Shown here: piece by piece, positions 1 to 64,000 of the stretch
How the letters are laid out: every line of letters starts with the position of its first letter
How positions within the stretch are numbered: position 1 is the first letter of the stretch
Assembly (NCBI GenBank): GCA_018241225.1
Contig: JAFEEG010000019.1
Span: forward strand, 62,001-126,000
Length of the DNA stretch: 64,000 nt
Reading direction: 5' to 3'
DNA from: Pseudomonadota bacterium
GTDB lineage: Bacteria; Pseudomonadota; Gammaproteobacteria; Burkholderiales; Burkholderiaceae_C
Made by a program: the position numbers and the translations under genes
The notes under the pieces: model-generated
Told to the model about the DNA's origin: nothing
What the model saw: the letters and a program-made list of their open reading frames with translations, nothing else
Database searches by the model: none

Positions 1-806
1 GTCAGTCGGTGATCGTGGAGAACCTGGGCGGCGCCAGCGGTGCCATCGCCGCACAGAAGGTGCTGGCCGCGCCGGCCGACGGCTACTACGTCTTCCAGGG
101 TTCGCCCAACGAGGTGATCCTGGTGCCGCTGGTGAATGCGGCGGTCAAGCTCAAGACCGAGGACTTCCGCCTGGTCGCGCCGGTGGCCGATGCGGTCATG
201 GTGTTCCTCACGCGAAAGGACCTGCCGGTCAGCAGCGTGGACGAGCTCATCGCCCTGGCCCGCAAGACGCCCGAGCGGCCGCTGAGCTACGGCAGCGTGG
301 GCATCGGCTCGCTCTACCACCTGCTGCTGGAAAAGGTACAGCAGCAGGCAGGTATCAAGCTCAACCACATTCCCTACAAGGGCAACGCGCCGCTGCTGTC
401 GGACATTGCCGGCGGCCAGGTCGACTTCGCGGTGCTGGTTTACAGCGCCGCCATGGGCACCATGGCCGAGCAGGGCCGCCTCAAGGTGATCGGCCAGCTG
501 GGCGCGCAGCGCTCCGAGCTGCTGGCCAACGTGCCGGCCATGAGCGAGACCAAGGAGCTCAAGGACTTCGACTACAAGACCTGGAGCGGCCTGATGGTGC
601 CCAAGAAGACGCCTGAAGACGTGCTGCAGCGCCTGCACAAGGCCATCGGCGCATCGCTGGCCGACCCGAGCGTGCGCTCGCAGCTGGCCGCGCAGACGCA
701 GCTGGCTTCGGCGCCCATGTCGCTGGCCGACGCCCAGAAGTTCTTCGAGAACGAAACCACCCGCTACCGCGCCATCGCAAAATCGATCAACCTGCAACCC
801 CTTTGA
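1..806 (+). CDS. Bug-family tripartite tricarboxylate transporter receptor (5' truncated)
   Basis: Periplasmic solute-binding protein of the Bug/TctC family, which captures carboxylates for a tripartite tricarboxylate transporter or acts as an orphan receptor. The reading frame is already open at the window edge, so the signal peptide and the first third of the usual ~325 residues are missing; the GTG at 9 is internal. Visible family features are a glycine-rich GGASGAIAA stretch, a YGSVGIGS segment, HIPYKGNAPLLSDIAGGQVDF (typical of the family's 'PYKG...DLLGGQ' region) and a GLMVPKKTP segment. The TGA at 804-806 lies just ahead of the M20 gene, so the two are probably co-transcribed and the receptor may bind that enzyme's substrate or product. 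No TctA/TctB membrane genes are visible. The ligand cannot be read from sequence. Confidence 0.9.
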   Translation, partial: QSVIVENLGGASGAIAAQKVLAAPADGYYVFQGSPNEVILVPLVNAAVKLKTEDFRLVAPVADAVMVFLTRKDLPVSSVDELIALARKTPERPLSYGSVGIGSLYHLLLEKVQQQAGIKLNHIPYKGNAPLLSDIAGGQVDFAVLVYSAAMGTMAEQGRLKVIGQLGAQRSELLANVPAMSETKELKDFDYKTWSGLMVPKKTPEDVLQRLHKAIGASLADPSVRSQLAAQTQLASAPMSLADAQKFFENETTRYRAIAKSINLQPL

Positions 807-829
807 AGACCACCCGGAGCCAGCCGCAC

Positions 830-2011
830 ATGAGCAGCAACAGCAACGTGCTTGACGACCTGCAGCAGCAGGCCGAGGAATTCATCGGCATCCGCCGCGA
901 CATCCATCGCCACCCGGAGCTGGCCTTTGGCGAGCATCGCACCGCCGCCCTGGTGGCCGAGAAGCTCAAGGCCTGGGGCTACGAGGTGGAAGAAGGACTG
1001 GGCGGCACCGGCGTGGTGGGCCGCCTTGTGCGCGGCGACGGCAAGCGGCACCTGGGCATCCGCGCCGACATGGACGCGCTGCCCATCGACGAAGCCACCG
1101 GCCTGCCCTATGCCAGCTGCAACCACGGCGTGATGCACGCCTGCGGCCACGACGGCCACACCGCAATGCTGCTGGCCGCGGCGCACCACCTGGCCACGTG
1201 CGGTCGCTTCTCGGGCACGCTGAACATGATCTTCCAGCCGGCCGAGGAAGGCGGCGGTGGTGCGGTGCGCATGATCGACGACGGCCTGTTCGACAAGTAC
1301 CCCTGCGAGGCGGTCTTTGCCATGCACAACATGCCGGGCATTGCGCAAGGCCGCTTCTCGCTGCGCGAAGGCGCGGCCATGGCTTCGTCCGACTACGCCA
1401 CGGTGGTGGTCAAGGGCGTGGGCGGCCACGGCGCCATGCCGCACCGTACCGCCGACCCGGTGGTGGCGACGGCCAGCATCGTCATGGCGCTGCAAAGCGT
1501 GGTCTCGCGCAACGTCGATCCGCTGCAGATGGCCGTGGTGACGGTGGGCGCCATCCACTCAGGCAAGGCCAACAACGTGATCCCGGCCAGCGCCACCTTG
1601 GAGATGAGCGTGCGCGCGCTCGACCGCGAGGTGCGCAGCCTGCTGGAGGCGCGCATCAAGGCCATCATCGCCGCGCAGGCAGAGAGCTTTGGCTGCACCG
1701 CCGAGGTCGACTGGCGCAAGGGCTACGCGGTGCTGGTCAACACGCCCAATGAAACCGAGTTCGCCCGGCAGGTGGCACTGGAGCTGGCGGGCGCAGACCG
1801 CGTGACGCTGCAGGGCCCGCCGCTCACCGGCAGCGAGGACTTCGCCTTCATGCTCGAGAAGGTACCGGGCAGCTACCTCCTGATCGGCAACGGCGACGGC
1901 GACAGCGCCGGAGCCTGCATGGTCCACAACCCGGGCTACGACTTCAACGACGACAACGTCGCGCTCGGGGCAGCCTACTGGGTGCTGCTGGCCGAGCGCT
2001 TCCTGGCCTGA
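830..2011 (+). CDS. M20 family metallo-amidohydrolase (hippurate / N-acyl-amino-acid hydrolase type)
   Basis: Cytoplasmic zinc-dependent hydrolase of the M20D branch, which removes acyl or aryl groups from amino acids (hippurate, N-acetyl-amino acids, IAA conjugates). The 393 residues match the family. The metal and catalytic motifs are present in order: RHPELAFGE near 27, GIRADMDALP near 76, HACGHDGH at 103-110, FQPAEEGG with the catalytic and ligand glutamates at 139-140, HNMPG near 166 and GSEDFAFM near the C terminus with the distal ligand region. The frame also offers a TTG at 803 overlapping the upstream stop, but the ATG at 830 gives the normal N terminus and has a weak purine-rich CCGGAG ahead of it. 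The gene follows a Bug receptor by about 20 bases, suggesting joint uptake and hydrolysis of an amide-linked carboxylate. Exact substrate unknown. Confidence 0.9.
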   Translation: MSSNSNVLDDLQQQAEEFIGIRRDIHRHPELAFGEHRTAALVAEKLKAWGYEVEEGLGGTGVVGRLVRGDGKRHLGIRADMDALPIDEATGLPYASCNHGVMHACGHDGHTAMLLAAAHHLATCGRFSGTLNMIFQPAEEGGGGAVRMIDDGLFDKYPCEAVFAMHNMPGIAQGRFSLREGAAMASSDYATVVVKGVGGHGAMPHRTADPVVATASIVMALQSVVSRNVDPLQMAVVTVGAIHSGKANNVIPASATLEMSVRALDREVRSLLEARIKAIIAAQAESFGCTAEVDWRKGYAVLVNTPNETEFARQVALELAGADRVTLQGPPLTGSEDFAFMLEKVPGSYLLIGNGDGDSAGACMVHNPGYDFNDDNVALGAAYWVLLAERFLA

Positions 2012-2023
2012 CGCGCTGCCGCC

Positions 2024-4237
2024 TCAGGGCAGGAAGCTGAGCGTTTCAGGCAGCGGCGGAACGATCGGCATCTCGAACAGCTCGCCGGCACCGTCCGGAT
2101 CGATCACCAGCGCGCCGTCGCTGGCAAAGAACAGCGCGATCTGGGTCTGCGCCTGCACCGCCAGCAACGCGCTGAACTGGCTGCCGCCGATGTTGGTCAG
2201 GAAGGTGTGCGGATTCTTCGGGACCTGCCCGCCGCTGGCCGCAAACGCCAGGTCGTTGCGATAGAACATGGCGCGGTCCGCCAGCCCGCCCGCGCGCAGG
2301 ATGGCGGTGGCAGTCGGGTTGGGCACCGTCTGGTCGCCCTTGGCGAACTGCACGATCACCGGCTTGGGCGCGTTGCCCGGCAGCGGCTGCTTGCGGATGT
2401 AGGCCGCATAGCTCACTGGGTTGCCCGTCTGCTGCACCCAGGTGTTGTTCTCCAGGACCTGCTGGATGGCCACCGAGCCAGGCACGGTGTTGACCAGCGG
2501 CGCAAGGTTGCGCAGCGGAATGTTCTCGTTGAAGTTCACCGGAAAGGGCAGCGTTGCAGACGGCGGCAGGTTCAGCAGTTGCGGCTGCCGCGCGGCCAGC
2601 GCCAGGCCGGTGAGCGGGCGGAAGGCACCCAGCCGCGCCACCTCGGTGATGGAGCCGCCCGGCACGTTGGGCACCCCCGCGCGCACCGCGCCTTCCATGC
2701 CAAGGAAGATGGTGCCGTAGATGCCGCCGAAGGACTGGCCCGCGTAGTAGATGCGGCTGCGGTCGAAGTCGACCGAGCCGTCGCCATCCACGTCGATGCC
2801 GGCCTGGATCTGGCGCACCAGTTGCATCAGGTCCACCACCGTCTGGCGCAGGCCGTCGCGGCTGGAGACGATGGTCTGCGCGCCCACCGCACCCACGCCT
2901 TCGGTCGAGTCGATGGTGCCGTTGCCGTCCTGGTCGATGCCGCGTCCGCCCGAAGGCACCACGACCGCCGGCGCGCCGCCCTGCGGCGTGACCTTGAGCG
3001 TGCCCAGCGGCCCGCCGCCGTGGCCCACCACGCTGATCGCCACGGTGGCAATGCCGCGCGATGCCAGCACCGAGGCCACCGTCCACGGCGCGCCATACAT
3101 GCTGTCGGTAAAGCCGTGCCCGAAGATGGCCACCGGCCAGCCGCCCGCGGGCCGCGGCGTGCTGGGCAGGAACATTTCCACGACCAGGTCGTTGCTGCCT
3201 TGCTGCGCCGGTTGCCCCAGCAGGGTGCCGGTGGCCGGGATGACGCGCTGCGCGTTCATGTAGTCGGGCGAGCGGAAGGTGCCGAAGGCAATGCGGCTCA
3301 CGGCGCCCGGCACCACGCCCAGGGCCTGAACCGGCACTGCCGTGGGCGTGAACGCAGCCGTGCCGGTCTGGCGGTTCCACTCGATGCCGGCCACCTGCGC
3401 CAGCGGGAACACGGCGCGCACCGAGCCCGAATTGCCGATCACGAAATTGACCGGCCCGGGCGTGGAGCGGCGAATCTGCTCACGGATCTTGCGCAGGTCG
3501 GCCGAGATGCTCTGGGTGGTGAACACGCTGAGCGACACCACGTGGTTGCGCGGCGGCCGGATCCAGCGGTCGGCGTCCTGCAGCGAGCGGCGGTAGCCGG
3601 CCCAGTCACGACCGGGCGGCTCGTCCTTGGGGCCCGAGCCCTGGCGCAGGTAGGAGAAGCGGCCGCCCTCGATGGGGTCGCCGGTGGCATCGCGAATGCC
3701 GTCGGTCACCACCAGCACGTAGCGCGAGTGCTCTTGCAGCAGCTCGTCGGACTCGACCACCAGCACCTTGCCGGCCGGGTCCCAAGACACCTGGTTGATG
3801 CCCACCCTGTCGCCCGCGCCCCGGCCCGACAGCGTGTCGCCCAGGTTGAGCAGGTACACGGTGTCGCTGGTCACCGTGGCCGGGTCGATGTCGCCGGTGA
3901 ACGGGATGGTGATGCGCGGCTGCGTGTTGAAGCCGTCGAGCGTGTTGATGACGTCGATGTCCTGGCAGTCAGACACCTGCACTGCGCAGTCGGGCTTGGG
4001 CAGCTTGACCCGCTTGTAGGTGTTCTGCGTCCAGTCGGGCACCGTGAAGCGGTCACTCGGGAAGGGGCTGGTGGCCGGGCTGTCGAAATCCATCTTCACG
4101 CTTACGCCAGCCGCCAGCGAAAGCATGGGAACGCCGGCAAGGACAAGCGCTGCAAACGACGAGCGGCACCACGCGTGGCGCAGTCCTGGGTGCAAAGCGG
4201 GCTGCTGCAAACGCGCAATGGATCGAACTTGCATCAC
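2024..4237 (-). CDS. Secreted VolA/Pla-1-like lipase/esterase with two EF-hand-like loops
   Basis: Large (737 residues) predicted extracytoplasmic alpha/beta hydrolase resembling the extracellular lipase family of Vibrio VolA and Aeromonas Pla/LipA. A hydrophobic segment at about 27-43 ending LSLAAG is a likely export signal. Residues 50-300 form a beta-rich N-terminal region with Ig-like wording (ITIPFTGDIDP, DTVYLLNLGD). The hydrolase core has an oxyanion HGF motif at 374-376, nucleophile elbow GQSFGG with Ser502, an Asp in FAKGDQTVPNP and a His in KNPHTF. Two 12-residue calcium-loop patterns, DQDGNGTIDSTE (435-446) and DVDGDGSVDFDR (482-493), lie inside the core just ahead of the nucleophile. 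The gene stands alone, convergent with the M20 gene (12-base gap). Likely substrates are lipids or other esters; this is family inference. Confidence 0.83.
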   Translation of the reverse strand: MMQVRSIARLQQPALHPGLRHAWCRSSFAALVLAGVPMLSLAAGVSVKMDFDSPATSPFPSDRFTVPDWTQNTYKRVKLPKPDCAVQVSDCQDIDVINTLDGFNTQPRITIPFTGDIDPATVTSDTVYLLNLGDTLSGRGAGDRVGINQVSWDPAGKVLVVESDELLQEHSRYVLVVTDGIRDATGDPIEGGRFSYLRQGSGPKDEPPGRDWAGYRRSLQDADRWIRPPRNHVVSLSVFTTQSISADLRKIREQIRRSTPGPVNFVIGNSGSVRAVFPLAQVAGIEWNRQTGTAAFTPTAVPVQALGVVPGAVSRIAFGTFRSPDYMNAQRVIPATGTLLGQPAQQGSNDLVVEMFLPSTPRPAGGWPVAIFGHGFTDSMYGAPWTVASVLASRGIATVAISVVGHGGGPLGTLKVTPQGGAPAVVVPSGGRGIDQDGNGTIDSTEGVGAVGAQTIVSSRDGLRQTVVDLMQLVRQIQAGIDVDGDGSVDFDRSRIYYAGQSFGGIYGTIFLGMEGAVRAGVPNVPGGSITEVARLGAFRPLTGLALAARQPQLLNLPPSATLPFPVNFNENIPLRNLAPLVNTVPGSVAIQQVLENNTWVQQTGNPVSYAAYIRKQPLPGNAPKPVIVQFAKGDQTVPNPTATAILRAGGLADRAMFYRNDLAFAASGGQVPKNPHTFLTNIGGSQFSALLAVQAQTQIALFFASDGALVIDPDGAGELFEMPIVPPLPETLSFLP

Positions 4238-4434
4238 ACATCTCCTGGCCGAAGTGTTGGGATAGTTCTGGGCCGCAGCGAAAGGAACGCGAAAGGCGCG
4301 CGAGCCGGCTGCGATTGAGTCGCCGCCGGGTTATATCGGTTGGCAGGCGGTGCAGCCAGCTAGGGTTAGTCCGGCTGACGGCGCTGCGCCGCAGGTCTAG
4401 CCGCGTGAGGGGGCGCGCGACGAGGAAAAAGCGG
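4238..4434. promoter_or_regulatory. Intergenic region: lipase promoter and 3' end of the amine operon
   Basis: This gap separates the end of the long minus-strand operon (stop at 4435) from the lipase start at 4237, which is read in the same direction. A -10-like TATAAC occurs on the minus strand at 4335-4330, but I see no convincing -35 box. A GC-rich self-complementary stretch around 4378-4393 could help end upstream transcription, though it lacks a T-tract. No open frame here looks like a gene. Confidence 0.3.
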
Positions 4435-5376
4435 CTACTGCGCCTTCAAGGCCATCGTCTGGATGATCGATTCGAGCTGCGGGCTCATTGGCAGATTGAT
4501 GCTGCTGCCGGACGGAAGCTTGTCCAGGAACCAGCGGGTGTATTGCCGCTCGATCTCTGCGCTGGCCGCCATGGCCTGGAAGCTGTCTTTCACGACCTGG
4601 GCAAGAAGCGGGTCGTCCTTGCGGAACATCACGCCGTAGGGATCGTAGGAAAGGTAGTCGCCCAGCACTTCGAGCTCGGAGGTGGCGGAGTGCTGCGCGA
4701 TCAGCCCGCGCAGCAGCACGTCGTCGCTGGCAAATGCCTCGGCCTCGCCACGCACCACCAGCGCAAAGCCTTGCGCCTGCTCGTCTGCATCCACGATGCG
4801 GATGCCCAGCTTGAACTTCTCCGACAGGTCGCGCACCGCCTTCTCGTTGGTGGTGCCGCGCGTCACCGCCACGGTCTTGCCGGCCAGGTCGCGGAAGTCG
4901 CGGATGGGCGAGTCCTTTCTCACCAGCACCTTGGTCCCCGCCACGAAGATGATGGGCGAGAAGGCCACGCGCTTGCGGCGCTCCAGGTTGCTGGTGGTCG
5001 AGCCGCACTCCAGGTCAACCTGCCCATTGGCCACGGCGTCCACCCGGGTCTCGGCCGTGACGGGAACCCAGCGGATGTCGAGCGGGCGGTGCACCGCATC
5101 GCCGATGGCAGCCATCAGCAGCTTGCACAGCTCCACCGTGTAGCCGATGGGTTGCTTGCGCGTATCGAGGTAGGAAAACGGCACGGAAGATGCGCGGTAG
5201 CCCAGGGCGATGCTGCCCGAGGCACGCACCTTTGCCAGCGTGCCGCTCAACTCGGCAGAGACGGCAGGCGCCTGCGCCGAGGACTCCTGCGCCAGGCATG
5301 CGCCGCCCAGCGCTGCGGACAGCACAATGGCCGGGGCCGCAAGCCACCAGGCGCACATCAGTCGGCGGGCGGACAT
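4435..5376 (-). CDS. Periplasmic amino-acid-binding protein (GltI-like, ABC family 3)
   Basis: Polar amino-acid binding protein of the GltI (glutamate/aspartate) type, 313 residues. The N terminus MSARRLMCAWWL followed by a hydrophobic stretch and GGACLAQE gives a signal peptide, possibly a lipoprotein site at LGGAC. The mature part has the family phrases SIALGYRASSVPFSYLD, GYTVELCKLL, DLECGSTTSNLERRKRVAFS and VAVTRGTTNEKAVRD. The chosen ATG lies one base after the symporter's stop (TGA-C-ATG), a coupled arrangement; the open frame continues upstream but that part is a shadow of the symporter gene. It is the last gene of the eight-gene operon. No ABC permease or ATPase gene is nearby, so it may serve a distant transporter, feed the symporter indirectly, or act as a sensor. 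Glutamate-like ligand is inferred. Confidence 0.85.
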   Translation of the reverse strand: MSARRLMCAWWLAAPAIVLSAALGGACLAQESSAQAPAVSAELSGTLAKVRASGSIALGYRASSVPFSYLDTRKQPIGYTVELCKLLMAAIGDAVHRPLDIRWVPVTAETRVDAVANGQVDLECGSTTSNLERRKRVAFSPIIFVAGTKVLVRKDSPIRDFRDLAGKTVAVTRGTTNEKAVRDLSEKFKLGIRIVDADEQAQGFALVVRGEAEAFASDDVLLRGLIAQHSATSELEVLGDYLSYDPYGVMFRKDDPLLAQVVKDSFQAMAASAEIERQYTRWFLDKLPSGSSINLPMSPQLESIIQTMALKAQ

Positions 5377-5377
5377 G

Positions 5378-6685
5378 TCAGGAATGCCCCGGGTGCGCCA
5401 GTGAAGCCTGTGCCTCGGTGTCGAGGGCCAGCACGTTGGCCGCAGCCTCGTCTTCGGACAGCAGCTCACCCTCCCACTTGGCGACCACCGCCGTGGCAAT
5501 GGAGTTGCCCACCGCGTTGGTGGCCGAGCGGCCCATGTCCAGGAAGGTATCGACGCCCAGGATGAGCAGCAGGCCCGCTTCCGGAATGTCGAACTGGTTG
5601 AGCGTGGCGGCAATCACCACCAGCGAGGCGCGCGGTACGCCGGCCATGCCCTTGGAGGTGAGCATCAGGATCAGCAGCATGGTGACCTGCGTGCCCAGCG
5701 ACAGATGGATGTCGTAGGCCTGCGCGATGAACAGCACCGCGAAGGTGCAGTACATCATGGAGCCGTCCAGGTTGAACGAATACCCCATGGGCATCACGAA
5801 GCTGGAGATCTTGCGCTTGACGCCGAAGCGGTCGAGCGCGTCCAGGATCTTGGGGTAGGCCGCCTCGGAGCTGGCGGTGGCAAAGGACAGCATGAAGGCT
5901 TCCTTGATGAGCACCAGCAGCTTGAACACGCGCGGCCCCAGGAACAGCAGGCCGGCGAAGACCAGCGTGCCCCACAGCAGGAACAGGCTCAGGTAGAAGT
6001 CGCCCATGAACACCGCGAACTTGAGCAGGATCTCCAGCCCATTGACGGCTACCGTGGCGGCCATGGCGGCCATCACCGCCAGCGGCGCCAGCTTCATCAC
6101 GTAGCCGGTGATCTTGAGCATGACGTGCGACAGCTCGTCGATGGCGGCCACCAGCGTCTTGCCCTTTTCACCCAGCGCCGCGAGCGCCACGCCGAAGAAC
6201 ATCGAGAACACCACGATCTGCAGGATCTCGTTGTTGGCCATGGCCTCGGCAAAGGACTTGGGCACCAGGTGGCTGACGAAGTCCTTGAGCGTGAACTTGG
6301 AGGTGGCCAGGTTGGCCGAGCTGCCGATATCGGGCAGCGGCAGGCCCAGGTTGGTGCCCGGCTGCAGCAGGTTGGCCATGATCAGGCCCAGGATGAGCGA
6401 GACCAGCGAGGCAGTCACGAACCAGGCCAGGGCCTTGCCGAACACCCGCCCCACCGAGGCCGCGTCGCCCATGTGCGCAATGCCCACCACCAGCGTGGAG
6501 AACACCAGCGGGCCGATCAGCATCTTGATCAGGCGCAGGAACACGTCCGACATGATCGAGATGTACCCGGCGATCTGCACCGCGGCCTTCTTGTCGGGGA
6601 ATTCGACGAACACCGCGTAGCCCAGCGCAATGCCCACCACCATGGCGATCAAGATCCAGGCGGCTTGCGGAAGCTTTCTTTTCAT
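5378..6685 (-). CDS. Dicarboxylate/amino-acid:cation symporter (DAACS, DctA/GltP type)
   Basis: Inner-membrane secondary transporter of the DAACS family, which takes up C4-dicarboxylates or acidic amino acids with H+ or Na+. The 435 residues match DctA/GltP. Visible signatures are MGYSFNLDGSMMY, TSKGMAGVPRAS of the HP2 hairpin, and DTFLDMGRSATNAVGNSIAT with the substrate-binding Asp/Arg/Asn region of TM8, plus multiple hydrophobic helices. Start chosen at MKRKLPQ (6685), preceded by a strong purine block (CAGGGAGACAGAGAGAA); an ATG at 6715 would overlap the upstream C45 stop as ATGA but has no ribosome site. It lies between the C45 hydrolase and the binding protein. Context suggests import of an amino acid, dicarboxylate or conjugate handled by the operon. 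Confidence 0.92.
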   Translation of the reverse strand: MKRKLPQAAWILIAMVVGIALGYAVFVEFPDKKAAVQIAGYISIMSDVFLRLIKMLIGPLVFSTLVVGIAHMGDAASVGRVFGKALAWFVTASLVSLILGLIMANLLQPGTNLGLPLPDIGSSANLATSKFTLKDFVSHLVPKSFAEAMANNEILQIVVFSMFFGVALAALGEKGKTLVAAIDELSHVMLKITGYVMKLAPLAVMAAMAATVAVNGLEILLKFAVFMGDFYLSLFLLWGTLVFAGLLFLGPRVFKLLVLIKEAFMLSFATASSEAAYPKILDALDRFGVKRKISSFVMPMGYSFNLDGSMMYCTFAVLFIAQAYDIHLSLGTQVTMLLILMLTSKGMAGVPRASLVVIAATLNQFDIPEAGLLLILGVDTFLDMGRSATNAVGNSIATAVVAKWEGELLSEDEAAANVLALDTEAQASLAHPGHS

Positions 6686-6711
6686 TTCTCTCTGTCTCCC
6701 TGTGTTGAAAC

Positions 6712-7716
6712 TCATGCTGCAGCGACTACTGGCGCTGAGAAACCGATGTCGCGCTGACCCTCTTCGAAGGCGTCGAGCGTCTGCGTCCAGGACTGGCCCG
6801 GCCAATGCAGGCTCGCTTGCCTGGCATTGGGCGAATAGGCAGCCGTGTAGAGCGTTCCGTAGCCGCGCTGCCAGGCAGGCTGGTAAAGCGGCTCGGTCAG
6901 CAGCGCACCGATGACCGCCGGCGCGCTGGCGCCGGAATCGAGCTGCCGCTGCAAGATGTCGAGCCGCTCAGGCGAGCGCGTGGCACGAGCGTGCTCAGGC
7001 CACTCCACCTGGTGCTGGACATTCGTGACCGCCTTGCGGCGGGTAACTTCGACTGGCCGATCGGGGTTGAGGAACACGGTGGCCCACTGCGAATGGCGGT
7101 CCAGCAGCGTGACGCTGTAGCTCATGTGGACCGGAATGCGCTCCAGGATGGCCACGGCCGACGCCGTGCTGCTGGCCGTCTCGAGCACGTAGCGCAGCAC
7201 CAGCGGAATGCCGAAGCCGTCGCCCGACACCGTGCGCCCGCCAAACGACAGCGACGCCGCCAGGCCCGATTCGTTGATGCCGTCGAGTGCGCCCCACAGG
7301 CAGTCGCTCATGGCCATCACGCGCTGGCCTGCCCAGCGGGTGGACAGCCAGTTGCCTTCGAGCAGCGCGGGCGAGAAGTCGTAGTTGCGCAGCAGCATGG
7401 GCTCGTGCGCCAGGTCCGAATCGATCCAGACCGCCTGCGAGCAGCCCACGATGTAGGGCGGCGGACACCACAACGACAGGAAGCGCGCCTCCAGGTCGCC
7501 GCCCCCGGCCAGTTCGACCAGGCGTTCCCAGGTGGGAACGAGTTCTGGCATGTGCGTTCGCATGGCGCGCCGGCACTCCAGGAAGCTGGGCCGGGCCACC
7601 GCGCCACTGCGCAGGAACCATGCGCGATAGAAGGGCCACGCCGGATCGAACAGGGCCTTCCAGCGCGCATCGGGCCGGTCTTCCTCGATGGCCCGGAACT
7701 GAATGCTGGGCTGCAT
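6712..7716 (-). CDS. C45-family autoproteolytic acyltransferase/hydrolase (Ntn fold)
   Basis: Member of peptidase family C45 (isopenicillin acyl-CoA:6-APA acyltransferase relatives), N-terminal-nucleophile enzymes that cleave themselves and then hydrolyse or transfer acyl groups on amides. In the 334-residue product the junction IVG-CSQAVW gives a candidate cleavage before Cys92, and LRNYDFSP just after it is the family's R-N-x-D block. NESGLAASLSFGGR and GFGIPLVLRYVLE match the conserved core, and a later N (FLNPDRP) fits the oxyanion region. Start ATG at 7716 is 14 bases after the ATP-grasp stop. It sits in the operon between the ATP-grasp ligase and a symporter. It probably forms or breaks an amide made by its neighbours. 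Substrate unknown. Confidence 0.85.
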   Translation of the reverse strand: MQPSIQFRAIEEDRPDARWKALFDPAWPFYRAWFLRSGAVARPSFLECRRAMRTHMPELVPTWERLVELAGGGDLEARFLSLWCPPPYIVGCSQAVWIDSDLAHEPMLLRNYDFSPALLEGNWLSTRWAGQRVMAMSDCLWGALDGINESGLAASLSFGGRTVSGDGFGIPLVLRYVLETASSTASAVAILERIPVHMSYSVTLLDRHSQWATVFLNPDRPVEVTRRKAVTNVQHQVEWPEHARATRSPERLDILQRQLDSGASAPAVIGALLTEPLYQPAWQRGYGTLYTAAYSPNARQASLHWPGQSWTQTLDAFEEGQRDIGFSAPVVAAA

Positions 7717-7730
7717 GGGCTCGAGCGGCT

Positions 7731-9188
7731 TCAGAGAATCTTGAAGGACCCCGGCGCCGGCGCCGCCTCGTTCTGCGTGGCCATGATGGGCTTGCCGCCG
7801 TAGTAGTTCTTGATGCCCCCGATCCAGTCGCGCGCACGGATGTTGAGCTTGAAGTTGTCGTCCATCGAGCGGCCGCGCGTGATGAGGATACCCAGGTCGG
7901 CGCCTTCGTAGCGGTAGTCGCCAGGCCCGGTGATGCGCAGGAAGAAGGCCTCGCGCTCGCTGTCGATGGCGCGGCGCTCGTAGTCGAAGCGCTGGTAGGC
8001 CACGCTGCCGTCCTCGGCCATGCGGTAGATGCCGGTGGCCGGCGCGTGGGTGACCTGGTCGACCCGGTCTTCGGTGAACTTGAGCACCACCTGCGACCAC
8101 GAGTCGATAAAGTGCGGCTGCGCCCAGCGGTCGTTGATCTCGCGCACATTCAGGTCGAAGGGCACGCCGGAGAACTCGAGCAGGTGGAACAGGAACAGCG
8201 GCGCGTCGGCATAGGCAAAGGCCGCGTGGTTGGTCATGGGGCTGGCGCCGCAGATGCGCGGGTTGAGCTCGCCCAGGTAGACCTCGTTGTTGTCGGTGTC
8301 GATCAGGAAGTCGAGGTCGAAGTAGCCGCGATAGCCCTCGGCCAGCAGCTGATTGCCGAAGCGCTCGGCCATGTCGCGCGCCTTCAGGCGGACTTCTTCG
8401 GAGAAGGCGCCGGGGAAGACCTCGTTGCCGCTCCAACCGCCCTTGTAGGGCGTGAGCTCCTTGGCGCCCACCACTTCGGTGAGCAGCGGGCCGACCAGCG
8501 TGCCCGACTGCGTGGCGCACGCCTCGAGCGTGGCGCCGCGGCAGTTGATGCGCTTCATGATCTTCACTTCGGGGTCGTTGACGATCTCGTTCTTGTGCTT
8601 GTTGAAGTCGTCTTCGCTGGCGATGAAGAAGGTGGTGTGGCCCGAATCGCCGAAGGCCGACTGCACCACCAGGTCGCGGCCCAGCCCGGCGCGCTCGGCG
8701 ATCTGCATCAGGTGCTCGTAGCTGTCGACCTTTTCCAGCGCGTTGGGCACCGAGAACACGCCGGCCTTGTTGCCGATGCGCACCGTTTCCATCTTGTTGT
8801 CGCAACGCGTGCGCAGCGTGGCGGGCGGAAACCACACCTCCATGCCCAGCTCGCGGGCCAGCTCCTCCGTCTTCTCGTCGAACATGAGGAAGGTGGCCAC
8901 CGGCTTGCCGCCGCGCCGCTCGATCAGGTCGATGACTTCCTTGTGCTGCAGCAGGTAGTTGTTGATGTCCTCGATGGACTCGAACTCTGCATGCGGCGAC
9001 TCGGAGGGCACGAACACGTTGGGGTGCCGCCCGTCGAAGCAGTCGATGTAGTTGATGTATCGAAAGCGGTTGACCCAGCGGTCCATGCCGAGCAGGTTGA
9101 AGTTGGTGGCGCTGATGAAATAGATGGGCCGCTCGTTGCGATGGAACATCAGCTTCAAGTCGGCAATGCTCTGGACCTTGGTGGTCAT
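7731..9188 (-). CDS. ATP-grasp domain ligase ('biotin carboxylase-like')
   Basis: ATP-grasp enzyme of 485 residues. Such proteins activate a carboxylate as acyl-phosphate and join it to an amine or thiol. Visible are an N-terminal preATP-grasp part (YFISATNFNLLGMDRW), the nucleotide-lid region VVQSAFGDSGHTTFF, a central KRINCRGATLEA segment and the metal-binding strand FDLDFLIDTDNNEVYLGELNPRICGAS with the acidic and Asn ligands. Homologs are often labelled biotin carboxylase, but there is no carboxyltransferase or biotinyl carrier here, so an amino-acid or amine ligase is more likely. The ATG overlaps the decarboxylase stop (ATGA) and has a clear CAGGGAGAGAAGA ribosome site. Operon partner of the decarboxylase and C45 enzyme. 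Substrates not deducible. Confidence 0.84.
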   Translation of the reverse strand: MTTKVQSIADLKLMFHRNERPIYFISATNFNLLGMDRWVNRFRYINYIDCFDGRHPNVFVPSESPHAEFESIEDINNYLLQHKEVIDLIERRGGKPVATFLMFDEKTEELARELGMEVWFPPATLRTRCDNKMETVRIGNKAGVFSVPNALEKVDSYEHLMQIAERAGLGRDLVVQSAFGDSGHTTFFIASEDDFNKHKNEIVNDPEVKIMKRINCRGATLEACATQSGTLVGPLLTEVVGAKELTPYKGGWSGNEVFPGAFSEEVRLKARDMAERFGNQLLAEGYRGYFDLDFLIDTDNNEVYLGELNPRICGASPMTNHAAFAYADAPLFLFHLLEFSGVPFDLNVREINDRWAQPHFIDSWSQVVLKFTEDRVDQVTHAPATGIYRMAEDGSVAYQRFDYERRAIDSEREAFFLRITGPGDYRYEGADLGILITRGRSMDDNFKLNIRARDWIGGIKNYYGGKPIMATQNEAAPAPGSFKIL

Positions 9189-12067
9189 TCTTCTCTCCCT
9201 GTAGTTGTGTTGGCCGGCGCCGTCCTGGCTTTTCGGCTGGCCGGCTTTGTCTCGTTGTCGTTCGCCTGCGGCTGTGCAACCCGACCCGACAGCGCCACCG
9301 CGGCGCGCGCGGCGGTGGCCTGCGCGGCGCGGGCCAGCGCTTCGGCGTTGAAGATGCGAAAGCCCAGCTCGGGCCTGAAGCCATGGATCTCGCGCACGTC
9401 GAGTGCGGCCATGAACTGCAGGATCTCGGCGCTGATCACCTGGCCGGGCACCAGGATCGGAAAGCCCGGCGGATACGGAATGACGAACAGCGCCGACACC
9501 AGCTCGCGCCCACCCTGGATGGCGCGGGCGGCCTCGGCCATGTCGATGTACTCGCAGTTGGTGTCGTCGTAGGACAGGAAGAAGGCGCTGCGGATGTCTC
9601 CGTCGCGCGTGGCGCCGCGGCCTTCGACGCTGCGCCCGCGGAACGCGAAGTGGAAGCTGGAGAAGTCGGGCAGCGGCGGCTGCTCGAGCGTGAGCGAGCG
9701 CACCCGCTTTTCGTGGATGCGGCGCTCGATGGCGCTCATGTCGGCCACCCGATGGTCGACGTCCCGCGCGATCTTCACCAGCACCTCGATCAGGTAGGCC
9801 ACCGCCGAGCGCGTGCTACCGATGTTGGTCATGAACAGCACGGTGTTGCGCGAGGTCTTGTTGATCTGGATGCCGTAGCGATCCATCAGCTCCTTGTTCT
9901 TGAAGGTGTCGCCGTCCATGCCGGCCGCGCCGATGGACAGCGTGGCACGGGTGGGGTCGAGCGCGAACTCGTCGGTGCGCCAGGCGGCCTCGAGGTTGTT
10001 CCAGCCGGTTTCGTCGTCGTAGTAGGACTGCACGCCCGATTCGCGGTACTCGGGCGGAACCACATCCTTCACGGTCAGGAAGCGGAAGTAGCGCCGCAGC
10101 AGCGGATGGGTGCGCACCTGCTCGCGCAGGCTCATGGCCAGCTCGAGCTGGCGCTGGATGAGCTCGTAGCCTTCCAGTTCCACCTGCCGGCGACCCACGT
10201 CGAGCGAGGCCAGGATCTGGTAGTTGGGCGAAGTGGAGGTGTGGGTCATGTAGGCCTCGTGGAAGGCCTCTTCGGCCTTGTCCTTGAAGTCCTGGTCCCA
10301 CACATGGATCATCGAGCCCTGCCGCAGGGCCGTGAGGGTCTTGTGCGTGGAGTGCGTGGCATACACACGGATGCGGGCCTTGGCCGGGTCGGGCAGCAGT
10401 CGGTTGCCCAGCACCTGCTCCTCGTTGTCCCAGTCGATGCCCTTGCTGAACTCGGCGTGACGCGCTGCATAGGCCGGGTCTTGCAGCATCTCGTGCAGCT
10501 TGGCGGCGCTGGCCATGCCGGTGCGCTGCCGGTAGATGGGATGGCAGCGCGCAAAGGCGAACCAGGCCTCGTCCCAGAGGAACACCAGGTCGGGCTTGAT
10601 GGCCAGGCATTCCATCATCACGCGCTCGACGTCGTAGACGATGCCGTCGAAGGTGCAGTTGGTGAGCAGCACCATGCGCACCCGGTCGAGCGTGCCGGCA
10701 CGCTTGTAGTCCAGCAGCGTCTTCTTGATGTGGCGGATGGGCACCGCGCCATACATCGAGTACTGGTCGAGCGGGTAGCTGTCGAGGTAGGCCACCTGCG
10801 CGCCGGCCAGCACCAGGCCGTAGTGGTGCGATTTGTGGCAGTTGCGGTCGACCAGCACGATGTCGTCGGGCCGCACCAGCGCCTGCACCACGATCTTGTT
10901 GCAGGTGGAGGTGCCGTTGGTGGCGAAGTAGGTGCGCCGCGCACCGAAGGCGCGTGCCGCATATTCCTGGGCGAGCTTGAGCGGGCCCACCGGGTCGAGC
11001 AGGGAATCGAGCCCGCCCGAAGTGGCCGAGGTTTCGGCCATGAACAGGTTCATGCCGTAGAACTGCGCCAGGTCGCCGATCCAGTTGGAGTTCATGATCG
11101 ACTTGCCGCGCGCCAGCGGCAGCGCATGGAACACGCCGGTGGGTTGCTTGGCGTAGTCGCGCAGCGCGTGGAAGAAAGGCGTGCGGTGGCGCTCGCCCAC
11201 GCCCTTCATGATGGCGCTGTACAGCTCGATGTGGTCTTCCTCGCCGAAGAAGATGCGCTTGAACACCTCGCCCACCTGCGCCGCAATGGATTCGACGTTG
11301 ACGTCGGTCACCAGGTACAGGTCGAGCTCGGGCCGCAGCTGCGCGATCTGCCGGCCCAGCAGCGGGCCACGCTCGAACTCGGCCATTTTTTCCACGCCCT
11401 CGTCCATGCCGTCGAGGAAGCGGCGCAGCAGGTCGTTGTGGTTGACCGAGCGGAACGGAAAGCCGTGGCGGATGACCACCGCCTGCAGGTTGAAGTTGAC
11501 CAGCGTGGCGATCAGCGCGTCTTCGAAGCTGGGCACCACCACCACGTCGAAGATGAAGTCGTCGTCGCTGGTGCGCTTGCGCTGCACGCGGCGGCGCAGC
11601 GCATCTTCCTCGGCGGGCGACATCTCGTCGACGATGAGCACCTCGAAGTAGGGGCGCGCCAGCTGCGCCGCGCGTTCGCTCTCGGTCTCGATCTGCGAGG
11701 GCAGTTCGTTGTCGCTGTCGAGCGCGCTGACGTCGTGGCGATAGGTGCGCGCGGCCAGCACCCGGTGGATGCGGCGCGCGGCCTGGTGGGCGCGCGCGAT
11801 TTCGTCGCGCTCGATCCAGTTCACCAGTTCGCCGAACACCCGCCCACCCGGAAAGGCCCAGTAGCTCTCGACCGGCGCCAGCTCTCCGACGATCTTGCGC
11901 ACATGCGCCAGATGGCGTGCGCGGTCTGGATGGTCGGGTGCCAGCACGGTGAGCCGGCTGAGGTCGTCGACCAGGCTGATCCAGCCGTCGGCGCGCATTT
12001 CCCACACGCTGCGGTGGCGGCTCAGCGACGCGCTGCCGCGTTTTTCCGAAGCACTTGTTGGCTTCAT
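9185..12067 (-). CDS. Large Orn/Lys/Arg decarboxylase-family PLP enzyme
   Basis: Fold-type I PLP enzyme of the bacterial ornithine/lysine/arginine decarboxylase family, expected to turn a basic or related amino acid into its amine and CO2. At 960 residues it is clearly longer than AdiA or LdcC (~710-760). The N-terminal third carries a receiver-like wing (IVDEMSPAEEDALRRR, VVVVPSFEDALIA). The catalytic core shows FATNGTSTCNKIV, RNCHKSHHYGL, the cofactor Asp in FLWDEAWFAFARCHPIY (Asp about 499) and the Schiff-base lysine in ATHSTHKTLTALRQGSMIH (Lys about 576). Start chosen at MKPTSAS (12067) because CAGGGAGACGAAA precedes it; ATG at 12085 lacks a site. Its stop overlaps the ATP-grasp start. 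Substrate could be ornithine, arginine, lysine or an unusual amino acid. It ends 79 bases from the amidase gene. Confidence 0.9.
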   Translation of the reverse strand: MKPTSASEKRGSASLSRHRSVWEMRADGWISLVDDLSRLTVLAPDHPDRARHLAHVRKIVGELAPVESYWAFPGGRVFGELVNWIERDEIARAHQAARRIHRVLAARTYRHDVSALDSDNELPSQIETESERAAQLARPYFEVLIVDEMSPAEEDALRRRVQRKRTSDDDFIFDVVVVPSFEDALIATLVNFNLQAVVIRHGFPFRSVNHNDLLRRFLDGMDEGVEKMAEFERGPLLGRQIAQLRPELDLYLVTDVNVESIAAQVGEVFKRIFFGEEDHIELYSAIMKGVGERHRTPFFHALRDYAKQPTGVFHALPLARGKSIMNSNWIGDLAQFYGMNLFMAETSATSGGLDSLLDPVGPLKLAQEYAARAFGARRTYFATNGTSTCNKIVVQALVRPDDIVLVDRNCHKSHHYGLVLAGAQVAYLDSYPLDQYSMYGAVPIRHIKKTLLDYKRAGTLDRVRMVLLTNCTFDGIVYDVERVMMECLAIKPDLVFLWDEAWFAFARCHPIYRQRTGMASAAKLHEMLQDPAYAARHAEFSKGIDWDNEEQVLGNRLLPDPAKARIRVYATHSTHKTLTALRQGSMIHVWDQDFKDKAEEAFHEAYMTHTSTSPNYQILASLDVGRRQVELEGYELIQRQLELAMSLREQVRTHPLLRRYFRFLTVKDVVPPEYRESGVQSYYDDETGWNNLEAAWRTDEFALDPTRATLSIGAAGMDGDTFKNKELMDRYGIQINKTSRNTVLFMTNIGSTRSAVAYLIEVLVKIARDVDHRVADMSAIERRIHEKRVRSLTLEQPPLPDFSSFHFAFRGRSVEGRGATRDGDIRSAFFLSYDDTNCEYIDMAEAARAIQGGRELVSALFVIPYPPGFPILVPGQVISAEILQFMAALDVREIHGFRPELGFRIFNAEALARAAQATAARAAVALSGRVAQPQANDNETKPASRKARTAPANTTTGREE

Positions 12068-12146
12068 TTTCGTCTCCCTGTTCAAGCCGTCGCCCTTGTT
12101 CGGCGCGGCCTTGTTCTCTTCAAGCTTGTCAGATGTTCGTGCGTGC

Positions 12147-13043
12147 TCAGTCGGGCTTTACCAGTGGCCCGAGGCTGTTCAGGTACGGATAACGGTCAGA
12201 TGTCTCACGGTCATAAATGTCAAACGTGCATTCACGATCTCGGAAGCTCTTGAGCGGCTGGCCCAGGTTGCTGCGCAAGCCACGTTCGCGCTCCCTGCGC
12301 AGGCGCGCAAAGTCGACGTCGATGGTGATGATCTCGTTGCCGCCATCGGCCTGGTGCAGCACATAGCCCGAGGGGTCGCACACAAGGGAGCGCCCCACGC
12401 CGCCATCGCCCACGCCATTGATGTCGAAGAAGTAGACCTGGTTGGTGGCGGCCGAGGCGCGCGCAATGGACAGCTCGACATCGCGGTCGATGGTGTCGGT
12501 CATGGTCGGGTGAAGAATCACCTCGGCGCCCATCGCTGCCAGTGTGCGGGTGGTTTCCGGAAACCACATGTCATAGCAGATGGAAACGCCGAAGCGCCCG
12601 GCGCCTGGTACGTCGAACACGCAGAACTCGCTGCCGCCCGCCACGTCGCGCTCGTACGGACGGAAGGGAAAGAGCTTTCGAAAGCGCGCGACGACTTCGC
12701 CCGTTGGATTGATCACCGGCGTGGTGTTGTAGACCACCGGTCCGGCCAGGCCCTCGGCATGCTCGAACATCGAGCCGGGAATGAGCCACAGCCCGGTTTC
12801 GCGCGCCAATTCGCACAGCCTCGCCTCGGTGGGGCCGGGCAAGGGCTCGGCCTTGTCGTGCTTGGGACCCAGGGGGGCAAGTTCGGAGAACAGCACCATG
12901 CGGACCCACGGAAAGCGCTGGCGGATGTGGCGCAGGTAGTTGCCCATGCGCTCGACGTTGCTCTCGTAGGCCGACACGTTCATCTGCACGCCGGCCACGC
13001 CAAAGGTGCTGCTGGCGTCGCCAGCCGTATAGGCACCGCTCAT
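12147..13043 (-). CDS. Carbon-nitrogen hydrolase (nitrilase superfamily amidase)
   Basis: Cytoplasmic amidase or carbamoylase of the nitrilase superfamily, 298 residues, within the family's usual length. The catalytic triad is visible: Glu54 in FSELAPLGP, Lys123 in RFRKLFPF and Cys156 in GVSICYDMWFPE. The start ATG at 13043 overlaps the aldehyde dehydrogenase stop (ATGA), and longer upstream frame is only a shadow. The superfamily includes N-carbamoylputrescine amidase, omega-amidase and aliphatic amidases. Position inside an operon with a decarboxylase, a ligase and GABA degradation genes suggests release of an amine or GABA from an amide or carbamoyl intermediate. I cannot assign the branch with certainty. 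It is followed by a 79-base gap before the decarboxylase, with no promoter that I can defend. Confidence 0.9.
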   Translation of the reverse strand: MSGAYTAGDASSTFGVAGVQMNVSAYESNVERMGNYLRHIRQRFPWVRMVLFSELAPLGPKHDKAEPLPGPTEARLCELARETGLWLIPGSMFEHAEGLAGPVVYNTTPVINPTGEVVARFRKLFPFRPYERDVAGGSEFCVFDVPGAGRFGVSICYDMWFPETTRTLAAMGAEVILHPTMTDTIDRDVELSIARASAATNQVYFFDINGVGDGGVGRSLVCDPSGYVLHQADGGNEIITIDVDFARLRRERERGLRSNLGQPLKSFRDRECTFDIYDRETSDRYPYLNSLGPLVKPD

Positions 13044-14503
13044 TGATCCAACCCCGCCAGGCAGATGTACTTGATTTCGAGGAACTCCTCGAGCCCGTAG
13101 CGCGAGCCTTCGCGCCCCAGGCCCGATTGCTTCACCCCGCCAAAAGGTGCCTCGGCGGTGGAGATGAGGCCGGTGTTCACGCCCACCATGCCGGTTTCGA
13201 GCCGTTCGGCCACGCGCATGATCCGGCCGATGTCGCGGCTGTAGAAGTACGCGGCCAGGCCGAATTCGGTGTCGTTGGCCAAAGCAATGACCTCGTCTTC
13301 GGTGTGGAAGGAGAAGACGGGCGCCAGCGGTCCGAAGGTTTCTTCGCGCGCCACCAGCATGTCGCGCGTGGCGCCGCCGATGACGGTGGGCTGGTAGAAC
13401 TGGCCGCCCAGCGCGTGGCGCTTGCCGCCAGTGAGCACCTTGCCGCCCTTGGCCACGGCGTCGGCCACGTGCTCTTCGATCTTGGCCACGGCCTTGTCGT
13501 CGATCAATGGCCCCTGGGTCACGCCCGGCTCCATGCCGTTGCCGACCTTGAGCGCTTCCACGCGCGCCACCAGCTTCTGGGTGAACGCATCGAGCACGCC
13601 CGACTGGACATAGATGCGATTGGCGCATACACAGGTCTGACCGGTGTTGCGGTACTTGGAGACCATGGCGCCTTCGACGGCTGCATCGAGATCCGCGTCG
13701 TCGAACACGATGAAGGGCGCGTTGCCGCCCAGCTCCAGCGAGAGCTTCTTGACCGTGTCGGCCGACTGCCGCATGAGCATGCGGCCGACCTCGGTCGAGC
13801 CGGTGAAGGTGAGCTTGCGCACCACCGGGCTGGCCGTCATTTCGCCACCGATCTGCGAAGCCGAGCCGGTGAGTACCGAGAGGAGGCCCTTGGGCAGCCC
13901 CGCGCGTTCGGCCAGCAGCGCGAAGGCCAGCGCGGAATACGGCGTCTGCAGCGCGGGCTTGACCACCATCGAGCAGCCCGCCGCCAGCGCCGGCCCCGCC
14001 TTGCGGGTGAGCATGGCAATGGGGAAGTTCCACGGCGTGATGGCCGCCGTGACGCCGATGGGCTGCTTGATCGCCAGGATTCGGCGGTCTGCGGCGGGCG
14101 CGGGAATGGTGTCGCCATACACACGGCGCGCCTCGTCGGCAAACCACTCGATGAAGGAGGCGGCGTACACGACCTCGCCCCGCGCTTCAGCCAGCGGCTT
14201 GCCCTGCTCGGTGGTCATGATGGCGGCCAGGTCTTCCTGGTTGGCCAGCATGAGTTCGTTGAGCTTGCGCAGGATGGCGGTGCGCTCCTTGGCGGGGCGT
14301 CGCGCCCACTCGCGCTGCGCCTCTTCGGCCGCAGCAATGGCACGCTTGGTTTCTTGGGCAGCGCACATGGGCACGGTGCCGATCTGCTCGCCGGTGGCGG
14401 GGTTGCGCACGACGGCGGTGGCACCGCCGTCCGCATCCGCCGACTCGCCGGCTACATAGGCCTGCTGGCACAGCAGCGAGGGATCTTTCAGGGTCAAGGA
14501 CAT
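13040..14503 (-). CDS. gabD: Succinate-semialdehyde dehydrogenase, GabD type
   Basis: NAD(P)-dependent aldehyde dehydrogenase of 487 residues, oxidising succinate semialdehyde to succinate, the last step of GABA catabolism. ITPWNFPIAML, FTGSTEVGR (Rossmann nucleotide site), ELGGNAPFIVFDDAD with general base Glu257 and NTGQTCVCANR with nucleophile Cys291 and the nearby redox-regulatory Cys293 all match GabD. Both ends fit E. coli GabD without gaps. It starts 16 bases after gabT and its stop overlaps the amidase start. A broader omega-semialdehyde substrate such as glutarate semialdehyde is possible if the operon's decarboxylase uses lysine. The gabT-gabD adjacency makes the GABA route the simplest reading. 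Confidence 0.92.
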   Translation of the reverse strand: MSLTLKDPSLLCQQAYVAGESADADGGATAVVRNPATGEQIGTVPMCAAQETKRAIAAAEEAQREWARRPAKERTAILRKLNELMLANQEDLAAIMTTEQGKPLAEARGEVVYAASFIEWFADEARRVYGDTIPAPAADRRILAIKQPIGVTAAITPWNFPIAMLTRKAGPALAAGCSMVVKPALQTPYSALAFALLAERAGLPKGLLSVLTGSASQIGGEMTASPVVRKLTFTGSTEVGRMLMRQSADTVKKLSLELGGNAPFIVFDDADLDAAVEGAMVSKYRNTGQTCVCANRIYVQSGVLDAFTQKLVARVEALKVGNGMEPGVTQGPLIDDKAVAKIEEHVADAVAKGGKVLTGGKRHALGGQFYQPTVIGGATRDMLVAREETFGPLAPVFSFHTEDEVIALANDTEFGLAAYFYSRDIGRIMRVAERLETGMVGVNTGLISTAEAPFGGVKQSGLGREGSRYGLEEFLEIKYICLAGLDQ

Positions 14504-14519
14504 GGCCGGGCGCCTCTTC

Positions 14520-15818
14520 TCAACCCTGCATGGCCGACAGCAGGATGTCGATGCCTTCGTCGAGCACCGAATCCTCGATGGTCAGCGGAAACAGGAAGCG
14601 CACCACGTTGCCATAGACGCCGCAGGTCAGCAGCAGCAGGCCCGCGTCGCGCGCACGGGTCTGCACCAGGCGGGTGAAGTCGGCATCCGGCTTGCCCTTG
14701 GCGTCGGTGAACTCGACGGCGACCATGGCGCCGAGGCCGCGCACCTCGGCAATCTGCGGGATCTTGGCCTGCAGCAGACGCTGCTTGAGGCGCTGCCCGA
14801 GGCGCTCGGCGCGTGCGGGAAGCTGCTCGTCTTCCATGACGTCGAGCACCGCATGTGCCGCCGCGATGGCCAGCGGATTGGCCGCATAGGTGCCGCCCAG
14901 CCCGCCGGGCATGGGCGCGTCCATGAGCTCGGCGCGGCCCACCACGCCCGACAGCGGAAGGCCGCCGGCCAGGCTCTTGGCGATGGTCATGAGGTCGGGC
15001 ACCACGTCGTAGTGGTCCATGGCAAACAGGCTGCCGGTGCGGCCGAAGCCGGTCTGGATCTCGTCGGCGATCAGCAGGATGCCGTGGCGGTCGCACACCT
15101 CGCGGATGGCGCGCATGAACTCGGGCGGCTGGACGTAGAAGCCGCCCTCGCCCTGAACGGGTTCGAGGATGATGGCCGCCACCTGTTCGGGGTCGATGTC
15201 GGCCTTGAAGACGCGCTCGAGTGCCGCGAGGGAGTCTTCCACCGACTGGCCGTGCAGCGCCACGGGCGCCGGCACGTGGAAGATGCTGCCCGGGAAGGGG
15301 CCGAACCCGGTCTTGTAGGGCGCCACCTTGCCCGTGAGCGCCATGCCCATGTAGGTGCGGCCATGGAAGCCGCCGGTGAGCGCGATCACGCCCGGGCGGC
15401 GCGTGGCATTGCGCGCGATCTTGATGGCGTTTTCCACCGCTTCGGCACCGGTGGTGAAGAAGGCCGTCTTCTTGGCGTGCACGCCTGGTGTGAGCGCGTT
15501 GATGCGCTCGGCCAGCGAGATGGCGCTTTCGTACGGCACCACCTGGTAGGCGGTGTGCGTGAAGCGTTCGAGTTGCTCGCGCACGGCCTGCACGACGCGA
15601 GGGTGCCGATGCCCGGTGTTGAGCACCGCGATGCCCGAGCCGAAGTCGATGAAGCGACGGCCCTCGACGTCCCACAGTTCGGCGTTTTCCGCGCGCTCGG
15701 CATAGAAGGGAAAGCCGATGGCCACGCCACGCGGCGTGGCGGCGATGCGGCGGCTGTCTAGCGATTGATTGGACTTGGTAGCGGTGGCTGCGGGACGTGC
15801 GGCAAGGGTTGAAGTCAT
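14520..15818 (-). CDS. gabT: 4-aminobutyrate-2-oxoglutarate transaminase
   Basis: Class III PLP aminotransferase moving the amino group of GABA to 2-oxoglutarate and producing succinate semialdehyde. Family marks are [56 protein letters not shown], the cofactor Asp252 in [13 protein letters not shown] and Schiff-base Lys281 in [11 protein letters not shown]. The chosen ATG at 15818 gives 432 residues, close to E. coli GabT (426). An ATG at 15860 (14 residues longer) has TGAGGCG ahead of it but falls in the divergent promoter zone, so it is less likely. First gene of the eight-gene operon and divergent from the MocR regulator, which commonly controls gabTD. 5-aminovalerate or another omega-amino acid is an alternative substrate. 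Confidence 0.92.
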
Positions 15819-15879
15819 GGTGTGTGAGCGGCGCCTTGGCACGCGCTCGGAACTGGACATCGCCTCAGTCTATGGATAG

Positions 15880-15903
15880 ATTGATCCCACACAAAGATCC
15901 AAT
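15880..15903. promoter_or_regulatory. Inverted repeat in the gabT/MocR divergent promoter
   Basis: ATTGATC (15880-15886) and GATCCAAT (15896-15903) form an imperfect inverted repeat around a nine-base spacer, inside the 98-base gap between gabT and the regulator gene. On the minus strand TTGGAT and TATCCA could serve as -35 and -10 with an 18-base spacer, placing the repeat over the gabT promoter. A MocR binding site is inferred from position only. Confidence 0.4.
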
Positions 15904-15916
15904 TCATGCAGATTTA

Positions 15917-17404
15917 ATGGGACCAATTTCGAAGACACACAAGGACACGGTCCTGCCCGATTTCGTACAACGTCATTTCCAGCGCGACGATGCTGAACAC
16001 AATCATCGGCAGATCTATCGAATCCTGCGCGAGGGCATCCGGCAGTCGGCCTACCCTGCCGGATCGCGTCTGCCGCCCAGCCGCGACATGGCATCGGCGC
16101 TGGGTGTGGCGCGCAACACCATCGTGCAGGTCTACGAGCAGCTGGCGCTCGAAGGCCTGGTGCATGCGGGCGTGGGGCGCGGAACCTATGTCAGCGCGCT
16201 GGCGCCTTCCTGTTCCGGCAGGCGCGGCGATGGACGGCCGCGGCAAGGCGCGCCGCTGTCCGGCAGGGGCCGCGACATCGTCAAGGGCGCGCGGGCCAGC
16301 CCGCTGCAATGGGGCGCCTTCACACCCGGCGTGCCCGAGGTGCGGATGTTCCCCGCGGCCATCTGGAGCCGGCTGCATTCGCAAGCCTGGCGCGATGTCG
16401 ATGCGACGCAGCTGAGCTATGCCACCGGTGCCGGCCACCCCGAGCTGCGCGAGGCCATTGCCGAGCACCTGCAGCACACGCGCGGCGTGGCCTGCTCGGC
16501 CGAGCAGGTGGTGGTGACCAGCGGCACGCAGCAGGCATTGCACCTGGTGTCGCACCTGCTCGCGGACCACGGCGACACGGTGTGGCTCGAAGACCCGGGC
16601 TACTGGGGCGCGCGCAGCGTGTTCCGTGCCGCGGGGCTGAACCTGCAGCCGGTATCGCTCGATTCGGAAGGGCTGGCGCCCACCGCATCGCAACGCGCAG
16701 CGCCGCCCCGGGTGATGTTCCTGTCGCCATCGCACCAATACCCCACAGGCGTGCTGATGAGCCATGGGCGCCGGCGCCAGCTGCTCGACTACGCCGCGGC
16801 GAACCGGGTGTGGATCGTCGAGGACGACTACGACAGCGAGTTCCGCTTTGCATCACGCCCCCTGCCCGCCCTGCAAGGCGCGGACGAACACGGCCGCGTG
16901 GTGTACCTGGGCACTTTTTCCAAGACGCTGTTTCCGTCGCTGCGCATCGCCTATCTCGTGCTGCCGCCAGAGCTGGTCGACAGCTTTTCCAGCGCGCTGG
17001 GCGAGCTGTTCCGCGAAGGCCAGACGATGCAGCAGGTGGTGCTGGCGCAGTTCCTGAGGCAGGGCCACTACGCGCGGCACATCCGCAAGATGCGGCTGGT
17101 CTACGGTGCGCGCCGGGCCGCGCTCATCGAGGAGATCGGCCGGCGCTTCGGCGTGGCCCTGCCGGTGTTTGGCGGCGAAGCCGGGCTGCACCTGGTGCTG
17201 GGCCTGCCGGCGAATGTCGACGACGAGGAGGTTGCACGCCAGGCGCTCGCGGCCGGCGTCATGACGCGGCCGCTATCGCTGTACTCGCTCAGGAAGCCGG
17301 CGCCCTGGCGCGGGCTGGTGCTGGGCTACGGCGCGGTGGCCGAGCACGAGATCCGCGCGAGCTTCGACAAGCTCGCGGGCGTGATCCAGCCGCACCTGGG
17401 CTGA
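15917..17404 (+). CDS. MocR/GabR-family transcription regulator (GntR HTH + aminotransferase domain)
   Basis: Regulator of 495 residues with a GntR winged helix at about 33-95 (RLPPSRDMASALGVARNTI, GRGTYVSAL), a linker rich in Gly/Arg/Pro at 95-130, and a class I aminotransferase domain to the end. The PLP lysine is kept: GTFSKTLFPS with Lys336, together with SHQYPTGV and VEDDYDSEFR. Such proteins sense PLP-amine adducts, as GabR does with GABA, and usually control the divergent operon. Start ATG at 15917 (MGPISK) was chosen; ATG at 15872 would run into the proposed operator. It is the only regulator beside the eight-gene operon, so it probably activates it in response to GABA or a related amine. 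Confidence 0.91.
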   Translation: MGPISKTHKDTVLPDFVQRHFQRDDAEHNHRQIYRILREGIRQSAYPAGSRLPPSRDMASALGVARNTIVQVYEQLALEGLVHAGVGRGTYVSALAPSCSGRRGDGRPRQGAPLSGRGRDIVKGARASPLQWGAFTPGVPEVRMFPAAIWSRLHSQAWRDVDATQLSYATGAGHPELREAIAEHLQHTRGVACSAEQVVVTSGTQQALHLVSHLLADHGDTVWLEDPGYWGARSVFRAAGLNLQPVSLDSEGLAPTASQRAAPPRVMFLSPSHQYPTGVLMSHGRRRQLLDYAAANRVWIVEDDYDSEFRFASRPLPALQGADEHGRVVYLGTFSKTLFPSLRIAYLVLPPELVDSFSSALGELFREGQTMQQVVLAQFLRQGHYARHIRKMRLVYGARRAALIEEIGRRFGVALPVFGGEAGLHLVLGLPANVDDEEVARQALAAGVMTRPLSLYSLRKPAPWRGLVLGYGAVAEHEIRASFDKLAGVIQPHLG

Positions 17405-17421
17405 CCCGCACGCGAAGCAGT

Positions 17422-18152
<731 letters not shown>

Positions 18153-18156
<4 letters not shown>

Positions 18157-18941
18157 TGGCTGGCCTCGTCTTCCTCGCGGCCCAGGTAGGCCTCGATCAC
18201 CTGCGGGTCGTTGCGGATCTGCTCGGGCCCGCCGCGCGCGATGATGCGACCGAAGTTGAGCACCGCGATGTGCTCGCACAGCCCCATCACGAAGCGCATG
18301 TCGTGCTCGATCATGAAGATGGTGTAGCCACGCGCGCTGATGTTTCGGATCTCGTGCATCAGGTCGGTCTTCTCGCTGGCATTCATGCCGGCCACCGGCT
18401 CGTCCAGCAGCAGCAGCTTGGGCTCGGTGGCCAGCGCCCGCGCGAGTTCGAGCTTGCGCTGCTCGCCGTACGACAGGTTGTCGGCCGCGTCGCTGGTCTT
18501 GTGGTCGAGCTTGACCCACGACAGCAACTCGCGGGCGCGCTCGCGCGCGCGGCGCTCCTCGCTGCGAAACAGCCCGCTGCCCGCCAGCAGGCCCAGCGGG
18601 CCATAGCGCATGTGCGCGTGCATGCCCACCATCACGTTTTCCAGCAGCGACATCTCCTTGAAGATGCGGATGTTCTGGAAGGTGCGCGCAATGCCGCTGC
18701 GCGTGATCTGGTGCGGCCGCATGCCGGCGATGTCGCGGCCCTCGAAGCGGATGGTGCCGCCGGTGGTGGGCAGCAGGCCGGTCGTGAGGTTGAACACCGT
18801 GGTCTTGCCGGCGCCGTTGGGGCCAATGAGCCCGAACACGCCGCCGCGCGGCACCTCCAGGTTCACTTCCTGCAGCACCTTCAGGCCGCCGAAGTGGCGT
18901 GACACGCCGTCGATCTGAAGCAGGGGGGAGGCCGTCGTCAT
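18153..18941 (-). CDS. livG: Branched-chain amino-acid ABC transporter ATPase
   Basis: First ATP-binding subunit of the Liv importer, 262 residues. Walker A is GPNGAGKTT, signature LSYGEQRKLELARAL, Walker B LLLLDEPVAGMN, followed by FMIEHDMRFVMGL, the LivG H-loop block. Its ATG overlaps the LivM stop and its stop overlaps the LivF start, so the three are translated in a chain. It would pair with LivF beneath the LivH/LivM membrane dimer in the inner membrane. Confidence 0.93.
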
Positions 18942-19816
18942 GCGCGTCCTCCCTGCTGCGTTCCCTTGCCCCGGCCGAACCATTGCCGCAGCCGCGCCGG
19001 GTCCCACAGGCCCTGCGGCAGGAACAGCACGATCACCACCAGGATGATGCCGTTGGCCACCAGCCGGAAATCGCCGAAGGGCCGCAGCACCTCGGGCAGC
19101 ACCGTGAGCAGCATGCCGCCCAGCACCGGACCGGCAAGGCTGTTGATGCCGCCCAGGATGGTCATGGTCAGGATGTCCACGCCGCGGTCGAAGCCGAACT
19201 CGCCGGGGCCGATGAAGAAGGTCAGGTGCGCGTTGAGCGTGCCCGCCAGGCCCGCGATGGCCGCGCCCAGCACGAAGGCCAGCATCTTGTGGCCGCCGAC
19301 GTCGATGCCCATCAGGCCCGCCGCCGTCTCGTCTTCCTTGATGGCCTCGAAGGCACGGCCCACCTTGGAGCGACGCATGCGCCAGAGCACGAAGAGCACC
19401 AGCACCAGCGCCAGCCCCACGTGCCACCACTCGGTGAGTTGCGGAATGCCGTTCAGGCCCAGCGCGCCGCCGGTCAGCGATTCGGCGTTGAGCGCGACGA
19501 TGCGCACCACCTCGCCGAAGGCCAGCGTCGCCATGGCCAGGTACACGCCCGACAGGCGCAGCACCGGCTTGCCGATGACGAAGGCGGCCAGTGCCGGCAC
19601 GGCCATGCCCCCCGCGACGGCCACCGGAAAGGGCACGCCGTAGTTCATCGTGAGAATGGCCGACGCATACGCGCCGATGCCCATGAAGGCCGCATTGGCC
19701 ATGGCCAGCATGCCGCAGGCCAGCGTGAGCCAGATCGACAGCGCCAACAGCGCGTTGATGCCCAGCGTGAGCACCAGGTTGCTGTAGACCAGCCAGAAGT
19801 TGTTGAGCGCTTCCAT
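18938..19816 (-). CDS. livM: Branched-chain amino-acid ABC transporter permease
   Basis: Membrane subunit LivM, 292 residues, with about eight to ten hydrophobic helices. GIGAYASAILTMNYGVPF is the conserved LivM block and GVYLAMATLAFGEVVRIV and SVKGNEIR-like AFEAIKEDETAAGLMGID the cytoplasmic coupling region. Start MEALNNFW at 19816 lies four bases after the LivH stop; the longer frame upstream is a shadow of livH. It forms the channel with LivH. Confidence 0.92.
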   Translation of the reverse strand: MEALNNFWLVYSNLVLTLGINALLALSIWLTLACGMLAMANAAFMGIGAYASAILTMNYGVPFPVAVAGGMAVPALAAFVIGKPVLRLSGVYLAMATLAFGEVVRIVALNAESLTGGALGLNGIPQLTEWWHVGLALVLVLFVLWRMRRSKVGRAFEAIKEDETAAGLMGIDVGGHKMLAFVLGAAIAGLAGTLNAHLTFFIGPGEFGFDRGVDILTMTILGGINSLAGPVLGGMLLTVLPEVLRPFGDFRLVANGIILVVIVLFLPQGLWDPARLRQWFGRGKGTQQGGRA

Positions 19817-19820
19817 GCCT

Positions 19821-20702
19821 TCAGACCTTGCGCTCTTGCAGCGTGCCGAACAGGCCCTTGGGCCGGGCCAGCAGCACCAGGAACAGCAGGCCGAAGGCCA
19901 CCGCGTCGCGCATGTTCGAGCCGATGTAGGCCACCGACAGCACCTCGGCAAAGCCCAGGAACAGCCCGCCCAGCATGGCGCCGCGGATGTCGCCCATGCC
20001 GCCCAGGATGATCACCGCGATGCCCTTGTGAAGCATGGGCTGGCCCATGAGCGGGAACACGGCGTTGGAATACAGGCCGATGAGAACGCCGGCCACGCCG
20101 CCCAGCGCGGCGGCGGCGAAGGAGGTCAGGTAGAACAGCCCCTCGACGTTCACGCCCACCAGGTAGGCCGCCTTGGGCGACTCGGCGATGGCGCGCAGCG
20201 CGCGGCCCAGTTGCGTGCGCTTGAGCGCCAGCATGAGCACCGCCATGAGCACGAAGGACAGCAGGATGATGCCCAGCTCCAGCCCCGTGACGTGCACGCC
20301 GGCCAGCGTCATTGGTTCGCTGGACACGCTGCCGTCCGGAAAGCGCCGGTTCTGCGCGCCGAACATGCCTTGCACGCCGTTGTTGAGGATGATCGCCACG
20401 CCGATGGTGGCGATCATCGGTACCAGGTGGGGCGCGTTGCGCTTGCGCAGCGGCCGCAGCACCAGGACGTCGATGACCAGGCCCAGCAGTCCGCAGAACA
20501 CGAAGGCGAACAGCAGCCCGCCCGCCAGCGGCATGTTCAGCCGCGACATGAACTGCTCGGCTGCGTAGGCGCCCACCATGAAGACCGCGCCGTGCGAGAG
20601 ATTGATGACGCCCAGTACCCCGAAGATAAGCGTGAAGCCCAGCGCGAAAAGCGCATAGACGCAGCCCAGGGACAGGGCATTGACGAGTTGTTGATCCAGC
20701 AC
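19821..20702 (-). CDS. livH: Branched-chain amino-acid ABC transporter permease
   Basis: Membrane subunit LivH, 293 residues, the usual length. The N terminus MLDQQLVNALSLGCVYALFALGFTLIFGVLGVINLSHG is characteristic, and GRALRAIAESPKAAYLVGVN is the coupling loop. The gene lies 22 bases after livK on the same strand. A conserved NNGVQGMFGAQNRRF segment sits in the periplasmic loop. Confidence 0.93.
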   Translation of the reverse strand: MLDQQLVNALSLGCVYALFALGFTLIFGVLGVINLSHGAVFMVGAYAAEQFMSRLNMPLAGGLLFAFVFCGLLGLVIDVLVLRPLRKRNAPHLVPMIATIGVAIILNNGVQGMFGAQNRRFPDGSVSSEPMTLAGVHVTGLELGIILLSFVLMAVLMLALKRTQLGRALRAIAESPKAAYLVGVNVEGLFYLTSFAAAALGGVAGVLIGLYSNAVFPLMGQPMLHKGIAVIILGGMGDIRGAMLGGLFLGFAEVLSVAYIGSNMRDAVAFGLLFLVLLARPKGLFGTLQERKV

Positions 20703-20724
20703 GATCGCGGTCCGATTCCCTTGC

Positions 20725-21876
20725 TTACTTCTCGATGACGAACGCGTTGCCCTTGGTCACGCTGACGATGGGCTTTTGCTGTGCGTCGTAGCCGGCCGGC
20801 TTGCCGGCCTTGTCGCTGACCTGGCGGAACTGGAAGGCGCCGGTGGCACCGGTCCACTTGACCGCGGGCAGCGCGTCGCGCAGCGCGGCGCGATCGGCCG
20901 GCAGCTTGCCCGAGAGCTTGGTGGCCTTCAGCGCCTGCGCGGCGATGTACATCGCGTCGTAGGCCTGCGCGGCGAACTGGTCGGGCGCTGCCTTGTACTT
21001 CTCGGTGTAGGCCTTGATGAACTTGCTGTTCTCGGGCGTGTCGTTGGCGGCCGACCAGGGGCTGCCCACGTACAGGTTGTCGGATGCACCCTTGGCCAGG
21101 TCGAACACCTTGACCGAGTTCATGCCGTTGCCGCCGATGAAGGGCACGTTCAGGCCCAGCTGGCGGGCCTGCACCATGATGGGCGCGCCCTCGGCCAGCA
21201 GGGCCGACAGCACCACCGCCTCGGCGCCGCTGGCCTTGATCTTGGTCAGCTGGGCCTTGAAGTCGACGTCGCCCTTGGCGAAGGTTTCGGTGGTCGTCAC
21301 CGGGATCTTCTGGTCTTCCAGCGCCTTCTTGAAGTTGTCGTAGCCGCTCTTGGTGAACACGTCGTCATTGCCGTAGAGCACGGCCACCTTCTTGAAGCCG
21401 GCCTTCTTCTCGGCGACCTTGATGGTCTCGGGCAGCACGTCCGCCTCGGTCACCGAGTTGCGGAAGACATAGTCGCCGATGGTGGTGATGCCGTCGGCCG
21501 TGTTGGAGGTACCGAAGGCCACGGTCTTGCCGGCCTGCGCGATCGGATCGGCGGCCTGCGCCGAGTTGGACAGGGTGGGGCCGAACACCATCAGCACCTG
21601 GTCCTGGAAGATCAGCTTCTTGAAGACGTTGATCGCCTCTTCCTTCTTGCCTTGCTCGTCGGCAACGACCAGCTCGATCTTGTTGCCGTTGATGCCACCG
21701 GCGGCGTTGATCTCGGCCGAGGCCAACTCGAAGCCGTTGCGGATGGCCACGCCGTACTGCGCGGCGCCACCAGACAGTGCCTCGGCAACGCCGATCTTGA
21801 TGTCGGCTGCGTGGGCGGCCGACAGCGCGCCTGCCGAGACGAGCGCTGCAACGAGCGCGCTCAGTGATTTCTTCAT
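20725..21876 (-). CDS. livK: Liv-type periplasmic amino-acid-binding protein
   Basis: Type 1 periplasmic binding protein that delivers ligand to LivHMGF, 383 residues. MKKSLSALVAALVSAGALSAAHA is a clear signal peptide, cut near AHA-AD. The mature protein opens with IKIGVAEALSGGAAQYG and holds VAFGTSNTADG and AVLYGNDDVFTKSGYD, typical of the LivJ/K fold. The ATG at 21876 has a good AGGAGA ribosome site six bases ahead; the open frame upstream lacks one. First gene of the operon. The 170-base gap upstream (21877-22046) must carry the promoter, though I could not pick a convincing -10/-35 pair. Confidence 0.92.
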   Translation of the reverse strand: MKKSLSALVAALVSAGALSAAHAADIKIGVAEALSGGAAQYGVAIRNGFELASAEINAAGGINGNKIELVVADEQGKKEEAINVFKKLIFQDQVLMVFGPTLSNSAQAADPIAQAGKTVAFGTSNTADGITTIGDYVFRNSVTEADVLPETIKVAEKKAGFKKVAVLYGNDDVFTKSGYDNFKKALEDQKIPVTTTETFAKGDVDFKAQLTKIKASGAEAVVLSALLAEGAPIMVQARQLGLNVPFIGGNGMNSVKVFDLAKGASDNLYVGSPWSAANDTPENSKFIKAYTEKYKAAPDQFAAQAYDAMYIAAQALKATKLSGKLPADRAALRDALPAVKWTGATGAFQFRQVSDKAGKPAGYDAQQKPIVSVTKGNAFVIEK

Positions 21877-22005
21877 GGAAGTCTCCTGGGGATTGCGGCC
21901 GGGTGAACCAGCCAAAGCGGGATGTGTCGATTCTCGCCGAGCAGGCAATACCTCACTCGGCCGGGGCCAAGATCATAAGGGGGTGCCCGCACGTCCCAGG
22001 TGCAC

Positions 22006-22023
22006 GCGGCCCGCACGGGCCGC
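22006..22023 (-). terminator. Possible hairpin after fahA
   Basis: GCGGCCC (22006-22012) and GGGCCGC (22017-22023) form a perfect seven-pair stem around a GCAC loop, about 25 bases past the fahA stop. There is no T-tract, so it would be a weak or Rho-assisted stop before the liv promoter. Confidence 0.4.
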
Positions 22024-22046
22024 GGCAATGTCGGGATGCGGCCTGC

Positions 22047-23315
22047 CTAGCGCAGGACCGTGCCCACGGCCTCGCCCAGCCCGATGCGCACCGCGCCATC
22101 GCGCTCGCACCAGCCGCGCAGGATGAGCGTGTCGCCGTCTTCCAGGAAGGTGCGCTTCTCGCCATTGGGCAGCTCGATGGCCTGCTTGCCGCCCAGCGTG
22201 AGCTCCATCAGCGAGCCTGCGGCATCCGGCGTGGGACCGGACAGGGTGCCCGAGCCGAACAGGTCGCCCGGCTGCAGGTTGCAGCCGTTGATGGTGTGGT
22301 GGGCCACCAGCTGCGCGGCGGTCCAGTAGGCCGCCTCGGCCACGCGGCCCTTCGTCAGGCGATGCGGCGCCGCGCCGGCCTCGCGCATCTTCGCCGTCTG
22401 GATCAGCACTTCCAGCGTGATGTCGAGCTGGCCGCGTTCGCGGTTGCCGGGCGAGTCCAGATAGGGCAGCGGCTGCGGTTCGCCCGCAGCGCGCACGAAG
22501 GGCGCGCGAAACGGCGCCAGCGCCTCCATGGTCACGATCCAGGGCGACACGGTGGAGGCGAAATTCTTCGACAGGAAGGGCCCCAGCGGCTGGTATTCCC
22601 AGGCCTGGATATCGCGCGCCGACCAGTCGTTGAACAGGCCCACGCCGAACAGATGGGCTTCGGCTTCGGCCATGGGCACGCTCTGCCCCATCGCGTTGCC
22701 CGCACCGACGTAGAAGCCCAGCTCCAGCTCGTAGTCCAGGCGCTTGCAGGGACCGAAGCTGGGCTCGGCCGCATCGGGCGCCTTGGTCTGGCCGTGCGGT
22801 CGCTTGAAGTCCTGCCCGCTGACCACGATGGAGCTGGCGCGGCCGTGGTAGCCGATGGGCACCCACTTGTAGTTGGGCATCAACGGCTGGTCGGGACGGA
22901 ACAGCTTGCCGATGGTGGTGGCATGGTGGATGCCGGTGTAGAAGTCGGTGTAGTCGCCCACCTTGCAGGGCACCGTGTATTCGCACGCGGACTGCGGCGC
23001 CAGCGCCTTGGACCATGCGCCCTGCTCGCTGCTGCCTTCGCGCAGGCCGTCGGACAGGCGCTTGCGCAGAGCCTGGCGTTGCTGCGGCGTGGCGGCCATC
23101 AGCGTGTTCATGTCGTCGGTGTCGACGATGCCTGCCGCGCGCAGGTCCAGCACCTGGTCGCCAATGGCCACGCCAATGCGCCAGCCGCCTTGGCTGCCGG
23201 CCGGGCGAAAGCGCCCGAAGGGCAGGTTCTGGATCGGGAATTCGCAGCCGGCCTGGTTGGCGACTGCGACCCAGCTCTTGAGCTTGGGGTCGTGGGTGGC
23301 GTCGATGTCGTACAT
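22047..23315 (-). CDS. fahA: Fumarylacetoacetase
   Basis: Hydrolyses fumarylacetoacetate to fumarate and acetoacetate, the last step of homogentisate degradation. The 422 residues match the bacterial and mammalian enzyme. Calcium/active-site features are present: DYTDFYTGIHHA (Asp and His), RLDYELELGFYVG (two Glu ligands), FNDWSARDIQAWEYQPLGPF (Asp ligand) and NGCNLQPGDLFGSGT. The gene starts 28 bases after hmgA on the same strand and is the last gene of the aromatic operon. Maleylacetoacetate isomerase, needed between the two steps, is not in the window. Confidence 0.95.
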   Translation of the reverse strand: MYDIDATHDPKLKSWVAVANQAGCEFPIQNLPFGRFRPAGSQGGWRIGVAIGDQVLDLRAAGIVDTDDMNTLMAATPQQRQALRKRLSDGLREGSSEQGAWSKALAPQSACEYTVPCKVGDYTDFYTGIHHATTIGKLFRPDQPLMPNYKWVPIGYHGRASSIVVSGQDFKRPHGQTKAPDAAEPSFGPCKRLDYELELGFYVGAGNAMGQSVPMAEAEAHLFGVGLFNDWSARDIQAWEYQPLGPFLSKNFASTVSPWIVTMEALAPFRAPFVRAAGEPQPLPYLDSPGNRERGQLDITLEVLIQTAKMREAGAAPHRLTKGRVAEAAYWTAAQLVAHHTINGCNLQPGDLFGSGTLSGPTPDAAGSLMELTLGGKQAIELPNGEKRTFLEDGDTLILRGWCERDGAVRIGLGEAVGTVLR

Positions 23316-23343
23316 GGCTATCTCTTGATCTTGCAGATGAATC

Positions 23344-24669
23344 TCAGGCGCTCTTGAACTGGTCCTTCAGGCCCGCCCAGCAGTCGGCATAGTCGGTATC
23401 GAGCGACGGGCTGTTCAGGGCGGATGCCGTGGGAATGAAGCGCATGCGGCTCTCGAACATGAAGGCCAGCGTGTTGTCCAGCTTCTGCGGCTTCAGGTCG
23501 GCATGGCTGGCCTTGTCGAAGGCTTCCTCGTCAGGGCCGTGCGGCACCATGGCGTTGTGCAGGCTGGCACCGCCGGGCTTGAAGCCGCCCGGCTTGGCGT
23601 CGTACTCGCCATACACCAGGCCCATGAACTCGCTCATCACGTTGCGGTGGTACCAGGGCGGACGGAAGGTGTCTTCCATGACCAGCCAGCGCGGCGGGAA
23701 GATGACGAAGTCGCAGTTGGCCGTGCCGGGCGTGTCGCTGGGCGAGGTGAGCACGGTGAAGATGGACGGATCGGGATGGTCGAAGCTGATCGAGCCGATG
23801 GTCATGAAGTTGGCCGTGTCGTACTTCACCGGCGAGAGGTTGCCGTGCCAGGCCACCACGTTGAAGGGCGAGTGGCTGGTGGGCGCGCTCCAGAAGCGGC
23901 CGCCGAACTTCTTGACCAGCTCGTAGGCCACCTTGCCGTCGCTTTCGGCATGCTCGTAGGCCGCCACCGGCGCCTGGAAGTCGCGCGCATTGGCCAGGCC
24001 GTTGGAGCCGATGGGGCCCAACTCGGGCAGACGGAACTGCGCACCGTAGTTCTCGCACAGGTAACCGCGCGACGGACCGTCGGGCAGCGCCACCTTGAAC
24101 ACCACGCCGCGCGGCACCAGGGCGATTTCGCCGGGCTTGATCTCCAGCACGCCCATCTCGCTGGTGATGACCACGCGCCCTTGCTGCGGCACGAACAGGA
24201 TCTCTCCATCGGCGTTGACGAAGGCGCGCTTTTCCATCGAGCGGCCGGCCATGTAGATGTGCGCCGCCACGCCCTGCTGCGCGTCGGCGTCGCCGTTGGC
24301 ACACACGGTGTGCACGCCGTCCACGAAGTCGATGTCGGCCAGATTGGCGGGCATGGGCGAAGGGTGCCAGCGCATCGGCTCGGGCGGCACGGCAATGGCG
24401 CGGTCGCCACCGGTGTGCCAGTGCGGCTGCGCGTAGGGCTGGTAGCGGCCCGCCACCACCGAAGGCTGGCGCCGGTACAGCCAGCTGCGGCGGTTCTCGT
24501 GGCGCGGCGCGGTGAAGGCCGAGCCCGAGACCAGCTCGGGGTACAGGTCGAACGGCGCGCGCTGCGGGCTGTTGCGGCCCTGCGGCAGCGCACCGGCCAC
24601 CGCTTCGCTGGCGTACTCGTTGCCGAAGCCGCTCTGGTAGCGGCGCTCCATGGTGTGTGACGAACTCAT
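23344..24669 (-). CDS. hmgA: Homogentisate 1,2-dioxygenase
   Basis: Non-haem Fe(II) ring-cleavage dioxygenase converting homogentisate to maleylacetoacetate, 441 residues. [13 protein letters not shown] is the conserved N terminus. The iron ligands are visible in [12 protein letters not shown] (His and Glu) and [13 protein letters not shown] (His), following the [20 protein letters not shown] block. Start ATG 24669 gives [10 protein letters not shown] with GGGAGC upstream; the frame further upstream is a shadow. It lies between the DUF2783 gene and fahA. Substrate would come from tyrosine via 4-hydroxyphenylpyruvate or from hydroxyphenylacetates through the FAD hydroxylase in the same operon. 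Confidence 0.95.
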
Positions 24670-24704
24670 GCTTCTTGCTCCCGGGATGAAATGGAGAAAA
24701 CGAC

Positions 24705-24908
24705 TCAGGCCTCGCGCGCCGCGGCCAGCGCCTCGCGCAGTACGGGCAGCGATCCGATGTGATTGGCCAGCAGCAGCACAAGGCGCGCGTTGAGCGCGTG
24801 GCTTTGCTCGGTGTCCAGGCCTTGGTGGGCTTCGATGAGCGCTTCGTAGAAGTCGTCGGGCGACTCCAGGTGCGCGTCGGTGATCAGGTGCTGTTGTGGT
24901 GTGCTCAT
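24705..24908 (-). CDS. DUF2783 small protein
   Basis: A 67-residue acidic, helical protein ([31 protein letters not shown]...) with no signal or membrane segment. It matches what I recall as DUF2783, a short family that usually follows FAD-dependent aromatic hydroxylases in Burkholderiales. It starts 14 bases after the hydroxylase stop and 35 bases before hmgA. Function unknown; a helper of the hydroxylase is the obvious guess. Confidence 0.75.
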
Positions 24909-24922
24909 GGCAAGTCCTTGGC

Positions 24923-26707
24923 TCAGGCCGCTGCGTGCGCGGGTGCCGGCACGCGGCCCAAGGCTCGTTCACGTGCGGCGCGGATGGCGTCGGCATCGAC
25001 TTGGCGCCAGCGGGCACACACATGCTGGTCAGGCCGCAGCAGGTAGGCCGTGCCGGGCTTGGCGTCGTAGCGAGCGGCGGCCAGGGCGTGGGCCTCGTCC
25101 AGCGGAACATGCACCACGTTCACCAGGTCACCCAGCGCATCGGCCAGCCGTGCATCCGGCTGCGCACCGAACACCAGCAAGTTGAATCGGTCCGGCGCCA
25201 GCGAGCGCAGCAGCCAACCCGTGCTGCCATTCGTGCGCAGCACCGGCGCATCGGCAGCGCAGGCGCCGGGCACCATGGCGCCGGCAAAGCCCTGGGCGTC
25301 GGGCGCGCTCAGTGGCGAATCGCGCAGCACCGTGGCGGTGGACAGCCGCCCGCTGTTGACCAGTGTTCGCGCAAAGGCGTGGTTCTTCGACAGCGCCAGC
25401 ACCGCGTCGCGGTACAGGCGGCTGACCTCGCTCTTGGGCGTGATGAAGTCGGTGGCGCGGGTGGAGTGGCGGATGTTTTCGTCGGCCGCGTACTCGCGCT
25501 CGCTGCCGTAGCTGTCCAGCAAGGTGGGCGGCGCCTCGCCGCGCAGCACGGCGGCCAGCTTCCAGGCCAGGTTGTCGGCATCCTGCACGCCCGAGTTGGC
25601 GCCGCGGGCGCCAAAGGGCGACACGCCATGCGCACTGTCGCCGGCGAACAGCACCCGCCCCTGGCGAAAGCGCTCCATGCGCTGGCAGGCAAAGGTGTAG
25701 ACGCTGGCCCAGCCGATGTCGAACTGCACCTTCGAGTGCCCGATGCTGTCGAGCAATGCCTGCACGCGCGGACGGATGCGATCGTGCTGGCGCTCTGCCA
25801 CGGGGTCGGCGTCCCAGCCCAGCTGAAAGTCCACGCGCCACATGCCATCGGCCTGCTTGTGCAGCAGCACGCTCTGGCCGGGATGGAAGGGCGGCGCGAA
25901 CCAGAAGCGGCGCTCGGGTGCTGGTGCCCCCACGCTCGGCACTGGCGTGTCCTCGCTGCCCCCCGAGGGGGCGCTCGCCGCCTTGGGGCGGCCCGGCGGC
26001 GGCTCGGGCAAGTGCGCGTCCATCGTGATGTCGGCAATCAGGAAGCGGTCGCGGAAGATGCGGCCCTTGCTTTCCTGGCCCAGCAGCGCACGCAGTTGCG
26101 AGCGCGAGCCGTCGCAGGCGGCTACATAGTCGGCGTCCAGCTCGTAGTTGCCTTCGGGCGTCTCGATGGTCAGGCGCACACCGTCGTCCTGCTGCACCAG
26201 GCCCACCACCTTGTTGTGCCAGCGCAGCTCGATGCCCGGCACGCTGGCAGCACGTTCCACCAGGTAGCCTTCCACGTAGTACTGCTGAAGGTTGATGAAG
26301 GCCGGGCGCTCGTGGCCCGATTCGGGCAGCAGGTCGAAGCGGTAGACCTCTTCCGCGCCGAAGTACACGCGGCCCACCTTCCACGACACGCCCTTGTCGA
26401 CCATGCGGTCCGCACAGCCCAGGCGGTCGAAGATTTCGAGCGTGCGCTTGGCAAAGCAGATGGCGCGCGAGCCGGTGGAAAGCGCGTGCCCGCCTTCGAG
26501 CACCAGCACCGGCACGTTCTTTTGCGCCAGGTCCAGCGCCAGCGCCAGCCCCACGGGGCCCGCGCCCACCACCACCACGGGGCGGCGCACCGGTTGGGGA
26601 GCGTCCTGGTCGGCGTGGCGCACGTAGTCGAACGCCACCTGTTGATAGTCGAGCGGTGCCGCCGCACTAGCGGCATTGGCGGCGGCCGCGAAGTCCTTCA
26701 GGTTCAT
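24923..26707 (-). CDS. FAD-dependent aromatic hydroxylase (MhpA-like) with in-frame repeat insert
   Basis: Class A flavoprotein monooxygenase of 594 residues. The FAD fingerprint [17 protein letters not shown] is near 45-62, the DG motif at [13 protein letters not shown] and the second FAD motif at [33 protein letters not shown]. The C-terminal third is the thioredoxin-like extension of MhpA/phenol hydroxylase enzymes. Residues about 235-252 ([17 protein letters not shown]) are encoded by a palindromic REP-like element and have no place in the family fold, so they likely form a surface loop. The operon with hmgA and fahA suggests it makes homogentisate, for example by 6-hydroxylating 3-hydroxyphenylacetate; this is inference. 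The start ATG at 26707 is 24 bases after the MBL gene. Confidence 0.86.
25951..26003. repeat. REP-like tandem-hairpin element inside a coding sequence
   Basis: Two adjacent palindromes: CCCCC/GGGGG around 25960-25971 with a CGAG turn, and GCCGCC (25977-25982) with GGCGGC (25987-25992) around TTGG, then CCGGCGGCGG. The 21-base tail starting GCCTTGGGGCGGCCCGGCGG recurs at 57651-57671 between purC and fba. Tandem palindromes of this design are common between genes in Comamonadaceae. Here the element lies in frame inside the FAD hydroxylase gene. Confidence 0.8.
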
Positions 26708-26731
26708 AGCTGCAGGCCTTCTGGTTGCCGA

Positions 26732-27694
26732 TCAGGACTCGAGCGCCTTCCACATCTCGATGTCGCGCTCGGCCGTCCAGATGCGCGGGTCGGCGTACTT
26801 CGTGGCCTCGTCGTAGCAGCGCGTGACGTCGAAGGGCATGCAGTGGTCGAAGATGACCCAGTGGCCGTACTTGGGCTTGAGGGCCGCGTAGGCGTCCTTG
26901 TAGACGCTGTTCAGGTCCTTGCCGGCGGCCACGCCCTTTTGCACGCTGGCGTACATGTCGGCGATGAAGTCGCGCGTCTCGCTCAGGCCCTTGGCCACGT
27001 CCTCAGGGGTCGTCAGCGCCGCGCCACGGCCGGGAACCAGCGCCTTCGGCTTGAGGGCGGCCAGGTTGTCGAGCGTCTGCGGCCAATCCTTGAAGTACGC
27101 ATCACCCGCGTAAGGCGTGGCGCCGAATTCGACGAGGTCGCCCGACAGCAGCGCACCTTCGCCGGGCAGCCAGACGATGGTGTCGCCCTTGGTGTGGCCG
27201 CGGCCCACTTGCAGCAGTTGCACTTCCACCTTGCCCAGCCACAGGGTCATCTTGCCGGTGAAGGTCATGGTCGGCCAGGTCATGCCCGGGGGCACCGTCT
27301 CGACATTGCTGAACAGGCGCGGGAAGCGGCCGATCTCGCTGGCCTTGTCCTGCTCGCCGCGCTCGACGATCAGGTCGTAGGTGTCCTGGCTGGCAATGAT
27401 CTGCTGCGACTGGTACGCACTGGCACCCAGCACGCGCACCGCGTGGTAGTGGGTGAGCACCACGTACTTGATGGGCTTGTCGGTCACCTCGCGGATGCGG
27501 CGGATCACGTCGGCCGCCATGGCGGGCGTGGCCTGCGTGTCGGCCACCAGCACGGCGTCGTCGCCAATGATGATGCCGGTGTTCGGGTCGCCTTCGGCAG
27601 TGTAGGCCCAGGCGTGCTCCGAGATCTGGCTGAAGGTGACCTTCTTTTCCTCCAGGTCGGCCTGGCTGGCAAAGGCTTTGGGCTGCTGGCTCAT
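26732..27694 (-). CDS. Metallo-beta-lactamase-fold protein with altered metal motif
   Basis: MBL-fold protein of 320 residues. The family HxHxDH motif reads THYHAVRVLGA (His82, His84, then Val86 and Arg87 in place of the Asp and His), and the usual late 'PGHG' reads VPGRG. GRGHTKGDTIVWLPG and SGDLVEFGATPY keep the third His and the bridging Asp. Loss of the second-site ligands suggests a mononuclear site, a different metal, or a non-hydrolytic role. No signal peptide. It is the first gene of the homogentisate operon, 24 bases ahead of the hydroxylase, and divergent from an IclR regulator. A role in hydrolysing a pathway ester or in detoxifying a by-product is possible but unproven. Confidence 0.82.
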   Translation of the reverse strand: MSQQPKAFASQADLEEKKVTFSQISEHAWAYTAEGDPNTGIIIGDDAVLVADTQATPAMAADVIRRIREVTDKPIKYVVLTHYHAVRVLGASAYQSQQIIASQDTYDLIVERGEQDKASEIGRFPRLFSNVETVPPGMTWPTMTFTGKMTLWLGKVEVQLLQVGRGHTKGDTIVWLPGEGALLSGDLVEFGATPYAGDAYFKDWPQTLDNLAALKPKALVPGRGAALTTPEDVAKGLSETRDFIADMYASVQKGVAAGKDLNSVYKDAYAALKPKYGHWVIFDHCMPFDVTRCYDEATKYADPRIWTAERDIEMWKALES

Positions 27695-27718
27695 CGTGCG
27701 TCTCCTGTTTGTTTAAAT

Positions 27719-27801
27719 CGAATTCGTTTGCTTTTGACGAATGCGCGCAGTTTAAGGGTTGCGATCAGATAATGTCTAATCCTTTTTGTATCAACGAATT
27801 C
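27719..27801. promoter_or_regulatory. Divergent promoter and operator between MBL gene and iclR-type gene
   Basis: The 123-base gap holds a perfect CGAATTCG palindrome at 27719-27726 and a related AACGAATTC at 27793-27801 in the opposite orientation to AACGAATTC read on the minus strand at 27728-27720. On the minus strand TTAGAC (27779-27774) and TTAAAC (27756-27751 region) could serve as -35 and -10 for the operon. The repeated AACGAATTC units are the likely IclR-type operator. The region is visibly richer in A+T than its surroundings. Confidence 0.5.
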
Positions 27802-27817
27802 CCTAGGGGCAAGCGCC

Positions 27818-28624
27818 ATGGCCACTGACAGCAACCAGCGCGGCATCCAGAGCATCGAGGTGGGCGGCCAGTTGCTGAAGGCGCTGGTGCATCACGGCCG
27901 GCCGATGGCGCTGAAGGACCTGGCCCGCGAGGCCGACATGGCGCCCGCCAAGGCCCACCCCTACATGGTCAGTTTCGGCCGGTTGGGCCTGATCGAGCAA
28001 GACCGCAGCAATGGCCACTATCAGCTTGGGCCCTTGGCGCTGCAGCTGGGCTTGATCAGCCTGCAGCAGGCCAATCCGGTACACGTGGCCACGCCGCTGG
28101 CAGCCGAGCTGTCTCAGCAGATCGGCCAGACGGTGGCCATTGCAGTGTGGGGCGCGCGCGGCGCCACCATCGTGCGGGTGGCCGAGTCGCCTTCTCCCGT
28201 TCATGTGAACATGCGGCACGGCACGGTGTTCTCGCTGGCCAGCACCGCTTCTGGCCGCATCTTCGGCGCCTACCTGGCGCCCGATGTGGTGAGGACTGTG
28301 CTGGAGGAAGACCGCAAGCGCGGCACCGGCGCCAGCGACGAGCCCGGCATGCCGCCGCCTCCGGCGATCCCGTCATGGCCCGAATTCGAGGCCTACCTCG
28401 CCGAGGTCCGCAAGCGGGGCATGAGCCGCTCGGAGGGCGAGATCATCCCGGGCATCAACGCCATGTCGGCCCCGGTGTTCGACCACACAGGCGACATCGT
28501 GTTGGCGCTCACGGTGATCGGCCCGGCGGGCGTGCTGGACACGACCTGGAACGGCCCCATTGCCGCCGCGATAGGGCGTTGCGCCCAGGAAATTTCGCAG
28601 CGTCTCGGCGCCCGCACCCGCTGA
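27818..28624 (+). CDS. IclR-family transcription regulator
   Basis: Regulator of 268 residues: winged helix at about 10-75 (GGQLLKALVHHGRPMALKDLAREADMAPAKAHPYM) and a GAF-like IclR effector domain (VAIAVWGARGATIVRV, NMRHGTVFSLASTASGRIF, EGEIIPGINAMSAPVFDHTGDIVLALTVIGP). IclR proteins commonly regulate aromatic acid operons and bind pathway acids such as homogentisate. It is divergent from the MBL-hydroxylase-hmgA-fahA operon and shares its promoter region, so it is the likely local regulator. Convergent with the next gene (15-base gap). Confidence 0.92.
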   Translation: MATDSNQRGIQSIEVGGQLLKALVHHGRPMALKDLAREADMAPAKAHPYMVSFGRLGLIEQDRSNGHYQLGPLALQLGLISLQQANPVHVATPLAAELSQQIGQTVAIAVWGARGATIVRVAESPSPVHVNMRHGTVFSLASTASGRIFGAYLAPDVVRTVLEEDRKRGTGASDEPGMPPPPAIPSWPEFEAYLAEVRKRGMSRSEGEIIPGINAMSAPVFDHTGDIVLALTVIGPAGVLDTTWNGPIAAAIGRCAQEISQRLGARTR

Positions 28625-28639
28625 ACGCGCGCCCGGCCG

Positions 28640-29179
28640 TCAGGCCGAGAAGACGTACTCGCCCTTGACCTTGCGGGGCGCCAGGAACGTGAAGTCGGGA
28701 AACAGGCACTGGCGCACGTACCAGACATAGGCCAGCAGCGCGACGTTCACCACGAAGCCGATGGACGTCGCGAACGGGTCGGCGGTGAAGCCGTCCAGGG
28801 ACCTCGGAAGCTGGACGATCGCCAGCAGGATGTAGGCGTTGTAGGCGCCCACGCGGTGCGCGTGGAAGCCCCAGGCGAAGAGCAGCGAAACCAGGGCGAT
28901 GCCGCCGGCGACGAGCCACTTGGCATTCGGGCCGAACTTCGCGCCCAGGCCCATGCCTGCCACGAACCCGACCGCGGCCAGGACGACCATGAGGGCAACC
29001 AGCACCTTCACCTTGCCCGCATTGAGCAGGCGGCTGGCCGGGTCGACATGGGACGCGATGAAATAGGCCAGCTGCTTGTCCTTCAGGCCACGACCGCGCA
29101 GGTGCGAAAAGACTTCGGTGCGCGTGATTCCGCGATTCAGGGCAAAGCGCGCGTGCGCTCGAACTTGCTTCTTGTTCAA
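28640..29179 (-). CDS. Small multi-spanning membrane protein, unknown
   Basis: About 179 residues if started at the TTG at 29179 (NKKQVRAHARFALNRG...), the only start I can defend; no ATG exists until deep in the protein, and upstream frame overlaps the DUF1501 3' end. The first ~50 residues are basic and cytoplasmic-looking (RGRGLKDKQLAYFIASHVDP), followed by four hydrophobic stretches (VLVALMVVLAAVGFVAGM, WLVAGGIALVSLLFAW, YNAYILLAIVQLP, IGFVVNVALLAYVWYV) and a tail FTFLAPRKVKGEYVFSA. I do not recognise the family. It lies 38 bases downstream of the DUF1501 gene on the same strand. Confidence 0.6.
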   Translation of the reverse strand: MNKKQVRAHARFALNRGITRTEVFSHLRGRGLKDKQLAYFIASHVDPASRLLNAGKVKVLVALMVVLAAVGFVAGMGLGAKFGPNAKWLVAGGIALVSLLFAWGFHAHRVGAYNAYILLAIVQLPRSLDGFTADPFATSIGFVVNVALLAYVWYVRQCLFPDFTFLAPRKVKGEYVFSA

Positions 29180-29217
29180 TTGCGTGAGACTCGATGTTCT
29201 AGGGATGGATGTGTGGA

Positions 29218-30741
29218 TCACACGGCAGGCTGCATGAACCCGACGTCCGTCGGATAGCTGTAGTTCACGCTGCCGCCCGCGTCCGTGGCCGTCATCGAGC
29301 CACCGAAGTTCTTCAGGTTGGGCAGGATCTCGCGCAGCTGCGCATCGTTCAGGCCGAACCACTTGCCCAGCGTGGCACCGTACTGGTCAACCGAGGTGGT
29401 GGGAATCAGGCGCCCCTGCCCCACGTGCCCTTCGTAGCCGGCCACCTTGCTGTCGTTGTTGATGCTCACCGGCGGCGCATAGCCGTAGATCGCATTGCCC
29501 TTGACCGCACCGCCGACGACGAAGTGGTGGTTGCCCCAGCCGTGGTCGGTGCCGTCGCCGTTGGATGCGAGCGTGCGGCCGAAGTCGGAGGCGGTGAAGG
29601 CGGTCACGTTCTTGGCCAGGCCTGCGTCCGTCATGACTTGCTGGAAGCGGGCGAGCGCATCGCTCAGCTGCGACAGCAACGGGCCCTGGTTGGCGATCAG
29701 GTTGTCGTGCAGGTCGAAGCCGCCCATGGACACGAAGAACACCTGCCGCTTGATGCCCAGGTTGCTCTGGCTGCCGCGAATCAGCCGCGCCACCATCGCC
29801 AGCTGGCGGCCCAGGCCGGTGGCCGGAAACTGCCCCAGCGTGCCGCCGGCGTCGAAGGTGTAGGAGCCGGCCGCGGAGAGTGCACCGCTGATGTCTGCAT
29901 AGGCATCCACCGCGCGCTTGGTCACCCGGTTGTATTCGTTCTCCAGCGTGTGGCCTCGCGACTGCTGGGCCAGTTGCGCCATGGCGGCGCGCAGCGTGCT
30001 GGTGTTGCTGCCGTAGATGGTGTTGGCACCGTTGACGCTGCCGATGCTCACCGCACCGCCGGTGCCCACCTGGTATTGCAGCGCGTTGTCGCCCGAGAGG
30101 AACACCGCGTTGCCCGACACCGAGATGCAGGTGAACAGCGACTTGCCGCCGTTGCCGCCCATCACCAGGTCGCCGATGTTGCCGCCCCAGCCGATGGTCG
30201 AGCCCTCGGGCGACGACGACTGCCAGGTGGACTGCTGGTCGTTGTGCGAGAACAGCTTGGGCGGCACCGGGTAGAGCTTCTTGTTGGCGTTGTTGTAGAG
30301 CGTGCGCGACAGCGGCACCACCAGCGGCCCCACGTTCAGCTGCACTGCCGCCGTGCCGGCGTCGAACAGGCTCTTGAGCGGCGTCATCTGCGGATGCAAC
30401 GCGAACTGCCGCTGGTTCGCCAGCGCCACCGTCGGGTTCAGTGCCGTGGCAGCCAGCATGTCCTTGGCAATGGCGATGCCGCCCGAGGCCAGCGGCACGC
30501 GGATGGCGCTGTAGCTCGCATGGCTGGCGTCGTCGTACGGAATGACGGTGTTCGAATAGTCGCAGCCGCCAAACAGGAAGACGCACACCAGCGCCTTGTA
30601 GTCGACTGCCGTTTGCGCCGCCGCATCGCTCATGGCGGACAGGCTCAGTGCGAATGGCGCGGCGGTGCCGGCCACGGCCAGCGCGCCGGAGCGCCGCAGG
30701 AAGGCGCGGCGGGTGTGGCCCTTGGGATCGATGTAGTGCAT
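29218..30741 (-). CDS. DUF1501 protein with Tat signal
   Basis: A 507-residue exported protein of the DUF1501 family (alkaline-phosphatase-like sulfatase relatives). TRRAFLRRSGALAVAGTAAP is a twin-arginine signal near residues 10-30. The body has VCVFLFGGCDYSNTVIPYD near the N terminus, a family phrase, FVSMGGFDLHDN and DFGRTLASNGDGTDHGWGNHHFVVGGAVKG, the conserved metal-like DHGWG motif. Start ATG 30741 is 14 bases after the DUF1800 stop. DUF1501 and DUF1800 proteins are nearly always paired in operons; their biochemical role is not established. Neighbouring membrane protein could be a third member. Confidence 0.9.
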   Translation of the reverse strand: MHYIDPKGHTRRAFLRRSGALAVAGTAAPFALSLSAMSDAAAQTAVDYKALVCVFLFGGCDYSNTVIPYDDASHASYSAIRVPLASGGIAIAKDMLAATALNPTVALANQRQFALHPQMTPLKSLFDAGTAAVQLNVGPLVVPLSRTLYNNANKKLYPVPPKLFSHNDQQSTWQSSSPEGSTIGWGGNIGDLVMGGNGGKSLFTCISVSGNAVFLSGDNALQYQVGTGGAVSIGSVNGANTIYGSNTSTLRAAMAQLAQQSRGHTLENEYNRVTKRAVDAYADISGALSAAGSYTFDAGGTLGQFPATGLGRQLAMVARLIRGSQSNLGIKRQVFFVSMGGFDLHDNLIANQGPLLSQLSDALARFQQVMTDAGLAKNVTAFTASDFGRTLASNGDGTDHGWGNHHFVVGGAVKGNAIYGYAPPVSINNDSKVAGYEGHVGQGRLIPTTSVDQYGATLGKWFGLNDAQLREILPNLKNFGGSMTATDAGGSVNYSYPTDVGFMQPAV

Positions 30742-30755
30742 GCGATGGCGCCTTG

Positions 30756-32552
30756 TTATTTCTGGATGAGGTACTCGGGGCAGCCCATCACCAGCAGCAC
30801 GGCCGAATACAGCCGGTTGGCCTTGTTGGCGTCGGTGCTCGCCGCGGTGAGCGCGGGTGCGGCCAGCGCGTTCTTGATGATGTCGGTCGTGGCGGCCGAC
30901 AGCTGGCCCGCGCACAGCAGCAGGTTCAGCCGATCCACCAGCGCCGCGATGTCCAGCACCAGTGCCTTTTCCGGCGCGTAGGCCGCCACGACGTCCTTGT
31001 TGCCAAAGCCGTTCTGGATGCAGCCCTGCATGAAGTTGAGGTAGGCGCCCACGGTGGTCTCGTTCACCAGCTGGAACTCGGGCGCCACCATGCCCTTGCC
31101 GGCCAGGGCCGTCGATGGCGGCACGTAACCCGGCCGATAGAAGTTGAACACCGAGGGCGAGCGCAGCGGGCTCTGGCCCAGGAAGCTGGTGCCGCTCGGG
31201 CTCGTCGTGTTGCCGATGGGCCAGGTGCCCAGTGTCGACGTGGCGCCAAAGGTGCGTGCCCACTGCACCAGCCGCAGCATGGGCTCGCGCAGCCGGCCGA
31301 AATCCGGGTTCGACAGGCCCGCGGGGCTGCGCGCCTCGTTGTCCAGCACCACGGCGGCGAACACGCTGCGCATGTCGCCGCGCACGCCGGCGCCGTTGTT
31401 GTCGAACACCGCCGCAACGCGGCCCACGTAGTCGGGGCTGGGGTTGCTGGTAACCAGCCGCTGGATGAGCTGGCGACAGATGAACGGCGCGACGTTGCCG
31501 TGGTTGGCCAGCGTGTCCAGCGCCATCTTCAGCGCAATCTTGCCGTCGGTGTTGGCCGGCACCGAGGCGCCCAGGAAGTTGGCGGCCAGCGTGGAATGCC
31601 GCGCGGGGAACAGCGCCATCGGCCGGCTCGTCCACCTGTTGCTGATGCTGGCGTTCTCCTCGCCTGCGGCCACGTTCAGGTCATAGCCGGTGAACACTCG
31701 CGCGAGGTTGGTCACGTCGTCCTGCGAGTAGGTGTCGAGCCGGCTGCCGTCGGCCGCCTGCCGGGGTTGGCCCTTGCTGTCCAGCTGCACCAGGCCGATG
31801 GTCATCAGCTGCATGACCTCGCGCGCAAAATTCTCGTCGGGCTGGCGGCCCTGGTTGTTTTCCTTCTGGTTGCCCTTGGTGTTGAGGTAGTAGCCCATGG
31901 CCGGGTTGAGCGTGATGGCCTCCAGCAGGTCGCGGAAGGTGCCGGTGACGCCGGCCACCAGCGTGTCCCAGTACTGCGCCATCATGTGATTCGGCCAGCT
32001 CGAGCCGATGTCGGTGCCCGAGACCACGAAGATCTCCGACAGCGCCAGCGCCATGCGCTTTCGCATGGCGTCGGGCGAGCCCATGAGCTGCGCCCAGATC
32101 ATGTTGTCCAAGCCGATGCCCGACTGGCCGGTGCGCGCGTTCATCCAGTCCCAGCCGGTTTGCGTGCGGCCGGCGTCGAACTGCTGCGCCAGCCATGGCA
32201 GGTAGCCCAGCGAGCGCACGGCGGCGATGTCGCTGTCGCTCGCATGGCCCTGGGCATGCAGCAGGAAGCGCGCAGCCTCGGCGTCGCTCTTGGCGCTGGT
32301 GTAGGCGTAGCCGCCCGCGGTCTGCGTGCTGGCCAACGGGGCCAGCGAGCCCATTCCATTGCCTGTTTGTTGCGCGTTGCCGCCTTCGCTGCCGCCACCA
32401 CCGCCGCCACCGCAGGCGGCCAGCAGCGCCGAAGCGGCCAATGCGGCACCCAGCGCCGGTGTCAGCCCATCGGCGGCAGGCGCGGCGGCCAGCAGCCGCG
32501 CGCCCTCGTCAGCCGTGCCCGCCGGGCCGGCCATTGCTTTTTCCTCGACCAT
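30756..32552 (-). CDS. DUF1800 lipoprotein
   Basis: A 598-residue predicted lipoprotein. After an unusually long and hydrophilic N-terminal lead (MVEEKAMAGPAG...), a hydrophobic run ends in the lipobox LLAAC at about 46-50, followed by a polyglycine linker. The DUF1800 core is clear: AEAARFLLHAQGHASDSDIAAV, GSPDAMRKRMALALSEIFVVS, DENFAREVMQLMTIGLVQLD, TNLARVFTGYDL and RSPSVFNFYRPGYVPP. It pairs with the downstream DUF1501 protein, as in many bacteria. Start ATG 32552 chosen over an ATG at 32627 whose lead is not signal-like; the real start may be still shorter. Secretion and cell-surface role inferred. Confidence 0.88.
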   Translation of the reverse strand: MVEEKAMAGPAGTADEGARLLAAAPAADGLTPALGAALAASALLAACGGGGGGGSEGGNAQQTGNGMGSLAPLASTQTAGGYAYTSAKSDAEAARFLLHAQGHASDSDIAAVRSLGYLPWLAQQFDAGRTQTGWDWMNARTGQSGIGLDNMIWAQLMGSPDAMRKRMALALSEIFVVSGTDIGSSWPNHMMAQYWDTLVAGVTGTFRDLLEAITLNPAMGYYLNTKGNQKENNQGRQPDENFAREVMQLMTIGLVQLDSKGQPRQAADGSRLDTYSQDDVTNLARVFTGYDLNVAAGEENASISNRWTSRPMALFPARHSTLAANFLGASVPANTDGKIALKMALDTLANHGNVAPFICRQLIQRLVTSNPSPDYVGRVAAVFDNNGAGVRGDMRSVFAAVVLDNEARSPAGLSNPDFGRLREPMLRLVQWARTFGATSTLGTWPIGNTTSPSGTSFLGQSPLRSPSVFNFYRPGYVPPSTALAGKGMVAPEFQLVNETTVGAYLNFMQGCIQNGFGNKDVVAAYAPEKALVLDIAALVDRLNLLLCAGQLSAATTDIIKNALAAPALTAASTDANKANRLYSAVLLVMGCPEYLIQK

Positions 32553-32785
32553 GGTGTCCCCACTCCTCGGCGCAGGTCGCGCCGGCATCGGGGAAGGCAA
32601 GGGCCGTGCCGCCACGCCGCTGCCCATTTGCGGCGGCTCAAGTGCGGAAGAAGGTATGCGATCTGGCCGGGATCAGTGACTTTTTGTGTCCGTTGTCCAG
32701 CGCCGCGTGACACGAATTGTCGAATGCAGCTCTATGTGAAACTCACGCACTCACCCGCCTGGCAAGCCGAGGCCGGGTGTGCGTA

Positions 32786-33613
32786 TCAGCCGGCCTTGGC
32801 TTGTTCGAGCGCGTCGCGCGTCTGGGTGGCCACGCGCCGCGCGGCCGCTTCGAAGTCATCGCCCGACGAGGCGTAGCAGATGGCCCGCGAGGAATTCACG
32901 ATGATGGGCGCGTCGGGGCGCCAGCCGGCCTTGACCGTGGCCACCGCATCGCCGCCCTGCGCGCCGACGCCGGGAATGAGCAGCGGCACGGTGGGTGCCA
33001 GTGCGCGCACCCGCTCGATCTCGTTCGGATAGGTGGCGCCCACCACCAGGCCGAGCTGGCCATTGAGGTTCCACGGCCCCTGGGCCATGCGCGCCACGTG
33101 CTCGTACAGCAGGGGCTGGCCTTCCACGCTGGCCAGGCGCTGCGCCTGCAGGTCGTCGCCGCCCGGGTTGCTGGTGCGGCACAGGAGGAAGGCGCCCTTG
33201 CCCTGGTATTTCAGGTACGGCGCGACCGAATCGAAGCCCATGAAGGGCGACAGCGTGACCGAATCGGCGCCGTAGCGCTCGAAGGCCTCGACCGCGTACT
33301 GCTCGGCGGTGGAGCCGATGTCGCCGCGCTTGGCGTCGAGGATGGTGGGCACGTGCGGCGCATTGCGGCGCATGTGCTCCATGAGCTTTTCCAGCTGGTC
33401 TTCGGCCCGGTAGGCGGCGAAGTAGGCGATCTGCGGCTTGAAGGCAATGGCCAGGTCGGCCGTGGCGTCGACGATGCGGGCGCAGAAGTCGTAGATGCGG
33501 CCTGCGTCGCCTTGCAGGCTGCCTGGAAAGCGCTTGGGTTCGGGGTCGAGGCCAACGCACAGCAACGAGCGGTTTGTCTGGGCCGCCGTGCGCAGCTGGT
33601 CGAGGAAGGTCAT
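32786..33613 (-). CDS. pyrF: Orotidine-5'-phosphate decarboxylase (type 2)
   Basis: Final enzyme of UMP synthesis, the 275-residue long type 2 form usual in Burkholderiales. [10 protein letters not shown] opens the barrel, [11 protein letters not shown] and the catalytic [18 protein letters not shown] (Asp-Lys-x-x-Asp) follow, with [12 protein letters not shown] phosphate loop near the C terminus and [12 protein letters not shown]. Start ATG 33613 (MTFLDQL). Stands alone, divergent from the PepSY gene; the 233-base gap downstream (32553-32785) belongs to the DUF1800 promoter and shows no gene. Confidence 0.95.
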
Positions 33614-33743
33614 AGCCGTGATTTTAGTTGGGGCTTGCCCCATCATTTAGACTCGGTGACGCGAGCCCTGGCGGCCTCGCATCTCCCTTTTCTCATCAAG
33701 CCCAGCCCGCTTCAGTTTCTCCGGAGCCAGCCAGCGACTGTCA

Positions 33744-33760
33744 GGGAACATTGCGTTCCC
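33744..33760 (+). promoter_or_regulatory. Hairpin just upstream of the PepSY gene
   Basis: GGGAAC (33744-33749) and GTTCCC (33755-33760) are perfect inverted repeats around ATTGC, ending ten bases before the ATG at 33771, where no Shine-Dalgarno is seen. It could be an operator or a leader hairpin controlling translation. I do not see a Fur box. Confidence 0.35.
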
Positions 33761-33770
33761 CTTCTCTTGC

Positions 33771-34910
33771 ATGCTGCGTATCCGACTGAGAGGCCTTTGG
33801 CTCAGTGCTCATCGCTGGACTGGACTCACCCTCGGGCTCATCCTGGCCCTCACCGCACTGCTCGGCGCCGTGTTGGTGGCCTCGCCCGCGCTTGATCGCT
33901 ACGCGAATCCTCACCTCTTCATCGCTCGCGACGCGAATGAAGCTCGCACTGCACCCGACGCACTACCGCTGGAGGCATTGCGCCAGCGCTTGGCCAATGA
34001 ATTCGGCGCCGCAGCGAGCTTCACCCTGCGCCCGCCGCGGCAGCCCGGCGACACGCTGTGGGTGCTCGTGCGCAGCAGCAAATGGGAGGGCACGCTCTAT
34101 CTGGCCCCCCAGTCCGGCACGGAGCAGGGGCGGCGCGGCACGCACGAGGGCCTGCGCAACCTGATCTTCGAGCTGCACAGCAGCCTGCTGCTGGACGACA
34201 CCGGCAAGGGCGTCCTGGCGATCGTTGCACTCGCCTATCTGCTGTTGCTCGTCACCGGCGTTGTTCTCTGGTGGCCAAAGCGCTGGCCGCCTTCGCTGCG
34301 GATCGCGCTGGGCCGCGGAACGCTGCGCGCGCTGTTCGACCTGCACCGCACGGGCGGCGCCGTTCTCGGCCTGCTGATTGCTGTGTCGGTCGCCACGGGC
34401 GCATACATGGCGTGGCGGCCGCTGGGTGACGTCATTTCCGGGCTGGCCGGGCAGCAAGCGCTGAAGCCACCGGCGATTGCCAAGGGCGCGGCACAAGGGC
34501 CGCGCCTTCCGCTGGATGCCCTGGTTGCCCGTGCGCAGCAGGTTTTTCCAGGCCAGCCCATTGGCTATGTCCAGGTGCCCGGCAAGCCCGAGCGCCCGAT
34601 ACGCGTGCGCTTTCGACTGCCCGACGACCCGCACCCGAACGGCATTGCCTCGGTGTGGCTCAACCCGGTCACCGGCGACGTGCTGGCCGCACGCAAGTGG
34701 CAGGACATGGACGTCGGCAACGGCATCGTGGCGTGGGTCTACCCGCTGCATACCGGCCAGCTGGGCGGCCTGGCACTCCAGACCCTGACCGCGCTCACAG
34801 GCGTGGCGCTCGGCTCCCTGGGGTTGACCGGCATCTGGCTCTGGTGGCGCCGCAGGCGCGCCAGGGCGCCAACCGAGCGCGTTCGCGCATTGCCGCAGGC
34901 GCCGAGCTGA
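33771..34910 (+). CDS. PepSY-associated transmembrane protein (iron-uptake reductase type)
   Basis: Inner-membrane protein of 379 residues with the PepSY_TM layout: a first helix near 15-40 (HRWTGLTLGLILALTALLGAVLVASP), a periplasmic domain, helices at about 148-166 (VLAIVALAYLLLLVTGVVLWW) and 192-212, a second periplasmic PepSY-like domain with HPNGIASVWLNPVTGDVLAARKW, and a last helix ending WLWWRRRRARA. Such proteins sit beside TonB receptors and are thought to reduce ferric siderophores in the periplasm. The receptor gene follows by 47 bases on the same strand, supporting an iron-uptake unit. Start ATG 33771 lacks a clear ribosome site. Confidence 0.88.
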   Translation: MLRIRLRGLWLSAHRWTGLTLGLILALTALLGAVLVASPALDRYANPHLFIARDANEARTAPDALPLEALRQRLANEFGAAASFTLRPPRQPGDTLWVLVRSSKWEGTLYLAPQSGTEQGRRGTHEGLRNLIFELHSSLLLDDTGKGVLAIVALAYLLLLVTGVVLWWPKRWPPSLRIALGRGTLRALFDLHRTGGAVLGLLIAVSVATGAYMAWRPLGDVISGLAGQQALKPPAIAKGAAQGPRLPLDALVARAQQVFPGQPIGYVQVPGKPERPIRVRFRLPDDPHPNGIASVWLNPVTGDVLAARKWQDMDVGNGIVAWVYPLHTGQLGGLALQTLTALTGVALGSLGLTGIWLWWRRRRARAPTERVRALPQAPS

Positions 34911-34957
34911 ACGGCGCGCGGCATTTCTCATTTCGTTCAACAAAAGGGGAGAAGAGC

Positions 34958-37123
34958 ATGACTACCAATCGCAAGCACAAATACCGGCGATCGGCCGTCG
35001 CCATCGCACTGCTGCAACTGGCGTTGCCCAGCCTTGCGGCAGACGAAGCCGAATCGGCCAAGTCGCTGGGGACGATTCAAGTCTCCGGCGACTGGCTCGG
35101 CAGCCCGAGCGAGACCAAGGTGCTCGAGCATGGCGGCGCGCGAACCATCATCGAGCGAAAGCAGATCGAGGAAAGCGGATCGGCCAACGTGCTGGACGTG
35201 CTGCGCCAGGTGCCCGGCGTGCAGGTGCAGGAAAGCAACGGCACGGGTGGCAGCGACCTTTCGCTCAACATGGGCGTGCGCGGCCTGACCTCGCGCCTGT
35301 CGCCGCGCTCCACGGTGCTGCTCGACGGCGTACCGCTGGCCTATGCCCCCTACGGGCAGCCGCAACTCTCGTTGGCGCCGCTTTCCCTGGGCAACCTCGA
35401 GGCGGTAGACGTGGTGCGGGGCGCAGGCTCGGTCCGCTACGGCCCCCAGAACGTGGGCGGCATCATCAACTTCGTGTCGCGCGCCATTCCGACGCAGTTC
35501 ACCGCGCAGGCCAATGTCGGCGTTGAAAGCTCCAGCCACACCGGCAACGTCAAGACGACGCCCAGCCTGTTCGTCGGCGGCACCAACGAGAACGGCCTGG
35601 GCCTGGCCCTTCTCTACTCAGGCACGCACGGCGACGGATGGCGCGAGGCCAACGACCACACGAGCATCGACGATTTGATGCTCAAGGGTTCGCTGCGCCT
35701 CTCGAAGACCGACGACATTGCCTTGTCGGCCCATCACTACAACGGCAAGGCCGACATGCCCGGCGGCCTGACCACTGCCCAGTACGCGGCCGACCCATTC
35801 CAGTCGGACCGCCCTTTCGACGACTTCACGGGCAGGCGCAACGACGGATCCATCAAGTACACGCACAACGACGGTGTCAACAAGGTCGAAGTGCTGGGCT
35901 ACTACATCGACTCGTTCCGCGGCAGCCACATCGAGCAGGAAGGCACGGGTGCCAACGCGGGCAAGCGGCGCCTGACCGCAGCTCCGCGCGACTACACGAC
36001 CGCTGCAATCGAGCCGCGGTATTCCAGGCTCATCGACTCGGGCAGCGTGGTGCAGGAAGTCAGTGTCGGTTACCGCTACCTGCGGGAAGACACTTCAGAG
36101 ACCGCCACCCGCAGCACCTACTACACGCCGCGCCCCGGGTTCGACGCGCGCAGCCTCGCGCAGCCGGCCTACCAGACGAGCCAGGGCGGCACCACGGCGA
36201 ATGCCTTCTACATCGACGACCGCATCGACTTCGGCAACTGGACCGTGACGCCTGGCGTTCGCTACGAGTCCATCAACACGCACAACGACGTGACCAACCT
36301 GTCCAACGGCGCCGTGACCAGCACCCTGTACCCAACGGCCGATGCCAACGAGGTGCTGCCCACATTGTCCGTTCTCTATCGCGTCAACGAAGGCTGGGCC
36401 TTGTTCGCCAATGCCGGCGAGTCCTTCGGGCCGCAGCAGTACGCACAGCTGGCGCAGTCGACCAACGGCCTGCATCCAGAGAAGGCGACGACCTACGAAG
36501 TGGGAACCCACTACAAGAGCCAGGCGATGAGCGGCGAGCTGACGCTGTTCAACATCGACTTCGACGAAGAGCTCCAACTGGCCCGCTCGATCGTGGGCGA
36601 AGGCCAGTGGACCAACCTGGGTGCCACGCGCCATCGCGGCCTGGAGTCCGCCTTCCGCTACGAACTGGGCGAGCTGAGTTCGTCGCTGCGGGGCTTGTCG
36701 ATGTCTGCGACCTACACCTACACAGAAGCCATTTCGATGGCGGGCGTGTTCGCCGGCCGCGACTTGCCGTTCTACTCGCGCCACGTGGCCAACCTGGGGC
36801 TTCGCTACGCCACGGGCCCGTGGATCTTCAATGCCGACGTGTACGCCCAGTCCAAGCAGCATTCGCCCGGGTCGCCCGACCCCGGCGCAAGCTACGTCAC
36901 GCAAGAGGATCCGAGCGGCCGGCTTGGGGACATTCCGGGCTACGCGACGATGAACCTTCGCGCCGCCTACGACGCAAGCCAGTACGTGCGCAACCTCAAG
37001 GTGGCGGTGGGCCTGAAGAACGCATTCGACCGGCGCTACTTCACGCGCTCGGTGGACAACAACGGCGGCAAGTACGTCGGGCAGCCGCGCACGGCGTACG
37101 TGCAGGCTTCGATCGCGTTCTGA
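34958..37123 (+). CDS. FecA-like TonB-dependent outer-membrane receptor
   Basis: Outer-membrane receptor of 721 residues. Signal peptide MTTNRKHKYRRSAVAIALLQLALPSLAADE, then a TonB-box-like region (SLGTIQVSG) and plug: VLDVLRQVPGVQVQES, NMGVRGLTSRLSPRSTVLLDGVPLAYAPYGQPQLS and VDVVRGAGSVRYGPQNVGGIINFVSRAIP. The APYGQPQ and RYGPQNVGG wording is very close to FecA of E. coli, so ferric citrate or a similar chelate is plausible. The beta barrel ends in the usual aromatic residue (...VQASIAF). There is no N-terminal signalling domain and no FecIR pair nearby, so regulation must differ from classical fec. Good ribosome site GGGGAGAAGAG before the ATG. Confidence 0.92.
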   Translation: MTTNRKHKYRRSAVAIALLQLALPSLAADEAESAKSLGTIQVSGDWLGSPSETKVLEHGGARTIIERKQIEESGSANVLDVLRQVPGVQVQESNGTGGSDLSLNMGVRGLTSRLSPRSTVLLDGVPLAYAPYGQPQLSLAPLSLGNLEAVDVVRGAGSVRYGPQNVGGIINFVSRAIPTQFTAQANVGVESSSHTGNVKTTPSLFVGGTNENGLGLALLYSGTHGDGWREANDHTSIDDLMLKGSLRLSKTDDIALSAHHYNGKADMPGGLTTAQYAADPFQSDRPFDDFTGRRNDGSIKYTHNDGVNKVEVLGYYIDSFRGSHIEQEGTGANAGKRRLTAAPRDYTTAAIEPRYSRLIDSGSVVQEVSVGYRYLREDTSETATRSTYYTPRPGFDARSLAQPAYQTSQGGTTANAFYIDDRIDFGNWTVTPGVRYESINTHNDVTNLSNGAVTSTLYPTADANEVLPTLSVLYRVNEGWALFANAGESFGPQQYAQLAQSTNGLHPEKATTYEVGTHYKSQAMSGELTLFNIDFDEELQLARSIVGEGQWTNLGATRHRGLESAFRYELGELSSSLRGLSMSATYTYTEAISMAGVFAGRDLPFYSRHVANLGLRYATGPWIFNADVYAQSKQHSPGSPDPGASYVTQEDPSGRLGDIPGYATMNLRAAYDASQYVRNLKVAVGLKNAFDRRYFTRSVDNNGGKYVGQPRTAYVQASIAF

Positions 37124-37165
37124 GCATGGGGCCGCACGCTCCCGGCTAGCCGGCCCGAAGGAGCA

Positions 37166-38014
37166 TCAGCCGACCTGGGCCGCGGCCTGGCACAGGTCGG
37201 CCCAGGCCTTGGCCTTGTCGGCGCCGTTGCGCAGCAGGTAGGTCAGCGGATAGCTGGCCACAGCCGGAACGCCGGCCAGCGGGCCTTCGGGCAGCGGCTG
37301 GGCTTCGCCGCGCAGCTTGCCGATGGGGCCCGTGCGGCGCAGCAGTGCCTGCGCCGCCAGCGGCCCCAGCGCCAGCACCACGCGGGGAGCCAGCGGTGCG
37401 CATTGCGCACCGAGTTGATCGTCGAACGGGCGCGGCATGTCGTCGCCACCCGAGGTGTTGCCGGTGCCGCGGTGCACGCGCACCAGGTGCACGGGCTGCT
37501 CGCCGGTGTCCAGGCGCAGGGCGCGCAGCATGTTGCCCAGCAGTTTTCCCTCGTCGCCAGCCAAGGGCTCGGGATAGCTGCCCAGCATGTCGGGCGGCAG
37601 GTCGGCCACGATGAGCCAGCCGCCGGGACCGGCCTGCCCGTGGACAAGGCGCGGCGCATCGGCCAGCAGGCCTTCGGCGCCGCTTGCGCGGGGGTTGGCC
37701 GTTGCAGGCTCCGCGACGGACGGCGCGGGCCGTGAGTCCGTGGCCGGCGCGGCGGCTCGCGCAGGGGTCGGGGGCGCGGCAGCCGGCGAGGATGCATCGC
37801 GCATCGCAGGCGCCTCGGCCTGGCGCGGCGCCTGCGACTGCGGCGCGGGTGCCGGCTCGGCACGCTCACCTGGCTGCGGCTGCGCCTTGGCTTCGGGCCA
37901 CCACAGCCGCACGCCCATCAGCTCAAGCATCTCGCGCCGGCGGGCGTCCAGTTGCAGCACCGCGCGCTGCTGATCGTTGTCTTGCGTTTCGTCGGCCACC
38001 GGCAGCTCGCTCAT
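37166..38014 (-). CDS. Uracil-DNA glycosylase superfamily protein, degenerate
   Basis: A 282-residue protein with a ~130-residue Pro/Ala-rich N-terminal half (low complexity) and a C-terminal domain of the family 4/5 UDG fold. Family blocks are recognisable but altered: the glycine-rich GEGPG loop reads VADLPP, the later 'HPA-LLR' block reads YPLTYLLR with Tyr replacing the His, while RVVLALGPLAAQALL and the K...WADL tail are kept. The four iron-sulfur cysteines of family 4 are absent. Activity is therefore doubtful. Start overlaps the rimI stop (ATGA). The tsaB-rimI-udg order is common in Burkholderiales. Confidence 0.75.
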   Translation of the reverse strand: MSELPVADETQDNDQQRAVLQLDARRREMLELMGVRLWWPEAKAQPQPGERAEPAPAPQSQAPRQAEAPAMRDASSPAAAPPTPARAAAPATDSRPAPSVAEPATANPRASGAEGLLADAPRLVHGQAGPGGWLIVADLPPDMLGSYPEPLAGDEGKLLGNMLRALRLDTGEQPVHLVRVHRGTGNTSGGDDMPRPFDDQLGAQCAPLAPRVVLALGPLAAQALLRRTGPIGKLRGEAQPLPEGPLAGVPAVASYPLTYLLRNGADKAKAWADLCQAAAQVG

Positions 38015-38511
38015 TTCAGGCCGCCCCAGGCGGTGTCGCTCTCGTTCAGGCGCAGGCTCATGACGATCGCGTCCTCGCGCTTGTTGTCGAATGCAGGGTA
38101 GTAGCCCTTGCGCACGCCCACGCGCCGAAAGCCCTTGCGGGCATACACGTCCATGGCGCGCTGGTTGCTCGCACGCACTTCGAGCCACAGCCATTGCGCG
38201 CCCTGGGCCCGCGACCAGCCGCACAGCGCCTCGAGCATGAGTGGCGCCCAGCCCTGGCGCTGGTGCTCGGGCGCCACGGTGATGTTGAGCAGGTGCACTT
38301 CGTCCACGCCCTTCATGGCCACGAAGTAGCCCAGCAGGGTGTGGCCGGCCACCAGCATCTGGCAGTGATAGCCCACGGCCAGCGAATCGATGAAGTTGCC
38401 GCGCGTCCAGGGGTGGGTGTAGGCGCGCTGCTCCACCGACACGACCGCATCGACCCAATCGGTCGTGATGGGCTCGAGCCGGGCTTCGAAGGAATGCAGG
38501 ACGGCGCTCAT
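38011..38511 (-). CDS. rimI: Ribosomal protein S18-alanine N-acetyltransferase
   Basis: GNAT acetyltransferase of 166 residues acting on the N terminus of ribosomal protein S18. The acetyl-CoA loop reads VAPEHQRQGWAPLML (Q/R-x-x-G-x-G/A variant, with Trp-Ala after the Gly), and LEVRASNQRAMDVYARKGFRRVGVRKGYYP is the RimI C-terminal block. ATG 38511 lies 19 bases after tsaB; the longer open frame upstream is a shadow of tsaB. The tsaB-rimI pairing supports the name. Confidence 0.91.
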   Translation of the reverse strand: MSAVLHSFEARLEPITTDWVDAVVSVEQRAYTHPWTRGNFIDSLAVGYHCQMLVAGHTLLGYFVAMKGVDEVHLLNITVAPEHQRQGWAPLMLEALCGWSRAQGAQWLWLEVRASNQRAMDVYARKGFRRVGVRKGYYPAFDNKREDAIVMSLRLNESDTAWGGLK

Positions 38512-38530
38512 TTGCGTGGTGGCGGCAAGT

Positions 38531-39220
38531 TCAGGTGGCTTGTTGCTTGGCCGCGGCCCGTTCGGCCGTGGTCTGCGCCACTTTATCGCGAACGTAGAGC
38601 GGCCACGCGTCGGCGGGCGCCACGGTGCGTCCTTGCGCCAGCAGCGCGGGCGCCAGGCGCAGCATGGCCGCCGCCGTGGGCATGGCCAAATGCCGCGCTG
38701 CCGCGCCTTCGGGCAGACGATTGCCGTAGGCTTCGAAGGCATTGCCGGCCAGCGCAAAGCCGGGGGGCAGCACCAGTTCTTCGGGCGCACTCAGTTGCGC
38801 CTCGACCACCGGCGCGGCCTGGGCGCTGAAATCGTAGGCGGCGCTGTAGACCTGCTCCATGCGCGCGTCCAGCACCGCAAGCACCTGCTGCGCGCCAAAG
38901 CGATGACGCGCCTCTTCGGCCACGGCCAGCAGCGTGTCCACCGGCAGCAGCGGCACGCCCGCGCCAAAACCCAGGCCCTGCGCCACCGAGCAGGCGGTGC
39001 GCAGGCCGGTGAAGGAGCCGGGCCCGCGGCCGAAGACGATGGCGTCCAGCTCGCGCAGCGTCAGGCCGGCTTCGGCCAGCAGCGATTGCACGAGCGGAAT
39101 GAGCGTGGACGAGGCCTGCGCCCCACCCGCACTGGTGCGCTCGATGATGAGCGCGTCGCCATGGCGCACGGCCACCGACAAGGTTTCGGTGCTGGTGTCG
39201 AATGCAAGAAGTCGCGCCAT
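38531..39220 (-). CDS. tsaB: tRNA t6A37 synthesis protein TsaB
   Basis: Partner protein of TsaD in forming threonylcarbamoyl-adenosine at tRNA position 37, 229 residues. LLAFDTSTETLSVAV and the conserved FGRGPGSFTGLRTACSVAQGL are diagnostic of the ASKHA-fold TsaB. The start ATG 39220 is five bases after the DMT transporter stop. The carbamoyl donor enzyme Sua5/TsaC is encoded 4 kb away in this window. Confidence 0.94.
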   Translation of the reverse strand: MARLLAFDTSTETLSVAVRHGDALIIERTSAGGAQASSTLIPLVQSLLAEAGLTLRELDAIVFGRGPGSFTGLRTACSVAQGLGFGAGVPLLPVDTLLAVAEEARHRFGAQQVLAVLDARMEQVYSAAYDFSAQAAPVVEAQLSAPEELVLPPGFALAGNAFEAYGNRLPEGAAARHLAMPTAAAMLRLAPALLAQGRTVAPADAWPLYVRDKVAQTTAERAAAKQQAT

Positions 39221-39225
39221 GTCGA

Positions 39226-40254
39226 TCACGCCCCCGATGCGCCGCCGCGCGTCGCGGCCAGCGGCGGGCTTGTGGCGGCCGGCGCGCGCTGCACGCCGAA
39301 CAGGATGCCCGCCGTGACCAGCAGCAGGCCGGCCATCAGGTTCCAATACAGCGGCTCGCCCAGGAAGACCACCGCGCCCAGCGCCGACAGGCCCGGCACC
39401 AGCGCCGTGATCATGGTGGAGCGCACCGGCCCGAAGTACTGGATCATGCGGGTGAAGGCGATGCCCGAAACCACCACGGAGCCCACGCCCTGGAAGAGCA
39501 TCTGGAAGGCGAATTCACCCCACGGCGCGGTGCCGATGTTGGAACGCACCCAGCCCGCCAAGGCCAGCAACGCATAAACCGGCACGTAGGTCATAACGGC
39601 GAACACGGTCAGCGCGATGGTGGCGCGCACCGCATCGAGCCGGTGCTTGCGGGCCAGCACGCTGTAGCAGGCCCAGGAAAAGGCGGCGCTCATGAACAGC
39701 AGGTCGCCCTTCCACATCTCGCTGCCTTCATCGAACGCATGCAGCAGGCTGCGCCCGCCCACCAGCAGGTCGCCGGCCACGATGAGCGCCAGGCCCACCG
39801 CACGCAGCGGCGTGATTCGGTCACGCAGCACCCAGGCGGCCAGCAGCGCCGTCCACAGGGGCAGGCTGCCGGGCATGAGCACCGAGGCATGCGCCGCCGG
39901 CGCGAAGAAGAAGCCGGCATAGGCCAGCATGGCGTAGCCCACGCCGGCCAGCGCGCCGATCACGGCCGTGATGCGCAGCGGCAGCGGCGACAGCCCGAAC
40001 AGCGAGCCGGCAGCGTGCTCGCCGCCGCGCCGCGCCTGCGCCACCAGCCAGGCGCCCCAGGGCAGCAGCACCACGCCGGCACCCAGGATGCGTGCGAAGG
40101 TAATGTCGAAAGGCGTGAGCGAGCGACCCGCCGAGGCCCGCGCGATGACAATGAAGGCCGTCCACACCACCACCGTGACGACGGCCGCCCCGATGCCCAT
40201 CGCTTTGGGGGAAAAACGGGGGGCGGATGCAGGCGGCGCGGCGGGCGGGGACAT
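39226..40254 (-). CDS. EamA/DMT-family membrane transporter
   Basis: Inner-membrane protein of 342 residues with ten hydrophobic helices in two EamA repeats. The first repeat has PFDITFARILGAGVVLLPWGAW and the second YFGPVRSTMITALVPGLSALGAVVFLGEPLYWN, the usual EamA signature. Probably an exporter of amino acids or other metabolites. First gene of the eamA-tsaB-rimI-udg chain. ATG 40254 is 33 bases from the divergent dacB start, with a -10-like GATAAT on its own strand at 40266-40261 leaving almost no leader. Confidence 0.89.
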   Translation of the reverse strand: MSPPAAPPASAPRFSPKAMGIGAAVVTVVVWTAFIVIARASAGRSLTPFDITFARILGAGVVLLPWGAWLVAQARRGGEHAAGSLFGLSPLPLRITAVIGALAGVGYAMLAYAGFFFAPAAHASVLMPGSLPLWTALLAAWVLRDRITPLRAVGLALIVAGDLLVGGRSLLHAFDEGSEMWKGDLLFMSAAFSWACYSVLARKHRLDAVRATIALTVFAVMTYVPVYALLALAGWVRSNIGTAPWGEFAFQMLFQGVGSVVVSGIAFTRMIQYFGPVRSTMITALVPGLSALGAVVFLGEPLYWNLMAGLLLVTAGILFGVQRAPAATSPPLAATRGGASGA

Positions 40255-40287
40255 CGCCTGATTATCGAGGCCCGGATAATTCGGGGC
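40255..40287. promoter_or_regulatory. Compact divergent promoter, apparently leaderless both ways
   Basis: ATTATC (40261-40266) and GATAAT (40275-40280) are a perfect inverted repeat around GAGGCCCG. Each half is a good -10 hexamer for one direction, and each start codon begins six to seven bases beyond it (40254 and 40288), about where transcription should start. No -35 boxes fit well. Confidence 0.45.
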
Positions 40288-41748
40288 ATGCCCACGGCCT
40301 TTCAGACCGCCGCGCGCCTGTGCGTGGCCGCATCGCTTTCCCTTTTCTACCTTGTCTTTTCACCGGACGCTGCTGCCGCCCCTGGCGACGGCATGCTGCC
40401 GCGCGAGGTCGAGGCCGCACTCGCCCGCGCGAAGGTGCCGCGCGAGGCCGTTACCGTGCTGGTGGCCGATGCCGAGGGCCAGCGCCCGCCGCGCCTGGCC
40501 TGGCGCAGCCAGGAGCCGGTCAACCCCGCGTCGGTGATGAAGCTGGTGACCACCTATGCGGGCCTGGACCTGCTGGGCGCGGCCTACACCTGGAACACGC
40601 CGGTCTACATCGACGGGCCGGTGCGCGGCGGCGTGCTGGAGGGCAACCTCTACATCGAGGGCCGCGGCGACCCCAAGCTGGTCATCGAGCGCCTGTGGCT
40701 GCTGCTGCGCAAGGTGCAGGCGCTGGGCATCCAGCGCATTGCGGGCGACATCGTGCTGGACCGCAGCGCCTTCGACACCGGCGCCTTCGACCCCGGCGCC
40801 TTCGACGGCCGGCCGCTGCGCGCCTACAACGCGGGGGCCGATGCACTGCTGGTCAACTTCAAGTCGGTGCAGCTGAGCTTCACGCCCGACGCCGCCGGCC
40901 AGGTGGCGCGCGTCGACGTCACGCCGCCGCTGGCTGGCGTGGCAGTTCCGGCCACCGTGCCGCTGGCCGCGCCAGCCAATGGACAGCAGGGCTGCGGCGA
41001 CTGGCGCACGCAGTTGCGCGGCGACTTCCAGGGCGCTCAGTTCCAGTTCGGCGGCGCCTACCCGGCTGGCTGCGGCGAGGGCAGCTGGGTCGTGGCCTAC
41101 CCCGACCCCGACAGCTTTGCCGCGCGCGCCATCGCCGGACTTTGGGCGCAGATGGGCGGGCAGGTGCAAGGCACGGTGCGCGATGGCCGCGTGCCCGCGG
41201 GCCTGGCGCCGGCCTTCGAGCTGCAGTCCCCGCCGCTGGCCGAGGTGGTGCGTGACATCAACAAGTACAGCAACAACGTGATGGCCGACCAGCTCTTTCT
41301 CACGCTGGGCTTCACGCAAAAGCGCAAGGGCACCTTCGCCGCCTCGCGCGCCACGATGCGCCAGTGGTGGAACGAGCGCATCGGCACCGGCGAGGGCCAG
41401 CCGGTGTTCGACAACGGCTCGGGCCTGTCGATGGAAGGCCGCGTCACCGCCGCCGGGCTGGCGCGCATGCTGCAGGTGGCCTGGCGCTCGCCGGTGATGC
41501 CTGAGCTGATGTCCTCGCTGCCCCTGGTGGGCGTGGACGGCACGCTGAAAAGACGCCAGCTGCGCTCGGGCGCGGGAGCGCATCTCAAGTCGGGGACCAT
41601 GCCTGAATACGGCGTGGCCGGGCTGGCCGGCTATGTGGACGGCGCCAGCGGCAGGCGCTACGTGCTGGTGGCCATTGCCAACCACGCCAACGCCGCCGCC
41701 GCACGCAGCGCGTTCGACGCGCTGGTGGACTGGGCAGCGCAGGACTGA
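40288..41748 (+). CDS. dacB: D-alanyl-D-alanine carboxypeptidase/endopeptidase (PBP4 type)
   Basis: Periplasmic class C penicillin-binding protein of 486 residues that trims peptidoglycan. A signal peptide (residues 1-30, LFYLVFSPDAAAAPG) precedes the S13 core. Active-site motifs are NPASVMKLVTTY (SxxK), KYSNNVMADQ (SxN) and LKSGTMPEYGVAG (K-S-G, a common variant of KTG). The large inserted domain between the first two motifs is typical of PBP4. The frame is open far upstream but ATG 40288 gives the signal peptide. It converges on the HEPN/MNT pair with a nine-base gap. Confidence 0.93.
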   Translation: MPTAFQTAARLCVAASLSLFYLVFSPDAAAAPGDGMLPREVEAALARAKVPREAVTVLVADAEGQRPPRLAWRSQEPVNPASVMKLVTTYAGLDLLGAAYTWNTPVYIDGPVRGGVLEGNLYIEGRGDPKLVIERLWLLLRKVQALGIQRIAGDIVLDRSAFDTGAFDPGAFDGRPLRAYNAGADALLVNFKSVQLSFTPDAAGQVARVDVTPPLAGVAVPATVPLAAPANGQQGCGDWRTQLRGDFQGAQFQFGGAYPAGCGEGSWVVAYPDPDSFAARAIAGLWAQMGGQVQGTVRDGRVPAGLAPAFELQSPPLAEVVRDINKYSNNVMADQLFLTLGFTQKRKGTFAASRATMRQWWNERIGTGEGQPVFDNGSGLSMEGRVTAAGLARMLQVAWRSPVMPELMSSLPLVGVDGTLKRRQLRSGAGAHLKSGTMPEYGVAGLAGYVDGASGRRYVLVAIANHANAAAARSAFDALVDWAAQD

Positions 41749-41757
41749 TTGGCGCGC

Positions 41758-42192
41758 CTACGCCGAGGCGATCCGCTCTGCCGCAGGAATGGCCTTGGCC
41801 AGGATTGCAGCAAGAGCATCCGCCTCGGCCCTGGACACGGGAGGGAAGGGGGACTGGTAAGACGTGGCATTGCGCCTTGCATGTGCCCGGCTGACGATCT
41901 GGAATTCGGGCGCACTGAGTTGAAGATCGACGCAAACCCGCTGAATTGCCAGATTGCGACCAGCCTCCTTGGTTCGCACCTGATGAAACTCGAGCACGGC
42001 TTGCACCACCTGAAAGAAGCCTTCATAGGCCATCGTGAAGGCCTGCATTGGCATCTTCGCGTCGAGTTGCGCAGCCGCCGCCAGGTAGTCCCTGGCATTT
42101 TGCAGATGCCCGGCAATGGCACCGGGCGTGGGTCGAACCTCCTCGAACGCCTTGGTCTTGATCAGGTTTTCGTATTCAGGTGGACGCGCCAT
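41758..42192 (-). CDS. HEPN-domain protein, partner of nucleotidyltransferase (toxin-antitoxin type)
   Basis: A 144-residue all-helical protein of HEPN type. HEPN proteins are often RNases with an R-x4-6-H motif; here the matching segment reads SRAHARRNATSY (Arg106/Arg107-Asn108 ... Tyr112), so the usual His is a Tyr unless Arg102-His104 take part. It overlaps the HTH-nucleotidyltransferase gene by 17 bases, the arrangement of MNT/HEPN (MntA/HepT-like) toxin-antitoxin modules, in which the nucleotidyltransferase AMPylates the HEPN toxin. Family-level inference; a non-toxin nucleotide-binding role is possible. Confidence 0.72.
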   Translation of the reverse strand: MARPPEYENLIKTKAFEEVRPTPGAIAGHLQNARDYLAAAAQLDAKMPMQAFTMAYEGFFQVVQAVLEFHQVRTKEAGRNLAIQRVCVDLQLSAPEFQIVSRAHARRNATSYQSPFPPVSRAEADALAAILAKAIPAAERIASA

Positions 42193-42751
42193 GGGGCAGA
42201 ACGCTCAGCTTGGAAGATTCCGAAATCTGGGCGAGGACTGGATCGCTCCTGCGCAGCCCGGCCCACTCCTGCGCAGTGTAGACAGCCAGGTGCACCTGGC
42301 GCCCGAGCCGGCTCTCGACATCTGCCAGAGACTGGGTGAGGTCAAGCAGCGGCGCACTGCCGACAACGATCAGGTCGATGTCGCTTCGGTGCGAGTCGGA
42401 GCCTGTTGCAACGGAGCCGAAGACGAAGGCCTCGTCAATGCGATCGGCAAAGGGCGCCAGTGCGTCGCGCAGAGGCTCGACGAGAGCGAACGACTTCAGC
42501 GCGATGGTGCGCAACTCGGGGTATAGAAAATGAGCAGTGTTTGCCTTGATGGCGCGCTGTCGACCGCGGCGGGGCCCCTCTTCCAGGACTCCCGCCTTGA
42601 TCAACTGCTCGATGTGGCGTTGGCTGTTGCCGTTTCCTGCCCCCGCTCGATCGAGCAGATCCTTGAGAGTGAATTCCTGCTCCGGCCGCGAGAACACCAG
42701 TCCCAGGACTCGCTGGACGCCCGGAGTGAAAAGGAAGTCTACTGCGCTCAT
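42176..42751 (-). CDS. Winged-HTH nucleotidyltransferase (MNT, antitoxin/regulator)
   Basis: A 191-residue protein fusing an N-terminal winged helix (residues 10-70: VLGLVFSRPEQEFTLKDLLDRAGAGNGNSQRHIEQLIKAGVL) to a minimal nucleotidyltransferase. The catalytic pattern FVFGSVATGSDSHRSDIDLIVVG has Gly112-Ser113 and Asp124-x-Asp126. The fusion suggests one protein that both modifies the HEPN partner and represses its own promoter. Direct repeats of TATTTTAGGGAT sit immediately upstream. The start ATG at 42751 is only five bases from a TAAAAT -10-like box, so the message may be leaderless. Confidence 0.85.
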   Translation of the reverse strand: MSAVDFLFTPGVQRVLGLVFSRPEQEFTLKDLLDRAGAGNGNSQRHIEQLIKAGVLEEGPRRGRQRAIKANTAHFLYPELRTIALKSFALVEPLRDALAPFADRIDEAFVFGSVATGSDSHRSDIDLIVVGSAPLLDLTQSLADVESRLGRQVHLAVYTAQEWAGLRRSDPVLAQISESSKLSVLPHGAST

Positions 42752-42755
42752 TCCT

Positions 42756-42788
42756 TATTTTAGGGATTAAAAACCCTATTTTAGGGAT
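42756..42788. promoter_or_regulatory. Operator of the MNT/HEPN pair: two direct repeats 21 bp apart
   Basis: TATTTTAGGGAT occurs at 42756-42767 and again at 42777-42788, exactly two helical turns apart, with an inverted AACCCTA between them (42772-42778). The stretch is strikingly AT-rich in a GC-rich region. TAAAAT boxes on the minus strand lie within each repeat, so binding would block transcription. The natural binder is the HTH of the downstream protein. Confidence 0.6.
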
Positions 42789-42811
42789 GATGCTGCGCCT
42801 GCAGCACCGCT

Positions 42812-43813
42812 TCAGGAGGCCGCCGCCCGCTGCAGCCGATCGCGCACGCCTTCCCAGTCGTGGTCGTCGGGCGGCGTCTCGACCCAGATCAGCTTCACGC
42901 CCTGCGTGTCGAAGTCGCGCAGGGTGGCGAACAGCACCTGGGCGGCGGCGGCCGCGTCGTCGGGCATGCGGCGCAGCACGAGCTGCGACGAGCGGCTCTT
43001 GACCGCGGTGCGCGACCACACGGCGATGTTCTTCGCCTGCTCGCCCAGCAGATCCAGCCCGGTCTGGATGGCCTTGGCATCCATCAGCCGCACCTTGGCG
43101 CTGGGCGCGTAGTGCGCCTCCAGCGTGCCCGAGGCGCGGGGATCGGGCGCCGAGAGGTCGTGCCGGTCGCGCAGCTTTTCGCCGCAGGCCGCCTCGATCT
43201 GTGCGCGGGTGATGAGCCCTGGGCGCAGCAGTACCGGCACGCCGCGGCTGCAGTCGACGATGGTGGATTCGATGCCCACCTCGCACGGGCCGCCGTCGAT
43301 GATGAGCAGCTCGTCGCCGAACTCGCCCTGCACATGGCCGGCGGTGGTGGGGCTCACGCGGCCGAAGCGGTTGGCGCTGGGCCCCGCCAGGCCCGCCACG
43401 CCGCGCTCGGCACAAGCGCGCAGCAGCGCCTGCGCCACCGGGTGCGACGGGCAGCGCAGGCCGATGGTGTCCTGCCCACCGGCCGCGGCGGTGGCCACGC
43501 CCATCTGGCGCGGCGCAATGAGCGTGAGCGGGCCGGGCCAGAAGGCATGCACCAGTTTCATCGCGAATTCCGGCAACGGCAGGGCAAAGCGCGCCAACGC
43601 CTCGTCGCCCTTGGCGCCCGAACACACGTGAACGATCAGCGGATGGTCGGCCGGCCGGCCCTTGGCCGCAAAGATGCCGGCCACGGCCGCGTCGTTGGCG
43701 GCATCGGCGCCCAGGCCGTAGACCGTCTCGGTGGGAAAGGCGACCAGCTCGCCCGCGCGCAGGCGACGGGCGGCTTCCTCGATGGCCTCGCCCGAATGTC
43801 CGTCCAGGATCAT
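42812..43813 (-). CDS. sua5: L-threonylcarbamoyladenylate synthase (Sua5/YwlC)
   Basis: Makes threonylcarbamoyl-AMP from threonine, bicarbonate and ATP for t6A37 tRNA modification. The 333 residues include the YrdC domain (AFPTETVYGLGADA, KGRPADHPLIVHV, WPGPLTLI, GPSANRFGRVSPTTA) and the Sua5 C-terminal domain after ASGTLEAHYAPSAKVRL. This is the long form. Its start overlaps the purK stop (ATGA), completing purE-purK-sua5, a common order in the group. Confidence 0.94.
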   Translation of the reverse strand: MILDGHSGEAIEEAARRLRAGELVAFPTETVYGLGADAANDAAVAGIFAAKGRPADHPLIVHVCSGAKGDEALARFALPLPEFAMKLVHAFWPGPLTLIAPRQMGVATAAAGGQDTIGLRCPSHPVAQALLRACAERGVAGLAGPSANRFGRVSPTTAGHVQGEFGDELLIIDGGPCEVGIESTIVDCSRGVPVLLRPGLITRAQIEAACGEKLRDRHDLSAPDPRASGTLEAHYAPSAKVRLMDAKAIQTGLDLLGEQAKNIAVWSRTAVKSRSSQLVLRRMPDDAAAAAQVLFATLRDFDTQGVKLIWVETPPDDHDWEGVRDRLQRAAAS

Positions 43814-44994
43814 GCGGCGAAGGGCGAAGGCAGGCCCAGCAGGGCGGCGGCCTGCTGGGCGGTCTGGCGCAGCTGGGCCACGGTGGGGCTGGTGATGTTG
43901 AGGTGCCCCATCTTTCGACCGGCGCGCGCCTCCATCTTGCCGTACAGGTGCAGTTGCGTGCCTGGCAGCGCCAGCACCGAAGGCCAGTCGGGCTCGACCG
44001 GCTTGGCGCCATGGGTGAGCCACAGCTCGCCCAGCAGGTTGAGCATGACGGCCGGGCTGTGCTGGCGCGGCGTGACCAGCGGCAGGCCCGCCAGCGTGCG
44101 CACCTGCAGGTCGAACTGCGAAAGGTCGCAGGCGTCGATGGTGTAGTGCCCGCTGTTGTGCGGACGCGGCGCCATTTCGTTGACCACCAGCGAGCCGTCC
44201 TTGAGCACGAAGAACTCGACGCACAGCACGCCCACGTAATTGATGCCGTTGGCAATGGCCAGGGCCGACTCGACCGCGCGGGCGGCCGCCTCGGCCGGCA
44301 CGGCCTCGTCGTGCGCCTCGGTCACGGCCAGGATGCCGCCGCGGTGCAGGTTGCGCTGGGGCTGGTAGTTGACCGCCCTGCCGTCCTGGCCGCGCGCCAC
44401 GATCACCGAGCATTCGAAATCCAGGTCCAGGCGCTTTTCGAGCACGCAGCGCACCTGGCCGGCGGCCGCCCAGGCAGCGCCCAGCTCGCCCCGGGTGGCC
44501 ACGCCCTGCTGGCCCTTGCCGTCGTAGCCCATGCTGGCGGTCTTGAGGATGCCCGGCAACAGGTTCTCGTCCACCGCGGCCAGGTGCTCGGCCGTCTCGA
44601 TGACGGCATACGGCGCGCATGCCACGCCGCAGCGCACGAAATGCGCCTTCTCGCGGATGCGGTCCTGCGCGATGGAGACGGCCTCGGCGCCGGGCGCCAC
44701 CGGCACGTCGCCGGCCAGCGAGGCCAAGGCGCGCGCCGGCACATTCTCGAACTCGGTGGTGATGGCATCGGCCAGGCGCGACAGGCGGGCCAGGCCGTCG
44801 CTGTCGAGGTAGTCCGTGTGCACATGGTGATGGCTCACGCGGCCGGCCGGGCTGTCGGCGTCCGGATCGAGCACGGCGGTGAAGTAACCCGCCTGCTGCG
44901 CCGCGTGCACGAACATTCGGCCGAGCTGGCCGCCGCCCATCACGCCCAGCGTGGCACCGGGCAGCAGGGGGCTCTTGACCACGGCCGCGTTCAC
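43810..44994 (-). CDS. purK: N5-carboxyaminoimidazole ribonucleotide synthase
   Basis: ATP-grasp enzyme of purine synthesis that carboxylates AIR to N5-CAIR, 394 residues. LGVMGGGQLGRMFVHAAQ is the N-terminal nucleotide fold, KTASMGYDGKGQ the ATP loop and LCVEFFVLKDGSLVVNEMAPRPHNSGHYTIDACDLSQF the metal site. The start is a GTG at 44994 that overlaps the purE stop as GTGA; the frame upstream is a shadow. Works with PurE in the two-step bacterial route. Confidence 0.94.
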   Translation of the reverse strand: MNAAVVKSPLLPGATLGVMGGGQLGRMFVHAAQQAGYFTAVLDPDADSPAGRVSHHHVHTDYLDSDGLARLSRLADAITTEFENVPARALASLAGDVPVAPGAEAVSIAQDRIREKAHFVRCGVACAPYAVIETAEHLAAVDENLLPGILKTASMGYDGKGQQGVATRGELGAAWAAAGQVRCVLEKRLDLDFECSVIVARGQDGRAVNYQPQRNLHRGGILAVTEAHDEAVPAEAAARAVESALAIANGINYVGVLCVEFFVLKDGSLVVNEMAPRPHNSGHYTIDACDLSQFDLQVRTLAGLPLVTPRQHSPAVMLNLLGELWLTHGAKPVEPDWPSVLALPGTQLHLYGKMEARAGRKMGHLNITSPTVAQLRQTAQQAAALLGLPSPFAA

Positions 44995-45539
44995 AGCGCA
45001 CCCCCGCCTTGCGGCGTGAAGGGCGACACCGGGGCTTCGCCTTCCTTGGGGGGCGGAAGCGTCATGGCGCTGGCCGCCTCGGTCTGGCGGGCCCGGAAGG
45101 CGTCGAGCTGGCTGCGCAGGGCCGGGTTGCCCACCGCCAGCATGGCCACCGCGAACAGCGCCGCGTTGGCCGCCCCGGCGTTGCCGATGGCAAAGGTGGC
45201 CACCGGCACGCCCTTGGGCATCTGCACGATGCTGTAGAGCGAATCCACGCCCTGCAGGTGGCGGCTGGCCACCGGCACGCCCAGCACCGGCACCGTCGTC
45301 TTGGAGGCCAGCATGCCCGGCAGGTGCGCCGCGCCGCCGGCCCCGGCGATGATGGCAGCCAGGCCGCGCGGCCCCGCACTTTCGGCATAGGCGAACAATT
45401 CGTCGGGCATGCGGTGGGCCGACACCACCCGTGCCTCGTGGGCAATGCCGAATTGCTGGAGAATCTCGACCGCGTGGCGCATCGTCTCCCAATCGGAGTT
45501 CGAGCCCATCACGACGCCGACCTGAATCATTTGGTTCAT
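44991..45539 (-). CDS. purE: N5-carboxyaminoimidazole ribonucleotide mutase
   Basis: Class I PurE converting N5-CAIR to CAIR, 182 residues. VGVVMGSNSDWETM and VVSAHRMPDEL are the substrate-binding blocks, and GGAAHLPGMLASKTTVPVLGVPV the core. The last ~22 residues (TLPPPKEGEAP...) are a Pro/Gly-rich tail beyond the usual end and look unstructured. ATG 45539 is used; ATG at 45530 is equally possible. First gene of the operon, divergent from the thioredoxin gene by 37 bases. Confidence 0.94.
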   Translation of the reverse strand: MNQMIQVGVVMGSNSDWETMRHAVEILQQFGIAHEARVVSAHRMPDELFAYAESAGPRGLAAIIAGAGGAAHLPGMLASKTTVPVLGVPVASRHLQGVDSLYSIVQMPKGVPVATFAIGNAGAANAALFAVAMLAVGNPALRSQLDAFRARQTEAASAMTLPPPKEGEAPVSPFTPQGGGAL

Positions 45540-45576
45540 GGGTTGAATTTTACGTACCGCCCTTCAGCTTCATCAG

Positions 45577-46497
45577 ATGATTGACATCACCCTCGACAAC
45601 TTCCAGGCCGACCTGATCGAAGCCTCCGCCGTGCGCCCGGTTCTGCTGGACATCTGGGCCGAATGGTGCGGGCCCTGCAAGCAGCTGGGCCCGGTGCTCG
45701 AAAAGCTGGAGGTCGAATACGCCGGTCGCTTCACCCTGGCCAAGCTCGACGCCGACAAGGTGCCGCAGATTTCGCAGCAGCTGTCGCAGATGTTCGGCGT
45801 GCGCAGCATTCCGTTTTGCGTGATGTTCTCCGGCGGCCAGCCGGTGGACGGCTTCGTGGGCGCCATTCCGGCCGAGCAGATCCGCGAGTTCCTGGACAAG
45901 CACGTGCCCGGTGCCGACGAACTGGAAGCCGCCGAGCACGAGGAACAGGCCGAGGCGGCCCTGGCCGAAGGCGACACCGAGGGTGCGCTCGAAAAACTGC
46001 AGCACGCCGTGGCCACCGACCCGGCCAACGACGACGCCCGCTTCGACTACATCAAGCTGCTGCTGTCGCAAGGCCGCGTAGACGATGCCAAGGTGGCGTT
46101 TGCACCGGTCATCGCCAAGGCGCCCGGTGTTCGCCGGCTCGACGCCCTGCAGCGCTGGATGAACGCCATCGACTTCGCCGCGCCGCCCACCGGCAGCGCC
46201 CCCACCCTGGGCGACTTCGACGACAAGATCGCGGCCGCCAAGCGCGACTTCGATGCCCGCTTCGGCCGCGCCCAGCTGCTCATGGCCGGCCAGCGCTGGA
46301 CCGATGCCATGGACGAGCTGCTGGAAATCCTGATGCGCGACAAGGCCTGGAACGAGGACCTGGCGCGCAAGACCTACATCGCCATCCTCGAAATCATCGA
46401 GCCGCCCAAGCCCAAGGTCGCCGACGGGCAGATTCCGCCGGACGACCCGACGGTGGCGACCTATCGCCGTCGCCTCTCGAGCGTCGTGCTGTCCTGA
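45577..46497 (+). CDS. cnoX: Thioredoxin-TPR co-chaperone (CnoX/YbbN type)
   Basis: A 306-residue cytoplasmic protein with an N-terminal thioredoxin domain (WAEWCGPCKQLGP with Cys31/Cys34 and the cis-proline in RSIPF) and a C-terminal TPR region (EEQAEAALAEGDTEGALEKLQHAVATDPANDDARF, then further helical repeats). This is the architecture of CnoX/YbbN, a chlorine-activated holdase that passes clients to GroEL. The intact CGPC site, unlike E. coli CnoX (SxxC), suggests it also has redox activity. Start ATG 45577, divergent from purE. Confidence 0.88.
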   Translation: MIDITLDNFQADLIEASAVRPVLLDIWAEWCGPCKQLGPVLEKLEVEYAGRFTLAKLDADKVPQISQQLSQMFGVRSIPFCVMFSGGQPVDGFVGAIPAEQIREFLDKHVPGADELEAAEHEEQAEAALAEGDTEGALEKLQHAVATDPANDDARFDYIKLLLSQGRVDDAKVAFAPVIAKAPGVRRLDALQRWMNAIDFAAPPTGSAPTLGDFDDKIAAAKRDFDARFGRAQLLMAGQRWTDAMDELLEILMRDKAWNEDLARKTYIAILEIIEPPKPKVADGQIPPDDPTVATYRRRLSSVVLS

Positions 46498-46630
46498 AGC
46501 CCCTTGGCTTGTCGAGCGCACGGCTGGCAAGCCCGGTTTGCGGCCTGTCGCTGATCGCCAACGCCTGCGTCGTCAGGCATGCGGCAGCGGCTACCATCGC
46601 GGCCAACACTCGGGATCAAGGAGGCTCGCC

Positions 46631-47083
46631 ATGCAGTTTTTTCCCCGTTTCGCGATCGCTCGAATGGGCCTGCCCGCGCTCGCCATGGCCGCGGTCGTGG
46701 CCGGCTGCAGCAGCGTGAGCCTGGACCAGCCGATCGAATCGCGCACCTGGCGCCTGGCGAGCATCGACTCGCAGCCGGTCATTCCCAGCGACGACCCGCG
46801 CCAGTCTGCCCAGATCGTGTTCGACGGCGGCGCGCAACGGGTCAGCGGCTCAGGCGGGTGCAATCGCATCTCCGGCACCTACCAGCGCAGCGGTGCACAA
46901 CTCAAGATCGGCCCGCTGACCTCCACCCGCATGGCCTGCCTGGATGCCTCGCGCGGCCAGCTCGAAACGCGCTTTCTGGCGGCCCTGCAAGCCACCGCCA
47001 GCTACAGCCTGGCCGGCAGCGAGCTGGTGTTGATCGACGCACGCGGCCAGACGCTGGCCAAGCTCGACAGCAGCAACAAGTAG
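46631..47083 (+). CDS. META-domain lipoprotein (HslJ-like)
   Basis: A 150-residue predicted lipoprotein: hydrophobic N terminus with lipobox VVAGC at about 22-26, then a META domain. TWRLASIDSQPVIPSDDPR and GSGGCNRISGTYQRSGAQLKIGPLTSTRMACLD are the defining blocks, matching HslJ and related outer-membrane stress proteins. Strong ribosome site AAGGAGG before ATG 46631. The upstream gap of 133 bases has no further gene. The gene converges on the Dyp peroxidase gene with seven bases between stops. Biochemical function of META proteins is unclear; HslJ is linked to novobiocin and heat stress. Confidence 0.88.
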   Translation: MQFFPRFAIARMGLPALAMAAVVAGCSSVSLDQPIESRTWRLASIDSQPVIPSDDPRQSAQIVFDGGAQRVSGSGGCNRISGTYQRSGAQLKIGPLTSTRMACLDASRGQLETRFLAALQATASYSLAGSELVLIDARGQTLAKLDSSNK

Positions 47084-47090
47084 GGCCTGC

Positions 47091-48665
47091 TCACAGCGGC
47101 TGCGTTGCAGCCGTTTCTTGGTCTTGCGCCGCCAGCCAGCGCAGCGCCGTGAGGCTGGGCGCGAAGAAGTAGCCGCCGCCGCGCACCGTGGTGAAGCGCG
47201 GCAGGGAGCTCACGCGCTGGCCCACCGGGCAGCCCTGCACGGTGAAGGCGCGATCGGGGTCGGTGCCCAGCAACGGGTCCTGCTCGTCGGCCAGGTCACC
47301 GAAACGCGGGCCGGCGATCCAGCTCTTTTGCACGAACTCGAACTGGCGCTCGAAGTCGGTATTGAGCGCCACGAACATCAGCCCGCGACCGCACGGCGTC
47401 TCGCCCTGGCGGCCTTCGGCATGACCGGGGCAGACGTGGGCGCCGCCCGCTCCCTGCGAACAGCTTTCGGCATAGACGCGGCCACGCCGCAGCAGGCGAT
47501 GCAGTTTCGAGCTGGCGACGCCGCCCTTTGCATCGAGCGCCAGCGCGTCGCGCGGATTGGCCCGGCGTGCGTGAGCGCCGCGCGGGCACTCCAGGCCATC
47601 GGCATCCAGCGTCAGGTAGCGGAAGGCATCGATTTCCGAAGGCGGGCGGGCACTGTCCAGCACCGAATAGCCGGCGGCATCTTTCGGACAATCGGCACCG
47701 GGCTTGCGCCGCCCGACCATCATGTCGCCCAGCATCGGCACCGCATGCCCGGCGGTGAACTGGTTGAACACGGCCACATGCTGCTCGATCTGGCGCACCG
47801 CCAGGTAAGTGCCGTTGCGCGCGAACCCTTCTGCGGCGGTCGCGTCGCGGGGCCACCCTTGCACATTGGGGCAGTACGAGCGCTCGCCGTATTCGTTGAG
47901 CTGCCCGAGCACGAATTCGCCGGGCTGGATCAGGCGGTCGTCGAACATTGCGCCCGAGGCCACTTTCGACTTCTTCTCCGCGCTGGACAGGCCCATGCCT
48001 TCGACCACCGGCTGGCCGATGCCGTCGCGAAAGCCGAAGGGCTCGAACACCGCGGGCTCGGGCGAATCGGGCGAGGCGATGTAGCTGGGGCAACTGCTCC
48101 TGCTCAGGGCGCGCAATCCGGCAGGCAAGCGGGCCGGATCGAGCAGCGCCAGCGGCTCGCCCGCGAGATGCTCGCTCCAGTAGTGCGCGATGAAGATGTG
48201 GGTTTCGAAGCCGCTGTCGGCGCCGCCCACATCGCCCCAGTGCCAGGCCGGCTCCTGCGCGTCTCCCAGCAGTTGCCTGCGAAGCGCGCTGGCGCCACCC
48301 GCGCGAAAAGGCGTGGGAAAGGGAAAGCGCGCGTCCTCCTCGACCCCCAGGGCCAGCAGGCCCGCGTGGCTGAAGGCGACCGTCACAAGCTGGGTCACGT
48401 CGCGCGATGGCTTGGCTGGCGCCGGCTCGCGGCCAACCCGCTTCTTGGGCTGGTTCCTGGCTCGCACCCGCGCCAGGCTGTGCACCACGTCGCTGGCCAT
48501 CAGCTCGCGCAGCCACGACCGCGCCGCACGCGCATCTTCGACTTGAACGAGCAGGTAGCGCGCGCGCCGCAGCTGCGGCAGGCCGGTGCCGACGATGGCG
48601 GGGATGTCGTCGAAGCCCTGGCGAAAGCTCTCCAGCGGCTCTTGCTTCTTCTTGAACATCATCAT
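47091..48665 (-). CDS. Dyp-type haem peroxidase
   Basis: Haem peroxidase of 524 residues, longer than the ~310 of minimal Dyp enzymes because of inserts. GFRDGIGQPVVEG contains the distal Asp/Arg GxxDG motif, PRGAHARRANPRD the proximal His, and LMFVALNTDFERQFEFVQKSW the C-terminal ferredoxin-like fold. No signal peptide. The N terminus MMMFKKK overlaps the upstream membrane gene stop (ATGA) and has three possible ATGs. It is the last gene of a cluster with a P450 and a multi-spanning protein. Role may be peroxide-driven oxidation of a lipid or aromatic. Confidence 0.92.
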   Translation of the reverse strand: MMMFKKKQEPLESFRQGFDDIPAIVGTGLPQLRRARYLLVQVEDARAARSWLRELMASDVVHSLARVRARNQPKKRVGREPAPAKPSRDVTQLVTVAFSHAGLLALGVEEDARFPFPTPFRAGGASALRRQLLGDAQEPAWHWGDVGGADSGFETHIFIAHYWSEHLAGEPLALLDPARLPAGLRALSRSSCPSYIASPDSPEPAVFEPFGFRDGIGQPVVEGMGLSSAEKKSKVASGAMFDDRLIQPGEFVLGQLNEYGERSYCPNVQGWPRDATAAEGFARNGTYLAVRQIEQHVAVFNQFTAGHAVPMLGDMMVGRRKPGADCPKDAAGYSVLDSARPPSEIDAFRYLTLDADGLECPRGAHARRANPRDALALDAKGGVASSKLHRLLRRGRVYAESCSQGAGGAHVCPGHAEGRQGETPCGRGLMFVALNTDFERQFEFVQKSWIAGPRFGDLADEQDPLLGTDPDRAFTVQGCPVGQRVSSLPRFTTVRGGGYFFAPSLTALRWLAAQDQETAATQPL

Positions 48666-50584
48666 GATTCGAGCGCCCTCGCGATCTGGTCGTCCTTGAG
48701 CGCGGTGCGCGTTCCACGCAGCGCCTCGCGCAGCCGGGTGGCACGTTCGATGTCCTGGTTGGACAGGCAGTAGGCCTCGAAGCGATGCAGGTGGGGCAGC
48801 ATGCTGGCGCGCGTGTAGGCCTTGAAGACCTGCTCTGCCTTGCAGCCGCGGTAAAGGCCCAGGCAGGTCGGCGGAAAGCTGCGCGCCATCTCCACGCCGG
48901 GCTGGCCTTCGCCCGCAGCAGGCCGCGGCAACACCTCGCTGTTGCGCCAGATCAGGTTCACGCCTTCGGTGGCACCCTGGATGAATTCATCGAGATAGCC
49001 GCCGAAGGCGCTGTCGAAGTTGCTGCAGAACAGCAGCCTGCGGCCCCGCCCGACGATGTGCCAGTGGCCGAACTTGATGCCATGCGCACGCCCCAGCACG
49101 CCCTCGGTGAAAACATAGTGGCCCAGCACGCTGAAGAACCACAGCCAGAAGCGCAGCACGTTGCGGTAGAGAAAGTACGGCCGCCGGATCTCGGTCAGGC
49201 TGATCATGTGGCTGGTGCGGTCGGTCAGTCGCGCCTCGCAGGCCTGGATGCTCGGATGCACCTGGTGCGCCGGCAGCGGCGGCATCGGGCCGGGTCGGCC
49301 CAGCTTGTCCGCCTGGCGCAGCAGCGCCGGTGCCCAGCGCGTGGCAAAGACCAGGATGAAGCTGCAAACGCCCAGCACGGACGCCATCGCCGCGCCGCCC
49401 CAGGCCAGGCTGGCCAGCGGCGCGGCGTCGCGCATCAAGGTCCAGGACTGTGCCTTGCAGGGCACGTGCGCCTCCATGGCGCCGAACATCAGGCGGCTGA
49501 ACACCCAGCCCAGGCCCAGCGCCACGAGCATGAGCGCACCCACCGCCGCCATCGGGAAGAAGGACGGCGCCCGCAGCTTGAGCAACACGGGCGCCAGCGC
49601 CAGGAAGGCGGCCGATGCGGCAAAGGCCAGCACGCCCGACAGGCCCAGCAAGCCCTGGTTCACCGAACAGCTGGGCCACAGCAGGCTGGCAGCGCCGACG
49701 GCCTCGTAGGTGCCCGCGACCAGGATCCACACGGCCACCGCCGAATAGATGAAGAAGAGCGTGCCCAGCGCAACGATGCCGCCACCCGTGAGCAAGGCGC
49801 CCAGCAAGGGCAGCAGTGCCAGCAGGATGGTGATGGAGGCCAGCATGACCGCACCCGAGAGCTCGCGCGGCAGGTTGATTCCCAGCCCGTGCAGCGTTTC
49901 GGCCGACAGGAGCGTGGCCCAGCCGAGCGCGTAGAGAAAGCCCAGGAAGGCCAGCACGGGCACCACCAGCCGCGTGGACAACGCGAGCACATCGCCCAGG
50001 CCGAAGTCCGGCCCCTTTCGCCAGCGCGAGCGCGGCGCCGGATCGGCCACCCACGCAAACCCGCTGTCGCGCGCCCAGCGCGCCATGTGCTCGCCCAGGG
50101 CGCGAGCGTCACGCGGACGCTCGGCGGGCGGCAACGATTGCACGTGGGCGCGGGCCGAGCGGAACAGGCTGTTCTCGGCCTGCACCTGCGCAACGCTGCG
50201 GTCGCGCGCGCCGACGAAGCCGCCGTCGGCGACATAGGCCCAGCGCATCAGAAAAGCGCGCAGCCAGGTCTTCTTGGTGCCAGGGTCGGCCTGGTCGGGG
50301 CCGCGCCAGTTGGGCTTGTAGAGCTGCCACAGCGCGGCAAAGGCATGCTCGAGCATGAGGTCTACCAGGTCCGCGAGCAGCAGGTCCTCGTCGACCACGA
50401 TCTCCAGCATCAGCGACGCCGCCGCACCGGGCGAGGCGTCCGGTGTCGGCGGCAACAGCGCCAGCGTGGCGAAATGAATGCGGCCGATGCGCGCGCACAT
50501 GCCGTCGATGCGGCGCGTCACGCTGGGCGACACCCGCGCCGGCGCGGCAGGCGTGACAAAGCAGATCATCTGCGCGATGGCCAT
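48662..50584 (-). CDS. Unknown multi-spanning membrane protein with two terminal soluble domains
   Basis: A 640-residue protein I do not recognise. Hydrophobic helices lie at about 205-230, 245-292 (two), 310-337, 343-365 and 395-415. The N-terminal soluble part (IHFATLALLPP, LMLEIVVDEDLLLADLVDLM at 36-79) and the C-terminal part (GRGRRLLFCSNFDSAFGGYLDEFIQGATEGVNLIW at 513-546) both have the strand-helix rhythm of ferredoxin-like alpha+beta folds, as in Dyp and related haem proteins. That is an impression, not an alignment. It is coupled to the Dyp gene (ATGA overlap) and lies nine bases after the P450 gene, so it is probably a membrane platform for an oxidative pathway. Confidence 0.8.
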   Translation of the reverse strand: MAIAQMICFVTPAAPARVSPSVTRRIDGMCARIGRIHFATLALLPPTPDASPGAAASLMLEIVVDEDLLLADLVDLMLEHAFAALWQLYKPNWRGPDQADPGTKKTWLRAFLMRWAYVADGGFVGARDRSVAQVQAENSLFRSARAHVQSLPPAERPRDARALGEHMARWARDSGFAWVADPAPRSRWRKGPDFGLGDVLALSTRLVVPVLAFLGFLYALGWATLLSAETLHGLGINLPRELSGAVMLASITILLALLPLLGALLTGGGIVALGTLFFIYSAVAVWILVAGTYEAVGAASLLWPSCSVNQGLLGLSGVLAFAASAAFLALAPVLLKLRAPSFFPMAAVGALMLVALGLGWVFSRLMFGAMEAHVPCKAQSWTLMRDAAPLASLAWGGAAMASVLGVCSFILVFATRWAPALLRQADKLGRPGPMPPLPAHQVHPSIQACEARLTDRTSHMISLTEIRRPYFLYRNVLRFWLWFFSVLGHYVFTEGVLGRAHGIKFGHWHIVGRGRRLLFCSNFDSAFGGYLDEFIQGATEGVNLIWRNSEVLPRPAAGEGQPGVEMARSFPPTCLGLYRGCKAEQVFKAYTRASMLPHLHRFEAYCLSNQDIERATRLREALRGTRTALKDDQIARALES

Positions 50585-50593
50585 CGGCGCTCC

Positions 50594-51784
50594 TCAGCTG
50601 CTCTTTTTCTTTGCGGCCGAGAAACGCAGCCGCATGCCCGAGATGATCGGCCCGTCGAACTGCACGCGGCGCCACCAGGGCGAGGCCCATTGCAGCTGCG
50701 GCAACCGCACGATCCCCAGCAGCGCGCTGGCCAGGATCTCCACCACCGGATCGCGGCCGGGGCACTGGCGCGCGCCCCAGCCGAACATCAGGTAGCGGTC
50801 TTCCTCATGCTTGAACTTGCGGCCCGGCCGGTACACCCGCGGCTCGCGCATCGCGGCCGGATCGGACATGGCGCCGATGCCCATGACGGTGTAGCGGCTG
50901 CCGCCGCGCACGCTGCCCTCGCCGCCGGCGCCGGTGAGCGTGTCCCGCCGGACGTCGCGCGTGAGAATCGGAAAGGGCGGCCGCATGCGCAGCGCTTCAA
51001 GCACATGGCCCTTGGCCTCGTTGCGCAATTCGGCGTCGGCCCAGGGGTCGTCGTGGCGGCGAACGCGGTTCACGAAGGCGGACACCCTGGGGTGGTGCCA
51101 ACGCGCCAGCAGCTCCTGCATGATCAGTGCGCCGCTTTGCGCCGTGGCCGGGTGCCCCACCCACAGCATGCCCACCACGTTGCGCGCCACCTCTTCGCGC
51201 TCGGGCGCGAAGCTGCCGTGGGTCCAGGCCTGCTGCAGCGGCTCGATGTTCGCGCGGACCCAGGCGTTGACTGCCGCCGCGCTCTCGCGGGCGCGCTTTT
51301 GCACGCTTTCGGTGGCCACCGGGCCGACGATGAGATGCGCGCCCAGGTAGCGCAGGTTCATCAGCATCGGCTCGTTTGCCGGCAGGTCCGGCAGACGCGC
51401 GCCAAACGCGCCGCTGATGGCCTGCCAGGCCAGCGGCACCATGTAGTCGTCGATCAGGTCGAACTCGCGGGCATCGCCGCCAAGCAACGCGTCGCTGCGC
51501 CTGCGCGCCTCTTGCGCAGCGTGCACCCCGAAGTCTTGAGCGGGCGGAAACTGAGCGTCGATCAGCCGGCGCTCGGCACTGTGGCGCGCACCCGTTTCCA
51601 TGCCGATGACGAAATCGCCGGCAATCAGGTTGGGGCGGTGCGACGAGCTGGAAAAGGCCGCCTGGCGCTCGAAGGTGCTCACCACGTCGGCGCGCGTGGC
51701 CGCCGACTTGATCATGCGGCCGAACCACGGCTGCCCGCGCGCAACCCATGCCACCAGCCTGAGCATGGCCGGCTGGTGGATCAT
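50594..51784 (-). CDS. Cytochrome P450 with unusual I-helix
   Basis: P450 of 396 residues. The haem loop reads FGWGARQCPGRDPVVEI (Cys ligand) and the ExxR motif is EALR in KGHVLEALRMRPPFP. The I-helix region, normally (A/G)Gx(D/E)T, reads GMLWVGHPATAQSG and lacks the acid-Thr pair that delivers protons to oxygen. Similar loss is seen in hydroperoxide-rearranging P450s, so O2 activation may not be its job. No membrane anchor; soluble bacterial type. The ATG at 51784 is 52 bases after the cyclase gene, GGGGCG is a weak ribosome site; a GTG at 51793 is an alternative start. Confidence 0.9.
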   Translation of the reverse strand: MIHQPAMLRLVAWVARGQPWFGRMIKSAATRADVVSTFERQAAFSSSSHRPNLIAGDFVIGMETGARHSAERRLIDAQFPPAQDFGVHAAQEARRRSDALLGGDAREFDLIDDYMVPLAWQAISGAFGARLPDLPANEPMLMNLRYLGAHLIVGPVATESVQKRARESAAAVNAWVRANIEPLQQAWTHGSFAPEREEVARNVVGMLWVGHPATAQSGALIMQELLARWHHPRVSAFVNRVRRHDDPWADAELRNEAKGHVLEALRMRPPFPILTRDVRRDTLTGAGGEGSVRGGSRYTVMGIGAMSDPAAMREPRVYRPGRKFKHEEDRYLMFGWGARQCPGRDPVVEILASALLGIVRLPQLQWASPWWRRVQFDGPIISGMRLRFSAAKKKSS

Positions 51785-51836
51785 GGCGCTCACGCCCCGG
51801 TAGCCCAGCGACCGGATGGCCCGCGCCGGGCAGCGC

Positions 51837-54800
51837 TCACGCATGGGGCTGCAGCAGCGCCGCCTGGTCCATGAAGTCTTCCATGCCGCATTCCTTGGCC
51901 AGCGCCTGGGCCTCGGCCAGGTGCTGCTGCGATTCGCGCTCGCGGCCCAGGCGCTGCTCGACCATGGCCAGCAGCAGCAGGGCGCGCGCCTCGTGCCCGC
52001 GCTGCTGGAACGAGGCCGCGGCATCGCAGGCCTGGCGTGCTGCCGCCAGCGCCTCGTCGATGCGCCCGGCCTCCTGCAGCGCAATGCCCAGGAAATAGGG
52101 GAAGTAGTACTCGTTGTAGCGGCCGCCTGCGCGCGAAAGCTTCTTCGCCACCGCCGGCTCCAGCAGCGCCAGCGCCTCGGTCGGCTTGCCCGCCAGGGCC
52201 AGCGCCCCGCCCAGGTGCGCCAGGATGGCGGGGTACATGTTGGACACCTCGTGCACCCGGCACAGCTCCAGCGCCGACTTGAGCAGCCGGGCCGCTTCGG
52301 CGGGCCGCTTTTGCGCCAGCAGCAGCTCGCCCTGCGAGAAGTCGAGCAGCACGCGCGAGAAGGGATGGTCCTGCTCCTCGAGCTCGGCGTAGCCGGCATC
52401 GCAGGCCGCCTGCGCCGCCTTCAGGTCGCCGCGCAGGGTCATGATGTCGGCGATGAAGACGTGCAGGTTGGTGGAGGCCATCACGGCCCAGCCGGGGAAC
52501 AGGCGCCGGGCCTGCAGTTCGACCTCGAACTCGCGCGCCACCTCCATGGCCACCTCGGTCGCCTCCAGGTAGCGGCCTTGTCCGTGGTGCAGCATCATGC
52601 GCGCCTGCATCGCGGCCATGTGCAGGCTGCGGCTGCCCGCCGCTTCGGCGGCCTTGCCGGCCTGCGTGGCCACCGACAGCCCCTGCTGGTAGCTGCCGCA
52701 GGCCCACAAGGTGACGGCCAGTTGCAGCGACACCGCCGCCTGGCGCCGGGTGTCGCCCAGGGTCAGCGTGATGCTCTCGGCCCGCTCCAGGTTGGAGACG
52801 ATGGCGTCGAACTCACCCAGCGCCATCTGCGCGCCCAGCGCTTCCACGCGCAAGGCCAGCTCGGAGGGCAGCATGGCCGATTCGGTCGGGACGCGGCGAG
52901 CGGCCTCCAGGCCCAGCTCGAACACGCGCAGCGCGTCCTTGTTTTCTGAACGTTCGATGGAGCGCGCCATGGCGCGCAGCGCGTACTCCGCCGCCGGCTG
53001 CCACTGCTCGCCATGAAATGCGTGATGGGCCAGTACCGCCGCATGCGTGTGCGAGCGCGAATGCTCGCCGGCATGGTTGCGGTAGGCCTCGAAGGCCGCC
53101 TGGTGCAACTGCCGCCGGCGCATCCGGGTCAGGCTGGCCAGCACCGATTCCTGCACCAGGCCGTGCCGGAAGGAATAGCCCGAGGCTTCGCTCGCGGCCG
53201 CCACCAGGCCGCCGGAGACCGCATGGCGCAGATGGCGCTCCGCATCCGCCTTGGCAATGCCGCACACCGCGGCCACCGTGTCCAGGTCGATGGGCTCGCC
53301 GACGATGGCGGCCGCCTCCAGGCTGGCCTTGGCGCCTTCGGGCAGGCGATCGACGCGCGCACCAATGATGGTCTGGATCGACGCCGGCACGCGAAGCGGC
53401 ATATCGGTGGACGCGCGGCGGTAGGCGCCGGGTGAGCCCAGCAGACTGCCCGCATCCACCAGCGTCATCACCATCTGCTCGAGAAAGAGCGGGTTGCCGC
53501 CGGCGCGCTCGAGCAGTGCGGCGCGCGCTTCACCCAGGCTGGCGTCGCGCCCCAGCAGTTCGTCGGCCAGGGTGGAAAGGTCGTCGGACGCCAACGGGCC
53601 GACCCGGTGCTCCACGAACCACGGCGACTCGGCCCAGCGGTGCACGAAGTCGGGGCGATAGCTCATCAGGATGAGCAACGGCTGGTCCTGGATGCGGCGT
53701 GGCAGTGCCTCGAGAAGGCGAACGCTGCTCTGGTCGGCGAGGAACACGTCCTCCACCAGCAGCACCGCCGGCTTGCCGCGCATGCCGTTGCGCACCAGGC
53801 GCACGAAGGTGTTGGCCAGGTGCTCGCGGCGCTGGTTGGGCGTGAGCGCGCGCCAGGCGTCGCCCGGCTCGCCGCCCAGCAGGTCGGCCAGCGCAGCGGC
53901 ATGGTGGCCTTCGGGCTGTGTGTCGCCGTCGTCGGCAGCAGCCAGCAGCGCATCGGTGCCGCCTACCACGACCTGCAGGGCACGCACGACATCGGCCACC
54001 AGGCTGTAGGGCGCCTGGCTGGCATAGCTGCGCGCCACCACGGACACCGTGGCAAAGCCTTGCTGCGCCAGGCGCTGTGACAGCTCGGCCAGCAGGCGCG
54101 ACTTGCCAATGCCGGCATCGCCGCGCACACCGACCGCGCGCAGGCCCGAGCGACGCACGCCGTCGGCCAGTTGCAACAGTTCGGCCAGAGCCTGGGAGCG
54201 TCCGACCATCGGACCCAGGAAGCGCCGCCGCCCCAATGGGCCGGCAGCCGAATCCTGCAGGCTGCCTACAAGTTCATGGATCTCGACCGGTGTGTCGAAG
54301 CCGCGCAAGGTGAAGGAACCCAGGGCGCGTGCCTCTACTTGCCCGTGCATCAGCTGCAGCGTGTTGCCGCTGATGTAAGTGCTCGCTGGCGGCGCCAGCT
54401 TTTCCAGCCGAGAGGCCATGTGCACGGGCGCGCCGTCCACGCGGTAGCTGGTGGCCAGGTGGCCGCTGCCTGGACCGGCGATCACTTCGCCCGAATCGAT
54501 GCCGATGCGCACCGCCATGGGCGATTGCGGCGAACTCTGCGCCTTCATGCCCTCGACGATGGCGATGGCGGCCAGGCAGGCACGCAGGGCGTGGTCTTCC
54601 TGGGCGACCGGTGCACCGAACAGGGCCAGCAATTCGTCGCCGCGCCATTGGATCTGGGTGCCGCCGTAGGCGTTGACGGCCTCGGTCATGATGCGCAGCG
54701 CCTGGTCGAGATAGGCCTGCCCGCCCTCGGCATCGGTGCGCACCACCTGTTCGGTTGAGCCGCACAGGTCGGCCAGCAGCACCGTGGCCTGCTTGAGCTC

Positions 54801-54887
54801 GCGCTGGGCATCGAGGCGGGCGCCGCAATTGGGGCAGAAGCGATGGTTCGCGTCGCGCGCAGCGCCGCAATTCGGACAAGCGCTCAC
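51837..54887 (-). CDS. Class III adenylate/guanylate cyclase with zinc ribbon, AAA ATPase and TPRs
   Basis: Giant regulator of 1016 residues. A double zinc ribbon (CPNC...CPNC at 4-21), a class III cyclase domain (ATVLLADLCGSTEQ with metal Asp, WRGDELLALFGAP, RIGIDSGEV), a STAND-type ATPase (GVRGDAGIGKSRLL Walker A, AVLLVEDVFLAD Walker B) and a long TPR tail to the C terminus. Start is the GTG at 54887 with AGAGGAAG ahead of it. This architecture is a common sensor that makes cAMP or cGMP after ligand binding by the TPRs. It lies upstream of the P450 gene in the same direction (52-base gap) and next to a CRP-type gene, so it may tune the cluster. Whether it is catalytic is unproven. Confidence 0.92.
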   Translation of the reverse strand: MSACPNCGAARDANHRFCPNCGARLDAQRELKQATVLLADLCGSTEQVVRTDAEGGQAYLDQALRIMTEAVNAYGGTQIQWRGDELLALFGAPVAQEDHALRACLAAIAIVEGMKAQSSPQSPMAVRIGIDSGEVIAGPGSGHLATSYRVDGAPVHMASRLEKLAPPASTYISGNTLQLMHGQVEARALGSFTLRGFDTPVEIHELVGSLQDSAAGPLGRRRFLGPMVGRSQALAELLQLADGVRRSGLRAVGVRGDAGIGKSRLLAELSQRLAQQGFATVSVVARSYASQAPYSLVADVVRALQVVVGGTDALLAAADDGDTQPEGHHAAALADLLGGEPGDAWRALTPNQRREHLANTFVRLVRNGMRGKPAVLLVEDVFLADQSSVRLLEALPRRIQDQPLLILMSYRPDFVHRWAESPWFVEHRVGPLASDDLSTLADELLGRDASLGEARAALLERAGGNPLFLEQMVMTLVDAGSLLGSPGAYRRASTDMPLRVPASIQTIIGARVDRLPEGAKASLEAAAIVGEPIDLDTVAAVCGIAKADAERHLRHAVSGGLVAAASEASGYSFRHGLVQESVLASLTRMRRRQLHQAAFEAYRNHAGEHSRSHTHAAVLAHHAFHGEQWQPAAEYALRAMARSIERSENKDALRVFELGLEAARRVPTESAMLPSELALRVEALGAQMALGEFDAIVSNLERAESITLTLGDTRRQAAVSLQLAVTLWACGSYQQGLSVATQAGKAAEAAGSRSLHMAAMQARMMLHHGQGRYLEATEVAMEVAREFEVELQARRLFPGWAVMASTNLHVFIADIMTLRGDLKAAQAACDAGYAELEEQDHPFSRVLLDFSQGELLLAQKRPAEAARLLKSALELCRVHEVSNMYPAILAHLGGALALAGKPTEALALLEPAVAKKLSRAGGRYNEYYFPYFLGIALQEAGRIDEALAAARQACDAAASFQQRGHEARALLLLAMVEQRLGRERESQQHLAEAQALAKECGMEDFMDQAALLQPHA

Positions 54888-55071
54888 GGACTTCCTCTTG
54901 GAGACATGCCGCTCGAGCAGGTCGGCACCGGTTTGCTCACATTCTTCTGCTCGTGCAGGGGCCGGCTTCAGCGCAAACGACCCGGGCAAATTGTGTCAAA
55001 TAGCCACCAAAAATGCCAGACGCTTGATCGTGAATGCAAGCTGTACGGGCCGGCAGGATGCGGCGCGGCAA

Positions 55072-55091
55072 CACTCGGGGCGACGCGAGTG
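55072..55091 (-). terminator. Possible hairpin after the CRP gene
   Basis: CACTCG (55072-55077) and CGAGTG (55086-55091) can pair with an eight-base loop just past the crp-type stop at 55096. No T-tract follows, so the case is weak. The rest of the gap to the cyclase (54888-55071) holds a TTGACA hexamer on the minus strand near 55000 but no matching -10. Confidence 0.3.
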
Positions 55092-55095
55092 CTTG

Positions 55096-55764
55096 CTACC
55101 AGCGCGCCGGCAGGTCGCGCATGAGCACCAGGTGCCGATCGACCACCGCGAGGTAGCGGCCCTCCTCCAGGTCCTTCAGCAGCCGGCTCACCATTTCGCG
55201 CGAGCAGCCGATTTCGCTGGCAATGGCCTGGTGCGTCAGCCGTTCGGCGATCAGCCGCGTGCCGTCGCTTTGCGGCTGCGCACGGCGTTCGAGCATGGCG
55301 CGCAGCCGGCTGTAGACGTCGAGCAGGGCGATGCTGCGGGCGCTTTCCGTGGCCAGGCGAGCGCGGCGGATCAGCCGCTGGATCAGGCCCTGGGCGAATT
55401 CGGGGTCGTCGCTCACATGGCGCAGCACGGTTTCGCGGGTGACTACCGAGCACACGGTGGGCTCCACCGCCTGCACGCTGGCCGAGCGCAGGCCACCATC
55501 GAGCGACATCTCGCCCACATACTCGCCCGGGCCGTGCAGGCCCAGGGTGACTTCGCGGCCACGCGAATCCGAGACGTAGGCGCGCAGTTGGCCGGAAACG
55601 ACGATATAGATGGAGTCGCCCGAGTCGCCTTCCTCGATCAGCACCGTGTTCTTGCGATAGCGCCGCTGGGTGCCAAGGGCCGCCAGGCGGTCGACCTCGG
55701 GGGCAAAGACGGCAAGGTGCGCCGAAGGGTTCGGGGCAGGACGGCGCAGGGCGGACGACGGCAT
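55096..55764 (-). CDS. CRP/FNR-family regulator, probably cAMP-binding
   Basis: Transcription factor of 222 residues. The cyclic-nucleotide domain reads VLIEEGDSGDSIYIVVSGQL and LHGPGEYVGEMSLDGGLRSASVQAVEP; the GEM...RSAS block matches the phosphate-binding cassette Glu and Arg-Ser that CRP uses for cAMP. The C-terminal helix-turn-helix is AIASEIGCSREMVSRLLKDLEEG, with the E. coli-like SREMVSR recognition helix. No iron-sulfur cysteines, so it is not FNR. Its position beside a class III cyclase suggests a local cAMP circuit. Could equally be a general Crp-like protein. Confidence 0.9.
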   Translation of the reverse strand: MPSSALRRPAPNPSAHLAVFAPEVDRLAALGTQRRYRKNTVLIEEGDSGDSIYIVVSGQLRAYVSDSRGREVTLGLHGPGEYVGEMSLDGGLRSASVQAVEPTVCSVVTRETVLRHVSDDPEFAQGLIQRLIRRARLATESARSIALLDVYSRLRAMLERRAQPQSDGTRLIAERLTHQAIASEIGCSREMVSRLLKDLEEGRYLAVVDRHLVLMRDLPARW

Positions 55765-55842
55765 GGGGCGACTATAAAGCCGCCGCCTTGCGCGATCCTG
55801 TCGCCGGCGCGGCCGGTGGGACCGGCCAGCCGTGGGGAAATT

Positions 55843-56520
55843 TCAGGCCTGTTCCTGGATGCCCATGCGCACCGCCGACACCACCTGCGGCATGCGCGCC
55901 AGGCGGTGGACGATTTCGCGCACGCTGTTGGAGCCCGTCTTTTCCCGCACGCTCTTGATGTGCGTGCGCACCGTCGAGACGCGGATGCCCTGCAGCCCGG
56001 CGATCTCCTCGGCCCGATGGCCGTCGCACAACTGGCGCAGCACGTTCTGCTCGGCGCGGGTCAGGCGGTTGGCCCTGGCGAACATCTGCATGGTCAGCGT
56101 CGCGCAGTTCTGGCGCTTGCTGCACATGATCAGCACCGTATCGATGCGACCACCGGGCAGCGAGGCCATGGGGATGAAAGCCAGGGACAGCGGGGTTTCC
56201 TGGTGCTCCAGTTCGACGATGCTGCGACCGTCGTGGGCGGCGTCCTTCAGGGCCTGGCGGATCTGGCGGTGACGGTTGTCGTCGCTGCCCCACAGCATGC
56301 CGTCACGCTCGCACAGTGCGTGGGCCGAAGCCAGTTCGCACCGGCCAGGGTGGTTGGAATGCAGGATCCGTCCAGTCAGGTCCACCAGCACTAGGCCGTG
56401 GTCGATCTCGTCGAGCACTCGCGCCAGCATGGCGGCCTGCAGTCCGTCGGGCGGCGGCGCGCTGACCCTTCCAAGTCCGAACGCTGCACGGGAGACCTCG
56501 ATCACGCTGTTTGCTTCCAT
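55843..56520 (-). CDS. LuxR-family regulator with PAS-like sensor
   Basis: A 225-residue regulator: N-terminal PAS-like domain (LARVLDEIDHGLVLVDLTGRILHSN) and C-terminal LuxR helix-turn-helix (NRLTRAEQNVLRQLCDGHRAEEIAGLQGIRVSTVRTHIKSVREKTG). The sensor ligand is unknown. ATG 56520 has the strong GAGGAGAAAG ribosome site; ATG 56538 lies within a hairpin. It reads towards the CRP gene (78-base gap), so it may regulate that block. Confidence 0.87.
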   Translation of the reverse strand: MEANSVIEVSRAAFGLGRVSAPPPDGLQAAMLARVLDEIDHGLVLVDLTGRILHSNHPGRCELASAHALCERDGMLWGSDDNRHRQIRQALKDAAHDGRSIVELEHQETPLSLAFIPMASLPGGRIDTVLIMCSKRQNCATLTMQMFARANRLTRAEQNVLRQLCDGHRAEEIAGLQGIRVSTVRTHIKSVREKTGSNSVREIVHRLARMPQVVSAVRMGIQEQA

Positions 56521-56527
56521 CACTTTC

Positions 56528-56549
56528 TCCTCATCCATCTAGATGAGGA
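56528..56549. promoter_or_regulatory. Hairpin covering the LuxR-gene ribosome site
   Basis: TCCTCATC (56528-56535) and GATGAGGA (56542-56549) are perfect inverted repeats around six bases. In the minus-strand message the second arm covers the GAGGAG ribosome site at about 56533-56528, so the hairpin could hide it; as DNA it could also be an operator. The gap 56539-56641 is AT-rich and holds no gene. Confidence 0.5.
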
Positions 56550-56641
56550 AAGTATGGAAATTTGCTGTTCTAGTTGGCGGTGAGTATTGCCGCGAGTTTT
56601 GTGATCTATTTACATTCCTGCGCGCGGCCGGCTGACCGAAT

Positions 56642-57547
56642 TCAGGCGGTCAGGCGCTCCAGGGCCTCGCGGTACTTGGCGGCCGTCTTCTCGATGACCT
56701 CGGCAGGCAGGCGCGGCGCAGGCGGCGTCTTGTCCCAGGGCTTGCCGTGGATGCGGGCCGCCTCCAGCCAGTCGCGCACGAACTGCTTGTCGTAGCTGGG
56801 CGGGTTGGCGCCCTGGGCCAGGGCCGCTTCGTAGCCTTCCACCGGCCAGTAGCGCGAGCTGTCGGGCGTAAGCACCTCGTCCATCAGCACCAACTGGTTG
56901 TTCTCGTCCAGGCCGAACTCGAACTTGGTATCGGCAATGATCATTCCCTTTTGCAGCGCGATCGCCGCGGCCGCCTCGTAGATGGCGATGCTGGTGTCGC
57001 GGATCTGCTGGGCCAGCTGCGGGCCGACGACCTCGACGACGCGCTCGTAGGGAATGTTCTCGTCGTGCTCGCCGGCCTGGGCCTTGGCAGCCGGCGTGAA
57101 GATGGGCTGGGGCAGCTTGGCCGCGTTGGTCAGCCCCTCGGGCAGCGGCACGCCGCACACCGATCGGCTTTCCTGATACTCCTTCCAGCCGCTGCCGGCC
57201 AGGTAGCCACGCACCACCGCTTCCACCGGCACCGGCTTCAGGCGCTTGACCAGCATCGAGCGGCCCTGCACCTGTGCCACTTCCTCGGGGCGCACCACGC
57301 TCTCGGGCGCTTCGCCCGTCAGGTGGTTGGGGCACAGGTGACCCAGGCGGTCGAACCACCACAGGGCCATCTTGGTCAGGATCTCGCCCTTGCCCGGAAT
57401 GGGCTCACCCATGATCACGTCGAAGGCCGACAGCCGGTCGCTGGCCACCATCAGGATGCGGTCGGTGCCGACCGCATAGTTGTCGCGCACCTTGCCGCGC
57501 GCGAGAAGAGGCAGGCTCTGGATGGAGGAGGTGTGGACGGTGGTCAT
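56642..57547 (-). CDS. purC: SAICAR synthetase
   Basis: Phosphoribosylaminoimidazole-succinocarboxamide synthase, 301 residues, the length of the yeast/Burkholderiales form. [14 protein letters not shown] is the nucleotide loop, [26 protein letters not shown] the substrate region, [15 protein letters not shown] and IADTKFEFG the catalytic blocks, and [13 protein letters not shown] the metal site. ATG 57547 has no Shine-Dalgarno. purC-fba-pyk-pgk neighbours are typical for the group. Downstream purE lies 11 kb away, unlike in many relatives. Confidence 0.95.
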
Positions 57548-57630
57548 GGCAGGAGAAGTGTGTGACAGGCGAAATGCGGATTTTGCGCGCGGAAAAGTGA
57601 ACCCCCGAGCTCCCCACTGCGTGTGGTCGC

Positions 57631-57671
57631 GCCCCCAAGGGGGCGTTCTTGCCTTGGGGCGGCCCGGCGGC
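57631..57671. repeat. Second copy of the REP-like tandem hairpin
   Basis: GCCCCC-AA-GGGGGC at 57631-57644 is the first hairpin and GCCTTGGGGCGGCCCGGCGG (57651-57670) the tail shared with 25979-25999. It lies between purC and the fba terminator, the normal intergenic place for such elements. The first palindrome is a diverged form of the copy in the hydroxylase gene. Confidence 0.75.
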
Positions 57672-57695
57672 AAAAAGCCACCGCGAACGGTGGCT
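57672..57695 (-). terminator. Rho-independent terminator of fba
   Basis: On the minus strand AGCCACCG (57695-57688) and CGGTGGCT (57683-57676) form an eight-pair stem with a TTCG loop, followed by a run of T from 57676 to 57672. It begins 21 bases past the fba stop. This is the clearest terminator in the window. Confidence 0.85.
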
Positions 57696-57716
57696 CGATG
57701 AGTTCAGGCTGGCTCT

Positions 57717-58781
57717 TCAGACCACTTCTTGGGCCAGGTCGCCCTTGGCGTACTTGGCGGCCACGACCTGCAGGCTGTCGCCCTTGATCTTGCCGGCCTG
57801 GCCTTCGCATCCGAACTCGATGTAGCGCTGCTTGCAGACCTGCTTGGCTGCTTCGCGGGCCGGCTTGAGCCACTCGCGGGCGTCGAACTTGTCGGGGTTC
57901 TCGGCCAGGAACTTGCGCACCGCACCGGTCATGGCCAGGCGGATGTCGGTGTCGATGTTGATCTTGCGAACGCCGTGCTTGATGGCCTCTTGAATCTCTT
58001 CGACCGGCACGCCGTAGGTTTCCTTCATCTTGCCGCCGTACTGGTTGATGATGGCCAGCAGGTCTTGCGGCACCGACGAGGAGCCGTGCATCACCAGGTG
58101 GGTGTTGGGCAGGCGGGCGTGGATTTCCTTGACGCGCGAGATCGACAGGATGTCGCCGGTGGGCTTGCGGCTGAACTTGTAGGCGCCATGGCTGGTGCCG
58201 ATGGCGATGGCCAGCGCGTCCAGTTGCGTGGCCTTGACGAATTGAGCGGCTTCTTCCGGGTCGGTCAGCAGGGCCGAGTGGTCCAGCTTGCCTTCGGCGC
58301 CGATGCCGTCTTCCTCGCCGGCCATGCCGGTTTCCAGCGAGCCCAGGCAGCCCAGCTCGCCTTCGACGGTGACGCCCACCTTGTGCGCCAGCGCCACCAC
58401 CTTGCGGGTGACGTCGACGTTGTAGTCAAAGTCCGCCGGCGTCTTGCCGTCCTCGCGCAGCGAGCCGTCCATCATCACCGAGGAGAAGCCCAGGTCGATG
58501 GCGCCCTGGCAGATGGCCGGGCTCTGGCCGTGGTCCTGGTGCATCACCAGCGGAATGTTCGGGTACTGCTCGATGGCCGCCGAGATCAGGTGCTTGATGA
58601 AGGACTCACCAGCGTACTTGCGGGCGCCCGCACTGGCCTGAAGGATCACCGGCGCGCCGGTTTCCTTGGCCGCTTCCATCACGGCCTGGACCTGTTCCAG
58701 GTTGTTGACGTTGAAAGCCGGAATGCCGTAGCCGTTGGCGGCGGCGTGGTCGAGCAGTTCGCGCATCGAGACGAGTGCCAT
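57717..58781 (-). CDS. fba: Class II fructose-bisphosphate aldolase
   Basis: Zinc aldolase of 354 residues (Calvin-cycle branch, Fba/CbbA). [22 protein letters not shown] (zinc His and catalytic Asp), [33 protein letters not shown] and KINIDTDIR give a complete set of metal and phosphate motifs. ATG 58781 is preceded by GAGGTAATCCC. It cleaves fructose-1,6-bisphosphate in glycolysis and gluconeogenesis and pairs with pyk and pgk nearby. Confidence 0.96.
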
Positions 58782-58807
58782 GGGATTACCTCGCGGGAAA
58801 GTTGGAA

Positions 58808-58854
58808 TCAGTCAAAACTGACACGATTCTATCAAATTCCTTGCTATTTCCTAA
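58808..58854 (-). promoter_or_regulatory. fba promoter with overlapping palindrome
   Basis: On the minus strand TTAGGA (58854-58849) and TAGAAT (58831-58826) make a -35/-10 pair with a 17-base spacer, about 45 bases from the fba ATG. Just past the -10 lies TCAGTCAAAACTGA (58808-58821), an inverted repeat of TCAGT that covers the start site and could bind a repressor. The remaining 58855-59019 is AT-rich with no recognised gene. Confidence 0.6.
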
Positions 58855-59019
58855 CGATTGTCCTACCGGTGACCCTGCGTACAGATTTTGCCTTGTGCGC
58901 CGCGCATTCAATTGATCCCAAATAAATTGACTGCCATACTGATTATGGGCACATCAATTCCGGATGCGCTCTTTGTTTTAATAAATAAATTCAATCCAAT
59001 TACAATTCAGGGAGAATTG

Positions 59020-59637
59020 ATGCTGAAATTTATTCCATTGTTTGCGATTGCTGTCACGATCGCGGCTCAGGCAAAAGAACCAAGCGCCCCCGGCATGGAT
59101 TTCGGGCCACTGACGAAACTGGTAGGAACGTGGAAGAGTGTAGAAACCGGCGGCGTCGACGTCGCACCGGCTCAAGCCAAATCCCCGGCCGGAAAAGGGC
59201 AGCCCGCGGTGTCACCTTTTTACGAAATAATGACCTTCGAACCGGCTGCAGATGCGACGAATGCCAGTGAGCAGTATCTGGTCGCGCTGTACTACAAGCA
59301 GGAAGTTTTTCGAAAATCAGACAACAAGAAATTTCACGATCAGCGCGGCTACTTGATTTATGACAAACAAAATCAAATGGTCTACAACTCCTTTTGCGTT
59401 CCACGCGCAGCGTGCGTGGTTGCAGAAGGAAAAGCCGGCAACAAAATGACGCTCAAGGCGATGCCTGGCGGCATTGCCGAGTCCGAGTACCTGGCAAAGA
59501 ACGGCCGGACCACCGCCTTTTCGATGACGCTGGATTTGTCGGGCGACGACCTGAAGTACTCCCAACAGACCGGGCTGCAGATCTACAACAAGTCTTTCGA
59601 GCACATCGATTCAGACGCGCTCGCCCGGGCCAAATAG
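59020..59637 (+). CDS. Exported FABP/nitrobindin-like beta-barrel protein, AT-rich
   Basis: A 205-residue protein with a short signal peptide (MLKFIPLFAIAVTIAAQAKEP) and a beta-rich body beginning FGPLTKLVGTWKS, the opening of heme/fatty-acid-binding FABP-like (DUF1794/nitrobindin-like) domains, followed by YEIMTFEPAADATN and ALYYKQEVFRKSDNKKFHDQRGYLIYD. I see no haem-ligand His that I can assign, so binding function is open. Codon use is clearly more AT-rich than its neighbours. Good GGAGAATTG ribosome site. Located between fba and pyk, where relatives usually lack it. Confidence 0.72.
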   Translation: MLKFIPLFAIAVTIAAQAKEPSAPGMDFGPLTKLVGTWKSVETGGVDVAPAQAKSPAGKGQPAVSPFYEIMTFEPAADATNASEQYLVALYYKQEVFRKSDNKKFHDQRGYLIYDKQNQMVYNSFCVPRAACVVAEGKAGNKMTLKAMPGGIAESEYLAKNGRTTAFSMTLDLSGDDLKYSQQTGLQIYNKSFEHIDSDALARAK

Positions 59638-59649
59638 GCTTCACCGGCA

Positions 59650-59685
59650 GGGCCCGCCATCCTGTCGAAAGGACGGCGTGGGCCC
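59650..59685. terminator. Bidirectional hairpin between the beta-barrel gene and pyk
   Basis: GGGCCC at 59650-59655 pairs with GGGCCC at 59680-59685, continuing GCC/GGC and TCCT/AGGA around a GTCGAA loop with one mismatch and a two-base bulge. It sits exactly in the 57-base convergent gap between the two stops. No T-tract on either side. Confidence 0.6.
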
Positions 59686-59694
59686 CAGGCGCCT

Positions 59695-61140
59695 TCAGGC
59701 CACCTTGCAGATCTTCAGCATGTTGGTGCCGCCGGGCTCGCCCATGGGCTCGCCGCAGGTGATGGCGTAGACGTCGCCGGTCTGCACGATGCCGCGGCGC
59801 TTGAGGTGCGCCTCTGCCTGGGCCAGCGCGGTGTCGCGGTCGGTTTCCGTATCCATCAGCAGCGGGCGCACATTGCGGTACAGGGCCATCTTGCGCTGGG
59901 TGGCCAGGCGCGAGGTCAGCGCGTACATGGGGATGTGGGCGCGGTGGCGGCTCATCCACAGCGGCGTCGAGCCCGATTCGGTCAAGGCCACGATCGCCTT
60001 GGCGCCCAGGTGGTGGGCGGTGAACAGCGCGCCCATTGCAATGGACTGGTCGATGCGGCTGTAGGTGCCGCTGAAGTCGGCGTCCAGGCGCTTGTCTTCG
60101 GCAGATTCGGCTGCCTCGCAGATGCGGCTCATTTCCTGCACCGTTTCCAGCGGGTACTTGCCCGAGGCAGTTTCGGCGGAAGTCATGACGGCGTCGGTGC
60201 CGTCCAGCACGGCATTGGCCACGTCGCTCACCTCGGCGCGGGTGGGCACCGGGTTGTTGATCATGGATTCCATCATCTGCGTGGCGGTGATGGTGATCTT
60301 GTCCATCTCGCGCGCCATGCGGATCATCTTCTTCTGCAGCGCCGGCACCGCGGCGTTGCCCACTTCAACGGCCAGGTCGCCGCGGGCAACCATGATGCCG
60401 TCGCTGGCGGCCAGGATCTCTTCCAGGTTCGGAATGGCTTCGGCGCGCTCGATCTTGGCGATCAGGCCCGGGCGGTGGCCGAACTCGGCAGCCGCCACGT
60501 TGCACAGCTGGCGCGCCATTTCCATGTCGGTGCCGTTCTTGGGGAAGCTCACGGCCACGTAGTCGGCCTGGAAGCTCATCGCGGTCTTGATGTCTTCCAT
60601 GTCCTTGGCCGTCAGGGCCGGCGCCGTCAGGCCGCCGCCCTGCTTGTTGATGCCCTTGTTGTTGGACAGCACGCCGCCCAGGCGCACGGTGGTGTGCACC
60701 GCCTCGCCCTTGACGGCATCCACGCTCAGCACGATCAGGCCGTCGTTGAGCAGCAGGCGGTCGCCCGGCTTCACGTCGCGCGGCAGGTCCTTGTAGTCCA
60801 GGCCCACGGCGTTGATGTCGCCCAGCTCGGTGCGGGCGGCGTCCAGGATGAACTTGGCGCCGGCTTCCAGGTGCACGCGGCCTTCGGCGAACTTGCCCAC
60901 GCGGATCTTCGGGCCCTGCAGGTCGGCCATGATCGCGACCTCGCGGCCGGCGCGGCGGGCGGCTTCGCGGATCATGGCGGCGCGCTCGATGTGGTCCTGC
61001 GCCGTGCCGTGGCTGAAGTTGAGCCGCATGCAGCTCACCTTGTGATGGACCATCTGCTCGATCAGCTCCATCGTGTTGGTGGAGGGGCCGAGCGTGGCGA
61101 CGATCTTGGTGGCGTGGCGGGGAAGGCGGACGGCGTCCAT
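59695..61140 (-). CDS. pyk: Pyruvate kinase
   Basis: Converts phosphoenolpyruvate and ADP to pyruvate and ATP, 481 residues. TKIVATLGPSTNTMELIEQM, CMRLNFSHGTAQDH, MADLQGPKIRVG, AKIERAEAIPNLEEILAASDGIMVARGDLAVEVG and TATQMMESMINNPVPTRAEVSDVANAVLDGTDAVMTS are all textbook. ATG 61140 with AGGAGA upstream. The gap to pgk (61141-61305) has no gene and no convincing terminator. Confidence 0.96.
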   Translation of the reverse strand: MDAVRLPRHATKIVATLGPSTNTMELIEQMVHHKVSCMRLNFSHGTAQDHIERAAMIREAARRAGREVAIMADLQGPKIRVGKFAEGRVHLEAGAKFILDAARTELGDINAVGLDYKDLPRDVKPGDRLLLNDGLIVLSVDAVKGEAVHTTVRLGGVLSNNKGINKQGGGLTAPALTAKDMEDIKTAMSFQADYVAVSFPKNGTDMEMARQLCNVAAAEFGHRPGLIAKIERAEAIPNLEEILAASDGIMVARGDLAVEVGNAAVPALQKKMIRMAREMDKITITATQMMESMINNPVPTRAEVSDVANAVLDGTDAVMTSAETASGKYPLETVQEMSRICEAAESAEDKRLDADFSGTYSRIDQSIAMGALFTAHHLGAKAIVALTESGSTPLWMSRHRAHIPMYALTSRLATQRKMALYRNVRPLLMDTETDRDTALAQAEAHLKRRGIVQTGDVYAITCGEPMGEPGGTNMLKICKVA

Positions 61141-61305
61141 GGTGCAGGGTCTCCTGGGGTGAGTCGTTGTGGCTATCTCATATGGAAATATAGCATTGCA
61201 CCATGTGAGATTTATGTCGAATAACTGAAATTCCCGCACCGAATAAAGCCCTCCGGACCCTCGCAACCGGCCCCTTTTGGGTGGAATGCGAAGGCCCGGC
61301 CGGCT

Positions 61306-62502
61306 TCATTGCGCAGCGCGGCGCTCGAGGATCTCGAAGGCCGGGAGCGTCTTGCCCTCCAGCACTTCGAGGAAGGCGCCACCGCCGGTGGAGATGTAGC
61401 CCACGTCCTTCTCGATGCCGTACTTGGCAATGGCCGCGAGGGTGTCGCCGCCGCCGGCAATGGAGAAGGCGCTGCTGTCGGCAATGGCACGGGCGATGGT
61501 CTCGGTACCGTTGGCGAATGCGTCGAACTCGAAAACGCCCACCGGGCCGTTCCAGACGATGGTGCCGGCCTGGCGCAACTGGGCGGCCAGCAGCTCGGCC
61601 GTCTTGGGGCCGATGTCCAGGATCAGGTCGTCTTGCGCCACGTCGGCCGCGGCCTTGACGGTGGCCGGCGCATCGGCCGCAAAGGTCTTGGCGCACACCA
61701 CGTCCACCGGAATCGGCACCGCCGCGCCGCGCGCGCGCATGGCCTCGATCACCGACTTGGCCTGGTCGAGCAGGTCCGGCTCGGCCAGCGACTTGCCGAT
61801 AGGCAGGCCCGCGGCCAGCATGAAGGTGTTGGCAATGCCGCCGCCCACGATGAGCTGGTCGACCTTGGAAGCCAGGCTGTTGAGGATGGTCAGCTTGGTG
61901 CTGACCTTGGAGCCGGCCACGATGGCCACCAGCGGGCGCTTGGGGTCACGCAGGGCGCGGGAGATGGCGTCGATCTCGGCCGCCAGCAACGGGCCGGCGC
62001 AGGCGACCTTGGCGTACTGGGCGATGCCGTAGGTCGAGGCCTCGGCGCGGTGCGCGGTGCCGAAGGCGTCGTGCACGAAGATGTCGCACAGCGCGGCCAT
62101 CTTCTGGGCCAGCGCCGGGTCGTTCTTTTTCTCGCCCTTGTTCAGGCGGCAGTTTTCCAGCAGCACCACCTGGCCCGGCTTCACGTCGACGCCGTTTTCC
62201 ACCCAGTTGGAGACCAGCGGCACCTCGCGGCCCAGCAGCTCGCCCAGGCGGGCGGCCACGGGCGCCAGCGAATCTTCCAGCTTGAACTCGCCCTCGGTGG
62301 GGCGGCCCAGGTGCGAAGTGACCATGACGGCCGCGCCGGCATCGAGCGCCTGGCGGATGCAAGGCACCGAGGCGCGGATGCGGGTGTCTTCGGTGATGCG
62401 GCCGGCATCGTCTTGCGGCACGTTGAGGTCGGCGCGGATGAACACGCGTTGCCCGGCAGCCTTGCCTTGGGCACACAGGTCGGTGAAGCGAATGACGTTC
62501 AT
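61306..62502 (-). CDS. pgk: Phosphoglycerate kinase
   Basis: Transfers phosphate from 1,3-bisphosphoglycerate to ADP, 398 residues. [80 protein letters not shown] and [13 protein letters not shown] give all substrate and nucleotide loops. ATG 62502. Divergent from the VOC gene across a promoter gap with repeated GATTCAT half-sites. The usual gap gene upstream is not in this window. Confidence 0.96.
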
Positions 62503-62611
62503 TTTTTAATGCGGCGGGCAGCGAGCCCCCTGGAGAAGGAAAAACAGCCTTCATTCTAGTTTTTGCCCCCTGAATGCCCAGGCGCCGGGTGGGTGTCGCA
62601 ATCGCACGGTC

Positions 62612-62662
62612 GATTCATAGTGTTTGCTTATGAATCCATGAATCGATTTCGTTGGATTCATG
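62612..62662. promoter_or_regulatory. Four GATTCAT half-sites between pgk and the VOC gene
   Basis: GATTCATA (62612-62619) and TATGAATC (62629-62636) are a perfect inverted repeat around nine bases; CATGAATC (62637-62644) and GATTCATG (62655-62662) form a second inverted pair. The sites run up to the possible start codons of the VOC gene (ATG 62660 lies inside the last). An operator for an unseen dimeric regulator is the natural reading. Confidence 0.55.
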
Positions 62663-62689
62663 AGCGGCATCGGCGTCCAATCCCGCCCC

Positions 62690-63244
62690 ATGAATGCTTT
62701 CCCTGCCCCATCGCCAGTGCCGGTGCGTGGCCTGCACCACTTCGCATGGCGCTGCCGCGACGCCGAGGAAACCCGCCGCTTCTACGAAGACCTGCTGGGC
62801 CTGCCGCTGGTGCACGTGATCAAGTCCGACCACGTGCCCAGCACCGGCGAATACTGTCCCTACGTGCACATCTTCTTCCAGATGGCCGACGGCTCCTACG
62901 TGGCCTTCTTCGACCTGGGCGACAACGTCAACGCCCTGCCCTCGCCCAACACGCCGGCCTGGGTCAACCACCTGGCGCTGCGGGTGGATTCGGTCGAGGC
63001 GCTGCTGGCCGCCAAGGCGCGCCTGGAAGCCGCGGGCGTCGAAGTGCTGGGCGTGACCGACCACCACATCATCGAGTCGATCTATTTCTTCGACCCCAAC
63101 GGCATTCGCCTGGAGCTGACCACGCCCACGGTGCCGCAGTCCACCATGGACGCGCATGCACGGCGTGCGCACGACGACCTTGACGCGTGGACCGAGAAGA
63201 AGGCCCGCCTGCTGACCGAAGGAAAGGCGCCGCGCCATGGCTGA
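62690..63244 (+). CDS. VOC-family (glyoxalase/dioxygenase fold) protein
   Basis: A 184-residue protein with two beta-alpha-beta-beta-beta modules: RGLHHFAWRCRDAEETRRFYEDLLGLPLVH, then WVNHLALRVDSVEALLAAKARLEAAGVEVLG and YFFDPNGIRLELTTP. The His in HHFAW, the His in NHLAL and the Glu in RLEL are the usual metal ligands. Either ATG 62690 or ATG 62660 (ten residues longer, within the operator) may be used; neither has a ribosome site. The next gene overlaps by eight bases, suggesting a joint pathway. Exact reaction unknown. Confidence 0.86.
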   Translation: MNAFPAPSPVPVRGLHHFAWRCRDAEETRRFYEDLLGLPLVHVIKSDHVPSTGEYCPYVHIFFQMADGSYVAFFDLGDNVNALPSPNTPAWVNHLALRVDSVEALLAAKARLEAAGVEVLGVTDHHIIESIYFFDPNGIRLELTTPTVPQSTMDAHARRAHDDLDAWTEKKARLLTEGKAPRHG

Positions 63245-64000
63245 GCTGAACCTGGCCGTCATCGACGTGAAGCCCGGCGCCGCCATGGAGAGCCAGTCGG
63301 GCCTGCAGATGCTGCGCCCGCGCATCTATGGCGCCTACATGGCCCCGCAGGACAGCGGCAAGAAGGTCGCCTGCATCGTGATGCACCCGACCAGCAACTT
63401 CATGGGGCACTACCTGATCGCCCCGCTGGCCGCGCGCGGCATCTGCTGCATGGGATTGAACTCGCGCTACGCAGGCAACGACACGGTGCTCTTGATGGAG
63501 CGCGCCATCCAGGACCTGGGCGCAGGCGTCCAATACCTGCGCAGCCAAGGCTACGAGAAGGTCTTCCTGGTGGGCAACTCCGGCGGCGCGGCGCTGGCGA
63601 GCTTCTACCAGGCGCAGGCCGAGAAGCTCACAGCCACGCATTTCGCCGACGGCGACCCGACCTACCTTCACCCGAGCGACCTGCCGCCAGTGGACGGCAT
63701 TGCGCTGTGCGCCGCGCACCTGGGCCGCTCGCGACTGCTGCGCGACTGGATCGACCCCTCGGTGACCGACGAGCACGACCCACTGTCGGTCGATCCCGAA
63801 CTGGACATGTACGACCCGCGCCACCGCATGCCCTACGACAGCGAGTTTCTCGCGCGTTTTTCGGCCGCGCAGAAGGCGCGGCTGGACCGCATCGAGAACT
63901 GGGCGCTGGAGCGCCTGGCCCAGCTGCGCGCCACGCCCGGCGCGCCGCGCGACCAGAGCTTCATCGTCTATCGCACGCATGCCGACCCGCGCTGCATCGA
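63237..64000 (+). CDS. Alpha/beta hydrolase (3' truncated by window end)
   Basis: Open frame from ATG 63237 (MAELNLAVIDVKPGAAMESQ...) to the window edge, 254 codons seen and no stop. The nucleophile elbow is LVGNSGGAALASFYQ (Gly-Asn-Ser-Gly-Gly), preceded by VACIVMHPTSNFMGHYLIAPLAARGICCMGLNSRY, the strand-oxyanion region of the fold. The DPRHRMPYDSEF part may lie near the cap. The start overlaps the VOC stop by eight bases. Likely an esterase or C-C hydrolase acting with the VOC protein; the catalytic Asp/His are probably beyond the window. Confidence 0.82.
   Translation, partial: MAELNLAVIDVKPGAAMESQSGLQMLRPRIYGAYMAPQDSGKKVACIVMHPTSNFMGHYLIAPLAARGICCMGLNSRYAGNDTVLLMERAIQDLGAGVQYLRSQGYEKVFLVGNSGGAALASFYQAQAEKLTATHFADGDPTYLHPSDLPPVDGIALCAAHLGRSRLLRDWIDPSVTDEHDPLSVDPELDMYDPRHRMPYDSEFLARFSAAQKARLDRIENWALERLAQLRATPGAPRDQSFIVYRTHADPRCI

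Follow-up and report, generated by a model that had tools for sequence, protein, structure and literature searches.

In the Puu pathway an amide is formed on an amine at the expense of ATP, the product is oxidised, the amide is hydrolysed and GabT/GabD-type steps follow. In the DavBA lysine route a nitrilase-family amidase stands beside GabT/GabD-like enzymes, and PylC forms an amide on a diamino acid. The window (the whole stretch of 64,000 nucleotides analysed) carries an eight-gene operon (Table 1) whose core module resembles the Puu pathway in its amide logic and GabT/GabD-type steps, and PuuR-like regulators occur at some module loci. However, the Puu ligase has a glutamine-synthetase fold whereas the module includes an ATP-grasp ligase, C45 and nitrilase hydrolases and a decarboxylase; neither a PuuA-type glutamine-synthetase ligase nor an FAD oxidase was found among the eight operon proteins. 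The amidase and GabT/GabD are shared with the DavBA route, to which the window operon adds the ligase and the C45 protein; no monooxygenase is present among its eight proteins. An agmatine/carbamoylputrescine route was considered and rejected (nitrilase at 69 bits against an AguB cut-off of 410; none of the eight operon proteins is a deiminase). The open-access literature searched yielded no description of this gene set, in agreement with the sequence-only reading, and the portion of PMC9007349 consulted mentions no ATP-grasp enzyme. We could find no reaction assigned to the strongly conserved module enzymes. The module is linked with routes for ectoine, arginine and GABA. Knowing its reaction would put right the annotation of many genomes and give a lead for decarboxylases of the Rv2531c type.

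Table 1. Genes of the operon and its divergent neighbour (positions in the window)
Product	Coordinates	Strand	Family evidence	Place in the module
gabT, GABA:2-oxoglutarate transaminase	14520..15860	-	TIGR00700 above cut-off	accessory partner
gabD, succinate-semialdehyde dehydrogenase	13040..14503	-	TIGR01780 above cut-off	accessory partner
Nitrilase-family amidase (CN_hydrolase)	12147..13043	-	Pfam PF00795	core gene
PLP decarboxylase, OKR fold, long N-terminal part, Rv2531c type	9185..12067	-	PF01276	core in most loci
ATP-grasp ligase	7731..9188	-	'biotin carboxylase' per NF005096	core gene
C45 Ntn-type amide hydrolase/acyltransferase	6712..7716	-	NF040521 above cut-off	core gene
DAACS symporter	5378..6685	-	SDF symporter family	
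GltI-like periplasmic binding protein	4435..5376	-	family-3 binding protein	
Divergent MocR-type regulator	15872..17404	+	GntR + aminotransferase domains	

Each of the eight operon ORFs is intact and runs from an ATG to a stop codon at the tabulated positions; the gabT start may lie at 15860 or 15818. The coordinates give a gap of 16 bases between gabT and gabD, a 4-base ATGA overlap between gabD and the amidase gene, gaps of 79 bases before the decarboxylase gene, 14 between ATP-grasp and C45, 26 before the symporter gene and 1 before that of the binding protein; the decarboxylase and ATP-grasp genes overlap by 4 bases. The ORFs and coordinates thus agree with the sequence-only reading, which had described eight genes on one strand with such junctions and a divergent MocR gene (ATG at 15872). 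Promoter-like sites were no commoner than in shuffled sequence (1 versus 1.2) and terminator-like sites were at the shuffle level (7 versus 6.8), so that co-transcription of the eight genes is deduced from spacing only. GabT is a class III aminotransferase by family profile, and the transaminase and dehydrogenase of the GABA-to-succinate route are both present in the window. The MocR protein passes the PdxR cut-off but not those of GabR and rhizopine MocR.

Only four of the eight genes form the conserved unit, namely the nitrilase, decarboxylase, ATP-grasp and C45 genes. A total of 139 loci were gathered via the ligase, 102 of them with full flanks, and neighbours were counted by tblastn, which avoids the loss of some genes to antisense ORFs seen with simple ORF picking; some neighbour names were assigned by eye, without profile confirmation. 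C45 is present in 134 of the 139 loci, which are related by descent, and lies no more than 400 bp downstream of the ligase on the same strand in 126. Among full-flank loci the nitrilase accompanies the ligase in 92/102 (not found in 10) and the decarboxylase in 89/102 (none nearby in 13). Of 151 genomes from one Halomonadaceae-like family, 40 encode the ligase; exactly these 40 also encode C45, and 39 of them the decarboxylase. This co-occurrence elsewhere bears out part of the sequence-only reading and indicates that the gene set is more than a chance assembly. Twelve genomes or plasmids were searched over their full length, and 11 of them lacked a full-length decarboxylase homologue; for two of these 11 the search covered a plasmid only, and one locus (L027) had ended at a contig end. 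As ligase and amidases are found without the decarboxylase, the masked amine need not be the decarboxylase product, contrary to the earlier proposal.

GABA genes are one optional partner of the module. Near the ligase, gabD is found in 40/102 full-flank loci and gabT in 32/102, a figure that is too low since DoeD-type transaminases were counted separately; gabT and gabD are therefore no constant partners. The earlier view of GABA breakdown as the defining partner is not supported; the Halomonadaceae-like family has ectoine breakdown in this place. There, the ectoine degradation operon (doeA, doeB, Lrp-type regulator, doeC, doeD) hosts the ligase between doeA and doeD in 39/39 module-bearing genomes compared. 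Since doeA is present in 133 of the 151 genomes and the median doeA-doeD gap is 4.2 kb in 70 module-less genomes versus 10.1 kb with the module, ectoine operons without the module are common and the module is an addition to them. At one locus (L127), DoeA, DoeB and an EhuR-type MocR score above their cut-offs. Arginine-route clusters with AruI and a ureohydrolase adjoin the module in some loci, and those of Thiothrix, Thiofilum, Shinella and L033 carry ligase and C45. The close packing of the module genes is the same next to different catabolic routes for nitrogen-rich small molecules (GABA, arginine and ectoine). PuuR-like regulators, below the family cut-off, occur in 9/102 full-flank loci, and one Cupriavidus locus encodes an acetylpolyamine-amidohydrolase-like protein and a PuuC-like dehydrogenase, the latter below its cut-off. 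Two Acinetobacter loci (L010, L011) are four-gene units without adjacent oxidising enzymes, while a third (L008) has gabT- and gabD-like genes. Universal stress proteins, some annotated and some named by eye, lie beside transporters near some loci.

The ligase scores above the NF005096 'biotin carboxylase' cut-off, has no Pfam match at E 0.001 and shows the ATP-grasp fold of biotin carboxylase. In a fold comparison covering the listed families only, its model groups with those of biotin carboxylase, PurK and PylC at tied scores; identity to PylC and the carboxylate-amine ATP-grasp ligases is 12%, and biotin carboxylases and PurK score equally, so that the comparison does not decide between a ligase and an N-carboxylase. 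A biotin-dependent carboxylase was rejected because no biotinyl domain was found in any of the eight operon proteins, and the 'biotin carboxylase' label is probably wrong.

The C45 protein reaches 164.8 bits against the NF040521 cut-off of 85, and Cys92, presumably the nucleophile, is invariant in 30 aligned sequences; profile and conserved cysteine together place it in the C45 family. C45 relatives cleave aminoadipyl or beta-alanyl amides, and C45 enzymes can also transfer acyl groups. The nitrilase belongs to its superfamily by the PF00795 profile and the Glu-Lys-Cys set (E54, K123 and C156, which we take to be catalytic), invariant in 23 aligned sequences.

The decarboxylase, a 960-residue protein, has the OKR_DC_1 major domain and PLP lysine motif of the fold I Orn/Lys/Arg decarboxylases; its residues 23-928 match 9n0n/9n0o (E 4.5e-258). 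Among 112 homologous ORFs scoring >200 bits, some of them fragments, STHK is present in 108. However, VEKTG of the Adi/Ldc enzymes is replaced by NKTSR in the window protein. NKT[ST] is found in 111/112 ORFs, followed by Arg in 110/112, so that Asn stands in place of the conserved Glu in the window protein, in Rv2531c and in 111/112 ORFs. As a control, a canonical OKR paralogue elsewhere in the same genome keeps the VEKTG Glu. In OKR decarboxylases this Glu sits near the substrate. A literature search on Glu526 found nothing relevant; the role of that residue is backed only by a general passage of PMC4832331, which describes an LdcI/AdiA substrate channel lined with acidic residues. The motif change speaks against the free forms of ornithine, lysine and arginine as substrates. 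Rv2531c of M. tuberculosis is a near full-length homologue with the same Glu-to-Asn change and has isoleucine where window-type decarboxylases have Arg; according to the part of PMC12910592 consulted, its activity is unsettled. One Accumulibacter genome (G978) encodes two full-length decarboxylases.

The DAACS symporter probably carries an acidic amino acid, judging from its nearest solved relative, an aspartate transporter (E 1.8e-77), and from the LDMGR...N stretch of GltPh, presumably ligand contacts, which it keeps. The nearest solved relative of the GltI-like protein is 2ia4/2vha (E 3.8e-58), which we take to bind Glu/Asp. TAXI proteins bind acidic amino acids. DAACS, GltI-like or TAXI proteins are near 32/89 decarboxylase-bearing loci versus 0/13 without the decarboxylase, small counts from loci related by descent.

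On the most likely reading, the core would use ATP to acylate a small amino compound and later free it by hydrolysis. The ATP-grasp enzyme would spend ATP to join a carboxylic acid to a diamine, diamino acid or omega-amino acid, holding one amine as an amide. The acid would most likely be an acidic amino acid, with glutamate as a guess drawn from the transporters and the C45 chemistry noted above. Where present, the decarboxylase may act on an amino acid with a neutral or acidic distal end, either an acidic one or a diamino acid carrying an acyl group, rather than on a free cationic one. Oxidation of the free end would fall to a transaminase and an aldehyde dehydrogenase among the partners (GabT/GabD, DoeD/DoeC or PuuC-like). 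C45, possibly helped by the nitrilase, would hydrolyse the amide; this would return the acid and yield an ordinary metabolite, in the window GABA and then succinate. Genes, families, conserved residues, co-occurrence, contexts and the motif change are observed, whereas the substrates, the sequence of the reactions and what each amidase does are all inferred. Co-occurrence, the ATP-grasp fold group including PylC, the lack of a biotinyl domain in the eight proteins, the amide-cleaving C45 relatives, the amino-compound contexts, NKTSR and the transporters support such masking, and the ligase-plus-amidase logic of the sequence-only reading seems plausible. Against it, the Thiothrix, Thiofilum, Shinella and L033 arginine clusters reach GABA without a masked amine, L010 and L011 have no oxidising neighbours, and two amidases are one more than needed; in ten full-flank loci the nitrilase was not found. 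The whole scheme, an amide-forming and amide-cleaving catabolic module, is therefore proposed tentatively, with somewhat less than even confidence.

The restriction of the acidic amino acid transporters to decarboxylase-bearing loci would also fit a window operon running from glutamate to succinate, in which DAACS and the binding protein import glutamate, a new glutamate decarboxylase yields GABA, GabT and GabD finish, and ligase, C45 and nitrilase perform a separate step on GABA or a glutamyl compound. The exchange of Glu for Asn plus Arg and the GabT and GabD scores agree with this; it nevertheless leaves the most conserved genes without a role, the module sits in an ectoine operon in the Halomonadaceae-like family, the activity of Rv2531c is unsettled and we know of no OKR-fold glutamate decarboxylase, which makes it unlikely. 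A conventional Puu or agmatine variant, close to the earlier proposal, would combine an ordinary ornithine/arginine decarboxylase with an ATP-grasp enzyme glutamylating putrescine in place of PuuA and C45 in place of PuuD. The PuuR-like regulators and the Cupriavidus locus point that way, but the motif is altered in all but one ORF while the canonical VEKTG paralogue is encoded elsewhere in the same genome, and the decarboxylase is not always near the ligase; we regard this variant as quite improbable.

A biosynthetic role appears similarly doubtful, indeed rather improbable: the nitrilase would be an ammonia source of the kind seen in NAD synthetase, the ATP-grasp enzyme would build a dipeptide or the amide of an amino acid, and C45 as an acyltransferase would complete an osmolyte or storage compound fed or recycled by the neighbours. 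Ectoine genes and stress proteins beside transporters, the possible C45 acyl transfer and the paired Accumulibacter decarboxylases are compatible with it, yet the partners are repeatedly degradative (doeA, doeB, gabT, gabD, aruI) and mostly in the same direction, and no recurrent exporter was seen among the listed neighbour families, many of them without annotation. Returning to amide masking, its general form would be a masked-diamine pathway with PylC-like acylation of the distal amine of a diamino acid, a fold-I decarboxylase adapted to the acylated amino acid, partner oxidation of the new amine and C45 acid release, served by interchangeable front ends (ornithine, ectoine-derived diaminobutyrate and others). 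This is an unlikely extension; if true, it would hint at what decarboxylases of the Rv2531c type do and at amine masking having arisen a second time, independently.

S. meliloti SMa0680/SMa0682 were considered as a possible link and set aside; the literature, in the parts consulted, names them only as Arg/Lys/Orn decarboxylases or putrescine-linked. In two Aquitalea genomes there is a relative of the decarboxylase that is 652-678 aa long and shares 42% identity in its middle part; its motif pattern and neighbours were uninformative. The window ligase is 57-61% identical to planctomycete, myxobacterial or Eisenbacteria copies.

The eight minus-strand genes and the divergent MocR gene are arranged as the sequence-only reading described them, with ATG starts and intact frames (see the table). 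Promoter and terminator scans of the window gave predictions not above those for shuffled sequence, so it is from gene spacing that we infer a probable operon. The nearest solved relative of the DAACS protein is an aspartate transporter and that of the GltI-like binding protein is 2ia4/2vha.

Genes of the window's cluster, with positions in the window
Gene	Position	Strand	Remarks
gabT	15860-14520 (or start 15818)	-	ATG start, intact frame, family profile; 5'-most
gabD	14503-13040	-	ATG start, intact frame, family profile
nitrilase-family amidase	13043-12147	-	ATG start, intact frame, family profile
OKR-fold decarboxylase, 960 aa	12067-9185	-	ATG start, intact frame, family profile
ATP-grasp	9188-7731	-	ATG start, intact frame, family profile
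C45	7716-6712	-	ATG start, intact frame, family profile
DAACS	6685-5378	-	ATG start, intact frame, family profile
GltI-like binding protein	5376-4435	-	ATG start, intact frame, family profile
MocR gene	from 15872	+	divergent to the eight-gene set

Using the ligase as bait, 139 loci were assembled: 80 named (the best 80 of 125 confirmed ATP-grasp relatives), nine plasmid and 50 other genomic loci, with redundancy left in (the contigs of L003 and L148, for instance, are equally long) and members related by descent. C45 is present in 134 of them, and in 126 it lies at most 400 bp downstream of the ligase on the same strand. Full flanks (6.5 kb or more of sequence upstream of the ligase and 4.5 kb or more downstream) are available for 102 loci. 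Of these, 100 have C45, 92 the nitrilase and 89 the decarboxylase, whereas gabD occurs in 40 and gabT in 32, the last count omitting DoeD-type transaminases. The core is the nitrilase, ATP-grasp and C45, with the decarboxylase in most loci; the grouping of decarboxylase, ATP-grasp and C45 noticed in the window thus recurs elsewhere. Record titles of the named loci include Proteobacteria, Phycisphaerales and other Planctomycetota, Myxococcales, Bacteroidota, Trueperaceae and Eisenbacteria. Cys92 of C45 is invariant (30/30 aligned sequences), as are E54, K123 and C156 of the nitrilase (23/23); a sequence search for solved structures returned no meaningful relative of C45.

The distribution of the module is patchy. 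The ligase occurs in 6 of 250 genomes of the window's own family (window genome counted), in neither of the two other sampled genomes of its genus (0/2) and in 36 of 198 genomes of the family of G083. Across 398 genomes of the phylum there are 11 full-length matches, 8 above the family cut-off, weaker matches to other ATP-grasp proteins being disregarded. In the family of genome G086, apparently Halomonadaceae-like from its ectoine genes, 40 of 151 genomes carry the ligase (E 1e-60), the identical 40 carry C45 (E 1e-20) and 39 of these the decarboxylase (E 1e-100); the ligase-less genomes match neither partner at E 1e-20 and E 1e-100, respectively. The one genome with ligase and C45 but no decarboxylase match (G435) carries a ligase that is only distantly related (47% identical). 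In five of the C45 matches the alignment is interrupted by a single stop codon, and in one genome there is a further, distant C45. Horizontal spread of the module is likely. Three pairs of loci (L016/L035, two contigs under one Accumulibacter MAG name, and likewise L017/L053 and L018/L055) each represent two module copies in one organism, with the decarboxylase first in one copy and last in the other. A more distant ligase branch (L130-L132, L143, L147, L169-L172; 42-49% identical) has different surroundings, for example a three-part TRAP transporter together with a GabT-like protein and a PuuR-like regulator, or an ABC transporter of the peptide type (named partly by eye).

The genomic contexts differ. 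In the window and its nearest relatives the module accompanies gabT, gabD, MocR, DAACS and the binding protein, the last two apparently replaced at L150 by a polar amino acid ABC transporter (by eye). In the Halomonadaceae-like family the order is doeA-ligase-doeD in all 39 module-bearing genomes with both doe genes on one contig. The doeA-doeD gap has a median of 10.1 kb (9.9-17.3) in these and of 4.2 kb in 70 module-less genomes (38 below 4.5 kb, 14 at 4.5-7 kb, 18 at 7-13 kb), a spread indicating that some of the latter also hold other genes there. This comparison took in 111 of 133 doeA and 109 of 117 doeD genomes; the eight omitted doeD genomes are all module-less, with doeD more than 100 kb off or on a different contig. 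L127 encodes DoeA, DoeB and an EhuR-type MocR above their own cut-offs. PuuR-like regulators occur at 9 of the 102 full-flank loci, with family scores under the cut-off. One Cupriavidus genome encodes a protein resembling acetylpolyamine amidohydrolase, closest to 3men (E 3.1e-69) and without an NCBIfam match, and a PuuC-like dehydrogenase under its cut-off. At L028 (about 15600-18100, minus strand) arginine succinyltransferase-like and succinylarginine dihydrolase-like proteins adjoin the Cupriavidus copy (by eye). TAXI-type TRAP binding proteins, family-confirmed for one, lie near 19 of the 102 loci, often with a small universal-stress-type protein (by eye). Of the 89 loci with a decarboxylase, 32 have DAACS, GltI-like or TAXI proteins nearby, versus 0 of the 13 without one; these are small numbers, uncorrected for relatedness. 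Rhizobium and Sinorhizobium plasmids (L112, L114, L116, matches H24-H32) carry decarboxylase and ligase, sometimes C45 (not found in L112), near ABC transporters or, in one case, nif genes. In eight Sinorhizobium matches less than half of the ligase is covered, in 2-3 pieces, as if the module were decaying there.

The decarboxylase is homologous to M. tuberculosis Rv2531c over nearly its whole length (E 4.5e-258). An excerpt of PMC12910592 leaves the activity of Rv2531c unsettled, and one of PMC4569260 has adi (= Rv2531c) as not crucial for growth on arginine. Where arginine/lysine decarboxylases have VEKTG, the window protein has INKTS followed by Arg; Rv2531c shares the Asn but has Ile in place of the Arg. 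NKT[ST] is found in 111 of 112 homologous ORFs above 200 bits and the following Arg in 110, the exceptions being L055, where the ORF is broken, and L116, which has Pro. A canonical paralogue elsewhere in the window's genome retains VEKTGLYS. The Glu of VEKTG presumably contacts the distal cation of the substrate. In LdcI/AdiA, the channel taken by the substrate is lined with acidic residues (PMC4832331). We read the altered motif as a sign that the substrate's distal end is neutral or acidic.

In 13 of the 102 full-flank loci the ligase has no decarboxylase close by. Whole-record searches of 12 genomes or plasmids (L111 and L122 plasmid only, L027 cut by a contig end) showed that 11 lack a full-length homologue: six give partial matches of the canonical type and nothing more, and five give none at E 1e-20. 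The nitrilase, ATP-grasp and C45 can therefore, it appears, work without it. The remaining record, L035, carries two copies of full length. Ligase and C45 also lie, without the decarboxylase, in an arginine-to-GABA cluster (racemase, D-amino-acid dehydrogenase, AruI, aldehyde dehydrogenase, ureohydrolase, nitrilase) in Shinella, a Roseateles-labelled record, a Rhizobiaceae MAG, Thiothrix and Thiofilum; the Thiothrix proteins exceed the AruI and agmatinase family cut-offs.

The sequence-only reading had the decarboxylase make the amine that is then masked, a proposal weakened by the decarboxylase-less loci and the altered motif. It is possible, if somewhat short of probable, that the set is instead an amide-mask module: the ATP-grasp ligase would couple a small amino compound to an acid, partner enzymes, sometimes including the decarboxylase, would transform the masked compound, and C45, perhaps with the nitrilase, would free the acid. 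Such a mask leaves the arginine clusters unexplained, because the arginine route reaches GABA without a masked amine. Amine masking is itself known from the gamma-glutamyl-putrescine (Puu) pathway. The open-access literature searched, preprints excluded, yielded no description of the enzyme set, in agreement with the earlier reading, nor of its insertion into different routes.

Elsewhere in the window, the ORFs at 2024-4237 (737 aa) and 29209-30981 (590 aa) have no Pfam match at E 1e-8; the second may be no gene, a longer ORF lying antisense to it. GC falls locally at 58800-59700 (0.598 in the 58-60 kb bin), between aldolase and pyruvate kinase genes, and this stretch includes a short open frame at about 59020-59637 (by eye).
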